From the NCBI GenBank assembly GCA_021018995.1, contig CM037587.1, positions 6,140,866 to 6,204,865 on the forward strand: 64,000 bases of DNA. Direction: 5' to 3'. The notes under the pieces are model-generated. The model made no database searches. It saw only the letters and a program-made list of their open reading frames with translations, and was not told the origin of the DNA. Below are positions 1 through 64,000 of this stretch, piece by piece. The translations under genes were made by a program, and so were the position numbers. Origin of the DNA: Chloranthus sessilifolius. Taxonomy: Eukaryota > Streptophyta > Magnoliopsida > Chloranthales > Chloranthaceae. Each line of letters opens with the position of its first letter. Position 1 is the first letter of the stretch.

Positions 1-2611
1 GATGGGTCGATGCGGCTATGCATTGACTATCGGCAATTGAACAAACTCACTGTGAAGAACCGCTACCCTTTGCCTAGAATAGACGATCTATTCGACCAAC
101 TGCAAGGAGCAAAGTATTTTTCCAAGATCGACGAGATCAGGTATCATCGATTCTTGAGTCAAAGCGAGGACATTAGGAAGGCGACTTCGGACCGGTATGG
201 ACACTATGAATTCCTTGTGATGCGTTTGGATTAACGAATGCTCGGCGTCATTTATGGATCGATGAGCGAGTGTTTAAACCACACTTGGACTCTGCGTTGT
301 AGTGTTTGTTGATGACATACTAATATACTCCAAATCCAAGGCGAAACCACGAAGAACATTTGAGGATTGCTCTCTGACGCTTCGTGAACACCAATTATGC
401 AAACTCGGCAAGTGTGAGTTTTGGTTGAAGAAGTTAGCTTTTGGGACATGTCGTCTCAAAGCATGGTGTCACTTGTAGATCGGCAAAGATAGAAGCGATG
501 GTTAAATGGGAGCAACCAAAAAGCGGTGGCCGATGTCGGAAGTTTTACGGGCTTAGCGAGGCTATTATCGGCGTTTAGTTGAGGGGTTTTCAAAGATATC
601 GGGACCTCTCACAAAGTTGACACGTAAAGATTCAAGGTTTGAGTGGAGTGAGGCATGCGAGAAGAGTTTTCAAGAACTCAAAGCGAGACTCACTTGCTCC
701 GATGATTAGCGATTCCTTGAGCGATGGAGGATCGCATGTCTGATGACGCGTCATACAATGGCCTTGGTTGTGTGCTCAACCAACACAAGAAGGTGATAGC
801 TTACGGATCAAGACAGTTGAAGGAACACGAGAAAAATTACCCGACTCATGACTTAGAACTAGCAGCAGTCATTTTTGCGCTGAAGATTTGGAGACATTAC
901 TTGTATGGTGAGACATTTGAAATTTTCACCGATCATAAGAGCCTCCGATACTTGTTTACACAGAAAGAGCTCAACATGAGACAACGTAGATGGATGGAAT
1001 TCCTCAAGGATTACGATTGCTCTATACAATACCATCCTGGCAAGGCGAATGTAGTGGCCGATGCATTGAGTCGAAAGGGTTCAGCTCAGTTAGCTTCTTT
1101 GATTTTGGGTATGCACCGATGGAAATTATTGGAAGACCTGGCACTCTATGATGCGAACATTGAGTCAAAGGACACTGGATCCTTTTTGGCTAACATATCC
1201 GTAAAGCCAGTGATATTTGAGCATATCCACGATCTACAGATGAAAGATCCGACATTAACAAAGATTCATCAAGACGTGAGTGAAGGCATCAGGTCGGACT
1301 TCTCATTAAAAGAAGATAGTTCTTTGTTGTTTAAAGGCCGGCTCTGCATTCCGGATAATGTCGATCTAAGACGGGCGCTCCTTGATGAGGCCCATAAGTC
1401 AAAATATGCTATCCACCAGTAGCACCAAAATGTACCAAGATTTGAAAAAGAATTTACGGTGGAAGGATTTGAAACAAGATGTGGCGAGTATGTGTCACGA
1501 TGTTTGACTTGTCAGCAGGTGAAGGTTGATCATAGACATCCTGCTGGACTATTGCAACCGTTACCAATACCAGAGTGGAAGTGGGAATCGATCTTGATGG
1601 ATTTCATTGTTGGATTACCCGTCTTGCCAAGAGACTGCCATTTGGCCGTCAGAGATCGATTGACCAAATCAACAGACTTTTTGCCGTATAACACTACGAT
1701 ACAAGCAGAAGATCGATTTATACATGAAGGAAATTGTAAGATTACATGGTATTCCAAGCATAGTTTCGATCGTGATCCACTATATACGCCCAAGTTTTGG
1801 AAGAAATTTCAAGAAGGAATGGGAACACGACTAGACTTTAGTTCATTTTTCCATCCTCAAATGAGCGAAAAAAACTAAGTGATAGAAGACATGCTCAGGC
1901 GCATGCTTGATATGCAAGGATACCGGGATGAGTATCCGCCGATGCTCGAAGTTCGGATATAATAACAGCTTTTCAAACGAGCATTGGCATGGCACCGTAT
2001 GAAGCTCAGATGGACGACGGCAAGTCACCTCTCAATTGGGAGGAAACAGTGAGAAATTTGTATTAGGACCAAAGCTACTTGAAGATAACGCTACCGCTTG
2101 CTCAATAATTAGAGAAAGGTTGAAGACAAAGACAGAGTAGATGTAAAAGTTACGCGATATGAAGCGGACTAGTGTTGACTATAACGTGGGCGAGCACGTG
2201 TTTGTAAAAGTATCACCTATGAAAGGTGTAATGAGATTTGGAAAGAGAGGGAAGTTAAGTCCACGTTATGTTGGACCGTTCGAAATTTTGGGCCGAGTAG
2301 GTGAAGTTGCATATCGTATTGGTTTACCACCGCTATTTGATCGAGTGCATAATGTTTTCCACATATCGATGCTCAGGAAGTACGTAAATGATCCGTCTCA
2401 TTTATTAGGGAAGCAACCTATAGAGATGTGTGAGGACATGAGCATGATAGAGGAACCAGTGGAGATTTTGGATCGAAAAGAACAAGTACTGCGCACTAAA
2501 GTGATTCCCTTAGTGCTTGTCCGGTGGAATAATCATCCAAAAGAAGAGGCTACTTGGGAACGAGAGGCCGATGTGAAGGAACAATATCCAGCCTTGTTTC
2601 CAACGACGTGA
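1..2611 (+). pseudogene. pol: Degenerate Ty3/gypsy pol (RT, RNase H, integrase, chromodomain)
   Basis: RT begins at the window edge with the block [12 protein letters not shown] and [15 protein letters not shown], then frameshifts. The VFVDD active-site box is still legible near 300-320 in another frame. RNase H is nearly intact at 724-1100 ([43 protein letters not shown]). The integrase zinc-binding part and core follow at about 1330-1880 (CLTCQQVKVDH, WESILMDF, RDPLYTPKFW) with several frame breaks. The C-terminal region 2159-2611 keeps an SH3-like segment (GKLSPRYVGPFEIL) and a chromodomain-like end (LVRWNNHPKEEATWE...YPALFP). The domain order RT-RH-IN-chromodomain is the Ty3/gypsy chromovirus order. 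At least five frame disruptions make this a pseudogene. Confidence 0.95.
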
Positions 2612-2730
2612 GAATTCGATGTAAACCGCAAACGTAGTTGCGAAATCTCCACGATATTGGTAATTCAATGGAAATTTTGATCCAAATTGTTCAATGGAAA
2701 CTTTTGTGAAATTTTCATTAATTGAGACAT

Positions 2731-3338
2731 TTCGACTAGTCGAATTGACAATTCGACTAATCGAAAGTCAAAACTGACTAATCGACTGACTATGCCAGTG
2801 AACCAGAGTCCAAAAAGAATAAGTTAGAAAATTTCGACTAGTCGAACTAGGGTTCGACTAATCGAATTTGGAATTTCGATTAGTCGAATTCACATTTCGA
2901 CTAATCGAATTACTTAAAGAGTCTAAAAGAAATTTCTGAAAGTGGACAATTCGACTAGTCGAAAGGGAAATCGACTAATCGAATTGGACATAAAGGGAAA
3001 ATCGATTAGTCGAAAATTTGCATTCGACTAATCGAGTTATGGAGGGAGTTGTAGAAGTTTAAAAAGGGCACACGATTTCGACTAGTCGAATTATTTTTCG
3101 ACTAGTCGAAGTTAAAATTTCGACTAATCGAAACGGATTTCGACTAGTCGACTGAGTCCTTCCAGTGGGCTCCAAAGTTAGAATTTGAACCCTAAGCATT
3201 TCGACTGATCGAAATGGGATTTCGACTAGTCGAAATCGAAGCCGACTAGTCGAATTAGGAAAATCGACTAATCGAATTCGGGGAGTCCCTTTAAGTTTGA
3301 AATTCGACTAGTCGAACTGAGAAATTCGACTAGTCGAG
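2731..3338 (+). repeat. Internal array of TTCGACTAGTCGAA palindromes (about 22 copies)
   Basis: Between the pol stop (2611) and the aORF start (3573) lies a dispersed array of a 14-bp palindrome, TTCGACTAGTCGAA, at spacings of mostly 19-40 bp. Examples: 2731, 2833, 2950, 3077, 3097, 3221, 3303. Frequent variants change one or both central bases by transitions (GACTAATC, GATTAGTC). Short non-palindromic spacers recur too: ACTGA...CCAGTG follows copies near 2787 and 3152, which suggests a higher-order unit. The same motif makes a second array in the LTR (5988-6392). No coding potential is seen. The function is unknown; see findings. Confidence 0.93.
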
Positions 3339-3342
3339 CCAA

Positions 3343-3353
3343 CCACTATATAT
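3343..3353 (+). promoter_or_regulatory. Possible TATA box of the aORF
   Basis: CTATATATATG follows directly after the last palindrome of the array and lies about 220 bp upstream of the aORF ATG (3573). This spacing would fit a separate promoter for the aORF with the array as upstream element. It is inference only: elements 2 and 3 show no equally clear TATA box here. Confidence 0.3.
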
Positions 3354-3572
3354 ATGTGAAAGGGGGTTTTCAACCCATTCGACTTTTGAGTTTTTGGGCA
3401 TCCGATTCCTCTTCTTCCCCGGTGATTCAACTACCTAGGGTTTGCACCATTTCCGACCATTCTCGACCGGATTTGACTTCACACACCTTCTCAAGATTGG
3501 GTAAACCCTAATCTTTGTTTTTCTTCATATTTTTTCATATAAGAGACCCTATTTCCTTGCGTTTTAGCGAGA

Positions 3573-5120
3573 ATGCCGCCTAAAACTCGATTATCATCGA
3601 AGAGGGCAGTTTCAAAAGCGCACGCGCAAAACGCCGCACCACCACTAACCCCTTCACCGTGAGGACACCCTCACCATCGACATCGGACACTACGTCCGGG
3701 TCGACGAGCGCGTCTTCACATGACGCAAGCCCTATTCCACCACCACCCGTCAACCCTGAGCAACCCACTGAGTGGTGGGCAGCCAAGGTCTTTGAAGTCG
3801 AACACATTTTCGACAAGACTCTTTTTGACAAGGATGTGGTCCAAGGTGAGACCATATGGGCCCTAAACTACCTCAACAACGCCGGTCTCACCTTCCTCCT
3901 CAAACCAATCCGAAAGTTCTACTACCTGCGATTGGTTAGGTTATTTTACCAGGGCCTCAAGGATGGCCCTACTGACGACGTGGTGAAGACCACGATTGAG
4001 GGTCGTGAATACCTCATCACACGTCGTCATGTCCAAGAAGCAGTCGAGTGCTACTTGGACTATATACCCGAGACCACATTTCTACCACCCTTCCCAGAGC
4101 CGGCCAATGTCGAAGATATCCTTGCCGACATGACCAAGGGGAAAAAGGGATCGGGCACCTCGTCTAAGAGGGTTGACCTTCCACATTATATGTGGATGCT
4201 CGATTCTGTTTTTCACGCCAACCTTTACCCCATGCGCCACAGCACCGAGCGTGTCGAGTTGGTGCAACAGGCCCTCTATGCGGCCTATAACGGCCGATGG
4301 TTTGACGTTACCTTAGTCATCCTTGAAGGGATGAGGTACATCAAGGGGAAGCTCATGAAGGGCAACCTTCGAGCTAGGGATGGGATGCCCTACGCATCAT
4401 CTCTAGCATTCTAGAGGCATAACTTATGCCGCCCCACCCCACGAGGCGACGGCCACCGATCCGGTGAAACCATTCTCCCACACCGAATGGAACAGGAGTT
4501 ACAATCTCCTGAAGAAGACTTTACCACCACCAGCTGGCGCAGCCGAGGACACAGCTACAATCCCACCACCACCCCCTCCACCACAGCCACAGCCACAAGT
4601 ACCTGTAGATGGCGCAAGACACCCCCACTGCGTTCCACCATGCACCGCACCACCATTCCACTATCACCACCGGCTACACCACCACCACCACCTCGACCTA
4701 CACCGCACCTCTACTTCACGTCACGACCACCTGACCACCACCACCACCATTGAGGAGGCTGCCCGCCGAGGCCGAATGGAAGCCAATAACGAGAGGATGA
4801 ACAGAGAATTAATTTCCTCATGTTTCACACCTCAAGTTTATCTACCCTCCCGCTTGAAGAAGAATGGACCGCCGGCACCACAGCCTTTCATCAGGGCCCG
4901 GTCTTTAGGACGCGATTACATGATGCCGGTGCTTCTACTTCCACCGCACCCCCACCATCGACGACGACGCAGCCACCATCTACTTCCACTACCATTCCAC
5001 CGGCCCTTGATCGACAGAGACTTCTCATCCGCTACCGCCACCAGCCATCCAGCCACCCGTGGCAGATCAGCTGACTCCGTCGACCAACCGCCTTCCGATC
5101 CACCACCAGGGCGGGGCTGA
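3573..5120 (+). pseudogene. Accessory ORF (aORF) of element 1, plant transposon protein type
   Basis: The ORF starts with ATG at 3573 (MPPKTR..., basic N terminus). A frame break near 3655 leads into a 251-residue open stretch to 4414. It contains WWAAKVFE, GLTFLLKPI, YYLRLVRLFYQGL and GREYLITRRHVQEAVE. After a stop at 4414 and a frame change, a Pro/His/Thr-rich low-complexity part follows, with a short charged helical stretch (EEAARRGRMEANNERMNREL). The end is at 5120. Elements 2 and 3 and the copy at 60010 share the basic start and the WWA...LVRLFY core. This matches what is usually annotated as putative plant transposon protein domain; I assign that name from memory of the family, and no biochemical function is known to me. 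It lies in sense orientation between pol and the 3' LTR. Confidence 0.75.
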
Positions 5121-5399
5121 CCGTGTAGTTTTGTTTTGTTTTTGTGCATTGTACATCTTTGTGTATAGGGGTGAACCATTTTTGTTTTTCTGTTGTGGTC
5201 CCCATTTCAGTAACTATTGTCACTTTTGATTTTTTTTTTTATATATACAATTTTGTTACTGTTATATATGGTTCCTTGATTGCCTATGTCCATGTACTTG
5301 CGTGTGTGCTAAGTGATAGACCACCTCACCTCCGAGTGTGCGGGGGGGGGGGGTGTGCAGACCACCACACCTGTGGGTGATTTTTGAGGACGAAAATTC
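5121..5399 (+). other. 3' untranslated spacer of element 1
   Basis: This is non-coding DNA between the aORF stop and the polypurine tract. It contains a T-rich run (5229-5240), a G run (5341-5352) and, just before the tract, a GAGGACGAAAATTCC motif. The same motif, reading CGAGGACNAAAATTCC, precedes the PPT of the other elements in the window (17280-17295 and 59480-59495 in reverse). Confidence 0.6.
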
Positions 5400-5414
5400 C
5401 CAAGGTGGGGAGGA
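5400..5414 (+). other. Polypurine tract of element 1
   Basis: A purine-rich stretch (AAGGTGGGGAGGA) lies directly before the LTR start TGTAATAACCC at 5415, the expected place for priming of plus-strand DNA synthesis. Confidence 0.8.
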
Positions 5415-7859
5415 TGTAATAACCCGAAAAATCACGTCAAACGAGGACCTCAGGATCCGTGCCCGTTTGGTCTTAGGTTTGACCATGAAATAGTTCATTG
5501 ATGAACTTAAGATGAGATGAGCGGATGTGATGTGTGAACCAGTGTAGAAGAGTGGAGAGATAGAGGGGTGTGTTGAGTAACATACACCGATGTGTGTGTA
5601 TGTGCTCCACACCGAGAAAAGAGATAAGATAAAAAGGGTTGAAAACCCTAATTTTCATATTTTGGTTGTTGAGAGGAGTAAAGAAGAAAGAGAGGAGTAA
5701 AGGAGCTAGTGAGGAGTTATTGCAAGTTGTTGGAAGGGGATTTCTTGCGATCAAAGCGCCGGATTCGACGCGGGAGATCTGTTCAGACAAAAGCTGGAAA
5801 CCCTAACCTTCCAACCCTACATTTAAATCAAATTGAGGTTGATTTAAGGTGAGATTCTTGTAAATAAATGGTGTAGGTTTATAGAATAAATTGTGGTTAA
5901 AATGGGTGGAAATTGTAGGAATATTGCTTAGAAAATAACTGAGAAAAGATTGGGGAAGAACAGCCAAAGAAGGCTGAATCTGGGGATTTCGACTAATCGA
6001 AATTGGGATTCGATTAATCGAAATTCCCCAAGAAGTTGAAAAGTCAGATGACCATTTAATTGACTAATCGAATTGAATTTCGATTAGTCGACTTTAAATT
6101 TCGACTAGTCGAGTTGGGTGTCGACAAGTCGACTGAGAGCCGCCAGTGAGGAGAAAAAATGGGTTAAGGAAATCGACCAATGAATTGGATTTCGACTAGT
6201 CGAGTAAGGATTTCGACTAATCGAATTGGACTCGATTAGTCGATTTTGTATGTTCAATTATTTAAGGGAAAACTGGACAGTTAGAACAGGGGATTTCGAC
6301 TAATCGATTTGGAGAATCGATTAATCGAAATTGGACCTCGACTAATCGATTTTGAGAATCGACTAGTCGAGTTGGATTTCGACTAGTCGACTGACTTAGT
6401 TTTTGTTGACTTTTGATTCTTACTTCAAGATTCTAGGGGGGTCTTGAGACTTATTCATTACATCTTTTGTGACGTTTCGAGTGTGTTTAATGGTATCATA
6501 GGTGATGCGTATGAAAGTGGGCACAAGGAGCCGAGTGGGACCTTGATGCATTGAATCAATAGAGACCTAAGGTAGGGAACACCTTGAACATGTACTTTAT
6601 TTTACAAGAGCATGTATGTAATGATATAGATTTCCATTTAAATATTTTTACTGCTTAAAGAATTGTGAAAAGTGTGGGTGTGTGACATTCATAAGAGTAA
6701 ACTAATGAGCCACCGCGAGGGGATGAAGAAGTAAAGAGATAAGAGCATCAGGTGTGATGCAAGTAAATGGATACATCCCAGGGATGTATCCAAGGATTGA
6801 ATCATGTTTGATAGGGCCTAACTGATATAAGATAGCACACTTACACGGTGAATAACTATATGTAAGGCACCGATATTTTTATTATTTGAGGTTTGATAGG
6901 TTACCCCACCGACGTGGCGGGATATCCACGACTGACACGGCAGGATATCCGTGACCGATACGGCGGCGAAACCGTAGGCGCGAGGCTTATCCAGACATAG
7001 TAAGCACACCCGTGTGTTGATTGAGACAAGTGAAACCCCGCCACCAATCCCCAGGGGAAAGGGGCTTGGGTACTATATGGTATTCCCAGGGAATACATTA
7101 AAACTGTCTATATAGATGACGATGAAGGGTATCTCATCGGGGCTCGATGCTATATTGCTCGGGGATTACTTAAGTTGAAAGTTTAAGTTTTGCTTTAGGC
7201 CTTTTCAGCATTATTCATGAGTAAATGAAAACATAAGTAATCAACAGTAAAACGAATGCTTTCTAACTGTTTCATTAACAATTGCATAGATACATCATGC
7301 ATGGCATATCATAGAATATATGTGAGTTATAATTTATATGTTCAACAGTGTTTGTTCCCTATTGAGCTAGGATGTAGCTCACCCTATAGACTATACGTCG
7401 CAGGTCCACTACTAGCAGCTGCCGCGGCTTCAGGAGACGCTGATCCCGGCGAGTCGGACCTTGCGGCCGGTGACGAGTTGGAGCCACCTCCAGAGGACTT
7501 CTTCTAGAGGACTCCGCTGTGCCACTTTGAGGGATTTTACAGAGAGTTTTGTACGGCTTGGTATGTCAAGCCTTGATTTTGTGAAAACCATGTATATAAG
7601 GTTTTGGATTATTCTTTTGGGACGAACCATCCGTGATGATTTCTATCATCGATGGTTCGGATCGGTTCTCCATTCATGTAGGGGCATGAGGGTAGAACTG
7701 TCTTTTGGAAAGTTAATTAATATAGATTTAAATTCCGCAATTTCATTTATAGTACTTTTGATGCTTGATATACCAGTGTTCCGTGTTTAGCTAAGGGCAC
7801 GGTCAAGATGATCGTGCTGATGGCACGGGTTTCGGGGTGCCGAAATCCGGGCTGTCACA
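5415..7859 (+). repeat. 3' LTR of element 1 (2445 bp)
   Basis: The LTR begins TGTAATAACCCG after the PPT and ends GGGCTGTCACA at 7859, where sequence of the element 2 LTR starts. Reading 5' to 3' it holds the palindrome array (5988-6392), an AAGGTAGGGAACACC box (6570), a GC-rich CCGACGTGGCGGGATATCC block (6908-6990), AGCTCACCC...GACTATACGTC (7376-7402) and a CATCGATGGTTCGG hairpin box (7647). The same blocks in the same order are found in the other LTR families of this window. Confidence 0.93.
5988..6392 (+). repeat. LTR palindrome array of element 1
   Basis: About 17 copies of the family palindrome (TTCGACTAGTCGAA and the transition variants GACTAATC, GATTAGTC and GATTAATC) lie in the 5' third of the LTR. 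The recurrent spacer CTGAGAGCCGCCAGTGAG (near 6131) parallels the spacer of the internal array. Confidence 0.92.
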
Positions 7860-8105
7860 TTTCCATTTTCTAAGGTTTGGTTCCAGTGTTGAGAACATAC
7901 ATTGTACTCCGGCGTACGACACTTCACCAAAGGTCTTTCTAGACTTATATTTGCGTCAGAAGTGACACATGACTTCGCCTACGCACGGATTAATAATATT
8001 GATATTATTATGATTATTTAATATTTTAAGTTTTATCTTGGTTTCTGTGCCAAGCACGTAGAACATAACAGTAAAATTTATTTTCAGAAATTCAGGGTCA
8101 TTACA
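7860..8105 (-). repeat. 3' LTR of element 2, truncated by element 1
   Basis: This matches 35925-36163 of the 5' LTR almost base for base (for example ATTAATAATATTGATATTA) and ends GGTCATTACA next to the reverse-complemented PPT. The remaining roughly 2.3 kb must lie left of the window, beyond the 5' LTR of element 1. Confidence 0.93.
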
Positions 8106-8123
8106 TTCTCCCCTCCTTACGAA
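8106..8123 (-). other. Polypurine tract of element 2
   Basis: On the minus strand AAGGAGGGGAGAA runs into the LTR start TGTAATGACCC. The upstream ATTTTCGCGGATGAAAATTC motif is the relative of the GAGGACGAAAATTC motif of element 1. Confidence 0.8.
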
Positions 8124-8224
8124 TTTTCATCCGCGAAAATGTCAGACATACACAGACAGGCCTACGATGACCGATAATCCTAACAATCCCTTATATCAAA
8201 GCATAATAAAACAATCCTAACTGT

Positions 8225-8460
8225 ATAGAGTGGGTCACAATGCAATAGACTTCTCTAAGCACTCTTTGCAAGGGTTGGGATCCATAGTAACCTGGATGTA
8301 CTGTGTGACATCCCATAATGCCATAGAGGATTGCATCCGTACATGGATGCATACCGCCCCAAGTGTCACGTGCTTGGAAACACACTCCATCTTGACTCAA
8401 ACTAAACATAGTCAAATCATGTACACGAACATTGAACAGATGTAATATCAAGGGTCTCAG
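8225..8460 (-). other. Block shared with the LTR of element 0
   Basis: In the element's sense direction this block (built around CTATGG-ATTATGGGATGTCAC, CATCCAGGTTACTATGGATCCC and TTGCATTGTGACCCA) is recognisably homologous to 36355-36535 and 36995-37180 of the element 0 LTR. It lies in the 3' untranslated part of element 2, outside its LTR. No protein frame is convincingly conserved. 8123-8225 and 8460-8640 show nothing identifiable. Confidence 0.65.
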
Positions 8461-8639
8461 ACAGAAACAAAATACTTGGTATATATATATATGGCAGATA
8501 TATAAAGCAGGCAAAACAAGGAACGAAAATTACAAGCAGGTATAGTCAGCGAAGATCAAACAAAGCATGCAGGAAAATAAATAGAAACCAGAAAAATGTA
8601 ATCATAGAATCAGAGGTATATATATGTATATGTATAAAA

Positions 8640-10053
8640 AGAAAAGTAGTCAGTTTGTGTACTTGTCGGCGGAGCAGATGGTCTAGGCTCCTTGGGTGTA
8701 GGTCTACGGGTTCTGGGTGGCTACGTGCAATAATCGCTCGGATCGGCAACATGCAGGCAAGCATGACCAATCATGGGGGTAGCAGTAGTAGGGTATGCTT
8801 GTTGCATCAAATGTAAAAGTATGCCCTCCTGAAAGTCCAACCGTCTATGCACCTGACGGTTGTGCTCCTCCATTCCATCCAAATGTTTGTGAATCCGCAG
8901 ATTGCTTTTCGTGAGTGCGGCTATCTCATCGGCGTCGTCAGTGGTGGGTGCCTCGTGACATCTAGATGTCCGAGCAGGAGTAGGTCGTGGGGGAGGAATG
9001 GGAGGAGGTCTAGCAGGTACATCTCCCTCAGGTGGAAGGTCGGGCTGTGCCTCTCCTAAATCGGGAGCTTGCCCTGTAGGCTCAGCCGCCCTAGCTTGTT
9101 CTTGTACCACACCTGGTTCTTTACCAATAGGTTATAACTCTTCACCCAGTCTTTAAGGTGAAAGATCTTAATATTATTATTTGATCGCGGCTCTCCCGGC
9201 GCCATGCTATAATCGGCTCATATGGCGTTATATTGCTCGACCATGCACGTAATCAATCGAGCGTACAACATTTCTTTCTTCGGCACGACCTTCTTCTCAG
9301 ACATACTATCCATGACATTTAGCATGCCATCTATTACTACGTTGGCAACGGAAAGCCAACGGTTCTCAAAAGCCGAAAATAAAGCCTGCTGTACTACTCC
9401 ACTACGCTCAGATTTGTGCAAAAATGGGTAGACAGTACACTTGATAAAAGTATCAAGCATCCATAGGTTATCAGGGAGTTCTGCGTGGGTAATAGATTGA
9501 CTCGATCCAGTAGACCATGCGTCATCTTAGCAACGACGTCATGGTATGGCACATCCTTAATGTATGGTGGCAACGAGCCACACGTTTCAACATACCCAGA
9601 GGGGCATTGCAAGGCCGCGACTACATGAAATTGGTTAAACTTATACTCAAGCCCGCCAATTTTGGTGGTTAATTGGTGATGGTCGTTGCCCCGTCAAAGG
9701 TATTGATAGAATAGTCAAACTATTCTAGGGCAGTAGTGAGTGTGGAAGGGTTTATGCATAGGTTGCAAGCCTAATTTTGTTATGTAGGCGATCGCCCAAC
9801 TCATTTCGGGTTGATCCTCAAATAGTGTAGGGGTAAAAGAATATTCGGATAGAAAAGTCTTTGAAGCCCACCACTCCTTAGGATGTTCTCAGTTAATTTG
9901 TGGCGGTTGTGGTGGTTGGACGGGTGGCACGATTGGGTCGGGTGGTTCCATAGGTTGCACAATGGGTTGTGCGGCTGGTTTGACGGGTAGCGCGGATGCA
10001 CGAACCCGCGAAGTAGGGACCTTGTGCAAAACATTCTTGATTCGAGGTCCCAT
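8640..10053 (-). pseudogene. aORF of element 2
   Basis: The ATG is at 10053 (MGPRIKN, as in element 3). A Pro/Gln-rich stretch, then EEWWASKTFLSEY, then GLEYKFNQFHVVAALQCP (about 9660) and FCTNLSVVE/LHKSERSGVVQQALFSAFENRW (about 9380-9440) follow, with several frame changes. The C-terminal part (8721-9110) is open and contains a Pro-rich linker and a predicted helix (DEIAALTKSNLRIHKHLDGMEE, HRRLDFQEGILLHLMQQ). The homologous segments of element 3 have the same order. It is sense-oriented, between the palindrome array and the PPT. Function unknown; broken by stops and frameshifts. Confidence 0.75.
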
Positions 10054-10267
10054 AGCGTGGATTAATCAAAGAAAAATATGAAAAACCCATAGCGTGGATT
10101 AATCTTCTTTACCGTAAAAGAAGATTGAGGCGCAATCCACGTATCAAAAATGCGAAGCTCAGATAGTCGAAAGTAGCCGGAATTGAACTTCGAACCCAAG
10201 GAAAGAAAATATACTTTGAATGATTAGGTTTTTGGATCGTGCGAATGGGGAAAATAAAACCCCAGCG

Positions 10268-10533
10268 ACAACTTAAATCGATAGATTCGATCGATCAATC
10301 TTCAAATTTGATCGATCGGATTTCAAAAGAAATAACCTAACCTGATAGATTTGATCGATCAATTCTTTAATTTGATCGATCAAATTTTTATTTGATCAAT
10401 CAAATTCTTAAATTTGATCGATTGGATAGTTCAAAAATAGCACCGAGCCCAATAAGTTTGATCGATCAATTCTCAACTTTGATCGATCGGATTACAGTTT
10501 TGATCGATCAAATTTTAAGTTTGATCGATCGAA
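10268..10533 (-). repeat. Internal palindrome array of element 2 (TTTGATCGATCAAA type)
   Basis: About a dozen copies of TTGATCGATCAA and one-base variants (GATCGATCGGA, GATCAATCAAA, TCGATCGATCAA) lie between the pol end and the aORF start, the same position as in elements 1 and 3. Confidence 0.9.
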
Positions 10534-10799
10534 CGTGACAGCAAAGCTATTTTCCTATTATACATGTCATTACCCCTGTTAGCCTCGTTTTGAGGAACCA
10601 TAAGTTATTACTCAAAGTTACACAAGTATTTCATGCAAAGTATACAAACCTATATCGCTTCCAATCTACTAACTGATCAAAATTCATTCCTTAACAATGC
10701 ACATAATTATATTTAACAAAGAACTACTACAGAAAGGACCTAAGTCAAAAAATTCAAAATTTACCTCGCATATCAGCTAAATAAATGCGGGTACTACTC
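10534..10799. other. Non-coding spacer of element 2
   Basis: This AT-rich spacer lies between the palindrome array and the pol 3' end. I see no repeat or frame in it. Confidence 0.5.
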
Positions 10800-13700
10800 G
10801 CAAATTTTAGCTTCGCACTCCCAGGTAGCCTCTGCAGCTAAAGTGGTTTCGCCACTTTAGCTAAAGTGGTTCAAGAGTATTTCATGCACAACGTATTAGT
10901 AAAGTGGTTCCGTCACTTTACTAATACAAGTAGGATCAGCTTGGTCCGCAACACTTGTTCTTTATAGTCTAATATTTGCAGGGGCTCTTCAACCAAGGTT
11001 ATATCCTCTTGAAGTTCAATTGGTTGATAATCTAAAACATGGGTTGGATCTTTCACGCATTTTCTTAGCATGGATATATGGAATACGTTGTGCATACTCA
11101 CCAGCTGTGGTGGCAGAGCAATCCGAGAAGCAACTTCTCCAACTTGACCCAACACCTCAAAAGGTCTAACGTAACGTGGACTTAGCTTTCTACGTTTACC
11201 AAAGTGCATCATGCCCTTTGTTGGTGAGATCTTTACAAAAACCTTGTCTCCTACCTAAACACAGGTGTTAACTCCATACCAATTGAGCAGACAAAGAAGA
11301 CTTAAGGTATTTAACGCAATCAAGCTTACCTGAAACTCAACGTATGTCCTATGAAGATCGACATAACTTTTCTGGCGATTTTGAGCAACCTGTAATTTCT
11401 CGCGGATTAACCGAACTATCTCAGTTGTACTGTCCATTATAGCAAGTCCCAAAATAAGCTTGCCGACTTCCTCCCAATTCAAAGGAGATCTTCATCTTCG
11501 TCTATATAAGGCTTCATAGGGAGCCATATCGATACTAGCTTGATAATTGTTATTATAGGCAAACTCCATCAGAGGCAAATGTTGGTCCCATGACCCGTGA
11601 AAGTCCAACATGCATGCACGCAACATGTCCTCTATGATCTGGTTCACTCTCTCAGTCTGCCCATCGGATTGAGGATGAAACGCTGAGCTGAAATCAACTT
11701 TAGACCCCATGCCTTCTTGGAATCTCTGTCAGAATTGAGATGTATAGAGCGGGTGTCAATCAGACACGATACTGACCGGTATGCCATTAAGTCTAACGAT
11801 CTCTTTAAGGTACAACTTTGCAAGTTTGTTGGCAGTATATTTGGTGTTATACGGTAGGAAATGTGTAGACTTCGTCAGTCTATCCACAATGTCCCAGATG
11901 ACATTGTGTTTCCTCAACGTCTTTGGCAATCCTAATATAAAGTCCATAGAAATAGCTTCCCATTTCCACTCAGGTATCAGCAATGGTTACAACAATCTCA
12001 CCAGATTTCGATGATCTACCTTTACTTGGTGGCAAACGAGACACTTGGACACATATTCAACAACATCTTTCTTCAAGCCTCTCCACCAAAAGCTTTTCTT
12101 CAAATCCTGGTACATCTTAGTACTCTCAGGATGTATAGCATACATCGATTTATGAGCCTTTTTCAAAATAGTATCCCGAAGCTCAACTCTAGTAGATATA
12201 CACACTCGGTCTCTGAATAACATGGTACCATCGTCTCTGATGGAGAAATCCATTCTGATCCTGTTGATCACTCCCTTTCTAATGGCCATAAGCTTATTGT
12301 CAATCATCTGGAGCTTGCAGATGTTTTCAAATAACACTGGTCGGATAACAAGGGTGGCCATCAATGCACCTGAACCTCTAACATCAAATCTCGTATCGCA
12401 CAAGGCCATGTCCTCAAGTAGATGCCACTAGCGCACTCTCGTAATAAGGTGTGATAACTGAACCAAAGACTTCAGACTCAAAGCATCTGCCACTACATTA
12501 ATACTAGATGGAACAATTATAATCTTTCATGAACTCCATCTATCTTTGTTGTCGCATATTCAAATCCTTCTTAGTAAATAGGTACTTGAGGCTCTTGTGA
12601 TCTGTAAAGATATCAAACATCTAACCATATAGGTAGTGTCTTTAGATCTTCAAAGCAAAGATGACTGCTACTAACTCAAGATCATGAGTGGGATAGTTCT
12701 TCTCGTAGTCTTTGAGTTATCCGGAGTAGTAAGCAATGACTTTTTTGTCCTGGTTGAGTACGCAACCCAAATCACTGTAAGAAGCGTCACTGTATACTGT
12801 AAAACCTCCACCACCTGAAGGTATAGCTAGTACTGGTGCTGTAGTCAGACGCTTCTTGAGTTTTTGAAAACTCTGCTCGCACTGCTTTATCCAATCAAAT
12901 CTAGAATTCTTTTTCGTAAGCTGTGTAAGCAGACCCGAGAGTTTGGAGAATCCTTCTACAAATCGTCTATAGTATCCCACTAAGCCAAGGAAATTATGGA
13001 CTTCAGTCACCGTCTTCGATTGCTCCCAATTCACCACAGATTCGATCTTTGCAGGATCGACCGTTATACCCTTTTTAGAGACGACGTGGCCTAAGAAACT
13101 GATCTGCTCAAGCCAAAACTCACAATTGCTGAGTGTTGCATATAATTTATGATCTCTGAGGGTTTGTAGAGTGACTCGTAGGTGCAGCTCATGTTTCTCT
13201 CGTGTCTTTGAATATATCAGGATGTCATCTATGAAAACTACGACAGACTTGTCTAAATATGGTTTGAATATACAATTCATCAAGTCCATGAATGACGCAG
13301 GAGCATTCGTAAACCCAAATGGCATCACCAAGAATTCATAGTGTCCATATCAAGTTCTGAAGGCTGTCTTCTGGATGTCTTCAGACTTGACTCTCAGCTG
13401 ATGATAGCCTGATCTCAAGCCAATCTTAGAGAAAAACCTCCCTCCTTGTAATTGATCAAAGAGATCATCTATTCTCGGAAGCGGGTAACGATTCTTAATT
13501 GTCAACTTGTTTAGCTGATGGTAATCGATGCAGAGCCGCATCGAACCATATTTCTACCTGACAAACAGTACTGGTGCTCCCCAAGGAGAAACAGTAGGTC
13601 CGATAAATCCCTTGTCCAGAAGCTCTTGTAGTTGCTCCTTCAATTCCTTTAATTCGGCTGGAGCCATACAATACAGAGCTTTCAACATTGGCTCAATACC

Positions 13701-14229
13701 CGAAGCTAACTCAATGGCGAACTCGATCTCACGATCAGGTGGTAGTCCCAGTAGGTCCTTGGGAAATACATCAGGGTACTTGCAAGCAACATAAATGTCA
13801 ACAATGATATTCTTCTCTTCTCGTTGCTCTTGTAGGAAGGCTATGTAACCACTGCACCCATTCCTCATAAGTCGTTTAGCTCGAATAGCTGATATGAAAG
13901 GTGCTACCCTAGACTTTACTCTAAAAAATCGGAATGACTTCATCTTTGGAGGATGAAAAACTACCATTTTCCAAACGAAATTGACACTCGCATGGTAAGC
14001 GGATAGCTAGTCCATTCCCAATATCACATCAAATCCCACCATATCTAATAGTATCAGATCTGCACGGTATCTGTCTTTACTGAATTACCTGCAGGAACTG
14101 TCACCGCTAAAATGAAGTCTAGTGTCCTAGGCGTAATACCCATACGTGCTGAGAACATCGGAGTAATAAAGGAGTGGATAGACCCTGGGTCAATCAGTAC
14201 TCTTGCCTCTGTTTCACATATATCCTTCT
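10800..14229 (-). pseudogene. pol: Degenerate pol of element 2 (protease to chromodomain)
   Basis: The protease region starts next to the candidate intron (EARVLIDPGS, about 14180-14215). 13967-12717 is one frame with two in-frame stops. It contains the N-terminal RT blocks ([22 protein letters not shown]), [17 protein letters not shown] and the active-site box [12 protein letters not shown] (FIDD, a YVDD variant), [11 protein letters not shown] and the start of RNase H ([16 protein letters not shown]). Integrase follows at 12409-11492 (HKSMYAIHPES, CLVCHQVKVDH, WEAISMDFILGL, ERVNQIIEDML) with frame shifts. The chromo-type end at 11212-10800 is disrupted by two fold-back insertions (10837-10927). 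One clear stop (13347-13349) is TGA where relatives have CGA. Confidence 0.92.
10837..10927. repeat. Two perfect hairpins in the chromodomain region
   Basis: GCTAAAGTGG-TTTCG-CCACTTTAGC (10837-10861) and GTATTAGTAAAGTG-GTTCCGT-CACTTTACTAATAC (10893-10927) are perfect stems of 10 and 14 bp that share the AAAGTGGTTNCG core. Element 3 has neither at the corresponding place, so they look like local inverted duplications in this copy. Confidence 0.85.
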
Positions 14230-14395
14230 CTTGATGTATAAAAAGAGTACCTTAAATTTATATAACAAACATATAAAACTTATAGAGCACTAAGTATACT
14301 GCATTCCAGAATATTACTATATATGTAGTATATTAGGACATTCTATCAAACATATATACGAAGGAAAATTTTTAACTCTCAAAGCGCAAAGATAC
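14230..14395 (-). other. Candidate intron between gag and protease, element 2 (166 bp)
   Basis: After the zinc-knuckle region the minus strand reads CCAAG|GTATCTTT. The segment is AT-rich and stop-rich. It ends ACATCAAG| before the coding resumption DICETEARVLIDPGS. Boundaries are GT-AG. Element 3 has a segment of 167 bp at the same place with the same 5' boundary (CCAAG|GTATG). The exact 3' AG is chosen so that the downstream frame is open. Splicing is inferred from sequence only. Confidence 0.5.
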
Positions 14396-14559
14396 CTTGG
14401 ATGACATCGTTCGATGCCTGCGCATCAGTTGCTGTGACGACATATGCTCGACCTTGAACAATAGGTCGAGAAGATCTTTGGGTGGACGGTGATCTAGTTC
14501 TCTCTTTACTGTCCTCAGGACAATTCCTGACCATGTGGCCCATCTTGTCACACCTAAAG
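14396..14559 (-). pseudogene. gag: gag C-terminal fragment of element 2
   Basis: This is the end of gag after the zinc knuckle: the text matches the element 3 gag (LVRNCPEDSKERS..., YAVTA.D.....DVIQG) up to the insertion point of element 3 in the knuckle itself. The five bases TAAAG (14555-14559) are repeated at 29711-29715, where the same gag continues. Confidence 0.85.
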
Positions 14560-17259
14560 TGTGACAGCCCGGATTTCTATGCCCAGAAATCTGTGCCATC
14601 AGGATCATACTCTGGATGATCCTCGGAACGAATCATAAAGTGTCTGCTCGTATAGCGGAACCCAAGCAGACACTTTTCAGCAGTGGTAGGTCGAGTCATC
14701 ACATAAAGCATTGAAAATAAAAGAATAATAAATAAATAACATGATTCTATTTATCAAAAGAATATACATTCTCAAAAAAAAGGAACCAAGAAGAATCATT
14801 GGTGATGGACATCCATCACCCAAACAATGGTTCCCGATAATGGTTCTAATAGAATGTATAAAATCAAAAAAATACAATATAGATAGTAATATAAGTATAT
14901 ACATGTAGACAGTGGCCACCAGGCACACAAAATAATCCGGGATATCCACAATGCAAATATGAGACTCAGTACCCAGGCAACGAATAGAACTCGTCCGCCT
15001 GGATGTCTGTCTCCTCGTCCTCGGCCTCAGCCTCTAGATCAGGCTGGTAATCTGGGTCACTCTCAATGCCGGGAAGTACAGCCTCAGAACCTAAAAGTGG
15101 TTTAGAAAGCAGGGTGAGCTACATCATAGCTCAATAGAAGAATTTCAACTAAATGAATTGAATATGCAGATCAAGCTATCTCAAAATAGGAATCAAATCA
15201 GAAACATACAATCATGACGAATCAAATCAAATACTGAGCTTTTAGACAAGAAATCAGATGTTATGCAAGTATATGATAAGAGAACTTAAATTGTGTATGT
15301 TTAACTTAAGAAACTCCCGTGACTATATAGCACGGAGTAAACAGGAATATTTCGATAGGAAACCCCAACCAATCGTCGTTCACATGAACAATTTTGAATT
15401 GCAACAATGCCTCATCTATGGAGTGCAATTATGCCGAGGGATTACAAGCAGACGCATAAGTGTGCCAGGCATTGGATATACCGCCGAGTCGGTGGGGATC
15501 ATCTGGTTAAATCATCAAATCACATACACATAGACCTCACAGATCAGATAACAGAAATCAGAAGCAAGTTTCAAGAAGCAAATCAGGAAACAGAAATCAG
15601 AGATAGCAGGAATTTATGATATGCTTACATGCTTGTTAAAAATCAAACGTAATGATATGAAATAAATATGAAATCAAACTCAAAAACAGTTTAGGTTGGT
15701 TTTCCCCTACCTCAGGTCAAAATATCTTCTTAGCAAATCCAAAGCTTTTCAAGGCGTCAGGTTTTGATCCTAGACCATAAACACAGCATTCTACACGTCA
15801 GGAATGTCGGCATATGAACTGGCACAGTGTCCAGTAGTATTCAACTCACAAAATTAACACAGGCCAAAAACAGGGGTGATTGATCGATCACCACTCTTAT
15901 TGATCGATCACCACTCTTATTGATCGATCAATCTTTCTTGTTGATCGATCAATAACCCCATTGATCGATCAATACCCTCTTAGCTTTCATCCAGGAACAT
16001 AGTCAATTGATCGATCAATAGACCTTATTGATCGATCACTACTCATCATTGATCGATCAATACACTTATTGATCGATCAATAACCTCTTCTCTCCTCACT
16101 TTAACACTGCCTAAAATTGATCGATCACCACTTTGGTTGATCGATCAATGCCTCCTGTTGATCGATCAATGTCCTCATTGATCGATCAATGACTTAACTT
16201 CAAAAATTCCCACCTTCTGTTCACATTTAATATTTATACAGATTGATCGATCAATGCCTTCATTGATCGATCAATACACTCCAGTGATCGATCAATACCT
16301 TTGTTGATCGATCACCAACTGTCATTGATCGATCACTTTCTTGTTGATCGATCAATACCCAGGATTGATCGATCAATGCCTAAATTGATCGATCAATGCT
16401 CTTCGAGCACTGAACTTCCAGAATTCTCAAGCTTCTGTTCACTTTTCTATCCTATATAGATTGATCGATCAATGTCTTCATTGATCGATCACCACCAATC
16501 ATTAATCGATCAATAATGACAGAACTCCTGTCATTAATGGAGGTCATCTCCAACCCTATTTCAAACCCATTTTCATTAATGGTTACCAACAACCATTAAC
16601 ACACCATCAATACACATATATGGGCCTCTCATTTGCCCCTATTTAAATACACAGACTCACCTTTATTTAGGCCCTATCGGGGTTTCGGCAATTCGATCCG
16701 GACGAGGGTGTCGGATCCGAAGCTTGAGCCGTATCTCCGTGGTGACTCCGATATGTAATGTCTCGATTTCGATTCAGCACACAGAGGTTTCACACGCACA
16801 TAGATTGTACCTGAGTTCGTTTCATTGAACTCACTTCACCTCATCTCATTCCGACTCTCGATCTCCGTAGTTCTAACCCTATTTCCTCACAAAAACACTT
16901 CCAATCTCACCTAGCCACAGATCTCTTTACTCAAGAACCAGAGGAAGAAGAAGAAAGGAGATCTCCCCAGGTCTCTTCCTTCCTTTATAAGCTACCAACT
17001 GAAATATCCTTGATATTTTAGTTTTCCCTAATTTAGGCTTCGGTGTGAAACACAAACACAGTCGATGTGGCGTAGCAAGCCGTCTCAACGTCTTACATGA
17101 CTCGGATTTAAGTGAGAATTCATACGTGAATTCACCTAATTATAGGCCAATATTATTTATAATAATAAAATTTTAAAGTTTTAAATCTGTCTCGATTCTC
17201 GTGCCGGGCATGCAGATCGAAACAGTCAGGTTCTTGTTCAGAATTTTCAGGTTATTACA
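14560..17259 (-). repeat. 3' LTR of element 3 (2700 bp)
   Basis: Plus-strand ends are TGTGACAGCCCG (14560) and AGGTTATTACA (17259). It is nearly identical to 27071-29710. Differences include a 36-bp segment near 15560-15600 that the other copy lacks and whole-unit changes in the palindrome array. The shared LTR boxes are at 14793 (hairpin box), 15102 (GGTGAGCTAC), 15481 (GCCGAGTCGGTGG) and 15704 (CCCCTACCTCAGG). Confidence 0.96.
15881..16515 (-). repeat. Palindrome array in the 3' LTR of element 3 (24 copies)
   Basis: There are 24 copies of ATTGATCGATCAAT or its half-variant TTGATCGATCACC, mostly spaced about 20 bp, in clusters. The clusters are separated by spacers that themselves recur (CACCTTCTGTTCACATTTAA at about 16210 and CAAGCTTCTGTTCACTTTTC at about 16427). 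Confidence 0.95.
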
Positions 17260-17276
17260 TTATCCCCCTTTAGGAA
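17260..17276 (-). other. Polypurine tract of element 3
   Basis: Minus strand CCTAAAGGGGGATAA precedes the LTR start TGTAATAACC. The CATTTTCGAGGACAAAAATT motif lies upstream of it. 17296-17471 is non-coding. Confidence 0.8.
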
Positions 17277-17471
17277 TTTTTGTCCTCGAAAATGTCTAAG
17301 AGATCGTGTGAGATAATGGTGATATGTCCTAATTGTAACAGGCATAACAAACTAGTAAACGAGCAGGCAAGCAGTGTAAGTAGTCAGTAGATCATAGATA
17401 TGCAGATCTAATGTAAATGGAAAGCAAGATACAGAATACATATACGGTATAATAATGAAAAGAATAATACA

Positions 17472-18909
17472 TTAGAGGATAGTAATACTGCGGACGCCGA
17501 TGGGCCGGCTCACAAAGCGAGGTCTGCTGGGATGAGGCGGTGGGATGCTGTAGTCACGAGGGTCCACCACATGCTGACGAGCGTGGGTGATCATCGGCGT
17601 GGACGTCGTGGCATATAAATGTTGCATGACCAGCTCATGCATCCCCTCGTGGTAATCTAGACGACGATGAATCTGTCGCTAGAATGCCTCCATGCCATCC
17701 AGCCGCTCGTGTATACGTCGGTTTCCCTCCACCAGCTCCCGAAGCATCGCGACGACATCGTCTGAGGAAGATGGTGGGGGATGGGTAGTGGTGTGACGGA
17801 TCGGTCGATGGAGTGTAGTGGGGGTTGGCTGTGTAGATACCTCAGGTGGAGGTGGTGGATCACGCATGGCCTCCCCCTCTCCAGATGCAGGCTCGGCAGG
17901 AGCTGAACCTCGGCGACGGTAGGTGGGATGGGCTCAGCTGCGCCCTCCTCCTCCCGAGGAAGCCGTCTAACCAATAAATTGTAACTCTTGGTCCAGTCTT
18001 TCAGTTGAAAGACTTTGGTGTTGTCGACCAAGCGAGGCTCGTGAGGAGCCAAAGTGTAGGCCTCGCGTAGAGCAGCATACTGCTCTACCAGCTTGGTGAT
18101 GAGGCGGGCATAAGGGATTTGTTTCTTAATCCCCGACTTGACCTTTTCAGACATAAGGTCATTGGCATTGATTATGCCCTCGATGACCAAATCAGCCATA
18201 GAGAACCAACGGTTCTCATAGGTCGAGAATAGTGCCTGTTGCACTACTCCAGTCCGCGAGGACTTGTGCAAAAACGGGTTAAGTGCACACTTGATATACG
18301 TATCAAGCATTCACAACCTATCAGGTAATTGGGCCCTAGATATTGATTGGCCCCTCCCGTGTTGACCCTAGGTCATCTTAGTGACCACGTCAGCGAAAGA
18401 GACCTCCTTGACGTACGGGACATCGAGGCCACGCCACAGGTCTCAACGTAAGTGGGTGGGCATTGAAGTGCTGCTGTGACGTGGAAATGGTTGAATTTAT
18501 ATTCAAACCCATCGATGGTCGTGACAAGTCGATGGAGACTGTCACCCCATCATAGGTTTTAGAAAAAGAGTCTCACAAGAAGTGGACAATAGTGGTCATG
18601 AAACGGTTCAAGCAAGGGTTTTAACCCGAGCTTTTGGATATAACCCTTGGCCCAAGCCATTTCGGGTCAGTCCTTGTAAAGCGAGGACACAAAAACGTAC
18701 TCGGGTAGGAACGTTTTAGAAGCCCACCAAGGTTTGGGGACTTCACGTTCAACGGGGAGCGGAACGGGGGTCAGAATGGGTGGTACTACGGTCGAAACCG
18801 ATGCCACAGGTGGCACGGGTGTTTGAGGAATGGGAACAGAGGGCGGTAGGGGTGTACGAGCCCAGGATGTTGGGATCTTCCGCGAAGCGTTCTTCGTTCG
18901 CGGGCCCAT
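17472..18909 (-). pseudogene. aORF of element 3
   Basis: The ATG is at 18909 (MGPRTKNASRKIP), followed by a Pro/Val-rich linker and PWWASKTFLPEYVF. After a stop near 18667 the core continues (GLKPLLEPF, LVRLFF, FEYKFNHFHV). A long open stretch is found at 18310-17657 (MLDTYIKCALNPFLHKSSRTGVVQQALFS...). The C terminus, in a different frame, has ELVEGNRRIHERLDGMEAF and HRRLDYHEGMHELVMQHLY, probably helical, and ends RSITIL-stop at 17472. Only element-to-element homology supports the gene. It is sense-oriented between the palindrome array and the PPT. Function unknown. Frame breaks make it inactive. Confidence 0.78.
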
Positions 18910-19071
18910 GGTCAAAATTTTGCAAAAATACGAAAATAAGAATCGAAATGAATGGAAACAAGAGTTTTACCAAGTGAATGGAGCAACGTCCACTCGAATC
19001 AAGCCGAAGGAAGGACGGAGATGGCCGGAGAAGAGCTGGGAAGGAGGTTGAACGGTCGGAGTCCAAAACCC

Positions 19072-19411
19072 TTGATCGATCAATCTTAAAGCTTTGTGCA
19101 AATGACCGTTCGAAACCCCAAACTTTAACTTAAACCCCAGGATTGATCAATCAATGCTTTTATTGATCGATCAATGGAGCATATTTATGCCCTAAATCGA
19201 TGCATTGATCGATCACCAACCCTTGTTGATCGATCACTGACCCTTGTTGATCGATCAATGGAACCGATATTGATCGATCAATACTCCTGTTGATCGATCA
19301 ATAGCCTAACATTGGAGTGCAATCCTTCACTGTCATTGATCGATCACCTCTCTTTGTTGATCGATCAATCACTAAATTGATCGATCAATACCTCTGTTGA
19401 TCGATCAATGC
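19072..19411 (-). repeat. Internal palindrome array of element 3 (12 copies)
   Basis: There are twelve copies of (A/G)TTGATCGATCAAT or TTGATCGATCAC(C/T) between the chromodomain stop (19617) and the aORF start (18909), the same motif as in the LTRs of this element. A poly-T run (19441-19453) follows. Confidence 0.93.
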
Positions 19412-19616
19412 TGGCTGTGACACTACTTAGCACAGTCAGCTTTTTTTTTTTTTCTTCTACAGTTAACGTCCGCACTTCAAAAACAAGGGTACATGTATAT
19501 CATATACAGAATCCAAGGAAGGGGATTTCTCGAGCAAATGATGCATGCTTACGCACAACAACATAATTATGATGACGAATCTTTAAGTGAAAACGATTAA
19601 AAATTTACCTTTCTCA

Positions 19617-22413
19617 TCAGGTAAACAAATGTGGATATTGTTCGCGGATTTTGGTTGCGCGCTCCCATGTAGCTTCAGCGTCCGAATGATTTCTCCATTT
19701 GACTAGCACCAGTGGAATCAACTTAGTCCGCAAGACTTGATCTCGATGATCCAAAATAGCGATTGGTTCTTCAATCACCGTCAAATCCTCTTGTAGCTCA
19801 ATCGGTTGGAAATCCAAGACGTGAGTCGGATCGCATACGTAGCGACGTAGCATGGACACGTGAAAATTGTTATGCATGCTTGTTAACTGTGGTGGCAAGG
19901 CAATCCGATAAGCGACTTCACCAACCCGTCCGAGCACCTCAAATGGACTGATATATCGAGGACTCAGCTTTTTGTGTTTCCCAAAACTCATGACACCCTT
20001 GGTTGGCGAGATCTTCACAAAAACCTTGTCTCCAACCTGAAAACAAGTGTTAATTCCATAGTAATTCAATTTAACCATGGACATATGCTTCGTCTAATGT
20101 ATTTGGTTATACCAGAAACTCCACTTGCGTCCGATGGAGTTCGGCATAGCTCTTTTGGTGACTTTGGGCAATCCTCAACCTTTCGCGGATCAACCTAACC
20201 GTCTCGGTGGTACTGTCCATGATCTCTGGTCCCAAGACAAGCTTTTCGTCGACTTCTTCCCAATTCAATGGAGATCTGCATCTACGTCCATATAAGGCTT
20301 CATAAGGCGCCATCCCAATACTTGACTGATAACTGTTATTGTAAGCGAACTCGATCAGAGGCAAATGTTGATCCCATGAACCATAAAAATCTAACATACA
20401 TGCTCACAACATATCCTCTATGATCTGGTTCACTCTCTCAGTCTGTCAATTTGTCTGAGGATGAAATGCTGAGCTGAACTCTAATTTAGTACCCATGCCT
20501 TCTTGGAATCGTCGCCAAAATTGCGACGTATATAGCGGATCTCTATCACATACGATGCTAACTGGTATGCCATGTAATCGAACTATCTCCCTCATGTACA
20601 GCTCTGCTAGTTTGTTGGCTGTGAATGTAGTTTGATACGACAGAAAATATGCAGATTTTGTCAGTCGGTCTACAATGACCCAAACGGCATTGTTCTTTCT
20701 CAACGTGCTCTGCAATCCTAGAATAAAATCCATAGAAATGGCTTCCCATTTCCACTCTGGCACTGGCAATGGTTGTAACAAACTCGCTGGATTCCGATGG
20801 TCCACTTTCACCTGCTGGCAGACCAAACACTGAGAAACATAATCCGCAACATCTTTCTTTAGTCCTCTCCACCAGAAACTTCGCTTGAGATCTTGGTACA
20901 TCTTGGTACTCCCAGGATGTATAGCATATGTAGACTTATGCGCTTCTTCTAAAATTGTGTCCTTTAGGTCCTTCGTATTCGGTATGCACATCCGATCTCG
21001 AAATAGCAAGGTGCCATCATCCTTGATGGTAAAATCAGGCCTGATCCTGTTGATCACATCCCTTCTAATGGCCATAAGCTCACCGTCAATCATCTGGAGC
21101 TTACGTACGTTATCAAACAATGTGGGCCGTATCACAATTGTAGTCATCAGTGCCCCTTAACCTCTGACATCAATCAGCGTATCACACAAGGCCAGGTCCT
21201 CAAGTAGATGCCACCTTTGTACTCTGGTGATAAGATGTGTCAACTGAGCCGAAGACTTCCTGCTCAAAGCATCTTCCACAACATTGGCCTTCCCAGGGTG
21301 ATACTGGATGGAACAATCGTAATCCTTCAAGAACTCCATCCATCTGCGCTGTCGCATATTTAAATCCTTCTGGGTAAACAGATACTTAAGACTTTTGTGG
21401 TCGGTGTAGATATCAAATGTCTCACCGTATAAGTAGTGCCTCCAAATCTTTAAAGCAAAGATCACCGCCGCTAACTCCAGATCATGAGTCGGGTAATTTC
21501 TCTCATGTTCCTTAAGTTGTCTAGAGCCATATGCGATAACCTTCTTATGCTGGTTGAGGACACAACCCAACCCAATATACGATGCATCACTGTAGATAGC
21601 AAAACCTCCTCTGCCAGAAGGTATAGCCAGCACTGGTGCTGTAGTCAGACGCGTCTTCAATTCCTAGAAACTTTTCTCGCACTGATCAGTCCAATCAAAC
21701 TTAGCATTTTTCTCAAAGGAGTCGTAGTTTAGAGAAACCTTCTACGAATCGCCTGTAGTATCCTGCCAAACCAAGAAAACTACGGACCTCACATCCGTTT
21801 AGGTCAAGCTTTCCAATTCACGACGGCCTCAATCTTTGTCGGATCCACTGTTATACCCTTAGCAGAGACAATATGGCCCAAGAAACTCACTTGGTCCAGC
21901 CAAAACTCACACTTACTGAGCTTTGCGTACAATTTGTGTTCTCTGAGGGTCCGTAAAACTACATGTAGATGCTCTTCATGTTCCTCCTTTGTCTTGGAAT
22001 AGACAAGAATGTCATCTACAAAAACAACCACTGACTTGTCCAAGTGTGGTTTAAACACACAGTTCATCAGGTCCATAAATGATGCAGGTGCATTCGTCAA
22101 TCCAAACGGCATAACTAAGAATTCATAGTGCCCATATCTGGTTCTGAACGCCATCTTCTCAACATCTTCAGCTTTGACTCGTAATTGATGGTAACCTGAT
22201 CTCAAGTCGATCTTCGTAAAGAACCTCGCTCCTTGCAATTGATCAAACAGATCATCGATCCTAGGGAGCGGGTAACGATTCTTAATCGTCAACTTATTCA
22301 ACTTCCGACAGTCAATGCATAGACGCATCGAACCATTTTTCTTTCTGACAAACAATACGGGTGCTCCCCAAGGAGACACACTCGACCGAATGAACCCTTT
22401 GTCAAGCAGTTCT
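19617..22413 (-). pseudogene. pol: pol of element 3: RT, RNase H, integrase, chromodomain
   Basis: RT (22379-21804) is intact over its core: [29 protein letters not shown] and [13 protein letters not shown] frame break near 21720-21790 leads to RNase H ([46 protein letters not shown]). A TAA at about 21150 separates integrase in the same frame (HKSTYAIHPGS, CLVCQQVKVDH, WEAISMDFILGL, SIVCDRDPLYTSQFW, ERVNQIIEDML). Two further TGA stops lie near 20398 and 20450. The C-terminal frame 20084-19617 has KLSPRYISPFEVLGRVG and a chromodomain-like end (LVKWRNHSDAEATWE...YPHLF). It is the best preserved pol here but not functional. The 5' part of pol is at 24842-25501, beyond the solo LTR. Confidence 0.95.
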
Positions 22414-24841
22414 TGTGACGACCCGACTTTTCCAATCCCTCAGGTATAGGAAAGGCCGGTTCGCCAACCTATCGAATAAACGATAAGCCGGACAAACATG
22501 GCACATATCAGAGTAAAGCGTAATAAAAATCCATAGCTAAAATAAATGCGGAAGCAATTAAAAGTAAAGAACCACCGATGATGGCCGACCATCATCGAAA
22601 CATGGCTCATAACAGAAATCAACGTCAAGTATATAAAACTATGATATCCAACTAAAATGGGCCCACAAATTCAAGTCTAACTCTCACCACAAATAAGAAA
22701 ATCAGTAAGTTCTATACTGGGAAAAACTCCTCAGGAGGAACCTCAAGCTCTTCCTCAGCACGTGAGTCGATCAGCCTCACAAACGAATAGCCACGCCGAT
22801 TCGAACCTCGTGACGATAGTCGGAGTGAGCTAACCAACAAAGCTCAGTAGAAGAAAGACATCTACGACATTTTACTTTAGCTAATATAGTTTCAAAACAA
22901 ATATCGGAATATAGTTTGTCAAACATATAAGCAGATAATAAACTGAATTTAGGTGCAGAAATCATATGTAAGATTTATTTCTAAATGTGTGAAAACAGTT
23001 TCAAGAACAGTCACGGTGTTTGATGTCTTAGTTTCCCTAACTTCTATATGCAAAGTTCAGTAATTCATGACTTAATTCTCAACTTAAAATACCTCCCGAG
23101 TAAACTATATCTCGAGAGCAGGAATATAGCCGATGGGAACCCCTACCTACCATCGTCGTTCATGAACCCTTTTTCAGGATGCAACAAGCCCCTATGTAAT
23201 GAGGGAAACTTGTGCCAGGAAATTGTTCAGGAATTTTTGAGGGGTCGTTCAGGTCAATCATAAAACAAATGCAGATACTAATATAAATCAGATGCAAGTC
23301 TCTTATACATAGTTCAGGTTCTTGATTTCAGATTTTTAGAGCTTAAGCAGATTCAGGTTTCAGGATTCAGGTAGATTTAGATTTTCAGTCATTCATATCA
23401 ATTTCAATTTATAGATGTGATTTCAATGGCATATGCAAGTTTAAAGATTTTAATTCAAAATATCCATGCAAATTAAAATAAAATACTGTAAAGATGAGAT
23501 TCTCCTACCAAAACTCGGAGTAATGCGAAGTCAAGCAAAGTCCTATTGATGGCCTCTCGCCCTCAATCTACATCACAATATACGTTCATGTATTAAAGTT
23601 AACTCTAATTACTAATAATATAGACCTATTTAAGTGTTTCCTCAAAAACAAGTCAAAACAGGCAAGTTGCGCCAATCCTAGAATTTGATGTAACATTCGC
23701 ATATATTTTTGACCATCAAGACGATTGATCCATGAGTTGGTCAAAACATGAAAGTTGTAGATTTTTCTATTAGCGTTCCAACGCAAAATGAATCATCTCA
23801 ATCAGAGTTCGGGATAAAAAGTTATGACTAAAATACTAAGGCAATATCGGAGTTCGGTGATACCTCACTCGAGCGATGATAATAGCTCGCTCGAGCGATT
23901 TGATGTAACATTCTCATATATTTTTGACCATCAAGATGATTGATCCATGAGTTGGTCAAAACATGAAAGTTGTAGATTTTTCTATTAGCTTTCCAACGCA
24001 AAAAGAATCGTCTCAATCGGAGTTCGGGATAAAACGTTATGACTAAACTACTAAGGCACTATCGGAGTTCGGTGATACCTCGCTCGAGCGATGATAATAG
24101 CTCGCTCGAGCGAGCTACAGCGACGCGATTTCGCTGGTTTTCACCTGAATCGAAACCCATACATCCCAAAGCAAAACTCATGGCTAATCTAATGATTTAA
24201 TCAAAAAGTTTAATTAAAACGTACCTTTAATCTAAGGATTCCTAGATTAGAAATGAGTCACATGAATGGAGCTTCGGAATGAAACCGACGGGTTTCCTCA
24301 ACGATTCGCGCCACGATCGATCCCACGAGTTCACAGAGATAACTCCAACACGCCCCCAATGATCTCAACCTCTCCCAATAGCCAACTACGAATCCAAGGT
24401 TGATTCAAGTTCTTTCTAAGGTTTAAGTGTTTTCAACAAAGAGGGTTCTGGAGAAGGAGGTTTTCTAAACCGATCTCCTACGATGATTGAAGAAGAGAGA
24501 AGACGGAGTTTCACATGGTTGGGTAACTATCCTTTCTTAACAAAACCTAGTATAATACGGGAATGCAATTCCTTCTTATAATAGGATTGCTCACAAAGTA
24601 AAACACACACACACATCTTATGTATTATACACTTCTAATTTTAAAACTCAAGTCCGGTGTTGAGCGGCCACACCGAGGTCGGTGCACAACTTTCGCACGA
24701 GGGTCCAAATGGGCTCTAAATTAAAATCTGTCCGCACAATCACATCTAGATAAAAATCCAAAACAAATGGTGACGTCGGTTGCCGAGCCGAATACACACA
24801 CAGGGTCAGTCTAACTCGGGTTCAAAATATGGGTCTTTACA
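22414..24841 (-). mobile_element. Solo LTR in pol of element 3 (2428 bp), TSD GTTCT
   Basis: Plus-strand ends are TGTGACGACCCG and GGGTCTTTACA, flanked by GTTCT (22409-22413 and 24842-24846). RT and protease text of element 3 joins exactly when it is removed. By comparison with the full elements the LTR reads on the minus strand. The same family recurs at 29893-32523 and 49009-51442. No internal region is present, so it is the product of LTR-LTR recombination. Confidence 0.96.
23686..24115 (-). repeat. 215-bp tandem repeat with TCGCTCGAGCGA palindromes (2 copies)
   Basis: Two copies are offset by 215 bp (TGATGTAACATT at 23686 and 23901). Each unit ends with a pair of CTCGAGCGA palindromes separated by TGATAATAGC. 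The first copy has one degraded palindrome (CTCACTCGAGCGA). The sister solo LTR at 29893 has three units. Confidence 0.92.
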
Positions 24842-25501
24842 GTTCTTGTAGTTGATCCTTCAACTCTTGCAATTCTGCTGGAGCCATTCGATAAGGAGCC
24901 TTAGATACTGGTTCAGTGTCTTGAACCAGGTTGATTACGAATTCAATCTCCCGAGCTGGTGGTAGTCCTGGCAATTCCTCAGGAAATACATCTGGATACT
25001 TGCATGCAACGTGAATATTGGATATCACATTCGTCTCCTCCCGTTGCTCTTGTAAAAAGGCTATATATCCAATGCATCCACTCTTCATCATCTTCTCAGC
25101 CTGAATAGCAGATATCAACGGAGCTACCTTAGACTTCACCCCGAAGAATCTAAAAGATCGCTCCTTTGGAGGACGAAAAACTACTATCTTTCGAAGGCAA
25201 TCCACGCTCGCGTGGTAAGCGGATAGCCAATACATTCCCAGAATGATGTCGAATCCCTTCATATCTAACAGAATCAAGTCTGCCCGTGTCTCGTGATCAT
25301 CTACTGACACTACCACTGATTTACACACAGTGAGTGCATTCACTACACTACCCGTGGGAATTGACACCGTCAAAATGAAATCTAGTTGTTCTGGAGTGGC
25401 ATTCAATTCCTTCGTAAATTGAGGCCGTACGAAAGAATGCGTAGAGCCTGGGTCTATCAAGACTCGTGCCCTATGGAAGCAAATGTCGCAACTCCTATAC
25501 A
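24842..25501 (-). pseudogene. pol: Protease and start of RT of element 3
   Basis: The frame 25502-24837 carries a retroviral-type aspartic protease: RARVLIDPGSTHSFV (catalytic Asp in LIDPGST) at residues about 10-24 and ILGMYWLSAYHASVDC further on. It continues to the RT linker (KYPDVFPEELPGLPPAREIEF). It runs into the target site duplication of the solo LTR, after which the same frame resumes at 22408. The segment itself has no stop. Confidence 0.92.
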
Positions 25502-25668
25502 CTTTCAGCTCACCTATACACCAATTTCAACATTACTTCAAACGTTTCAGATGTGTATGCGCATGTGTACTATTATCATTATACTCAATCAAATACATTC
25601 TATCATTACTAAATTTCCAGTTCATCATTATTAAATAAAATAGCTTCTCTTAAATTTTTTTATCATAC
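25502..25668 (-). other. Candidate intron between gag and protease, element 3 (167 bp)
   Basis: The minus strand reads CCAAG|GTATGATAAA ... GAGCTGAAAG|TGTATAGGAG. It is GT-AG, AT-rich and has stops in the coding frame. Removing it joins DVIQ to VYRSCDICFHRARVLID in frame. Element 2 has a diverged segment of nearly equal length at the identical point. It could regulate the Gag to Gag-Pol ratio as the Ogre intron does; this is inference. Confidence 0.55.
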
Positions 25669-26964
25669 CTTGGATGACATCACTCGATGTCAGAGCATCA
25701 ATCGCGGTGACGGCATATGCTCAACCGTGAACCACAGGTCGAGAAGATCTCTGTGTAGATACCGATCCTGACCGCTCTTTGCTATCCTCTGGGCAGTTTC
25801 TAACCAAGTGGCCCATCTTGCCACACCTGAAGCATGCCCCTGTCTCTCTCCTGCACTCCTCTGTCTTATGTGGTTTCCCACACTTCGCACATGATACAGA
25901 TGGAGTGAAAGATGAGACCCTTGAAGGTCCCTGAGTCACTGAAGCCCCACTACCAAAAGATCCAGATGGTCGAAATGGCCTGGAAGACGTACGCACTGCT
26001 GCTCTCTGGTATGAACTCGGACCTGAAGAAATCGCCGGTCGAGAGTGTGTAGGGTACCTCGGAGGTCTGGAAAATCTAGCCCTCTTGTTCTGCTTCGTGT
26101 CCTGAGACTGCCCTTGAAATGGTTTCTCTCTCACCTGCTTGTCTCTCCACGAGAACTGTTTCTGGTTCTCTTCCTCCGCTATGAGAGCCTTGGCCATCAC
26201 TCCCTCATATGTCTCCATCTCTCACATGGCGACATCTTTCTGCAAGTTCTGTCTTAGGCCAAGTTGAAATTTCCTTGCTCTCATCAACTCAGTGGCTACA
26301 TGCTAGGGTGTAAACCTAGCCAGTCTATCAAACTCTGCGCCATAGTCCCTTACTGACATGACACCTTGTTTCAACTCTATAAATTTCACTTCCCACTGAT
26401 GCCTCACAATTTTTGGGAAGTATTTGTGATAAAACACCTCCGTAAACTCCTCCCATGTCCAAGGAGTGTGAGGAAACTCTCTCTGTCTATTCTGTGACAC
26501 CGACTTCCACCAAGGTCCGACTTCCACCAAGGTCCGGCGTCACCATCCAATTTGAAAGTCGCCCAACGCACTTTCTCCACATCGTTACATTGAAGTACTT
26601 CGAAAAGCTTCTCCATCTCTTCTATCCATCCCTCTGCCTCTATGGGATCCGTCTGACCCGAGAAGTTAAGAGGTCTCATTCTCCTAAACTCCGCGAATCC
26701 ACTAGGCTGATGAGGTGGTCTAGCTGCCTGTTGAGTCAAAGCAGCCGTCTGCTGAGCGACGTTGGTAGCTAATGCTTCCAACACCTGCTCCATTCTTTCC
26801 TCATTTCTTCTTCTACCTCCTCTTGGTCCCACTGGAACCACATTAATATGCGAGAGGAATTCCAATCCCCTCGACGTGCCTATCACCTCGGGTATCTCCC
26901 TCAGAGGAACCTCTCTCTGACCTGTCCTCTCTCCACTGTGCCCACCTCTGAACTTAGGGCCCAT
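25669..26964 (-). pseudogene. gag: gag of element 3
   Basis: The ATG is at 26964 (MGPKFRGGHSG). The N-terminal part and the capsid-like retrotransposon gag domain follow (GFAEFRRMRPLNFSGQTDPIEAEGW, WTWEEFTEVFYHKYFP, GVMSVRDYGAEFDRLARF). The single zinc knuckle is CFRCGKMGHLVRNC (about 25800-25840), type CX2CX4HX4C. A 17-bp direct duplication at 26501-26534 shifts the frame. Two in-frame stops follow: TAG near 26303 (expected CAG) and TGA near 26220 (expected TGG). A third stop precedes the candidate intron. The protein would form the virus-like particle and bind RNA. Confidence 0.93.
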
Positions 26965-27055
26965 ACTGGTCTGTCATTGTGAACACAACAACATTGATCA
27001 GTACATAGATTGTGAAAACAATCCAACCTGAACCCGTAGTTCAACCTAAAGCCTA

Positions 27056-27068
27056 GGCTCTGATACCA
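27056..27068 (-). other. Primer binding site of element 3 (initiator tRNA-Met)
   Basis: The minus strand TGGTATCAGAGCC lies two bases after the 5' LTR end. It is complementary to the 3' end of plant initiator tRNA-Met. Confidence 0.95.
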
Positions 27069-27070
27069 AC

Positions 27071-29710
27071 TGTGACAGCCTGAATTTATGCACCCAAAAA
27101 TCCGTGCCATCAGGATCATACTCTGGATGATCCTCGGAATGAATCATAAAGTGTCTGCTCGTATAGCGGAACCCAAGCAGACACTTTCCAGCAGTGGTAG
27201 GTTGAGTCATCACATAAAGCATTGAAAATAAACGAATAATAAATAAATAACATGAATCTATTTACCAAAAGAATATACATTCTCAAAAAAAAGGAACCAA
27301 GAAGAACCATTGGTGATGGACATCCATCACCCAAACAATGGTTCCCGATAATGGTTCCAATAGAATGTATAAAATCACAAAAATACAATATAGATAGTAA
27401 TATAAGTATATACATGTAGACAGTGGCCACCAGGCACACAAAATAATCCGGGATATCCACAATGCAAATATGAGACTCAATACCCAGGCTACGGATAGAA
27501 CTCGTCCGCCTGGATGTCATCTCCTTCCTCGCCTCGGCCTCATCTCCTGATCAGTCGGTCACTCTCGGTCACTCAAAGGAAGTATAGCCTCAGAACCTAA
27601 AAGTGGTTTAGAAAGCAGGGTGAGCTACATCATAGCTCAATAGAAGAATTCCAACTAAATGAATTGAATATGCAGATCAAACTATCTCAAAACAGGAATC
27701 AAATCAGAAACATACAATCATGACGAATCAAATCAAATACTGAGCTTTTAGATAAGAAATCAGATGTTATGCAAGTATATGATCAGAGAACTTAAATTGT
27801 GTATGTTTAACTTAAGAAACTCCAGTGACTATATAGCACAGAGTAAACAGGAATATTCTGATAGGAAACCCCAACCAATCGTCGTTCACATGAACAATTT
27901 TGAATTGCAACAATGCCTCATCTATGGAGTGCAATTGTGCTGAGGGATTACAAGCAGACGCACAAGTGTGCCAGGCATCGGATATACTGCCAAGTCGGTG
28001 GGGATCATCTGATTAAATCATTAAATCACATACACATAGACCTCACAGATCAGATAACAGAAATCAGAGATAGCAGAAATTTATGATATGCTTACATGCT
28101 TGTTAAAAACAGAAATCAGGGCACAGATATGAAATAAACATGAAATCATACTCAAAAACAGTTTAGGTTGGTTTTCCCCTACCTCAGGTCAAAATATCTT
28201 GTAAGCAAATCCAAAGCTTTTCAAGGCGTTAGGTTTTGATCCTAGACCATAAACACAACATTCTACACGTCAGGAATGTCGGCATATGAACTGGCACAGC
28301 GTCCAGTAGTATTCAACTCACAAAATTAACACAGGCCAAAAACAGGGGTGATTGATCGATCACCACTCTTATTGATCGATCAATCCTTCTTGTTGATCGG
28401 TCAATAACCCCATTGATCGATCAATACCCTCTTAGCTTTCATCCAAGAACATAGTCAATTGATCGATCAATAGACCTTATTGATCGATCACTACTCATCA
28501 TTGATCGATCAATACACTTATTGATCGATCAATAACCTCTTCTCTCCTCACTTTAACACAGCCTAAAATTGATCGATCACCACTTTGGTTGATCGATCAA
28601 TGCCTCCTGTTGATCGATCAATGTCCTCATTGATCGATCAATGACCTAACTTCAAAAATTCCCACCTTCTGTTCACATTTAATATTTATACAGATTGATC
28701 GATCAATGCCTTCATTGATCGATCAATACACTCCAGTGATCGATCAATACCTTTGTTGATCGATCACCAACTGTCATTGATCGATCACTTTCTTGTTGAT
28801 CGATCAATACCCAGGATTGATCGATCAATGCTCTTCGAGCACTGAACTTTCAGAATTCTCAAGCTTTTGTTCACTTTTCTGTCCTATATAGATTGATCGA
28901 TCAATGTCTTCATTGATCGATCACCACTAGTCATTGATCGATCAATACCTTCATTGATCGATCAATAATGACAGAACTCCTGTCATTAATGGAGGTCATC
29001 TCCAACCCTATTTCAAACCCATTTTCATTAATGGTTACCAACAACCATTAACACACCATCAATACACATATATGGGCCTCTCATTTGCCCCTATTTAAAT
29101 ACACAGACTCACCTTTATTTAGGCCCTATCAGGGTTTCGGCAATTCGATCCTGACGAGGGTGCCGGATCCGGAGCTTGAGCTGTATCTCCGTGGTGACTC
29201 CGATACGTAATGTCTCGACTTCGATTCAGCACACGGAGGTTTCACACGCACATAGTTTGTACTTGAGTTTGTTTCATTGAACTCATTCACCTCATCTCAT
29301 TCCAACTCTCGATCTCCGTAGTTCTAACCCTATTTCCTCACAAAAACACTTCCAATCTCACCTAGCCACAGATCTCTTTACTCAAGAACCAGAGGAAGAA
29401 GAAGAAAGGAGATCTCCCCAGGTCTCTTCCTTCCTTTATAAGCTACCAACTGAAATATCCTTGATATTTTAGTTTTCCATAGTTTAGGCTTCGGTGTGAA
29501 ACACAAACACAGTCGATGTGGCGTAGCAAGCCGTCTCAACGTTTTACATGACTCAAATTTAAGTGAGAATTCATACGTGAATTTACCTAATTACAGGCCA
29601 ATATTATTTCTAATAATAAAATTTCAAAGTTTTAAATCTATCTCGATTCCCGTGCTGGGCACGTAGATCGAAACAGTCAGGTTCTTGTTCAGAATTTTTG
29701 GGCTATTACA
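27071..29710 (-). repeat. 5' LTR of element 3 (2640 bp)
   Basis: Plus-strand ends are TGTGACAGCC and GGCTATTACA. It pairs with 14560-17259. Two plus-strand blocks have been scrambled near 27520-27580 (repeated TCGGTCACTC), unlike the sister LTR. Confidence 0.96.
28351..28973 (-). repeat. Palindrome array in the 5' LTR of element 3 (23 copies)
   Basis: This is the sister of the array at 15881-16515. It differs by gain or loss of single units at three places: one unit fewer near 28360, one fewer near 28820 and one more near 28940. Confidence 0.95.
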
Positions 29711-29892
29711 TAAAGCAAGCTCTCGTGTCTCTCCTGCAGTCGTCTATTTTGTGTGGCTCTCCACACTTTGCACATGATGGAGTCGGAGAAAATGATGAGA
29801 CCCGTGAAGATCCCTATGCAATGGAAGCTCTACTAGCTAATGAACCAGAAGGTCTGAATGGCCTAGATGACACAGGCACAGATGACCTCTAG
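29711..29892 (-). pseudogene. gag: gag fragment of element 2 between two insertions
   Basis: This is zinc-knuckle and upstream gag sequence homologous to 25830-26000 of element 3 (minus strand frame with HIGHLY similar CAKCGEPHKIDDCR-type text). It is bounded by TAAAG (element 3 target) and TCTAG (29888-29892, solo LTR target). The plus-strand ORF crossing 29698-29892 is a chance frame over the junction. Confidence 0.85.
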
Positions 29893-32523
29893 TGTGACGA
29901 CCCGACTTTTCCAATCCCTCAGGTATAGGAAAGGCCGGTTCGCCAACCTATCGAATAAACGATAAGCCGGACAAACAGGGCACATATCAGAGTAAAGCGT
30001 AATAAATATCCATAGCTAAAATAAATGCTGAAGCAATTAAAAGTAAAGAACCACCGATGATGGCTGATCATCATCGAAACATGGCTCATAACAGAAATCA
30101 ACGTCAAATATAAAACTATGGTATCCAACTAAAATGGGCCCACAAATTCAAGTCTAACTCTCACCACAAATAAGAAAATCAGTAAGTTCTATACTGGGAA
30201 AAACTCCTCAGGAGGAACCTCAAGCTCTTCCTCAGGCACGTAGTCAGGATCAGTCTCACAACCCTGAATAGCCACGTCAGTACCTGAACCTGTGACGTAT
30301 AGTCGGAGTGAGCTAACCAACAAAGCTCAGTAGAAGAAAGACATCTACAACATTTTACTTTAACTAATATGGTTTCAAAACAAATATCGGAATATAGCTT
30401 GTCAAACATATAAGCAGATAATAAAACAATTTAGGTGCGTAAATCATATGTAAGATTTATTTCTAAATGTGTGAAAACAGTTTCAAAAATGTATGCGTGT
30501 TTAAAGGTCTTAGTTTCCCTAACTTCTATATGCAAAGTTCAGTAATTCATTACTTAATTCTCAACTTAAAATACCTCCCGAGTAAACTATATCTCGAGAG
30601 CAGGAATATAGCCGATGGGAACCCCTACCTACCATCGTCGTTCATGAACCCTTTTTCAGGATGCAACAAGCCCCTACGAATGAGGAAACTTGTGCGAAAT
30701 TGTTCAGAATTTTTTGAGGGTCGTTCAGTCAATCATAAAACAAATGCGATACTAATATAAATCGATGCAAGTCTCTTATACATAGTTCGTGTTCTTGATT
30801 TGATTTTGAGCTCAAGCGATTCGGGTTTGAGATTCGTAGATTTAGATTTTCAGTCATTCATATCAATTTCAGTTTACAGATGTGATTTCAATGGCATATG
30901 CAAGTTTAAAGATTTTAATTCAAAATATCCATGCGAATTAAAATAAAATACTGTAAAGATGAGATTCTCCTACCTAAAACTCGGAGTTATGCGAAGTCAA
31001 GCAAGGTCCTATTGATGGCCTCTCGCCCTCAATCTACATCACAATATACGTTCATGCATTAAGATAAACTCTAATTACTAATAATATAGACCTATTTAAG
31101 CGTTTCCTCAAAAACAAGTCAAAACAGGCAAGTTGCGCCAATCCTAGAATTTGACGTAACATTCTCATATATTTTTGACTATCAAGACGATTGATCCATA
31201 AGTTAGTCAAAACATAAAAGTTGTAGAATTTTATATTAGCTTTCCAACGCAAAATGAATCGTCTCAATCAGAGTTCGGGATAAAACGTTATGACTAAAAT
31301 ACCAAGCCAATATCGAAGTTCGATAATACCTCGCTCGAGCGATGATAATAGCTCGCTCGAGCGATTTGACGTAACATTCTCATATATTTTTGACCATCAA
31401 GACGATTGATCCATGAGTTAGTCAAAACATGAAAGTTGTAGATTTTTCCTATTAGCTTTCCAACGCAAAAAGAATCTTCTCAATCGGAGTTCGGGATAAA
31501 AAGTTATGACTAAAATACCAAGGCAATGTCGAAGTTCGACAATACCTCGCTCGAGCGATGATAATAGCTCGCTCGAGCAATTTGATGTAATATTCTCATA
31601 TATTTTTGACCATCAAGACGATTGATCCATGAGTTGGTCAAAACATGAAAGTTGTCGATTTTTCTATTAGCTTTCCAACGCAAAAAGAATCGTCTAAATT
31701 AGAGTTCGGGATAAAACGTTATGACTAAAATACTAAGGCAATGTCGTAGTTCGGCAATACCTCGCTCGAGCGATGATAAAAGCTCGCTCGAGCGAGCTAC
31801 AGCGACGCGATTTCGCTGGTTTTCACCCGAATCGAAACCCATACATCCCAATGCAAAACCCATGGCTAATCTAATGATTTAATCAAAAAGTTTAATTAAA
31901 ACGTACCTTTAATCTAAGGATTCCTATATTAGAAATGAGTCACGCGAATGGAGCTTCGAAACGAAACCGACGGGTTTCCTCAACGATTCGCGCCGCGATC
32001 GATCCCACGAGTTCACAGAGACAACTCCAACACGCCCCCAATGATCTCAACCTCTCCCAATAGCCAACTACGAATCCAAGGTTGATTCAAGTTCTTTCTA
32101 AGGTTTAAGTGTTTTCAACAAAGAGGGTTCTGGAGAAGAAGGTTTTCTAAACCGATCTCCTACGATGATTGAAGAAGAGAGAAGACGGAGTTTCACACGG
32201 TTGGGTAACTATCCTCTCTTAACAAAACCTAGTATAATACGGGAATGCAATTCCTTCTTATAATAGGATTGCTCACAAAGTAAAACACACACACACATCT
32301 TATGTATTATACACTTCTAATTTTAAAACTCAAGTCCGGTGTTGAGCGGCTACACCGAGGTCGGTGCACAACTTTCACACGAGGGTCCAAATGGGCTCTA
32401 AATTAAAATCTATCCGCACAATCACATCTAGATAGAAATCCAAAACAAATAGTGACGTCGGTTGCCGAGCCGAATACACACACAGGGTCAGTCTAACTCG
32501 GGTTCAAAATACGGGTCTTTACA
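29893..32523 (-). mobile_element. Solo LTR in gag of element 2 (2631 bp), TSD TCTAG
   Basis: The ends are TGTGACGACCCG and GGGTCTTTACA, flanked by TCTAG (29888-29892 and 32524-32528). It is the same family as 22414-24841. Most of the 203-bp length difference is one additional 215-bp unit. The region 30660-30840 has many small deletions relative to its sister. Confidence 0.96.
31152..31796 (-). repeat. 215-bp tandem repeat with TCGCTCGAGCGA palindromes (3 copies)
   Basis: The units start at 31152, 31367 and 31583 (TGAYGTAAYATTCTC). Each carries CTCGCTCGAGCGATGATAA followed by a second CTCGCTCGAGCGA; one copy in the second unit has decayed to GAGCAA. Confidence 0.92.
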
Positions 32524-33461
32524 TCTAGTAAGAACTCGACCCTGAAGACACAACTGATCTAGAGTGAGTAGGGTACCTAGGAGGTCTTGAGAATCTAGCC
32601 CTCTTGTTTGCCTGATCAAGAGCATTAGATTATCTTTGAAATGACCTCTCCTTGTTCTGCTGACCCCTCCATGCAAACTGTTTATGATTCTCCTCTTCTG
32701 CAATGAGGGTCTTGGACACCACACCTCCATAAGTCTCCATCTCCCACATCGCCACTTCCTTCTGTAGATTTGACCTTAAGCCAAGTTGAAATTTTGAGCT
32801 TTTATTAGCTGGGTGGCCACATGCTGAGGTGCAAACCTATAGAGTCTCATAAACTCCGCACCACAGTGACATACAATCATATTACCTTGCTCCAGTCTAA
32901 TGAACTGAGCCTCCCACTGGTGTCTCACTATCTTGGGAAAATATTAGTCTTTGAATACCTCAACGAATTCTGCCCAGGTCCACGGTACATTAGGAATCTC
33001 TTGTTCTCTAGTCTTGGACATTGATTTCCACCAAGGACTACCTTCACAGTTCAACTTGAAGGTTGCCCAGCGCACCTTCTCAACATCGGTGCACTATAGC
33101 ATCTCAAATATCTTCTCCATTTCGTCAAGCCAACCCTCGGCTTCCATCGGATCAGTTTGACCCAAAAAATTAGGAGGTCACATTCTCCTAAACTCTGTAA
33201 AACCTCCGGGTTGATAAGGTGGTTTAGCTGCTTGCTGATTCATTGTCGTAGTTTGTTGGGCCACGTTGGTAGCTAATGCTTCCAACACCTGCTCCATCCG
33301 TTCATTCCCACCTCCTCTCTCCTGGTTCCTACAGGAACAACATTTGAAGTGGTAGCAAATCTAGCTCCACGTAAAGTACCAATGCCCTCATCAATTTCCT
33401 CAACACGAACCGTCCTTGGCCCATCTCTACCTCTGCCTCGTCCTCTGAACCTTGGGGCCAT
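32524..33461 (-). pseudogene. gag: N-terminal gag of element 2
   Basis: The ATG is at 33461 (MAPRFRGRGRGRDGPRTVRVEE), homologous to the element 3 start. Downstream, WVDPMEAEGW-type and capsid segments are recognisable in changing frames. Several frameshifts and stops occur. The leader from 33462 to the PBS is non-coding. Confidence 0.85.
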
Positions 33462-33557
33462 ACTGTTCTGTCATTGTGAACACAATAATATTTATCAGTA
33501 CTTAGATTGTAAAAACAATCACATCCATAGTCCTTGTGGTTCCTGACCTAATGCCTA

Positions 33558-33570
33558 GGCTCTGATACCA
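33558..33570 (-). other. Primer binding site of element 2 (initiator tRNA-Met)
   Basis: The minus strand TGGTATCAGAGCC lies two bases after the 5' LTR end, identical to the element 3 site. Confidence 0.95.
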
Positions 33571-33572
33571 AC

Positions 33573-36163
33573 TGTGACAGCCTGGATTTGCACACCGAAA
33601 AACTCGTGCCATCAGGATCATTGTCACCCATGATCCTTAGAACAAACACATAGAATGTTTGCTCATGTAGCGGAACTCAGAGCAAACACTATCTAAAGAA
33701 GTAGATAGAGTCATTATAAGGCATTAAAATAAAAGAAAAACTATATATATATATATATATAAAATAAAAGGTAAATGCATCCTCAAAAAGGAACCAAGAA
33801 GAACCACCGGTGATGAACAACCATCACCCAAAATAATGGTTCCAAATAATGGTTCCTATAAGATGTATACAACAATAAAATAAAAGTATCTATAGAATAT
33901 AGTACAACATAGAGTGGCCACAAGGCACAAATAATCCAGAATATCGAGTACAAATCCCAAAATACAAATCTACTATACCCAGGTTAAGGGTAGAACTCGT
34001 CGGCCTGGATATCAGTATCCTCCTCCTCCTCAGTCGAAGGTCTATACTCTAGATGCTCTCAGTCCCAGTGACACCAGCCTCAGAACCTATTGACATAAAA
34101 TCAGGGATGAGCTAACCATCTAAGGTCAATAGAAGAAACTCATTTAAATTACATTTCGACTGGAAAATATGGTTTTTAGAACATATATCATAACAAATAA
34201 TCAGAGCGGAGCAAATATTTCCAAGACCAGACATGTACAGATGTTGATATTTTTAAATAACAGAAGGCAATTACTGGATAGCAGGAATCAAATTTATGCT
34301 CAAAGTTTTCAGATGAAGTGCATACTTTATCTTTAAATGACTTAAATCATATAATTAAATAACTCCCGTGTATATATCACGTGGTAGTAAGATGTTTGTC
34401 GATGGGTAATCCCGACCATCGTCATTTAGTGAACAATTGCAGAAATGTAACAAGCCTCTGCGTAATGAGAGCAACTTGTGCGAGAGATATTACAGAGCAG
34501 ATACACGAATATCCCGCCGTGCCGGTTACGGATATACCGTCGCGTTGGTGGGATTCATCACATGAACTTTAAATCAAATACATATATATAATATCAGGAA
34601 TCAGATGCCAGATAGCATGAGTCAAGTGTCAGAAATCAGAATGACAGAATAATTCATTGATATGGAAGAATGCTTTAAGACAGAAATCAGATATGCATCA
34701 GAATACAGATGTTATGAGTCCATGAGGTCATAATCAAATACAAGTTAAGTTGAATTTCCCCTACCTCAAATCACACTTTTCTAAGCAAATAAAAAGCATC
34801 TCTAAGTGTCCCGATCTTAACCTAGACCATACGTACATTGTACTAAGTGTCAAAGTTGTCGCAAAGTCAACTGGTATGACTTACAACAGTGTTTCTCCCA
34901 GAAAACTAAAACAGACAAAACAAGAGAATTTGACCGATCAATTTCCCTATTTGATCGATCGGATCTTCAATTCGATCGATCATTTACTCAATTTGATCAA
35001 TCGGATCCCATGAACCAACGTAGACAGAACAGGAGAATTATATCGTTCATTTCTCTTATTTGATCGATCAGATTCTCAATTTGATCGATCAATTCTCAAT
35101 TTTGATCGATCGACCCTTCAGAGCCCAATTTCCAAAATTTCAGACCTCCTGTTTGTATATTGTAATATACTATTTGATTGATCATTTTCCCAAAATGATC
35201 TATCAGATTCTCAATTCGATTGATCAAATCCCAAATTTGATTGATCGAATTTATCGGGCATGAACCTCCATAAAATACCCTTCTGTTCTATAAGGTATTA
35301 TATAATTCGATCGATCATTTCTTAAGTTTGATCGATTGAATTTCAATTTGATTGATCAAATATAAAATTTGATCGATTGGATATGACAGTTTCTGTCATA
35401 AATGCAGTTCGTTATTTTTAGCCTATTTGCATCCTTTCATCAGACGATTCTCATCGAATCACACATCCATACTTACCTACCTATTAAAATATCTTAAATC
35501 TTCTTAAAGCACACAGTAACTCACTTCATTAAGGTCCTTTCGGTGGTTCACGACAGCCTTGACTCGCGGTGGGTTTCGGATCCGAATCGGAAATCTATTT
35601 GTAGTTAGTGCTCCACAGAACCAGATGTGTAGTTCTACATTTGTGTAAAGAGGCAGTTACTCACCCTCAGGACACACACTTCGCACAAACAAGATCGGCA
35701 TGTACCACTTCGCACCCTAGACTAAATGGTTTAGAATTTAAGGTTTCTCAAGGAGAGTTCTCCAGAACAGATCTAGTAGCGTGATATAACCGTGATGAAC
35801 CTCACATAAAATCACAGGTAGAAGACAGAGTAAACAGAAGGCAAGGAAAGGAAGTAGAGAAGAAACCTTAACCCTCTCCCTCCTCTTATAACCTAAATCT
35901 AAAAGTATCTCTGATATTTCACTTTTCTAAGGTTTGGTTCCGGTGTTGAGAACATTCATCGTACTCAGGCATACAACACTTCACCAAAGGTCTTTCTAGA
36001 CTTAGATTTGCGTCAGAAGTGACACATGACTTTGCCTACGCACGGATTAATAATATTGATATTATTATGATTATTTAATATTTTAAGTTTTGTCTTGGTT
36101 TCCATAAAAAGCACGCAGAACAAAATAATAAAATTTGTTTTCAAAAATTTAAGGGTCATTACA
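33573..36163 (-). repeat. 5' LTR of element 2 (2591 bp)
   Basis: Plus-strand ends are TGTGACAGCCTGG and GGGTCATTACA. Its last 240 bp match the truncated 3' LTR at 7860-8105. Shared boxes: hairpin box CCACCGGTGATG (33812), GATGAGCTAACC (34104), GCCGTGCCGGTTACGGATAT (34518) and CCCCTACCTCAAA (34758). The next base (36164) is inside element 0. Confidence 0.95.
34930..35392 (-). repeat. LTR palindrome array of element 2
   Basis: There are about 16 more diverged copies of TTTGATCGATCAAA and relatives (GATCGATCGGA, GATTGATCAAA, TTCGATCGATCA). The spacer TTTCAGACCTCCTGTTTGTA resembles the CACCTTCTGTTCAC spacer of element 3. Confidence 0.9.
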
Positions 36164-37345
36164 GCTTTTGATCCGATTCATTCTGTTCAATTATGCGTTG
36201 ATCTAATTCGTTTTGATGATATGCTCATTTTGTCTAATCTGATTCATTCTATCTTTGTCTATGATCTGTTCTGTCTAAATTACATACAAACTTTGAATTC
36301 GAATAAATAAGGAACTGTGTACGATAAGAAAGCGTAATGTAATAAGACATGACTTTTGAGTCTGAGTCATAGTGAGGTCTCTTTCTCAGACATGTGAAAC
36401 TTAGAATGTAGGCATCCATATACAGATGCAACCCCTCTATGGTGTTATGGGATGTCACATGAAGTACATCTAGGTTACTATGGACCCCATTCCTTGAAAA
36501 GTGTGATTGTGAAGCTATTACACTGTGACCCATTCTCATTACAATTGAGAAAATTGAAATTATGGGAAGTAAAACTAAATTATGGGTGATTTAGTCTGAC
36601 TATATTTGAATCCTTGAAGACTTTGACCAGGAACTTTAGATTTTCTTAGAAAGACTTGACTTGAGGTAGGGGAAACTCAACGAAAATTACATTTTATGAA
36701 ATTGATTCATAGTATCTTTGATATTTGATTTGATTCGTTGTTTCCATTCTGACATGTTCTGTTCCCGTCCTGTTCCACATATGATTTGATTGTTCTGTTT
36801 ATCTGCTTTTGATCTGATTCATTCCGTTCAGTTATGCGTTGATCTGATTCGTTCTGATGAGATGATCATTTTGTCTAATCTGATTTGTTCTATCTTTGTC
36901 TATGATCCGTTCTGTCTAAATTGCGTACAAACTTTGAATTCGGATAAATAAGGAACTGTGTACGATAAGAAAGCGTAATGTGATAAGACATGACTTTTGA
37001 GTTTGAGTCGTAGTGAGGTCTCTTTTCCAGACATGTGAAACTTAGAATGTAGGTATCCATGTACGTATGCGACCCCTCAATGGTATTATGGGATGCCACA
37101 TGAAGTACATCCAGGTTACTATGAATCTCGTCTCTTGAAAAACGTGATTGTGAAGCTATCGCACTGTGACCCATTCTCATTACAATTGAGACAATTGAAA
37201 CTATGGGAAGTAAAACTAGATTATGGGTGATGTAGTTTGACTGTATTTGAATCCTTTAAGACTTTGACCAGGAACTTTGAATTTGCTTAGAAAGACTTGA
37301 CTTGAGGTAGGGAAAACTCAACGTAACTTGCATTATTTCTTATTC
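36164..37345 (+). repeat. 641-bp tandem duplication inside the element 0 LTR
   Basis: GCTTTTGATCYGATTCATT starts at 36164 and again at 36805. The two copies run in parallel to AGGTAGGGRAAACTCAACG (36680 and 37320). Element 2 inserted exactly at, or upstream of, the start of the first visible copy. Confidence 0.92.
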
Positions 37346-38667
37346 ATGGGATTTTTTATCTGTATTCTAGCATCTGACATCTCACACCTATTTTAATCAT
37401 TATTTTTTATCTGTATTCTGACATCTGAGATATTTCATAAATCCTGACACCTGATTTCTGATACCAGACATCTGATACCTGACACCTGATTCCTGAAAAC
37501 TCTGAAACCTGAAATTTGATTATTATGTAAACATTCTGAAATATGTATTATAATTCTGCATGTGATTTAAGGTTCATGTGATGAACCCCACCGACGCGGC
37601 GAGATATCCGTGATCGGCACGGCGGGATATCCGTGTATCTGTTCTATAATCTGTCTGGCACAAGTTGCTCTCATTACGCAGAGGCTTATTGTAAATTTCT
37701 GAAATTATTTATTGAACAATGATGGTCGGAGTTACCCATCGGCAAACATCTGGCTACCATGTGCTATATATATGGGAGTTATTTAAGCATAAATTAAGTC
37801 ATTTAAATGAGGAAAGCATTGCATGTGTAACATTAAAAAAATCTGAATACTTATTTGATTTCAAATTTGTTATGTTTTGATAAAAACTAATGAAAAATGC
37901 ATCTAACTCCTGATATTCTGCATCTGACTCCTGTTAGTGAAATTTAGCTTCTATTTTATGATTCATCTATTATGATATATGTATCTGAGTGTGAATGAGA
38001 ATATTAACAACGTATCGAAATATTTGACTGTGAGTGATGTGAACACAGTGAGTGAAGTGAATACTGAGTGAGTGATGTGAACACAATGAGTAAAGTGAAC
38101 ACGAAAATATGTGAATTGAGTATGGTGAATAAGAAAATATAAGCTTTTATTTCTGTTATCAAATGTCTGCTCTGTTATCACTTTTGTCATGCCATCAAAT
38201 GTCTGATATGTTAAATCCTTGAATTTCGTCTTTTAAGTATCTAATCTGCTTCTGCTTTTACTGAGCTTGGTTGTTAGCTCACCCCTGACTATACGTTACA
38301 AGTATAGGTTTGACGAAGGTCCAGATTACAGTTTGATAATAAGAAGAGGATCTTTCGCCTAAGGATTTGTACTCTGTTCTGGGATTGTAGTTTTAGTATA
38401 TTGTGGTTTTGGGAAAGTTAAGACTTAGTATTTTTGTACGTATTGGTACACCACTGTTTAGGTGATGGTTAGTCATCACTGGTGGTTTTAGTTTGATTCC
38501 TTTGGATTACATGTTCTCGATATAGAATGGAGTTTTAATTTTAGTTCTGTCATATGTATATTTGTTTTGATTATGTTCAAGTGTGTATATACCAAGTAAA
38601 TTTTGTATCAGATTGTATTTTGTGATCTGGCGGTTCGGATTTTCCCTTTTGGTTTTGATTTAAAGAA

Positions 38668-38676
<9 letters not shown>

Positions 38677-38717
<41 letters not shown>
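38677..38717. repeat. (TA)n microsatellite
   Basis: About 20 TA units follow an A run near the 3' end of the element 0 LTR. Confidence 0.95.
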
Positions 38718-38720
<3 letters not shown>

Positions 38721-38755
38721 AGAAATTATAGGTTGGGAAAATTTGGGTTGTCACA

Positions 38756-39646
38756 ATGAACATTCATGATCATTTATTAGTATTATTTTTGAACTTGGAT
38801 GAATGATTTATTGCAGTGAAATAGTAATAATCAATCAAATTTTAATAAAATTTAAAGGATGGCCATTCGCTTTTCAAAGTGAATCAATCCATAGAGTCAT
38901 TGTCAAACTTAATATATTGTAGATGTAAGTGCGTGGAACAAGTGAGAGATTGTTAGATGTTTGTGCTCCTCCACACACTAGTTCTTCCTTTTTTACATTT
39001 AAACCTAGGATAGACAATGATAAATCCAACTGGTTGAACCTGATTTTGTGTTCAATGAGATTTGCAACCATTCGATATGAGGGAATTTTGACTAAATTTG
39101 ATCCAATAAAAATGAAAATCATGGAAGTTGAGATTCTCTGCTAGCAAAATATGAAATCAGGTTCAACCAGTTCGAGTTGAGCATTGCCCACCTTGGATTG
39201 TCTCTAACAACTACACTATTTCTGTGCATCTAAGCCTTATTCCTACAATCAAATGGCATAAGTTTATTTCATATTTGGAAATTCATCTACTCTTAGTAAG
39301 TCATATGGCCTCTAATTCTAGATTCTACGATAAGTAACCTAGAAAATATTATATATGAGGGCACTTCCCTCCTTCTCATGCTTCCTTGGAGTTCTATCTA
39401 TTCACTAACTAGAGAGAGAGAGAGAGAGAAAGAGAGGTAAAAATTTGTCACTGGAAGAAAAGATCGATGCAGTGCCATTAAAACAAAAATCGAGAATTTT
39501 AAAGCTACCAAGATAAGGGATCATCAATAGGTAAGCATAAATCTTATTAAATTTTAATATAAACGAATTGTTTTTTATCGTTGATACAAGTTAGATCCAT
39601 ATATGAACCATCATATTTATTTAATACATATGCGTTGTATTTATTT
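38756..39646. other. Intergenic DNA downstream of the polygalacturonase gene
   Basis: No gene is seen. It holds a perfect 19-bp inverted repeat, AACTGGTTGAACCTGATTT (39028-39046), with its complement at 39154-39172, and a GA microsatellite (39410-39437). AATAAA on the minus strand at 39637-39642, just after the stop of the gene, may act in polyadenylation. Confidence 0.6.
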
Positions 39647-42600
39647 TCAAAAACAAGGTTTAGGGACAATTGTTCCTCCTTTAGAACCATTAACATTGTT
39701 GCAGAAGCTTGTTGTGGGGTTCCCTCCATTTCCCACCAAATTGATGTCTTGCAAAACTATTCCTTGACATGGAAATTTGTTGCTACAGTCAAGATTCACA
39801 GCCACTTTTGTTGCACTTGTTCCTTTAATGTTCTTGTACACCACATTGCTTATTTTCACAGCTTGACTCTGCAAAATGTTTGAGTAATCACTCATCAACA
39901 ATTAGGAAAAAAATAAAACCAATTACTTTGATCAAAAGACTAGGACTTTGATTAGCAAAAGTAAAATGAATAATAAAAAATAAAAGACTTTGGACTTTGT
40001 GTATGAGGAGCTTACTTGTTGTTTACAGGCGGTCTTAGAGTCACAGTAGTTTTGATCTATAATTATAGGATTATCGACGTTCTGCATGACAATATTTTGA
40101 AAAATGACGTTCTTCACATCACCTGAGCCACCCTGCTCAAGAAACATAAGAGATCATTTACCATATTAAAATGACATGCGGCCAATTGCAGCTCAAGACA
40201 TGAATTTACATATGATTCGAGTTAGGAGATCATTTCCCACACATATACAAACGAGAGAGAGAGAGAGAGAGGTAAAATGGTTTTGGTCTGTAGAGATTAT
40301 TAATGATCCCTTCCCTCGAGTGATTGGAGATTTTCCCTATTCAAGTCGATATTGATCCACGCTCCTACCCACCTTTTGAAAATTACAATTTTTTGGTATG
40401 AACCAATCCTCACTCTCAAATACTGATCTTATATCCTATTAACTTTGAAAGAGGAAATGATATATATATATATATATATGAAAAATGATCTTTTAATTGA
40501 AGTCTTTAGAATATAAACCCATAGCTCAAACTCCTATTGGTTGCATGTCATTTCAACTGCCTTTGAAAAGTCAAAGGAAACTTTGCAGTCAATAACAACT
40601 CGAACCGTGGGTTTAATCAAGGGTCAAAAAACCGAAAAACCGATACGTATCGTCTAGCTCCAAAACTGATACGTACCAGACGATACTATCGGCTCCGGAT
40701 GATACATTGGTATGTATCGTCCTATATTTTGGTATTTTGTATGGGAGGCACTGGTACGATACCTTGAATGTACCATATCGGTGAGGTCCAAAACCGATAC
40801 GTATCGGTATCAGACAAGATTTTGACCCATGGTTTAATCTCATGACTTGAGTGGGAGGATTTTACCCCATATATTTAGAAACTCGGGGATATGTATTGAA
40901 ATGCATGTATGATCCAATCGTTCAAATAAGTTGGACGCTATGTGACCCCAACTCGAGGATCGGATGCCACGATAAGTTGCCCAAGTTTAATCAGATCTAT
41001 CTAAAAAATAATTAAAAAGGATATTTATCCGTTGTTCAAAAGCTGATCATAGGTGCAATTTTTTCAATGCATCAAGTTCAAGCGGTGGATGGGAAAGTTT
41101 GACCTGGTTTTTGAAGGGAAAAATGGTCTAAAAATAATTATTTTTTTCTAAAACTATAAGTGTTCGGTAAACCCTTAAGAGGATGGTGTGTAACTCAAGA
41201 TCATGTGCCACGTGGTACGTGATCTAGCATTTGAATGAACGGTCACCGCCGTGCACTGGAATGCATATATACGTGTGGGATGTGTCTTACCTGATAGGTT
41301 TTGATCCTGACTCCATTTGTTGCTCCACGAATTGTGGCTCCATCTACCGTAACAGCAGAGACATGGGCTTCTGAGTTTCCATCTCCTAAGCTTCCAATAC
41401 TGTATTCATCACCATGCAAAAATTGAAAATAAATATTAACAATTAAAGTAATAGATTTTTCAAATGAATTATAGAAAAGTTTCTAACAAAGAAAATAAAA
41501 AAGGTGAGACCTTATTCCATGGCCCGGTCCACATGTTATGCCCGTAGCTTTGACATTTGAAGACCCACTTTCTATTGAGATGCAGTCATCACCTTCAACG
41601 ATTTAATAAGCATGTCAGAGAACACAACTGATATCTAGGGTTTGAAGTTCAAGCTGAGATATTATAATGAGTTGAACCTTTTCGAACTTAAACAAAACGA
41701 AAAATTCAATAAAATGCCTCTTCTTTATTTTATTTTATTATTATTATTATTATTTTATGTCGCAAGGTTTCTCAGCTAGGTGCTTGGAGCAATCCCGATG
41801 GGGTGTAGAGTCCCACCCATGCCACAATTATTTCACGATATATGCATGCTCACTACACACTCGGTTAACAGAAGGGGAGTCCTTTCAAACACATAAGCAT
41901 GGGGAGCAAAGCTAAGCCGTTAGACCATTGCGACAACCCATTTGTGGGTCCTCTTATTTATGTTACTTTATTTCTAGTTTCTTTGTTTCTTTTAAGAACT
42001 CATGCATCAAATAAATAAAGAATTTTCTTTTTTCTTGATTTTTTTTTATATACATTGAAAATAAAATATAGATTGAAAATTTCCTCTAACCATTGTTTTC
42101 TATTTTCTTTAGAATAGGATACACAAATTTTTTTTACTTTGAAATAATTTTTAGACAAAAATGGATACCAAATATTATAATTTTTATATAAAATTAAGGT
42201 GATGGAGAATTTGAGTTTGATTTTCTTCAATGGGGTTTTACCTGTGCCTATGGCAGTACTCATGATTTGAATGTTTTGAGTGGATGTGATATGGATTCCA
42301 TCTGTATTGGGGCTGTTTCCTGGTGCAGTTATGATGAGATTTGAAGCTTGGACATTGACACAGCTCTGAAAAGACACTTGAATTTGTTGACCATCTTTGA
42401 TATTGAGGTTGCTAACCCTTAAGTTCTTGCATGAGTTGAAGGTTAGGGCCTGTCAAAACAAAACAAAAAAAACACATTTTAGTCTTTTTCTCCTTTTCTT
42501 GCTAGGCAAGCTTGGATATTTTATCAAAACTCATTTGGGAACCCCCAAAAACCCATAAATAAAGGTAAAATAGAGGGCTAATTTACAAGTAAGTTGGCGA

Positions 42601-44187
42601 AATGATTTCACTATTTCTACCACATACTCATTTGGAAAATCCCCAAAAAGCCATAAAAAAATAGACTGCTATGTTATACATAAAGTCATATAATGATTCA
42701 ACACTCATTTGAAACCCACAAAAGTACAAAAACAAATGAAAATGGACAGTCGTAGCTGGGAGAGCCATCGTCTGGCACGTGGCATGCAATCCCATGATCG
42801 TGTGTACCAATGATAGAAATTATATATAAAACGTAGCACGGTCACAAAGGTCAACCAAGCTGAAAATGAAGGTTGAAGACATATTTAATTTCACCCTCCA
42901 TTTTCAATTTGGTTGATCATGTTGATGGTATTATATTTTCTTATATTTCTTTCAATCATATATAATCAATCACTCACTCCTTCACATTGCACTCAATGAT
43001 GTGATCAAGTGCCACGTGGCAGTTAAACGATGGCTGTACACTGTCTTGGAAACATTTATCCATGAAAAATATAGGGCTAATTTATACATAATCATGCAAG
43101 GTGTCCAAGAACATACCGTTGGCGCGTCTTTGCAAGGCTGCAAATCCACACACACAAAAAGAGTTATTAATTGAAGAGAGAAGGAGTTCATTGAATTGAA
43201 TTTAGGGAATTTTAACTCAAAAACTAAACCACTTACAAGGGCCTTATTTATTTTACAAGAGTTTTTCCACCATACTGCTCCATTGCCGTTGATGGTTCCA
43301 CCACCTTCAACTCTAAGATTTTGAATTTGGTTGAACCTAATCCAAATTCTCTGATTACTTTTACTCCAGGCTGATTGATCGGACGGTGCTTGGATTGTTC
43401 CATATATCTGTCATAAAACAAAAACAATTCTTTCAAAAGAAGCTTAGTTGGAAAAAATATATAAGTATATTCAATAGGTAATTAAATTGAATCATTGAAA
43501 AAAAATGAAAAAAGCCCATTCAATTTCCATAATTTGATCATCTCACCATCACTGTAATATCTGATCTGCAAGGACCTGAAAATGTTATTGGTTTAATAAG
43601 ATAGTTTTTGTTCTTAGGCACCACAAGAACAGATGGAGCAGATGAACAAGCTTCTTCCCAAGCCTTCATAAATGCCTAACAACACAATAAAGAGTTTAGT
43701 TAAACTACATTTACACCAACAAATACAACTCCTCAACTAAATATTTTCAATACCCAAAATCCAAACACAAAGAGCAAATGAGAATTGAATCACAATTCTA
43801 CAAGGAAGAAATATGATCAATTTTCGTGTTTTCGTAAATCTATTTTATTTATTCATAAAAGGGTACCTCAGTATCATCTTTTCCATCTCCTTTAGCTCCA
43901 AAATCCTCCACACTAACTACTGTAGGTGATGATTCAGAACTAGCCACATATCTCTCCACACTAACCAATTCTGGTTTGTAGTTCATCGTGCTTGTGAATT
44001 TGGATCCATTTTCTGCGTCTTTGTCACCGTTGATGGTGCCTAAAGACATAGGATAGGCACATCTGTCATAACCAGTGGCTTCATCTATACAATTAGAGAG
44101 TGGTGGGGCATTTTGTAAACTGCTATAACAAGAGTATGAACAAGAACACAAGATGAAAAAGGTGAGTAAATAGATTTGTAGGCCCAT
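39647..44187 (-). CDS. Polygalacturonase, GH28, nine exons, 459 aa
   Basis: The enzyme hydrolyses alpha-1,4-galacturonan in pectin and is secreted to the cell wall. Exons by GT-AG junctions with continuous frame: 44187-43867, 43675-43547, 43407-43237, 43137-43117, 42449-42242, 41592-41511, 41399-41291, 40132-40016 and 39868-39647. The start MGLQ is followed by a hydrophobic signal segment ([16 protein letters not shown]). An N-terminal extension reaches the domain start [10 protein letters not shown] (about residue 93). All GH28 motifs are present: SPNTDGIHI (Asp264), DDCIS (Asp285, Asp286), CGPGHGIS (His308) and RIKTYQ (Arg342, Lys344). Exon 4 has only 21 bp (PCKDAPT). The reading TTG seven codons upstream is in frame but not an ATG. 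Intron 7 carries a MITE. It is the only intact host gene in the window. The residue positions are my count. Confidence 0.95.
40619..40830. mobile_element. 212-bp Mutator-like MITE in intron 7 of the polygalacturonase gene
   Basis: It is flanked by the perfect 9-bp duplication GGTTTAATC (40610-40618 and 40831-40839). The ends are inverted (AAGGGTCAAAA and TTTTGACCCAT), and CCGATACGTATCG palindromes lie near both ends. A 9-bp target duplication is typical of Mutator-like elements. Confidence 0.85.
41700..41960. other. Repeat-like insert in intron 5
   Basis: A (TTA)n run (41724-41755) is followed by a GC-richer block (GCTTGGAGCAATCCCGATGG) unlike the AT-rich intron around it. It is possibly an old transposon piece. 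I see no clear ends. Confidence 0.35.
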
Positions 44188-44290
44188 TTTATTGTTAAGG
44201 AAGCACAAAAAACAAGGTAAGTGATGAAGACGGGTGCAAGTTGCTTGGAACTTTAGAGGTATGGTGGTGGAGACATGTCATGATGGGTAT

Positions 44291-44303
44291 GCATATATAT
44301 AGA
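44291..44303 (-). promoter_or_regulatory. Likely TATA box of the polygalacturonase gene
   Basis: The minus strand CTATATATATGC lies about 105 bp upstream of the ATG, a usual distance for a plant core promoter with a short leader. Confidence 0.55.
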
Positions 44304-45178
44304 TTATAAATTATGGTGTGAGGTTTCATGGTAAGCAATATGAGAGAGAAAGAGAAGAGAGGAGAGGGAGAGCCTTGTACTCCATCAATGGAGGCTGGGT
44401 CGTTCCTTGTTCCACATAATCATCTTACTCTCAAATTTTACTCTTTCTATGCATGCACATATATGTGTAGCACTAGCAATGCACGTAAACATGAATATAT
44501 ACACACAAATTAAAGCGGATGGAAGTGGAACTCAGCTACAGTGTAAGAATATCAATCTTATAAATAGTCTTTTAGCCATAAACAATCCTTAATTTCCAGC
44601 GCTAGCTTTTACAAATTTCACGACCCCTATTGAATGGAAAAGTCAGATTTTGACAGGATTAATGGGTTAAAGGCTTTTCTTAATTCTATGTAAAGTTATA
44701 ATGAGAGGAGCCATTGTTTGTACATACAGAGTTAATTTGGCCCTTTCACCCAAGTGAAAAGAAACACTTGGTACTTTTGATTCGAAGGATATGAACTAAG
44801 GGAAACACGATCTCTATAGAAGATTTAACATAGCCAAAGGCTATGGTATAACTCAAGGTTGATTGTGTTTAATCATACGATAGAGATCATATTTTGTGTC
44901 AATCTTTTGTCCCACAGATCTTTATATCATGCCCTTGATCAACTCTGTGGTGTTTCCACATATTATAAGTGTCCAAAATATCATTTCTTTCTTTTAAATT
45001 GTGTGCTAGCTAATTAATTGACCAACTTTGTTTGTGCAAGTAATTGCTCCCCCTAATGAGGCGTTCCATTTCCTAATCCGAGAAAACATGTTTGGTGCAG
45101 CGCCCCCACCTCTCCTCTATACACCCATTTTAGTGGAGGAGAGTCGGTTACGAACCCGCGATGTGGGGAGCAAACCCA
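44304..45178. other. Upstream region of the polygalacturonase gene
   Basis: No gene is seen. A GA-rich stretch (44339-44372) lies just upstream of the TATA box. 45040-45178 contains a GC-richer block (GTTACGAACCCGCGATG) that may be a transposon remnant. Confidence 0.5.
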
Positions 45179-45179
45179 A

Positions 45180-45245
<66 letters not shown>
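45179..45245. repeat. (TA)n microsatellite
   Basis: About 33 TA units. The Ile-Tyr repeat frames across it are artefacts. Confidence 0.97.
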
Positions 45246-45247
<2 letters not shown>

Positions 45248-45558
45248 GAGCCGGTTAGGTCCTCCGACCGTCCTCCAAGATATACATGGAGCTCTACATG
45301 GCACCGAGAACATTGTTTGGGTACTACGTGGAGCACAGGTTGACGATATAAATCAATATTAAAAATAAAAAATAAAAAAAAAACTTTTTAAACCCACGAT
45401 GGAGATGAGTTTTCAATTAATTTTTTTTTTCAAAGATGATTTAAGCAATGCACCCGAGCTGCACATGGCACCGAAATAATATTTTAAGTGTCACGTGGAG
45501 CTCCACGTGAAAGTTTGGAGGACGGTGACCGTCCTCCATGAGAGGATGGACACCTTTT
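45246..45558. mobile_element. Long-TIR MITE of about 310 bp
   Basis: The left arm (CCGACCGTCCTCCAAG ... CATGGAGCTCTACATGGCACCG) and the right arm (CGGTGCCATGTG-type, GTGGAGCTCCACGTG, TTTGGAGGACGGTGACCG) are imperfect reverse complements over about 100 bp. The centre is AT-rich. It lies between two (TA)n runs. No coding sequence is present. Confidence 0.7.
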
Positions 45559-45579
45559 CCTATATATATATATATATAT

Positions 45580-45724
45580 CACTACAAAAAATAAAACTAT
45601 TAGCGGCAGCTAAAGTTGCCGCTATTAAGAAAAAGTTGTCGCTAATACCCTCGTCGCTAATAGTTTTAATAATTTTTTTGTTAATAGCGACAATTTTTGG
45701 CCGCTATTAATCATAAGTTTTATA

Positions 45725-45727
<3 letters not shown>
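45580..45727. mobile_element. CACTA-like MITE, copy 1
   Basis: It starts CACTACAAAAAATAAAACTA and ends AGTTTTATAGTG. It has inner repeats of TTGCCGCTATTA and TTAATAGCGACAATTTTTGG. It is the only copy of four with both CACTA and TAGTG ends. Confidence 0.85.
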
Positions 45728-45799
<72 letters not shown>

Positions 45800-45856
45800 C
45801 ATTCAATTGTAATTTCATGATGGCATGCTCAGGCGTGTGTGTGTGTGTGTGTGTGC
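45728..45856. repeat. (AT)n and (TG)n microsatellites
   Basis: (AT)n at 45728-45796 and (TG)n at 45834-45855. Confidence 0.95.
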
Positions 45857-48420
45857 TCATGGATGTGCGCGCATGGGTGCACGGGCGTGCACATATGTGC
45901 CTGCACTAAATACATGTATTTGTATTCATGCATGCGCATCCATCTCGGCGCGACCATTTTTGGCACGTGGGATTGAAGGGGTTATATTTTATTAATAAAA
46001 GTAACCCTAACATGTGGCTTATGGGTCACGGAAGATTTGGTTCTATGATTGTTTATTACCAAACCCACACGTAGGCTAAAAAGAAGACCATTTGTACATT
46101 TAGGTGATGGAGAAGGAGTGTTGGGCGAAATGCACAATTTGTTAGTGCTTTGGATAAGGAATTTTTCTCTAGCTGTGGGAATGTGAGAATAATCTAGGAG
46201 TGCCTGCTCTAAATACATGTATTTTGACCATTAAGATTGATGTTGATTTTTCCGTTTTAAGATAAAAGATTGTGTTCTCTTTCATGGGTTTGATAGATTT
46301 TTTCTTCTAAACATGGCTTTCAATGTAACAAGTGAAAGTGATTGATTCCCAGTATAATAGGAAAAATCAGATTATAGGCAAAGGAAATAATGATGATGAA
46401 GAAGTAGCTCTCTTAAAAGTGGGCAATAGAATTAATCTAAGGCTTTTTTCGGCAAATAAAAGCACTTTTCAAATGTTCTGAAGAGGTGGTTTACATGCTA
46501 CTTCTTAAATACTATTTTTCCAATAAGTCTATCACATGTTAAAAATGACATTATGTGAGAAACAACATTGGGCAGCTTCGCAATAAAATACTATTTTCAG
46601 TTAGAGGTGGTCTCATCTTTAGGTGATCTAAATGTGCTTCTCAACCAACATTTTCTCTCTTGGAAAGTGCTTTTTAGAAGAGGATTGTCAAACAGGTTAG
46701 CAAAATTGCATCCTAAAAGCACTTCAAGGAAAGATTTCTATTTGAGTGGAAGAAACTTATCCGAAATATAATGTACCTGTAGCAAAAATATGGGTTTGTT
46801 GCTTCTCAAATTAGTGTTGTGCGAGAAGCAACCTCATGCTGTTTCTCAAATATGTGATTGTAAAATGGAGAAGAAGACAATGTTGTTTCTCAAACTCTAA
46901 GTCATGCTGCTTCTCATCCAACATTTTACTCTTGAAAAGTACTACGTTGATAAGAGTTGCCAAACTAGGAAATGCTTTCACAAATCTCATAAGTTACCAA
47001 AATCTCCCAATTTTAAAAAAAATTGTGAATAATTCACGATAGTTTGATATACCGAATTAATCATAAATTATTGTGAATTTTCAAAAATTCATGTGCTTTC
47101 TAAAAATTTGCGATATTTACAAATAATTAGTTCCGTTTTTTTTTTTCAATAAATAGTTTTTTGTAAATATTTAAAAGAAATTCTTACTAATCTTATTTTT
47201 TTTAATTTTCTTTCTTGAATTTTTCCTATTTTTTGTCCAAACATGCCAAATTTTACCGAATTTGGAATTTTAACCTGGCTGCATCATCCCTGAACCCCCA
47301 CTTTGTGACGATGACCTCACCTCATAAAAGGAGATCCATGCCCCACCCATTTATTATAGGTCAAGTTCAAGAACCAACCTCCCAACATAAATGCGCTTAT
47401 AATGCACCATCGGGTCCATGGCCAAGCACTGATAGTTAAACTCAAATCGGGCCAGGTTGGGTCATCTCAACCTTCTTGTGACCCAGACAAGGATCCAATT
47501 TCCAATCGGTTCACGGAGTTAGATTAAATCTGGGATGTCAAATCCAATTGGGTCAGGTACCAAGTTGGATCAGGTCAACTTGAGCCAGTTTGGATCAATT
47601 GTTAGCTTGATCTTAGTGGGCCTCCAAAGAGTCTACATGGGGATTGGATCACACTTGCTGTTGCCTATGGGTTTAGCTTTTGTAAGCCCACAACGTGTAC
47701 AAGACCATAAAGTCAAATGAGAATAGTAGTAGAGATTTGCTCTCGTCCGTACATAAAATTATGAAGCTTACCAACCTTTTAGGCTCCTCTTTATTTCAGA
47801 AGCTGACTTTTCACAGATTTTAGGGAACCTGTCTTTTTTAGATTTCAGCTTTCGACAATATTATAGGGTAAAAGACTTTAGAATTGGCTGATATAAGGTG
47901 CCTAACTTATCCACGGTGCACGGCATGTGTGCCGTGCGCCGTACCAGTAAATTCCTTGTGCCGGATAAATTAAGGGTTCTTAGAGTTGGTATTAGGTGTG
48001 GCACACCGCATGTGTGCGGTCAGCTGCATGGATAAAAGGCTCTTTAGAGTTGGTATTAGGTTAGGTGCCTGACTTGTCCACCGGCACACGACATGCGTGC
48101 CGTGGGCCGCACGGGCCTTGAGATGCATGCACCATCCTATGACACCCATTAATCACCGATCATAGTAATAGTGACTAATGTTTATCGGTAACAGTACTAA
48201 TGTGTATGTTTGGACCGGCCCGCATTAAAAAATTAATACCAGGTGACCATTTCAAAAGTTGCAATATAGTCTCCATTAAAGAGCAGATCGTTTGCCTCTC
48301 AACTCTGTTTTGGATCAAGTCGTCCACCGACACATGCAAGCTTATTGATAACTCAGTGAAAGGTCAAAAGTACACATTCACTGATTTTTGCATGCTCATA
48401 AGTTGTGTACTTTTTTACTA
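45857..48420. other. Intergenic DNA
   Basis: No gene is supported; the ORFs here are short and without recognisable domains. 46440-46960 has repeated GCTTCTCAA / AAAGTGCTTTT phrases reminiscent of a decayed MITE. 47890-48120 has a block repeated twice with changes (GGTGCCTAACTTATCCACGG and GGTGCCTGACTTGTCCACCG) around GCACGGCATGTGTGCCGTGC fold-backs. Confidence 0.5.
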
Positions 48421-48660
48421 TAAGGCTATCAATAAGGTCGGGCTGGCCTTTCACCCCGCCTATCCCGGCCCAAAACACTTAGGGCTAGGGCTAAAAAGGA
48501 GGGTAAGAGGGCTGGGGTATGGCCTCAAGATCAAAAGCCCGTTGTAAGTCCGGGCAGGTAAGCACTAACATTTTGAAGCCCGTAAGCCCGGCCCAATACA
48601 TGCATCTCTTTTAATTATTAAATATGTTAATATATGAATCTTGTAATCAAATTATCAAAA

Positions 48661-48808
48661 CACTACAAAATAAGACTATTAACAGTAGTTAAAACTGTCG
48701 CTATTAACAAAAAAATTGTTGCTAACACTTTCATCGCTAATAGTCTTAATAGTTCTTTTATTAATAGCGGCAATTTTTGGCGGCCGCTAAGTCTTATTTT
48801 TTGTAGTA
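48661..48808. mobile_element. CACTA-like MITE, copy 2
   Basis: CACTACAAAATAAGACTATT ... GTCTTATTTTTTGTAGTA, with the inner TTAATAGCGGCAATTTTTGG shared with copy 1. The last base of the right end is mutated. Confidence 0.85.
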
Positions 48809-49008
48809 ACAACCGTCAATGTTATAGTTAAATTTCATCATATTTATATTTGTAAGGATAATTTTTATAAATTAATATCCTTAAGGAGAGGTTTGAAGGT
48901 TTCCCTTTTAGAATTTATTATTTCTTATTTGAAATAGCTCTATTTTAATCCAAAAATAAATTTATAAAATTTTTTTAATTATAATAAACAAAATCCCTAA
49001 TCCCGACC

Positions 49009-51442
49009 TGTAATAACCCAGATTTTTGAATTTTATTTAATAGTATTAGATGATGTACCACACAATGCGTGGTGCTAACGCTCCACACCGGAATATACCC
49101 ACTTTAGAAATAGTCTAATTTTTTATATATATCAATATTAGACTCATTGCGGAGTACTTGTCGATACGATTCCAACGATATATAATTTGTCGATTTTCGA
49201 TAAGAATATAAAAAATTATGCCCGTTTGAAGAGTGAAGCGGGTTAAAGGGCACAATTGTAAATTCGGGAGAGAATCACCATTTACCTTGGTGCTTACACA
49301 AAGCGCTGGAGCAAAACCTCTTCTCAAGCTTTTCAAGTCACGCATGAATTCTACTTGCGTGTAAAAACTACTATTTTATAGATATATATTTACTTCTTCT
49401 CTCAGTTGTCTTTCTTTATTCCCTCTTCTCTGCAAAAGCTCTGACAGTGCCATCTTTCATAATTCCTCGTCGGATCTCTATCGATTTTCGATCTTATCAG
49501 AGAATCTTACACCATCAAAGTTTCTCATCGCATACCAATTTATCGTAAGAAAGGAATTCGCTGAAAAGACTGCATATCGCCTCGAATCCGATCTCCATCA
49601 ACCCAAATCATCGTAGGATTCGAATCACGTTTCAACAGGTGGGTGCCTCTAAATCCATCTTAAATTATTCAGTTATTTCTTAAAAAGAAAACCCTAATTT
49701 TTCCTTAAGTTTTGATAAATTTCGGGTCTTAAAAACATAGAAATTAGGCCCAAAATCGATAGGATCGTTTTTCCTAGATTTTCGTGAAATTCGGCCAAAC
49801 TCTTCAACAGACACAGCCTCGGTATTTTGGCCATAACGTTTTATCCCGAACTCCGATTAAGACGATTCATTTTGCGTTGGAAAGCTAATAGAAAAATATA
49901 CAACTTTCATGTTTTGACCAACTCATGAATCAATCGTCTTGATGGTTAAAAAAATATGAGAATGTTACGTCAAATCGCTCGAGCGAGCTATTATCACCGT
50001 TCGAGCGAGGTATCACCGAACTCCGACATTACCTTAGTATTTTAGTCATAACTTTTTATCCCGAACTTCGATTAAGACGATTCTTTTTGCGTTGGAAAGC
50101 TAATAGAAAAATCTACAACTTTCATGTTTTGCCCAACTCATGAATCAATCGTCTTCATGGTCAAAAAAATATGAGAATGTTACGTCAAATTCTAGGATTG
50201 GCGCAACTTGCCTGTTTTGACTTGTTTTTGAGGAAACGCTTAAATAGGTCTATATTATTAGCAATTAGAGTTTATCTTAATGCATGAACGTATATTGTGA
50301 TGTAGATTGAGGGCGAGAGGCCATCAATAGGACCTTGCTTGACTTCGCATAACTCCGAGTTTTAGGTAGGAGAATCTCATCTTTAAAGTATTTTATTTTA
50401 ATTCGCATGGATATTTTGAATTAAAATCTTTGAACTTGCATATGCCATTGAAATCACATCTGTAAATTGAAATTGATATGAATGACTAAAAATCTAAATC
50501 TACGAATCTCGAAACTGAATCGCTTAAGCTCAAGATCAAATCAAGAACACGAACTATGTATAAGAGACTTCCATCCGATTATATTAGTATCGCATTTGTT
50601 TTATGATTGACTGAACGACCCTCAAAAATTCTGAACAACTTCCGGCATAAGTTTCCCTCATTACGCAGGGCTTGTTGCATCACGAAAAAGGGTTCATGAG
50701 CAGCGATGGTAGGTAGGGGTTCCCATCGCTATATTCCCGCTCTCGAGATATAGTTTACTGGAGGTATTTTAAGTTGAGGATGAAGTCATGAATTGCTGAA
50801 CATTGCATATAGAAGTTAGAGAAACGAAGACATTGAGACACTGCATCTGTTCGTGAAACTGTTTTCACACATTTAGAAATAAATCTTACATATGATTTCC
50901 GCACCTAAATTCGTTTTATTATCTCGCTTATATGTTTGACAAGCTATATTCCGATATTTGTTTTGAAATCATGTTAGTTAAAGTAAAATGCCGTAGATGT
51001 CTTTCTTCATCGAGCTTTGTTGGTTAGCTCACTCTCGACTATACGTCCATGTGTTGGTATTGACGTGGCTATTGTACGTGAGACCGATCGACTACGTGCC
51101 TGAGGAAGAGCTTGAGGTTCCTCCTGAGGAGTTTTTCCCAGTATAGAACTTACTGATTTTCTTATTTGTGGTGAGAGTTAGACTTGAATTTGTGGGCCCA
51201 TTTTAGTTGGATACCATAGTTTTATATTTGACGTTGATTTCTGTTATGAGCCATGTTTCAATGATGGTCGGCCATCATCGGTGGTTCTTTACTTTTAATT
51301 GCTTCCGCATTTATTTTAGCTATGGATATTTATTGCGCTTTACTCTGATATGTGCCATGTTTGTCCGGCTTATCGTTTATTCGATAGGTTGGCGAACCGG
51401 CCTTTCCTATACCTGAGGGATTGGAAAAGTCGGGTCGTCACA
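49009..51442 (+). mobile_element. Solo LTR (2434 bp), TSD CGACC
   Basis: It begins TGTAATAACCC and ends GGGTCGTCACA, flanked by CGACC (49004-49008 and 51443-51447). It is the reverse complement of the family at 22414 and 29893. It has two units of the 215-bp repeat (about 49828-50190) with CGCTCGAGCGAGC palindromes, AGGTAGGAGAATCTC (50366), TAGCTCACTCTCGACTATACG (51024) and the hairpin box GATGGTCGGCCATCATCGG (51263). It inserted into the hAT-like element. Confidence 0.95.
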
Positions 51443-51704
51443 CGACCCGAGCCCGCTCCAACGCACCTACATGAGGACAAGGGTTAGACATATCAAAGCC
51501 CATCTAAGTTAGGGCCAGGCTAGGGCCTAGGATTAGGGCCTAGGACCGGGCTTAATTTTAGAGAGGCTCGGCCCTGACCCGGCCGGTTGACAGCCCTATT
51601 GACTATTTTGGCTTTAGAGATTGACCAAAGCATTTCCAGATAATATAATATGGTATACCCTTAGATTTTGATGTGGATTCTATGTATAAAACTATTAATT
51701 AGTT

Positions 51705-51847
51705 TACTACAAAATATAAGACTATAAGCGGCAATTTTTTGCTACTAACAAAAAAATTATTAAAAGCTTTTAAGACTATTAGCGGCAGTTTTGTTTGTTA
51801 ATAGCGACAGTTTTTGGCTGCCACGAATAGTCTTATGTTTTGTTGTG
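51705..51847. mobile_element. CACTA-like MITE, copy 3
   Basis: TACTACAAAATATAAGACTA ... AGTCTTATGTTTTGTTGTG, with inner TTAATAGCGACAGTTTTTGG. Both ends are slightly eroded. Confidence 0.8.
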
Positions 51848-52215
51848 GTTTTTTAAGTAAGCTTTGAGTCTATTGACTCTCACTCATTGAACTAAAAATA
51901 TGTTGGAATTTTTTTGCATATGTGCAACTAGATTTGTCATCATAGATAACATCTATAAGTTTATATAGCAAAGAGAGGAGATTAGTCCACCTAACTAAAT
52001 GAGTTCGTATTAGGTATCCACCATCCAGACTACATATAAGGGTGGGTCAATTTCACTCCACAAACCTTGCTTGGATATTTTTTAGCATCAAATCCGTAAA
52101 AAGTCAAACTTATACTTTTAATAATTGTCAAAGTTATATATACATGCACTATCCAAGGTCTAATCGTCCAACAAAATGAGATTGATTTATGACCCAAGGG
52201 TGGTGAAAGGGGGTG

Positions 52216-52357
52216 TACTACAAAAAATAAGACAATTAGCGACAGTTTTTTGTAACAAAAAACTGTTTCTATTAACAAAAAAACTATTAAAACTATTAGT
52301 GGCAAGGTTATTAGCGGCAGTTTATGGCTGCCACTAATAGTCTTATTTTTTGTAGTC
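52216..52357. mobile_element. CACTA-like MITE, copy 4
   Basis: TACTACAAAAAATAAGACAA ... AGTCTTATTTTTTGTAGTC, with good TIRs of about 20 bp. A CT run and a TA run follow (52374-52410). 51848-52215 shows no gene. Confidence 0.85.
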
Positions 52358-52416
52358 GCGGCACCTTATTCCCCCTCTCTCTCTCTCTCTTTATATATAT
52401 ATATATATATTTATTA

Positions 52417-52710
52417 TGATGGATGATCATTTAGTTTTCATTACTTAAATTTTTAGCAACATTTATATAGTCCTTTAGAATTCTTATCCATTATTATGTA
52501 ACTCTTTTGGAATTATGGCAAAGTACATGTATCCTCCTAACCCTTCATATTATCTCAAATTTTCATATTTTCACATTGTAATTCTATATAAAGGAGCCTT
52601 GTGAAAGTATAAGGATAGAATAACATAAGTGAATGATATAGAGTTCCTGAAGAACTAGTTTCATATATTCCAGTCTCTTTATTTTGTCTTCATTTTCTTT
52701 TGATTTTACA
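52417..52710 (+). repeat. Probable LTR of a Ty1/copia relic
   Basis: It ends TTTTACA directly before ATACGTTATCAGCATGA (52711), a primer-binding-type junction seen in plant copia elements. A TATA box (TCTATATAAAGGAG, about 52583-52596) lies in the expected place. The left end (TGATGGATG) is uncertain. 52725-53012 is untranslated leader. Confidence 0.55.
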
Positions 52711-53012
52711 ATACGTTATCAGCATGATACTTCGATCAATTATTAAGTCTTTTATCTTTGACGTCAAAAGCTACTGGTTTAATATTCTTCGTTAGCGGTA
52801 TGTTTCTTTATGATTTAATAATCAAATATGTTGATTATTATTCTCTTTCAATATTTATTTAAAGTAGTGAGAATCATATTATAATATGTGAATACATTTC
52901 ATGTAACAATATGGATTAGAAAATTATCATATTAGTCATAAAAATATTTAATAATTTTAATTTGTATATTTTAAATGACTCATCTAATTCTCTATATATT
53001 TTTTTATAGAAA

Positions 53013-53675
53013 ATGTCAAATGTTACAAAAATTGAGTTTGTCGCTCTTGATATTTCTAGTCACAACTACTTATCTCTGATCATTGATTCTGAGATTCATC
53101 TTAAGACTATGAATCTTGGAAACACTATTAAGGAGAGAAATCAAGCATTCTAGCAGGATCGCGCTAAAATCATTTTTTATTCATGAAGAATTAAAAACTA
53201 AGTACTTTACTGTAAAGGATCCCTTCACTTTGTAAAATAATTAAGGGAGATAAAAGAGAACCAGAAGACCGTAATCTCCTAAAAGCTCGTTATGACTAAA
53301 TGTACCTAAGGTTGCTAAATTTTAAGACTGTTAGCGAGTACAACTCAGCACTCTTTTAATTATGCTCACAATTAAAATTATGCAAAGAAAAAGTCACTCA
53401 AGGGAATATGTTAGAAAATTATTTATCATTTTTCATACATCGAGCGTGCTCCTGCAACAACAATATCGAGAGCATAAGTTTACAAATATTTTAAATTAAT
53501 ATCTTATCTTTTAGTGGCTGAATAAAATAACGAGCTTTTAATAAAAAATCATTAATCCTGATCAACCGATTCTACACCATTCCCTGAAGCGAATGGAACC
53601 TCATTTCATAGTTTTAAAGGATACATAGGTCGAGGACGTGGTAGAAAGAATCATCAATTTTAAGTGGTCTGTACT
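53013..53675 (+). pseudogene. gag: Degenerate Ty1/copia gag
   Basis: The ATG at 53013 opens MSNVTKIEFVALDISSHNYL, LIIDSEIHLKTMNLGNTIKE. It continues through stops and frameshifts to recognisable pieces (LLVAE.NNELL.KNH, GYIGRGRGRK before the missing zinc knuckle). This is the UBN2-type gag of plant copia elements. The rest of the element is absent because an LTR begins at 53676. Confidence 0.8.
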
Positions 53676-53919
53676 TGTGACGACCCGACTTTCCCACACC
53701 CAGAATCTCGGGAAGGCCGGTTAGCCATTGGCTTGGTAAATCAACCGGTTCTACACCATTCCCTGAAGCGAATGGAACCTCATTTCATAATTTTAAAGGA
53801 TAGATAGGTCGAGGACGTGGTAGAAAGAATTATCAATTTTAAGTGGTCTGTACTTGTGACGACCCGACTTTCCCACACCTAGAATCTCGGGAAGGCCGTT
53901 AGCCATTGGCTTGGTACAT
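53562..53919 (+). repeat. 179-bp tandem duplication over a gag/LTR junction
   Basis: The block from CAACCGRTTCTACACCATTC to GCCATTGGCTTGGTA occurs twice, offset by 179 bp. It includes the end of copia gag and the first about 65 bp of LTR A, so TGTGACGACCCGACTTTCCC occurs at 53676 and 53855. Confidence 0.93.
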
Positions 53920-55375
53920 TTTTCAAGATGTAGAAATCAAAGCAGATATGAATATCTTATATGACTAAAGAAATTCTATTTCTAAGCAAGATATATTAAC
54001 AAAAGAATTCCTAATAAACCACCGGTGATGGCTAACCATCGCCTAAACAATGGTTCACCGTAGTTCTCAAAATGAATATACGAACGTACTGATCATATCA
54101 TCTTATAAAATTTACTAGACGTATCAAACCCAACATATTCGAAGGTCCAACTACACCAAAACTAGAGTCCCTATCTAGGGGTAAAACTCGTCGAGCGGAA
54201 GATCCTATTCCTTCGATTTGTAATCAGGGTCGTTCTCAAGCCCCTGATCTAGATCAGTATCTACACCTGTGACGTATAGTCAAGGTGAGCTAACAATCTA
54301 AGCTCAGCAAAGGAATAATCAACGTCAATTGCATTTATCATATCATTGCATGGATCAAATGACAGAATCAAAAGCAGCATCAAACCGTGATTTAGTGACA
54401 GAGTTCAAAGCCGAATTTGATTAGCAATTTCATATGCATTTTTGTGGCAAACATGGTTGTAAGGGCCATATTCAAATTTAAATCAACATGCAATGTCTTA
54501 TCCAAATATTTAACTTAAAATCATAACTTAACTAATCTCTCAAGCATTTATAGCATTGGGAGCCAAAGATTTCCGATAGAAACTCCTAACTATCGTCATT
54601 CAAATAACACTTTTCGGAAGTGCAACAAGCCCTTCCGTTATAAGGGATACTTGTGCAGTTCAGATTTCCGTCAACATGGTTCAAAGAGTGGAGGGATTCA
54701 TTCTGATGAACCTCAAATCAAAGTACAAGTTTTAATACATAAATCTCATGGTGCAGTGTGTTTAATTTATAGCTAGTTTCAGTGTTCAGATGTCAAGGAG
54801 TTCGGATATCACAGAGTTCAGATACTTATTCAATTTCATATTTGGATTCAAAGTCAAAATGCAAATCATAATCAAAAGAGAAATCGGGTTTCAAAAACAA
54901 AGAGTTGATGTATTAATTCATTCATTCATATCATGATACAAGTTAAAAATGGAACTGGTATTGAGTTTCCCCTACCTCGGTTCGGAAGTCACTCTAAAGT
55001 GACGCGTAAATCCTATCGGATGACTCCAACTGACAACCTATAGTTTAAGGCATTCAAACATTACTTATACATACTTAAGGAAACAATAATGTTGAAGTCA
55101 TAGAAGTTTTCCAAAGAAAACTTCAAAACAAGCTAAACAGGCGCGCGCGATTTCCAAATCACGCGAGCTATTTCCAAATCGCGCGAGCGATTTCACCAGG
55201 CACCTAAAGTCGCATGAGTGACCAAAACCAGTGCTGATTTTGGTCTGAAATTCACGCCAATTTCACGTGCGCGACTTTCATTCTGAAGGTAAATCGCGCG
55301 CTCAATTTTAGGTGTTTTTGCACACCCAACCCCATTTTCAGACTTTCTTTTTCTTGTACCTTTCCTCACATCTAA
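53676..55375 (-). repeat. LTR A, first 1.7 kb, interrupted by LTR B
   Basis: The head is TGTGACGACCCG, then the hairpin box CACCGGTGATGGCTAACC (54022), GACGTATAGTCAAGGTGAGC (54272), the CAACAAGCCCTTCCGTTATAAG region (54622) and CCCCTACCTCGG (54969). The order is that of the other LTRs read on the minus strand. The tail is not in place, because LTR B starts at 55376 after TCTAA. Confidence 0.8.
55141..55300 (-). repeat. Diverged palindrome group in LTR A (AATCGCGCGAGCGATT type)
   Basis: GCGCGCGATTTCC, AATCGCGCGAGCGATT and TAAATCGCGCGCTCAATTTT are spaced as in the arrays of the other families, at the same distance upstream of the shared CCTACCTC box. Confidence 0.65.
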
Positions 55376-56220
55376 TGTGACAACCCGGATTTTTCCAACA
55401 AAATTTTCTGAGATATTTTTTTTTCTTAACTTTTAATCCAAATGGGAAGGCCCGGACCATCGGCTCACAGAACACGATCCAAATACAGAATACTTAGCAC
55501 ATCCACACTAAATACGGAAATCAAAGCAAAGATATATATGGTAGAGCTCAATTTTTCCATTTCTATACAAAACATATAAACATTGGAGACAAAAATAAAC
55601 CACCGGTGATGGCGAACAATCACCTAAACTGTGGTACACAAAAAATATATATATATAACTAATTCTACCATTGTACCCAAAACCTTATGAACATACCAAG
55701 TTCTGAACCAAACTGTCACGGCAGCACTAATGTGCTTCTCTCTCCTATATGAAATCCTGGATTCTCCTCACGTCCAGGGTCCTGATCAAGAGCTACACCT
55801 GTGATGTATAGTCGAGGTGAGCTAACAGTTTAAGCTCAATAGGAGAAATCTCATTATCAATTTTACATCTCATCATACCAATGTAGATATTCATGACAGA
55901 GTTCCAAACGATAATTTACTATCAAAATAGAATTTGCATATATCCTTAAATCGAATAAAAAGATTAATAATTCAAAGTTTCACACAAATTTCAATGATTC
56001 ATTCACAGTTTTCAAATTCACATTCAAATTTAGATTCAGAATTTCTATTCGGATTCAAAGACTTACAGGGTTCGGATTCAAAGACTTACAGGGTTCGGGG
56101 TTCACATTTCACAATGTTTAGATCTCCAGTTCACATCTCACAGTGTTCAGATTTTCAATTCACATTTCACAGTGTTCAGATTTCCAATTCACATCTCACA
56201 GTGTTCAGATTTTTAATTCA
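55376..56220 (-). repeat. LTR B, head fragment (845 bp)
   Basis: It begins TGTGACAACCCGGATTTTTCC-type sequence. It has the hairpin box CACCGGTGATGGCGAAC (55601) and GATGTATAGTCGAGGTGAGC (55802), then the 29-bp tandem array (56101-56216) in which LTR C starts. Confidence 0.78.
56101..56216. repeat. 29-bp tandem repeat, four copies
   Basis: Four exact-length 29-bp units start TTCACATYTCACARTGTTYA. The next four bases (TTCA) begin a fifth unit that LTR C cuts at 56221. A separate 24-bp duplication (GGATTCAAAGACTTACAGGG) lies at 56051-56097. Confidence 0.93.
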
Positions 56221-59200
56221 TGTGATAGCCCGATTTTCCTATTTTCATAAAATCTTGTACAATATATTTTTTTTTTTACTCCTGAAACTCAAGGAAAATC
56301 GGACTGTCGGGTCGCACTTCACGATCCGAATACAGAATTTACTTGGTACACCTATAAAATATAGAATCAAAGTAAGTATACACATGGTAAAATAAAAGTT
56401 TCCTTCTATACATAATAACTAAACAAAAAGGCCCAAAAGAAACCACCGGTGATGGCTGACCATCGCCAAAACAATGGCTATAAAGCATAGTTACAAAAAT
56501 CGACAGTGTCATTATATCAGATTATAGAACATACGAAGTCCAAGTCCAAAAGTATACAAACTAAACTCAAAGTGCTCCTAGTCCAACACCAGCGCCTAAG
56601 GTAGAATTCCCCAAATGGGAGACCCCGATCCCTTCTCCGATACTTGATCCAGATCTACACTTATGACGTATAGTCGGGGTGAGCTAACAATCTAAGCTCA
56701 GTAAAGGAAAGCTTAATGCAAATTCACATTTTATCATATAGAAGCATAGATTCAATAATAGAATTGAAAGGTAATTCAAAAACAGAGTTTCATAAAAATA
56801 ACTAAAATTTATATCAAAACGGAATCTCAAAGAAATTTCAATAGTCTACGATGGTGGGTTACATAAAGATTACAGCTGTAAAATTTGGGGTTGTTAAGTG
56901 TTGTCTGATTTCTTGCTCACACATGTGTCTCACATGCAACTTATCATGTCATGCATAACTTAACATAATTTTAAAGACATTTGAATTTAAGCAAAACTGA
57001 TCTTGAATGAAAATTTCAAAGGTATTCACATGTTTTCTAAATCTTTTTCCATAACACAAAGAAAACTTAAACTGATCACTTAAATACAATCTCAAGCATA
57101 TACAGCATTGAGAGCCACAAATTTTTCGATGGGAATCCCTAACTATTGTTGCTCAATTGAACACTTGCGAAAATTGCCCAAGCCCTTACGTTATGAGGAA
57201 TACTTGGCGAAGTGAAATTACCGTTGGTCGATAGAATTGTACGGATATCCCACAGTACCGGTTATGGATATCCCACCGCGTCGGTCACGGATATCCCGCC
57301 GCGTCGGTAGGGTATTCATCCATATTAAACCTTAAATCGAATGCATATGCTAACATATAATAATCACTTAATAACTCATGGAAAAATCTCAATTTCATAT
57401 ACACAACACAAAACTTATATGTAGAACTTATTTTCAAATCTCAATTTCGTATACACAATACAAGACTTATATGCAGAACTTATTTTCCAAAGCTTTCATG
57501 ATGAAGCAGATTGTCACATACATGCAAATTGTCACAAGTCCAGAAACCATTTTCTTTTATAATTAAACTAATGTCTTCTTAGTTACTAGTTAGAAAAAGG
57601 TAGAGCGAATATCATTCCTACATTGAGTCGAGAGGCAAAACGAAGGAAACATCTTACGAACTATAAGTCAAGAAACAAAACGAAGCACACATCGTATGAA
57701 CTACAAATCTAGAAGCAGAACAAATGAATATCATACTAGATAGAAGTCAAGAAGCGAAATGAAACAAATAACAAAGACATCTATGAATCAAAATCGAAAG
57801 TACAAATGGACGTTAAATTTTCCCTACCTCAACCTGAAGCCAAAATGAACCATTCCTCTTCTCAAGGTGACATTCCTATCACGTCCTCTTGATAACAACC
57901 TAGAACACATCAATTTATACCCTATATGTCAAAAATAATGAACAACAGGAAGCCCTAAAGTCTCCCTGAGTCATTTCCTCAAAATCAGAAAAACTCTCAC
58001 AAATTGACCAAATCGATCGATCGAATCCCAATTCGATCGTTCAAGTTCCAGGATTGATCGATCGAAACCTAGTTTGATCTATCAATTTCTTCAGAAAAAC
58101 ACACATATCTCTATTTGGTCACACTCGATCGATCAGTTTCTAAATCGATCGATTGAATCCCATTTCGATCGATCGGTTTCTTCAAAAAAGTCACATATAT
58201 CTGTGCCACAATCCGATCGATCGGTTTACAACTCGATCGATTGGCCTCCAAAATCGATCGGTTTCTCAAATCGATCAATCAAATTCCATTTCGATCGATC
58301 AATTTCTTTAAAAAAATTTCACATCTCTGTCCTGTCAAAATCAATCGATCGATTCTAATTTCAATCAATCGGTTTTGACAGATTCTCAGTCACACGAGCT
58401 TCTTCTTCCCTGACATATTTTTCTCCAAATCTTCACCATATGCTTATAAATTTTACCCATACTTTCTCTAAAGCTTATCATAACTAAATATAGCCTAATA
58501 AACATATCATGCTTACCTTCCTTTGATCGATCTCGCGCTTTTCCAAGATCGTGGCTATGGAGGATTTCAGAGTGAAATTAGCCGATTCCTCCTGCGATTA
58601 AGTCGAAACAAAGCCTATAATGAAGCTCCACTTCAACGCACACAACTCTTCACTCTCCTTATCGTATACGACGCTATCCCACGGTTGGATCACACGTGAA
58701 GGATGGGAGACAAGGGAAGTTTAGATTCTCTTCCTTTCTTTCTTTTCTCTTTCTATATCTCACTCTCTCAACTCTCTTGCAAAACCAAACAAAGCCAATG
58801 TGGCTTGTGTGAAACACCTACCCCCTTTATCCCTTTGGCTTGATTCCATGTGAAGCACACACACACCACTTATGTGTTCTAATTCTTATCCAAGGACTTA
58901 GGCTTGGTGTAAAGCTTTCACACCAACTTGTGTGTACTAACTCAACCAAACTAAGCTTGGCCTTAGTGCTAAGCGTGTGTACTTAAACCAAGTGTTAACC
59001 ATAATTCATAACGTTTTACTTCGGTGTAAAGTGCACATACACACGTGTTTGCCCTTATACCCGAAAGGTTCTGGTTAAGCGTATAGTCCACACACCCATG
59101 TCGGTAATTATTGCATGTCTAAAGGTTCTAACTAAGGCCCATAGTCGGTTCAAATTGTCGGCCCAATTAGTTAGCCCAATATAGTTGGCCCAAATAGTCG

Positions 59201-59345
59201 GTCCAATTAGTCCAATTAGTGTTAATTACTTAACAAACTTTCTTTTTCCAAAGTTTTGCCTTTAGGTTGCATACGAGCACAACATGTTGTCCCTGGCATG
59301 CTCACTTAGTCGGTGCGTGCGGGTTCAAAATTTGGGGATGTTACA
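56221..59345 (-). repeat. LTR C (3125 bp), 3' LTR of a minus-strand element
   Basis: It begins TGTGATAGCCCG and ends GGGGATGTTACA, followed by a reverse-complemented PPT (TTCTTCCCTCCTTC). Boxes: CACCGGTGATGGCTGACC (56442), GACGTATAGTCGGGGTGAGC (56665), GATATCCCGCCGCGTCGGT (57291) and TCCCTACCTCAACC (57822). It also has a 56-bp duplication (57390-57490) and about 54-bp degenerate repeats (57610-57760). Confidence 0.85.
58012..58376 (-). repeat. Palindrome array of LTR C (AATCGATCGATT type)
   Basis: There are about 14 copies of ATCGATCGAT-centred palindromes with variable flanks (CGATCGATCGAATCCC, TCGATCGATCGGTTTC). The spacers AGTCACATATATCTGT and TTCACATCTCTGTCCTGT resemble the CTTCTGTTCAC spacer of element 3. 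Confidence 0.88.
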
Positions 59346-59500
59346 TTCTTCCCTCCTTCAAAAAATTTTCGTCCTCGAAAATTGACGTAACTTATTCGAA
59401 GCCACCCATAAGTTCATCCTTATCAAGATTAAACGTCCTCAAAACCAAGGTTATTACACTCTCTCCTCCTTAAAGGAATTTTTGTCCTCGAAAATGTACG
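59346..59500 (-). other. Two successive PPT/LTR-end junctions
   Basis: TTACA|TTCTTCCCTCCTTC at 59345 and TTACA|CTCTCTCCTCCTTAAAG at 59458 are each followed by TTTYGTCCTCGAAAATKG. The two 113-bp-spaced junctions are diverged copies of the same structure. Confidence 0.75.
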
Positions 59501-60009
59501 ATGGAACGGTTGGTTATACAATATAATAATCATTTGTGAAACTCAAATCACACTCGACAAAGTATTCGCAACCCAACGCAATGAATTGGAAATATTCACA
59601 AGGGTAAAGCCTCAGAGTTTAACCGTAAAAAATGAATCAACTTCACTCCCGCACAGGTAATTACTAACCACTGCTTCCACAACTTAACGAAGTATCCCCA
59701 TAACTAGTTGGTAAGGACATATCCACAAATAAAGATAGATCAACACTGAGATTAAGACTATTAATCCAAAAAACTGTAAACCTACTCAAGACCAACTAGA
59801 CCTTAAGCACTTACAAGTTTACTGCTAATTCAGCATACCACCTCCACAACAATGTTAACCACCAATTCATCAAATTATCCATTAATGACAACTCATCATT
59901 TCCATAACCACATTTGAATCTCCAATAGTCACCCTCGGATTTTGGATAATACTTATCTGAGACAACCGACCATTTATGAAGCTTTCACTCTAAATCAAAG
60001 GAAAGTTTG
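59501..60009. other. Non-coding stretch
   Basis: I see no gene, repeat or palindrome array here. It is presumably internal retroelement sequence upstream of the aORF at 60010. Confidence 0.45.
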
Positions 60010-62551
60010 ATGCCCTCAAAGCTAAATCAAAAGCAGCAAACTAACCTAAAAAGAAAATCTAAATCCCCCGGGGTGGTTATTAGAGAAACACCTGTAGTGA
60101 GAGAGGGAACTGAATTGATATCTACCCCTGGGAAGGGCAAACAAATGAATAAAGGGAAAAAACCAGCGTCCTTTGATATTACAGCAGAACGACTCCCAAA
60201 ATAAATGAAATATCATCTTGTGGGAGCCAAGGTTGCTGTGGACGTTGCCTTTTGGGAAAAGTCTGAGATTGGTGGAGAGTCTATCAAGTATTTTAAAGAT
60301 GTCGGACTGCAGTATTTCCTAGAACCAGGAGTCACAATAGTCTACCATAGATTGGTGAGGTTGTTTTATAAAATCATGACCAAAAGCAGCCAGGACCCAT
60401 CCCCAGTCCTCTCCACAAGTATCGATAGACTACCAATCCAAATTTCTAAAGAAATGGTCGCTAGGGTATTGCAAGCACCCCTGGAATTACCACAAGTGTC
60501 CGAGGATAACCAAGAGGCCAACATCTTGAGGATGCCACCCAATACTCCACCCGATTTCATTTAAATGACAACAGAGTTGTTGGGAAAACCTCCAAGGGAC
60601 TGATCATTCTTCCTTCGGAAAGATTTAAAATCACAGAGTCTGTAATTCCATTTCTTAGATGTCCTGATTCACAAAACAGTCCACCCCACGGGTCACGGAA
60701 CGCAGAGAAGGGCACTTTTTGCAAGATCTCTATATTTAATGACCAACTGCTATTAGTTCGATGAGTCCTCTTATCTTTTTGAAGTAATCAACACCATGAG
60801 GGAGAAATTGAAGCACGAAAAATATCAAACCAAGAAATTATGTCTGCCCTTTGGAGGGTTAATTACAAATTTGCTGAAGAATGTGGGGTACAACATTGAT
60901 CCAAAGGAGAAAGCTCTGCCGAGAGCAGAGGAAGGCCTATCGGTAACAACTTATAGGAGAACTTTAGGTGCTGAAAATAAAAAGCAAATCCCTCTCACTG
61001 CACGAACATAAAGTATCCCCGCTACAGCAAGAGTAACATAGATCCTTGAGATCTAGAAAGAACCAGTTGTGAAAATATTTGAAGCACAAAGGGGTGCACT
61101 TCCAATAGAGGGAGCGAGTGCATCTGCTCCACCTAATGAGAGATCAGAGGCTAGCACCCCAATACGAGAGTGGCCATCTGAGTTGGAGCCACCAGTTGTT
61201 CTAGAACCAGTTACAGATCAAACCAGCCTATATGACTCAGCTTTGGACTCACCATCTGTGCCTGTTTTATCCCTTTCCACTGAGACAAACACACTACCAA
61301 TTGCTCCTGCAGCAGAGCTGGTGAGCCCAATTATTACTACAGCAGAAGAAATCCTTCACAAAGAGAGGAGAAAATTACTGAAAAGGCTAGTTCTAGCCAT
61401 ACTCGTGCACACATAGAGTCCGTTGCTACACTTGTAATTCCAACCACTGCAGAGCAAACTCCCATAGTTCACGTAGTAGAGGCAGGACCAAGTTTTGAGA
61501 ATCTAAGGGTGGTTCATAGAGTTAATGACCCAAGAAACATCTCCTCCAATCATCATTACAACAGCTCCAACATCCTTCGAAGCATAGCATGACTTGGAGA
61601 GGAGATTGAGAGAAGTAGAACAATGGCAAATTATAAATGCACCAAACTTAATACCATTGGCAAGTGTAATCGAGAAATTGGTGGAAGAATTTTATAAATT
61701 GAAAAGCAAAGTCCTAGATTCCCTACCCATTGCACAAGAGCTCCGAGAAACATTAGAAAACATGCGACGAAAGGTTGTCAGAGACCACAATGCACATTGG
61801 ACAGTAGAAACAGTCAAGAAAGTTCAAGAAGCCACTGGAGCTCTTCACAGACAAATGGTGCAGCTACAATAAGAAAACAATACATTGAGAAATAACCAAC
61901 AGGAATGGGAAGGAGAGAAGAAGGAATACGAGGACAAAATGGCAAATTTGATGGAGCAGTTTGGATAATTTATTACAGATCCTGATGCAATAGAAACTGC
62001 GAGAGAAAAAGCCCACCGGGAATATAAGCAGGAACTAATTGCTCAACTAACTGAAAAGAATTATTATCTGATAGTAGAAAAAGGGAAATTGTGCAGGTTG
62101 CAAGAAGATAAGGATTCCAGACTTGCGAGGAGCAGACAAAGCATATTGACTCCCTAATGGACAAATGTTGGGTCACGGTAACAAAATTATGAGCTGAATC
62201 TGAAAAACTACAGGATGAAATAAGAGAAAAATATGTTGTTATCGGTAAACTCAGTGCTTATCTGAATGAAAAGAAAAAGTTGCAGTGGAGTTGCGAATTA
62301 TAAAGGAAAAATATAATACACTAGTAGCAGAGAAAGAGAGTACTGATGCTCTCTTAAAAGAAGCTGAGCCTAAACTACCAGCAGAACCATGCCCAGAAGC
62401 AGCTCCAGATGTTTCTACAAATGTGGTGTCTGACTCAGAGTCTGAATCCTCCAGCAGCCACACCGCACTACTTGCCTTACCTGGTCCTCCTTCTTTAACA
62501 CTTGTACCATACCCATCATCACCAAGTAAGACAAAATGGAAAATTATAACC
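60010..62551 (+). pseudogene. Decayed aORF of a further Ty3/gypsy family
   Basis: The ATG at 60010 opens a Lys-rich N terminus (MPSKLNQKQQTNLKRKSKS). After one stop (60202) the core follows: VDVAFWEKSEIGGES, GLQYFLEPGVTIVYHRLVRLFYKIM. It is the same core as the aORF of element 1 (GLTFLLKPI, YYLRLVRLFYQGL). The frame is kept from 60010 to about 61870, broken only by in-frame stops (60202, 60562, 60600s, 61009, 61038, 61414). A Glu/Ser/Pro-rich linker leads to a likely coiled coil (61594-61872, LEETLENMRR-type heptads). A frame change precedes the last part (62285-62550). An LTR starts at 62552 in the reading frame. The length, about 840 codons, exceeds the aORFs of elements 1-3. Confidence 0.72.
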
Positions 62552-64000
62552 TGTAATATCCCTGATATTTTTTACGTATTTTCGTTTACCTCGGTAAGCG
62601 TGCCCAAAAATAATTATGAGATTTTCGGAGCTTTTTGTTTAGTTTTGGTTATGATGAGCGAGATGACCAAAGGACTTGGTTATGAGATGTGTACAAGTCA
62701 GGAAATCAACGACTTACACAATAAGGTTGGTATTTGTGTTTAACGCCGGAAGTTTTACAAGAATAAATGGATAAGTAGTAATTAGAAATATCTAGATTTT
62801 TATTAGGTTTTATTTTGTATTATAAAGAGAGAGAGATTTGAGAGAATTTACACTTCTCTCTTTCGGTTGAAAGTAAATTGCAAACCAATTGCCTTGCTTT
62901 TGATCTTTAGATCTTGAGAGAGTGAGAGCTCCTCTTCCCATCTCAACCATTGGTTTATTTGGTGCTTGAATTTGGATCAGTTTGAGCTATTGGAAGAGAA
63001 GGTTAGAGGAGAGGATATCACTGTGTCGATAGGATCTGTGCAGTGGAAGAAGGGTTATAATGGGCTGAATTGAAGCTTTTAAACCTTCGATCATAGAAAC
63101 TTGTTTCGGTGCGTGAATCGGTACAAGGGCATCAACTGTTTAAGCTAAAAGAGGTATGTCTTGAAACCTCCTTATGTAAATTTGTTGGGTTTTGTTAGAA
63201 TTAAAAATATGTATTCAATAGAAAAGATTAAATGGCTGTGTAGAAATCAAGGAAAAAGAATCCGGGCATGTTGAGTTAACGACCCACGAACACGAAGAAT
63301 TCAGTCGATTTGAAAATCATTTCGTCGAATTGGAAATCGTGATGATTTGGAAATCGACGATGAAATGAGAATTTTGGCTCGAGATGTAATTCTGAAATTC
63401 GATGGTCGAATTTAAAATCGACCATCGAATTTCAAATTCGACCAACGAATTTGAATTCGATGGTCGAATTCTGTCCTACTTTTGGCTTTTTAAAGTTTGG
63501 TTGGATTTTTATTCTATGAACTTTTGGGTTGATTTTAGGCTCTATATTAACACAGAGAGTGTTAATATATGTAGGTTTTGACGATTGGGAGTCCTTGGAG
63601 AGGACTGCTTGTTCATGCTTTTGAAACTTCTTGGTTAAGGTAGGGGAACCCAAATTATTATTTGCATAAATTTATAAGCATAAACTGTTATAGACAATTT
63701 CTTTTAGAAGTATAAAATTTGAAAATTCGGTTGCACACAGTATAATTAAAACTTTGAACATATGATACAATCTGAAAATTTGTAAACCTTGTCATAAATA
63801 AGAATCTTTGGAAATCAGAACCTCAGTTAAATTTTGAATCAGAATTTCGAATTAGAACCTTGAAAAATCAGAATTATGTTATGAATAATAAGCTTTGATA
63901 TGTGTTAGCATTTGCATTTGATTTAGGGTTCATAAGTACGATGCCCTAGATTCTACCAACCGTGTTGACGGTAAAACTTTGGCGCAAGTTTCCCTCATAG
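62552..64000 (+). repeat. LTR start, continues beyond the window
   Basis: TGTAATATCCCTG begins at 62552 with no PPT before it, so it probably is an insertion into the aORF. It contains the family-type palindromes (63300-63472), TTAAGGTAGGGGAACCC (63636), ACCGTGTTGACGG and GGCGCAAGTTTCCCTCATAG at the window end, matching the box order of the other LTRs. The plant-type TATA region around 62815 is uncertain. Confidence 0.75.
63300..63472 (+). repeat. Palindrome group of the last LTR (ATTCGATGGTCGAAT type)
   Basis: Alternating TTCGATGGTCGAA and TTCGACCATCGAA copies (arms TTCGA/TCGAA around three bases) occur at 63398-63471, with more diverged TCGTCGAATTGGAAATCG-type copies before them. The position in the LTR is the same as the arrays in the other families. 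Confidence 0.78.

What the first reader, a model, noticed from the sequence alone, without database searches (positions are those of the whole stretch)
2731..5120. Family-specific palindrome arrays paired with a conserved aORF: candidate self-recognition or anti-silencing system of plant Ty3/gypsy elements
Elements 1, 2 and 3 each carry two arrays of one short perfect palindrome: one in the LTR (5988-6392; 34930-35392; 15881-16515 and 28351-28973) and one between pol and the aORF (2731-3338; 10268-10533; 19072-19411). The palindrome sequence differs between families but is uniform within a family across both arrays. The aORF follows immediately and is conserved over strongly diverged elements. 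This is the pattern expected if an element-encoded protein binds a dimeric site and site and protein co-evolve. VANDAL Mutator-like elements of Arabidopsis show this logic: VANC proteins bind short family-specific motifs that accumulate in the element and counteract silencing. Here the partner would be the aORF. Alternatives are a host dimeric factor, RNA dimerisation or packaging hairpins, or neutral array turnover.
Basis: partly seen in the sequence, partly recalled or inferred. Interest (0 to 1): 0.88.

Follow-up and report, generated by a model that had tools for sequence, protein, structure and literature searches.

The report
VANC-like self-recognition module in retrotransposons
Plant LTR retrotransposons in this genome carry rows of short mirror-image DNA sites next to a gene whose protein is predicted to share the shape of VANC21, a known anti-silencing protein of a different kind of plant jumping gene, which suggests a self-recognition system against silencing.

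The parts
2159..2611 (+). E1 end of pol: SH3_Tf2-1 and chromodomain; last part shared (85-99%) with ATTAAT-type copies
   Evidence: Pfam over cut-off; alignment
2612..2730 (+). E1 module boundary: identity to four ATTAAT-type copies falls from 85-99% to 48-67% between pol stop and first palindrome
2731..3338 (+). E1 array 1: 20 dyads of TCGACTAGTCGA type, groups at 20-22 bp
3346..3356 (+). TATA box of presumed internal promoter, 8 bp after the last dyad
   Evidence: sequence; genome pattern 111 against control 0
3573..5120 (+). E1 aORF (PF20167-like, VANC21-like fold predicted for relatives), broken copy; start codon at 3573 read by eye from its relatives
5415..7832 (+). E1 3' LTR, 95.3% identical to 5' LTR at L009:5145-7556
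5988..6392 (+). E1 LTR array: 14 dyads of the same type
8721..10053 (-). E2 aORF remains (open piece 8721-9110; region 9293-9873 aligns with E3 aORF; start codon read by eye)
10268..10533 (-). E2 array 1: 9 dyads of TTGATCGATCAA type
34930..35392 (-). E2 LTR array: 12 worn dyads of the same type
14557..17260 (-). E3 3' LTR (92% identical to 27068-29711)
15880..16513 (-). E3 3' LTR array: 24 dyads of ATTGATCGATCAAT type
17657..18909 (-). E3 aORF, broken copy (open piece 17657-18310; start codon at 18909 read by eye)
19072..19411 (-). E3 array 1: 12 dyads; no clear TATA box after it
27068..29711 (-). E3 5' LTR
28351..28973 (-). E3 5' LTR array: 23 dyads

Best explanation
Chromodomain Ty3/gypsy elements of this plant carry a VANC-like self-recognition module of three parts: phased 12-bp dyad sites in the LTR, the same sites at an internal promoter, and the aORF that this promoter drives. 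The aORF is a PF20167-like protein that most likely binds the dyads of its own family, probably two protomers per site on one face of the helix, and keeps or returns the LTR and internal promoter to an unsilenced, transcribed state. Shown here: arrays, phasing and position, TATA linkage, covariation with the aORF and transfer with it as a module, purifying selection on the aORF. Predicted by modelling: the VANC21-like fold. Inferred: promoter activity, DNA binding, dimerisation, anti-silencing.
Confidence: 0.55

Rival explanations
1. The aORF binds the dyads but is an ordinary transcriptional activator of its own LTR and internal promoter (as Tas of foamy viruses), not an anti-silencing factor.
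For: Same sites at two promoters, the inner one before the accessory gene; acidic C-terminal tail in L019 and L029. Foamy virus Tas activates LTR and internal promoter (abstract in listing, PMC8670036).
Against: Predicted fold match is to VANC21, whose known effect is loss of DNA methylation (PMC5735166, passages).
Confidence: 0.2
2. The dyads are bound by host dimeric factors; the aORF does something else.
For: Arrays sit in promoters; L022 carries them without an aORF; CGCTCGAGCG and ACGGACGTCCGT occur in two unlike lineages each.
Against: Different dyads per family with the same length and phasing need several host factors; dyad type travels with the aORF across a recombination point.
Confidence: 0.16
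3. The palindromes work as RNA: self-complementary units make hairpins or dimerise and package genomic RNA, family-specific by base pairing.
For: Array 1 of E1 folds far better than shuffles as RNA (z -13.2, 0 of 20 shuffles as good). Self-complementarity alone would give uniform dyads within a family.
Against: Palindromes give that fold trivially. RNA pairing does not explain the shared CG-N6-CG frame, 20-21 bp phasing or the fixed distance to TATA boxes. No Rfam match in 1-36000.
Confidence: 0.06
4. Neutral tandem-array turnover without function.
For: Tandem repeats are common between pol and LTR in Retand elements (PMC11963269, passages). Array copy number varies between copies.
Against: Spacers agree little more than chance (0.43-0.59, random 0.29-0.36) while dyads agree at 0.77-0.98 (units were chosen by dyad match, which inflates the latter). 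Same dyad in two separate arrays; fixed TATA distance.
Confidence: 0.03

Closest known systems
VANC proteins and target motifs of VANDAL elements (Arabidopsis)
   Same: Element-encoded protein, family-specific short motifs arrayed in the element's own non-coding DNA, predicted shared fold with VANC21, motif found also in an unrelated element that lacks the protein (AT9TSD1 for VANC6; PMC5735166 passages).
   Different: Host element is an LTR retrotransposon, not a Mutator-like transposon; motif is a 12-bp palindrome phased at two helical turns, VANC21's is the non-palindromic YAGTATTAY in one orientation; sites sit at an internal promoter; no detectable sequence similarity; activity untested.
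Athila 3' aORF with Transposase_32 (PF20167), sunflower
   Same: Extra ORF with partial PF20167 similarity in a Ty3/gypsy element, predicted nuclear (PMC11728184, passages).
   Different: The passages seen report no palindrome arrays, no cognate sites and no VANC21 match; the Tekay aORF of that paper is a 5' aORF without similarity to known domains.
Foamy virus Tas with LTR and internal promoter
   Same: Two promoters with sites for an accessory protein, the inner one near the accessory gene.
   Different: Unrelated host and element; no phased palindromes known to me; activation not shown here (listing only).
Retand elements: tandem repeats and antisense TRP28 ORF between pol and LTR
   Same: Family-specific repeats and an extra ORF in the same interval (PMC11963269, passages).
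   Different: Non-chromovirus lineage, antisense ORF of another domain, no dyad arrays in the LTR described in the passages seen.
En/Spm TnpA of maize (recalled; only a reference title seen)
   Same: Transposon-encoded protein that activates a methylated promoter of its own element.
   Different: Class II element; protein family and site layout not compared here.

Membership tests
VANC proteins | Encoded by a VANDAL (Mutator-like) element | tested here: not met
   Elements have gag-pol with chromodomain and LTRs
VANC proteins | VANC21 fold | tested here: met
VANC proteins | Sequence similarity to VANC21 | tested here: not met
   hmmsearch of PDB with A1 (E up to 1) no match, with A2 (E up to 10) one unrelated match
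VANC proteins | Family-specific short motif at high density in the element's non-coding DNA | tested here: met
VANC proteins | Non-palindromic motif arrayed in one orientation | tested here: not met
   Motifs are palindromes; VANC21 motif from PMC5735166
VANC proteins | Binds the motif and induces loss of DNA methylation | not testable with these tools
   Needs EMSA/DAP-seq and methylomes
PF20167 Transposase_32 | Score over Pfam gathering cut-off (45 bits) | tested here: inconclusive
   L047 54.2 bits, over; L034 38.1, L029 31.5, L043 25.4, E1 23.9, below; 12 of 14 members of A1 match at E up to 1
Tekay/chromovirus lineage | Integrase C-terminal chromodomain | tested here: met
   E1 and E3 chromodomain and SH3_Tf2-1 over cut-off
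Tekay/chromovirus lineage | RT falls in the Tekay clade | not tested
   No reference set of plant lineages at hand; the name Tekay is recalled from sequence habit
Foamy-virus-like dual promoter | Internal promoter active and activated by the accessory protein | not testable with these tools
   Only the TATA layout is seen

The most novel reading that the evidence does not exclude
PF20167-type aORFs and VANC proteins form one superfamily of transposon-encoded, sequence-specific anti-silencers that spans LTR retrotransposons and DNA transposons. In retrotransposons the binding sites and the protein gene form an exchangeable module that different pol lineages swap by recombination, and elements without the gene hitch-hike by carrying the sites.
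Probability: 0.4. Interest if true: 0.93.

Novelty: new variant of a known kind. Interest (0 to 1): 0.86.

Why it matters
What the extra ORFs of plant LTR retrotransposons do is an open question. This gives one a concrete, testable role: a VANC-like DNA-binding protein whose cognate sites can be read from sequence. It would extend element-encoded anti-silencing from DNA transposons to LTR retrotransposons, which make up much of many plant genomes, and would supply natural sets of protein-site pairs for studying how sequence recognition evolves.

Tried and rejected
Led nowhere: protein search with the E1 aORF (574 candidates, none at E 0.001). PDB sequence searches. BFVD fold search (no match at E 0.001, best prob among 50 rows shown 0.20). 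Rfam on 1-36000 (0 matches). Direct profile comparison of alignment A1 with L047's ORF is weak (prob 8.7, 51 columns). Half-site distance against aORF distance over the families looked weak by hand and is not claimed.

Literature: 10 searches answered (8 aORF/palindrome; 12, 88, 125 VANC; 13 Tekay aORF; palindromic LTR/enhancer; internal promoter/aORF; 76 foamy virus; anti-silencing/LTR; PF20167/Athila ORF1); one failed on its argument. None of the listings showed a paper on phased dyads with a cognate aORF or on a VANC fold in a retrotransposon. The library lacks most subscription papers; PMC9016345 was not held. Papers were seen as listings or passages only, none in full.

Rejected: neutral repeats; a single host factor; the idea that every array needs an aORF in cis (L022).

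Limits: the 14 loci were picked's list (best 150 RT hits) by match range 1-204/1-205, so old copies are under-represented, and only 2.5 kb each was read. L036 and L043 were left out of the chromodomain tree; L035 and L042 have no palindrome type and were left out of both trees. One search used 149 of 151 aORF matches (listed) of 111 ACTAGT sites and 125 listed ATTAAT sites (100, 25); only 1 of those 125 lies by an aORF in the list, of the 70-73% type, because both lists are cut. One search used 57 of the 125 aORF places: 5 of 28 CGGACGTCCG-TATA sites lie within 12 kb of one on the same strand (1 of them 374 bp before the aORF, 2 about 1 kb after it, 2 about 7 kb before it). The AU test's group was named after the trees were seen. 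The CGGACGTCCG forecast was made before the search but not noted beforehand.

Full report
OBSERVATION. The window lies at C4:6140866-6204865 of an unnamed 2.17-Gb genome. With up to 2 mismatches the seven window arrays hold 9 to 24 dyads each; first-order Markov shuffles of six of them average 0.05-0.5. Over 27 arrays from the window and related loci, 258 of 373 gaps between neighbouring sites are 19-22 bp, with further clusters near 41, 56, 63 and 72 bp (many come from related copies and are not independent). Sites mostly come in groups of two to eight at two helical turns, separated by longer stretches. Dyads agree between units at 0.77-0.98, while the 8-9 bp spacers agree at 0.43-0.59 against 0.29-0.36 at random (choosing units by dyad match inflates the dyad figure). 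The two LTRs of E3 differ at 2 of 264 dyad columns and 9 of 386 other columns of the array, too few to say more.

ELEMENTS. E1 and E3 pol ends carry SH3_Tf2-1 and chromodomains over Pfam's cut-offs. E1 has both LTRs: L009:5145-7556 and window 5415-7832, 95.3% identical. E3 LTRs are 14557-17260 and 27068-29711, 92% identical. The aORF of E1 matches PF20167 weakly (E 4e-5, 23.9 bits, below the cut-off of 45).

THE ARRANGEMENT IS GENERAL. Of 20 loci taken from RVT_1 hits, 4 are of the window's lineage (RT over 80% identical to E3), 13 of a second lineage (RT about 50%), and 3 gave no long RT match to E3 (two of these, L012 and L013, lack gypsy integrase domains and look like LINEs). I then took 14 further loci, read for 2.5 kb each, all with a chromodomain match to the window's elements. 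Of these 18 loci, 16 have an array and an aORF match and 2 (L035, L042) show neither (in L024 and L036 the dyads are imperfect and were seen by eye). Palindrome types of the 16: ATTAAT 8, TTGATCGATCAA 3 (as E2 and E3), ATCGAT/ACCGAT 2 (L019, L043), ACCGGT and relatives 2 (L024, L036), CTCGAG 1 (L029); E1 is ACTAGT. Five of these six types fit T-CG-N6-CG-A; TTGATCGATCAA fits it with the outer CG changed. In 6 of 6 elements where both arrays were seen (E1, E2, E3, L028, L029, L019) the LTR array and array 1 have the same dyad.

PALINDROME FOLLOWS THE aORF. E1's chromodomain is 95-97% identical to those of L034, L037, L040 and L044, yet its aORF is 66-70% and its palindrome differs. L029's chromodomain is 82-86% identical to E1 and the ATTAAT loci, its aORF 34-40%. 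Synonymous divergence of E1 and L034 is 0.30 in the chromodomain and 1.57 in the aORF. Aligned 75-bp windows of E1 against four partners stay at 85-99% over the 450 bp up to the pol stop, are 80-86% at 2609-2683 and 48-67% at 2684-2758, just before the first palindrome at 2731; beyond it they run from 40 to 81%. On the chromodomain tree (17 rows) E1 and L029 sit among ATTAAT rows; on the aORF tree (19 rows) each palindrome type is one group or, for L028, unresolved next to E1, with a warning about L029's long branch. p-AU for one ATTAAT clade on the chromodomain data is 0.045, the group being chosen after seeing the trees. aORF dN/dS is 0.08-0.21 in 9 of 12 pairs; 3 were saturated. So array and aORF move together. 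Adjacency alone could cause that; it does not explain why the LTR array carries the same dyad in other surroundings.

INTERNAL PROMOTER. Of the 16 loci with arrays, 11 have a TATA box within about 12 bp of the last dyad of array 1 (L019, L024, L028, L031, L034, L036, L037, L038, L040, L041, L044), L029 has one about 110 bp on, and 4 (L032, L033, L039, L043) have none there; E1 has one, E2 and E3 do not. Where read, an ATG opening the aORF follows about 200-260 bp after the TATA box. Genome-wide, TCGATTAATCGA-N4-12-CTATATATATG occurs 323 times, its reversed control 0; the ACTAGT version 111 times, control 0; TCGAN4TCGA-N4-12-CTATATA 3481 times, control 34. Of 100 listed ACTAGT-TATA sites, 41 lie 308-460 bp upstream of an E1-type aORF match (96 in the list used) and none by the 70-73% type (53); copies of one family are not independent. 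In the second lineage the array lies in the LTR about 100 bp upstream of a TATA box (L022).

ARRAYS WITHOUT aORF, AND A FORECAST. In the second lineage, 10 of 13 loci have two or more exact CGCTCGAGCG or CGGACGTCCG dyads; L015, L018 and L023 do not. L022 has LTRs at L045:1996-2885 and L022:3095-3996 (95.2%), its first gag ORF starting 216 bp after the 5' LTR and its pol frame ending 88 bp before the 3' LTR, so there is no room for an aORF at either end. For the other nine I did not define LTR limits. In Arabidopsis, however, VANC6 motifs also occur in AT9TSD1, which is no VANDAL and is hypomethylated by VANC6 (PMC5735166, passages). If the aORF-less lineage hitch-hikes, each of its dyad types should have an aORF-bearing family. 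CGCTCGAGCG has L029. For CGGACGTCCG none was known, so I searched for that dyad before a TATA box (28 sites, control 1) and fetched three places. All three have ACGGACGTCCGT arrays at 20-22 and about 41 bp and a PF20167-like ORF beside them: L047 54.2 bits, over the cut-off; L046 in two pieces at E 1e-4; L048 a piece at E 0.002. L046 has arrays both before its ORF and 0.7 kb after it, the latter with a TATA box. These ORFs give no tblastn hit to the other aORFs and a weak profile match; PF20167 is the link. A host factor shared by the lineages remains possible. The pol lineage of L046-L048 was not determined.

MECHANISM AND VERDICT. Most likely the aORF protein binds its family's dyads at the internal promoter and LTR and keeps both free of silencing, a self-recognition loop like VANC's (0.55). 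A plain transactivator (0.2) or host factors (0.16) are the main alternatives; RNA function (0.06) and neutral repeats (0.03) are less likely. It works like VANC and probably shares its fold, but it is not filed as VANC, because it does not lie in a VANDAL element, its motif is palindromic, and sequence kinship was not found.

Noticed in passing
window 58013-58372: A further array of TCGATCGATCGA-type dyads, 13 sites with up to 3 mismatches, same 20-21 bp phasing, outside elements 1-3.
   Followed up: partly
window 63398-63468 and L010rc 3286-3450: Dyads with an odd centre, TTCGATGGTCGAA/TTCGACCATCGAA (13 bp); an aORF relative (about 40% identical) lies just beyond the window at L010:8799-9146.
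   Followed up: partly
window 22411-24841, 29892-32523, 49816-51445: Three LTR-like insertions, 92-94% alike, two of them with what look like target-site duplications (read by eye), carrying CGCTCGAGCG in 215-bp repeats; they may be solo LTRs.
   Followed up: partly
G000 C2, C3, C5, C7, C12, C13: Several ACTAGT-TATA sites come in pairs about 10.2 kb (once 8.7 kb) apart on one strand, as expected if E1-type elements sit in tandem sharing an LTR.
   Followed up: no
LTRs of E3, L028, L029, L019 (and E1, E2 with one base changed): A conserved GAGGTAGGG(A) lies about 0.2 kb after the LTR array; it resembles a 5' splice site.
   Followed up: no
leader between array 1 and aORF (E1, E3, L024, L028, L032, L036, L037, L039, L043): A GGTAA sequence about 100 bp before the aORF start recurs over families and may be the donor of a leader intron.
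   Followed up: no
E1, L028 and L017 array spacers: The longer spacers repeat a second motif, roughly CTGR-N6-7-CCAGTG, in array 1 and LTR arrays; it could be a second binding site.
   Followed up: no
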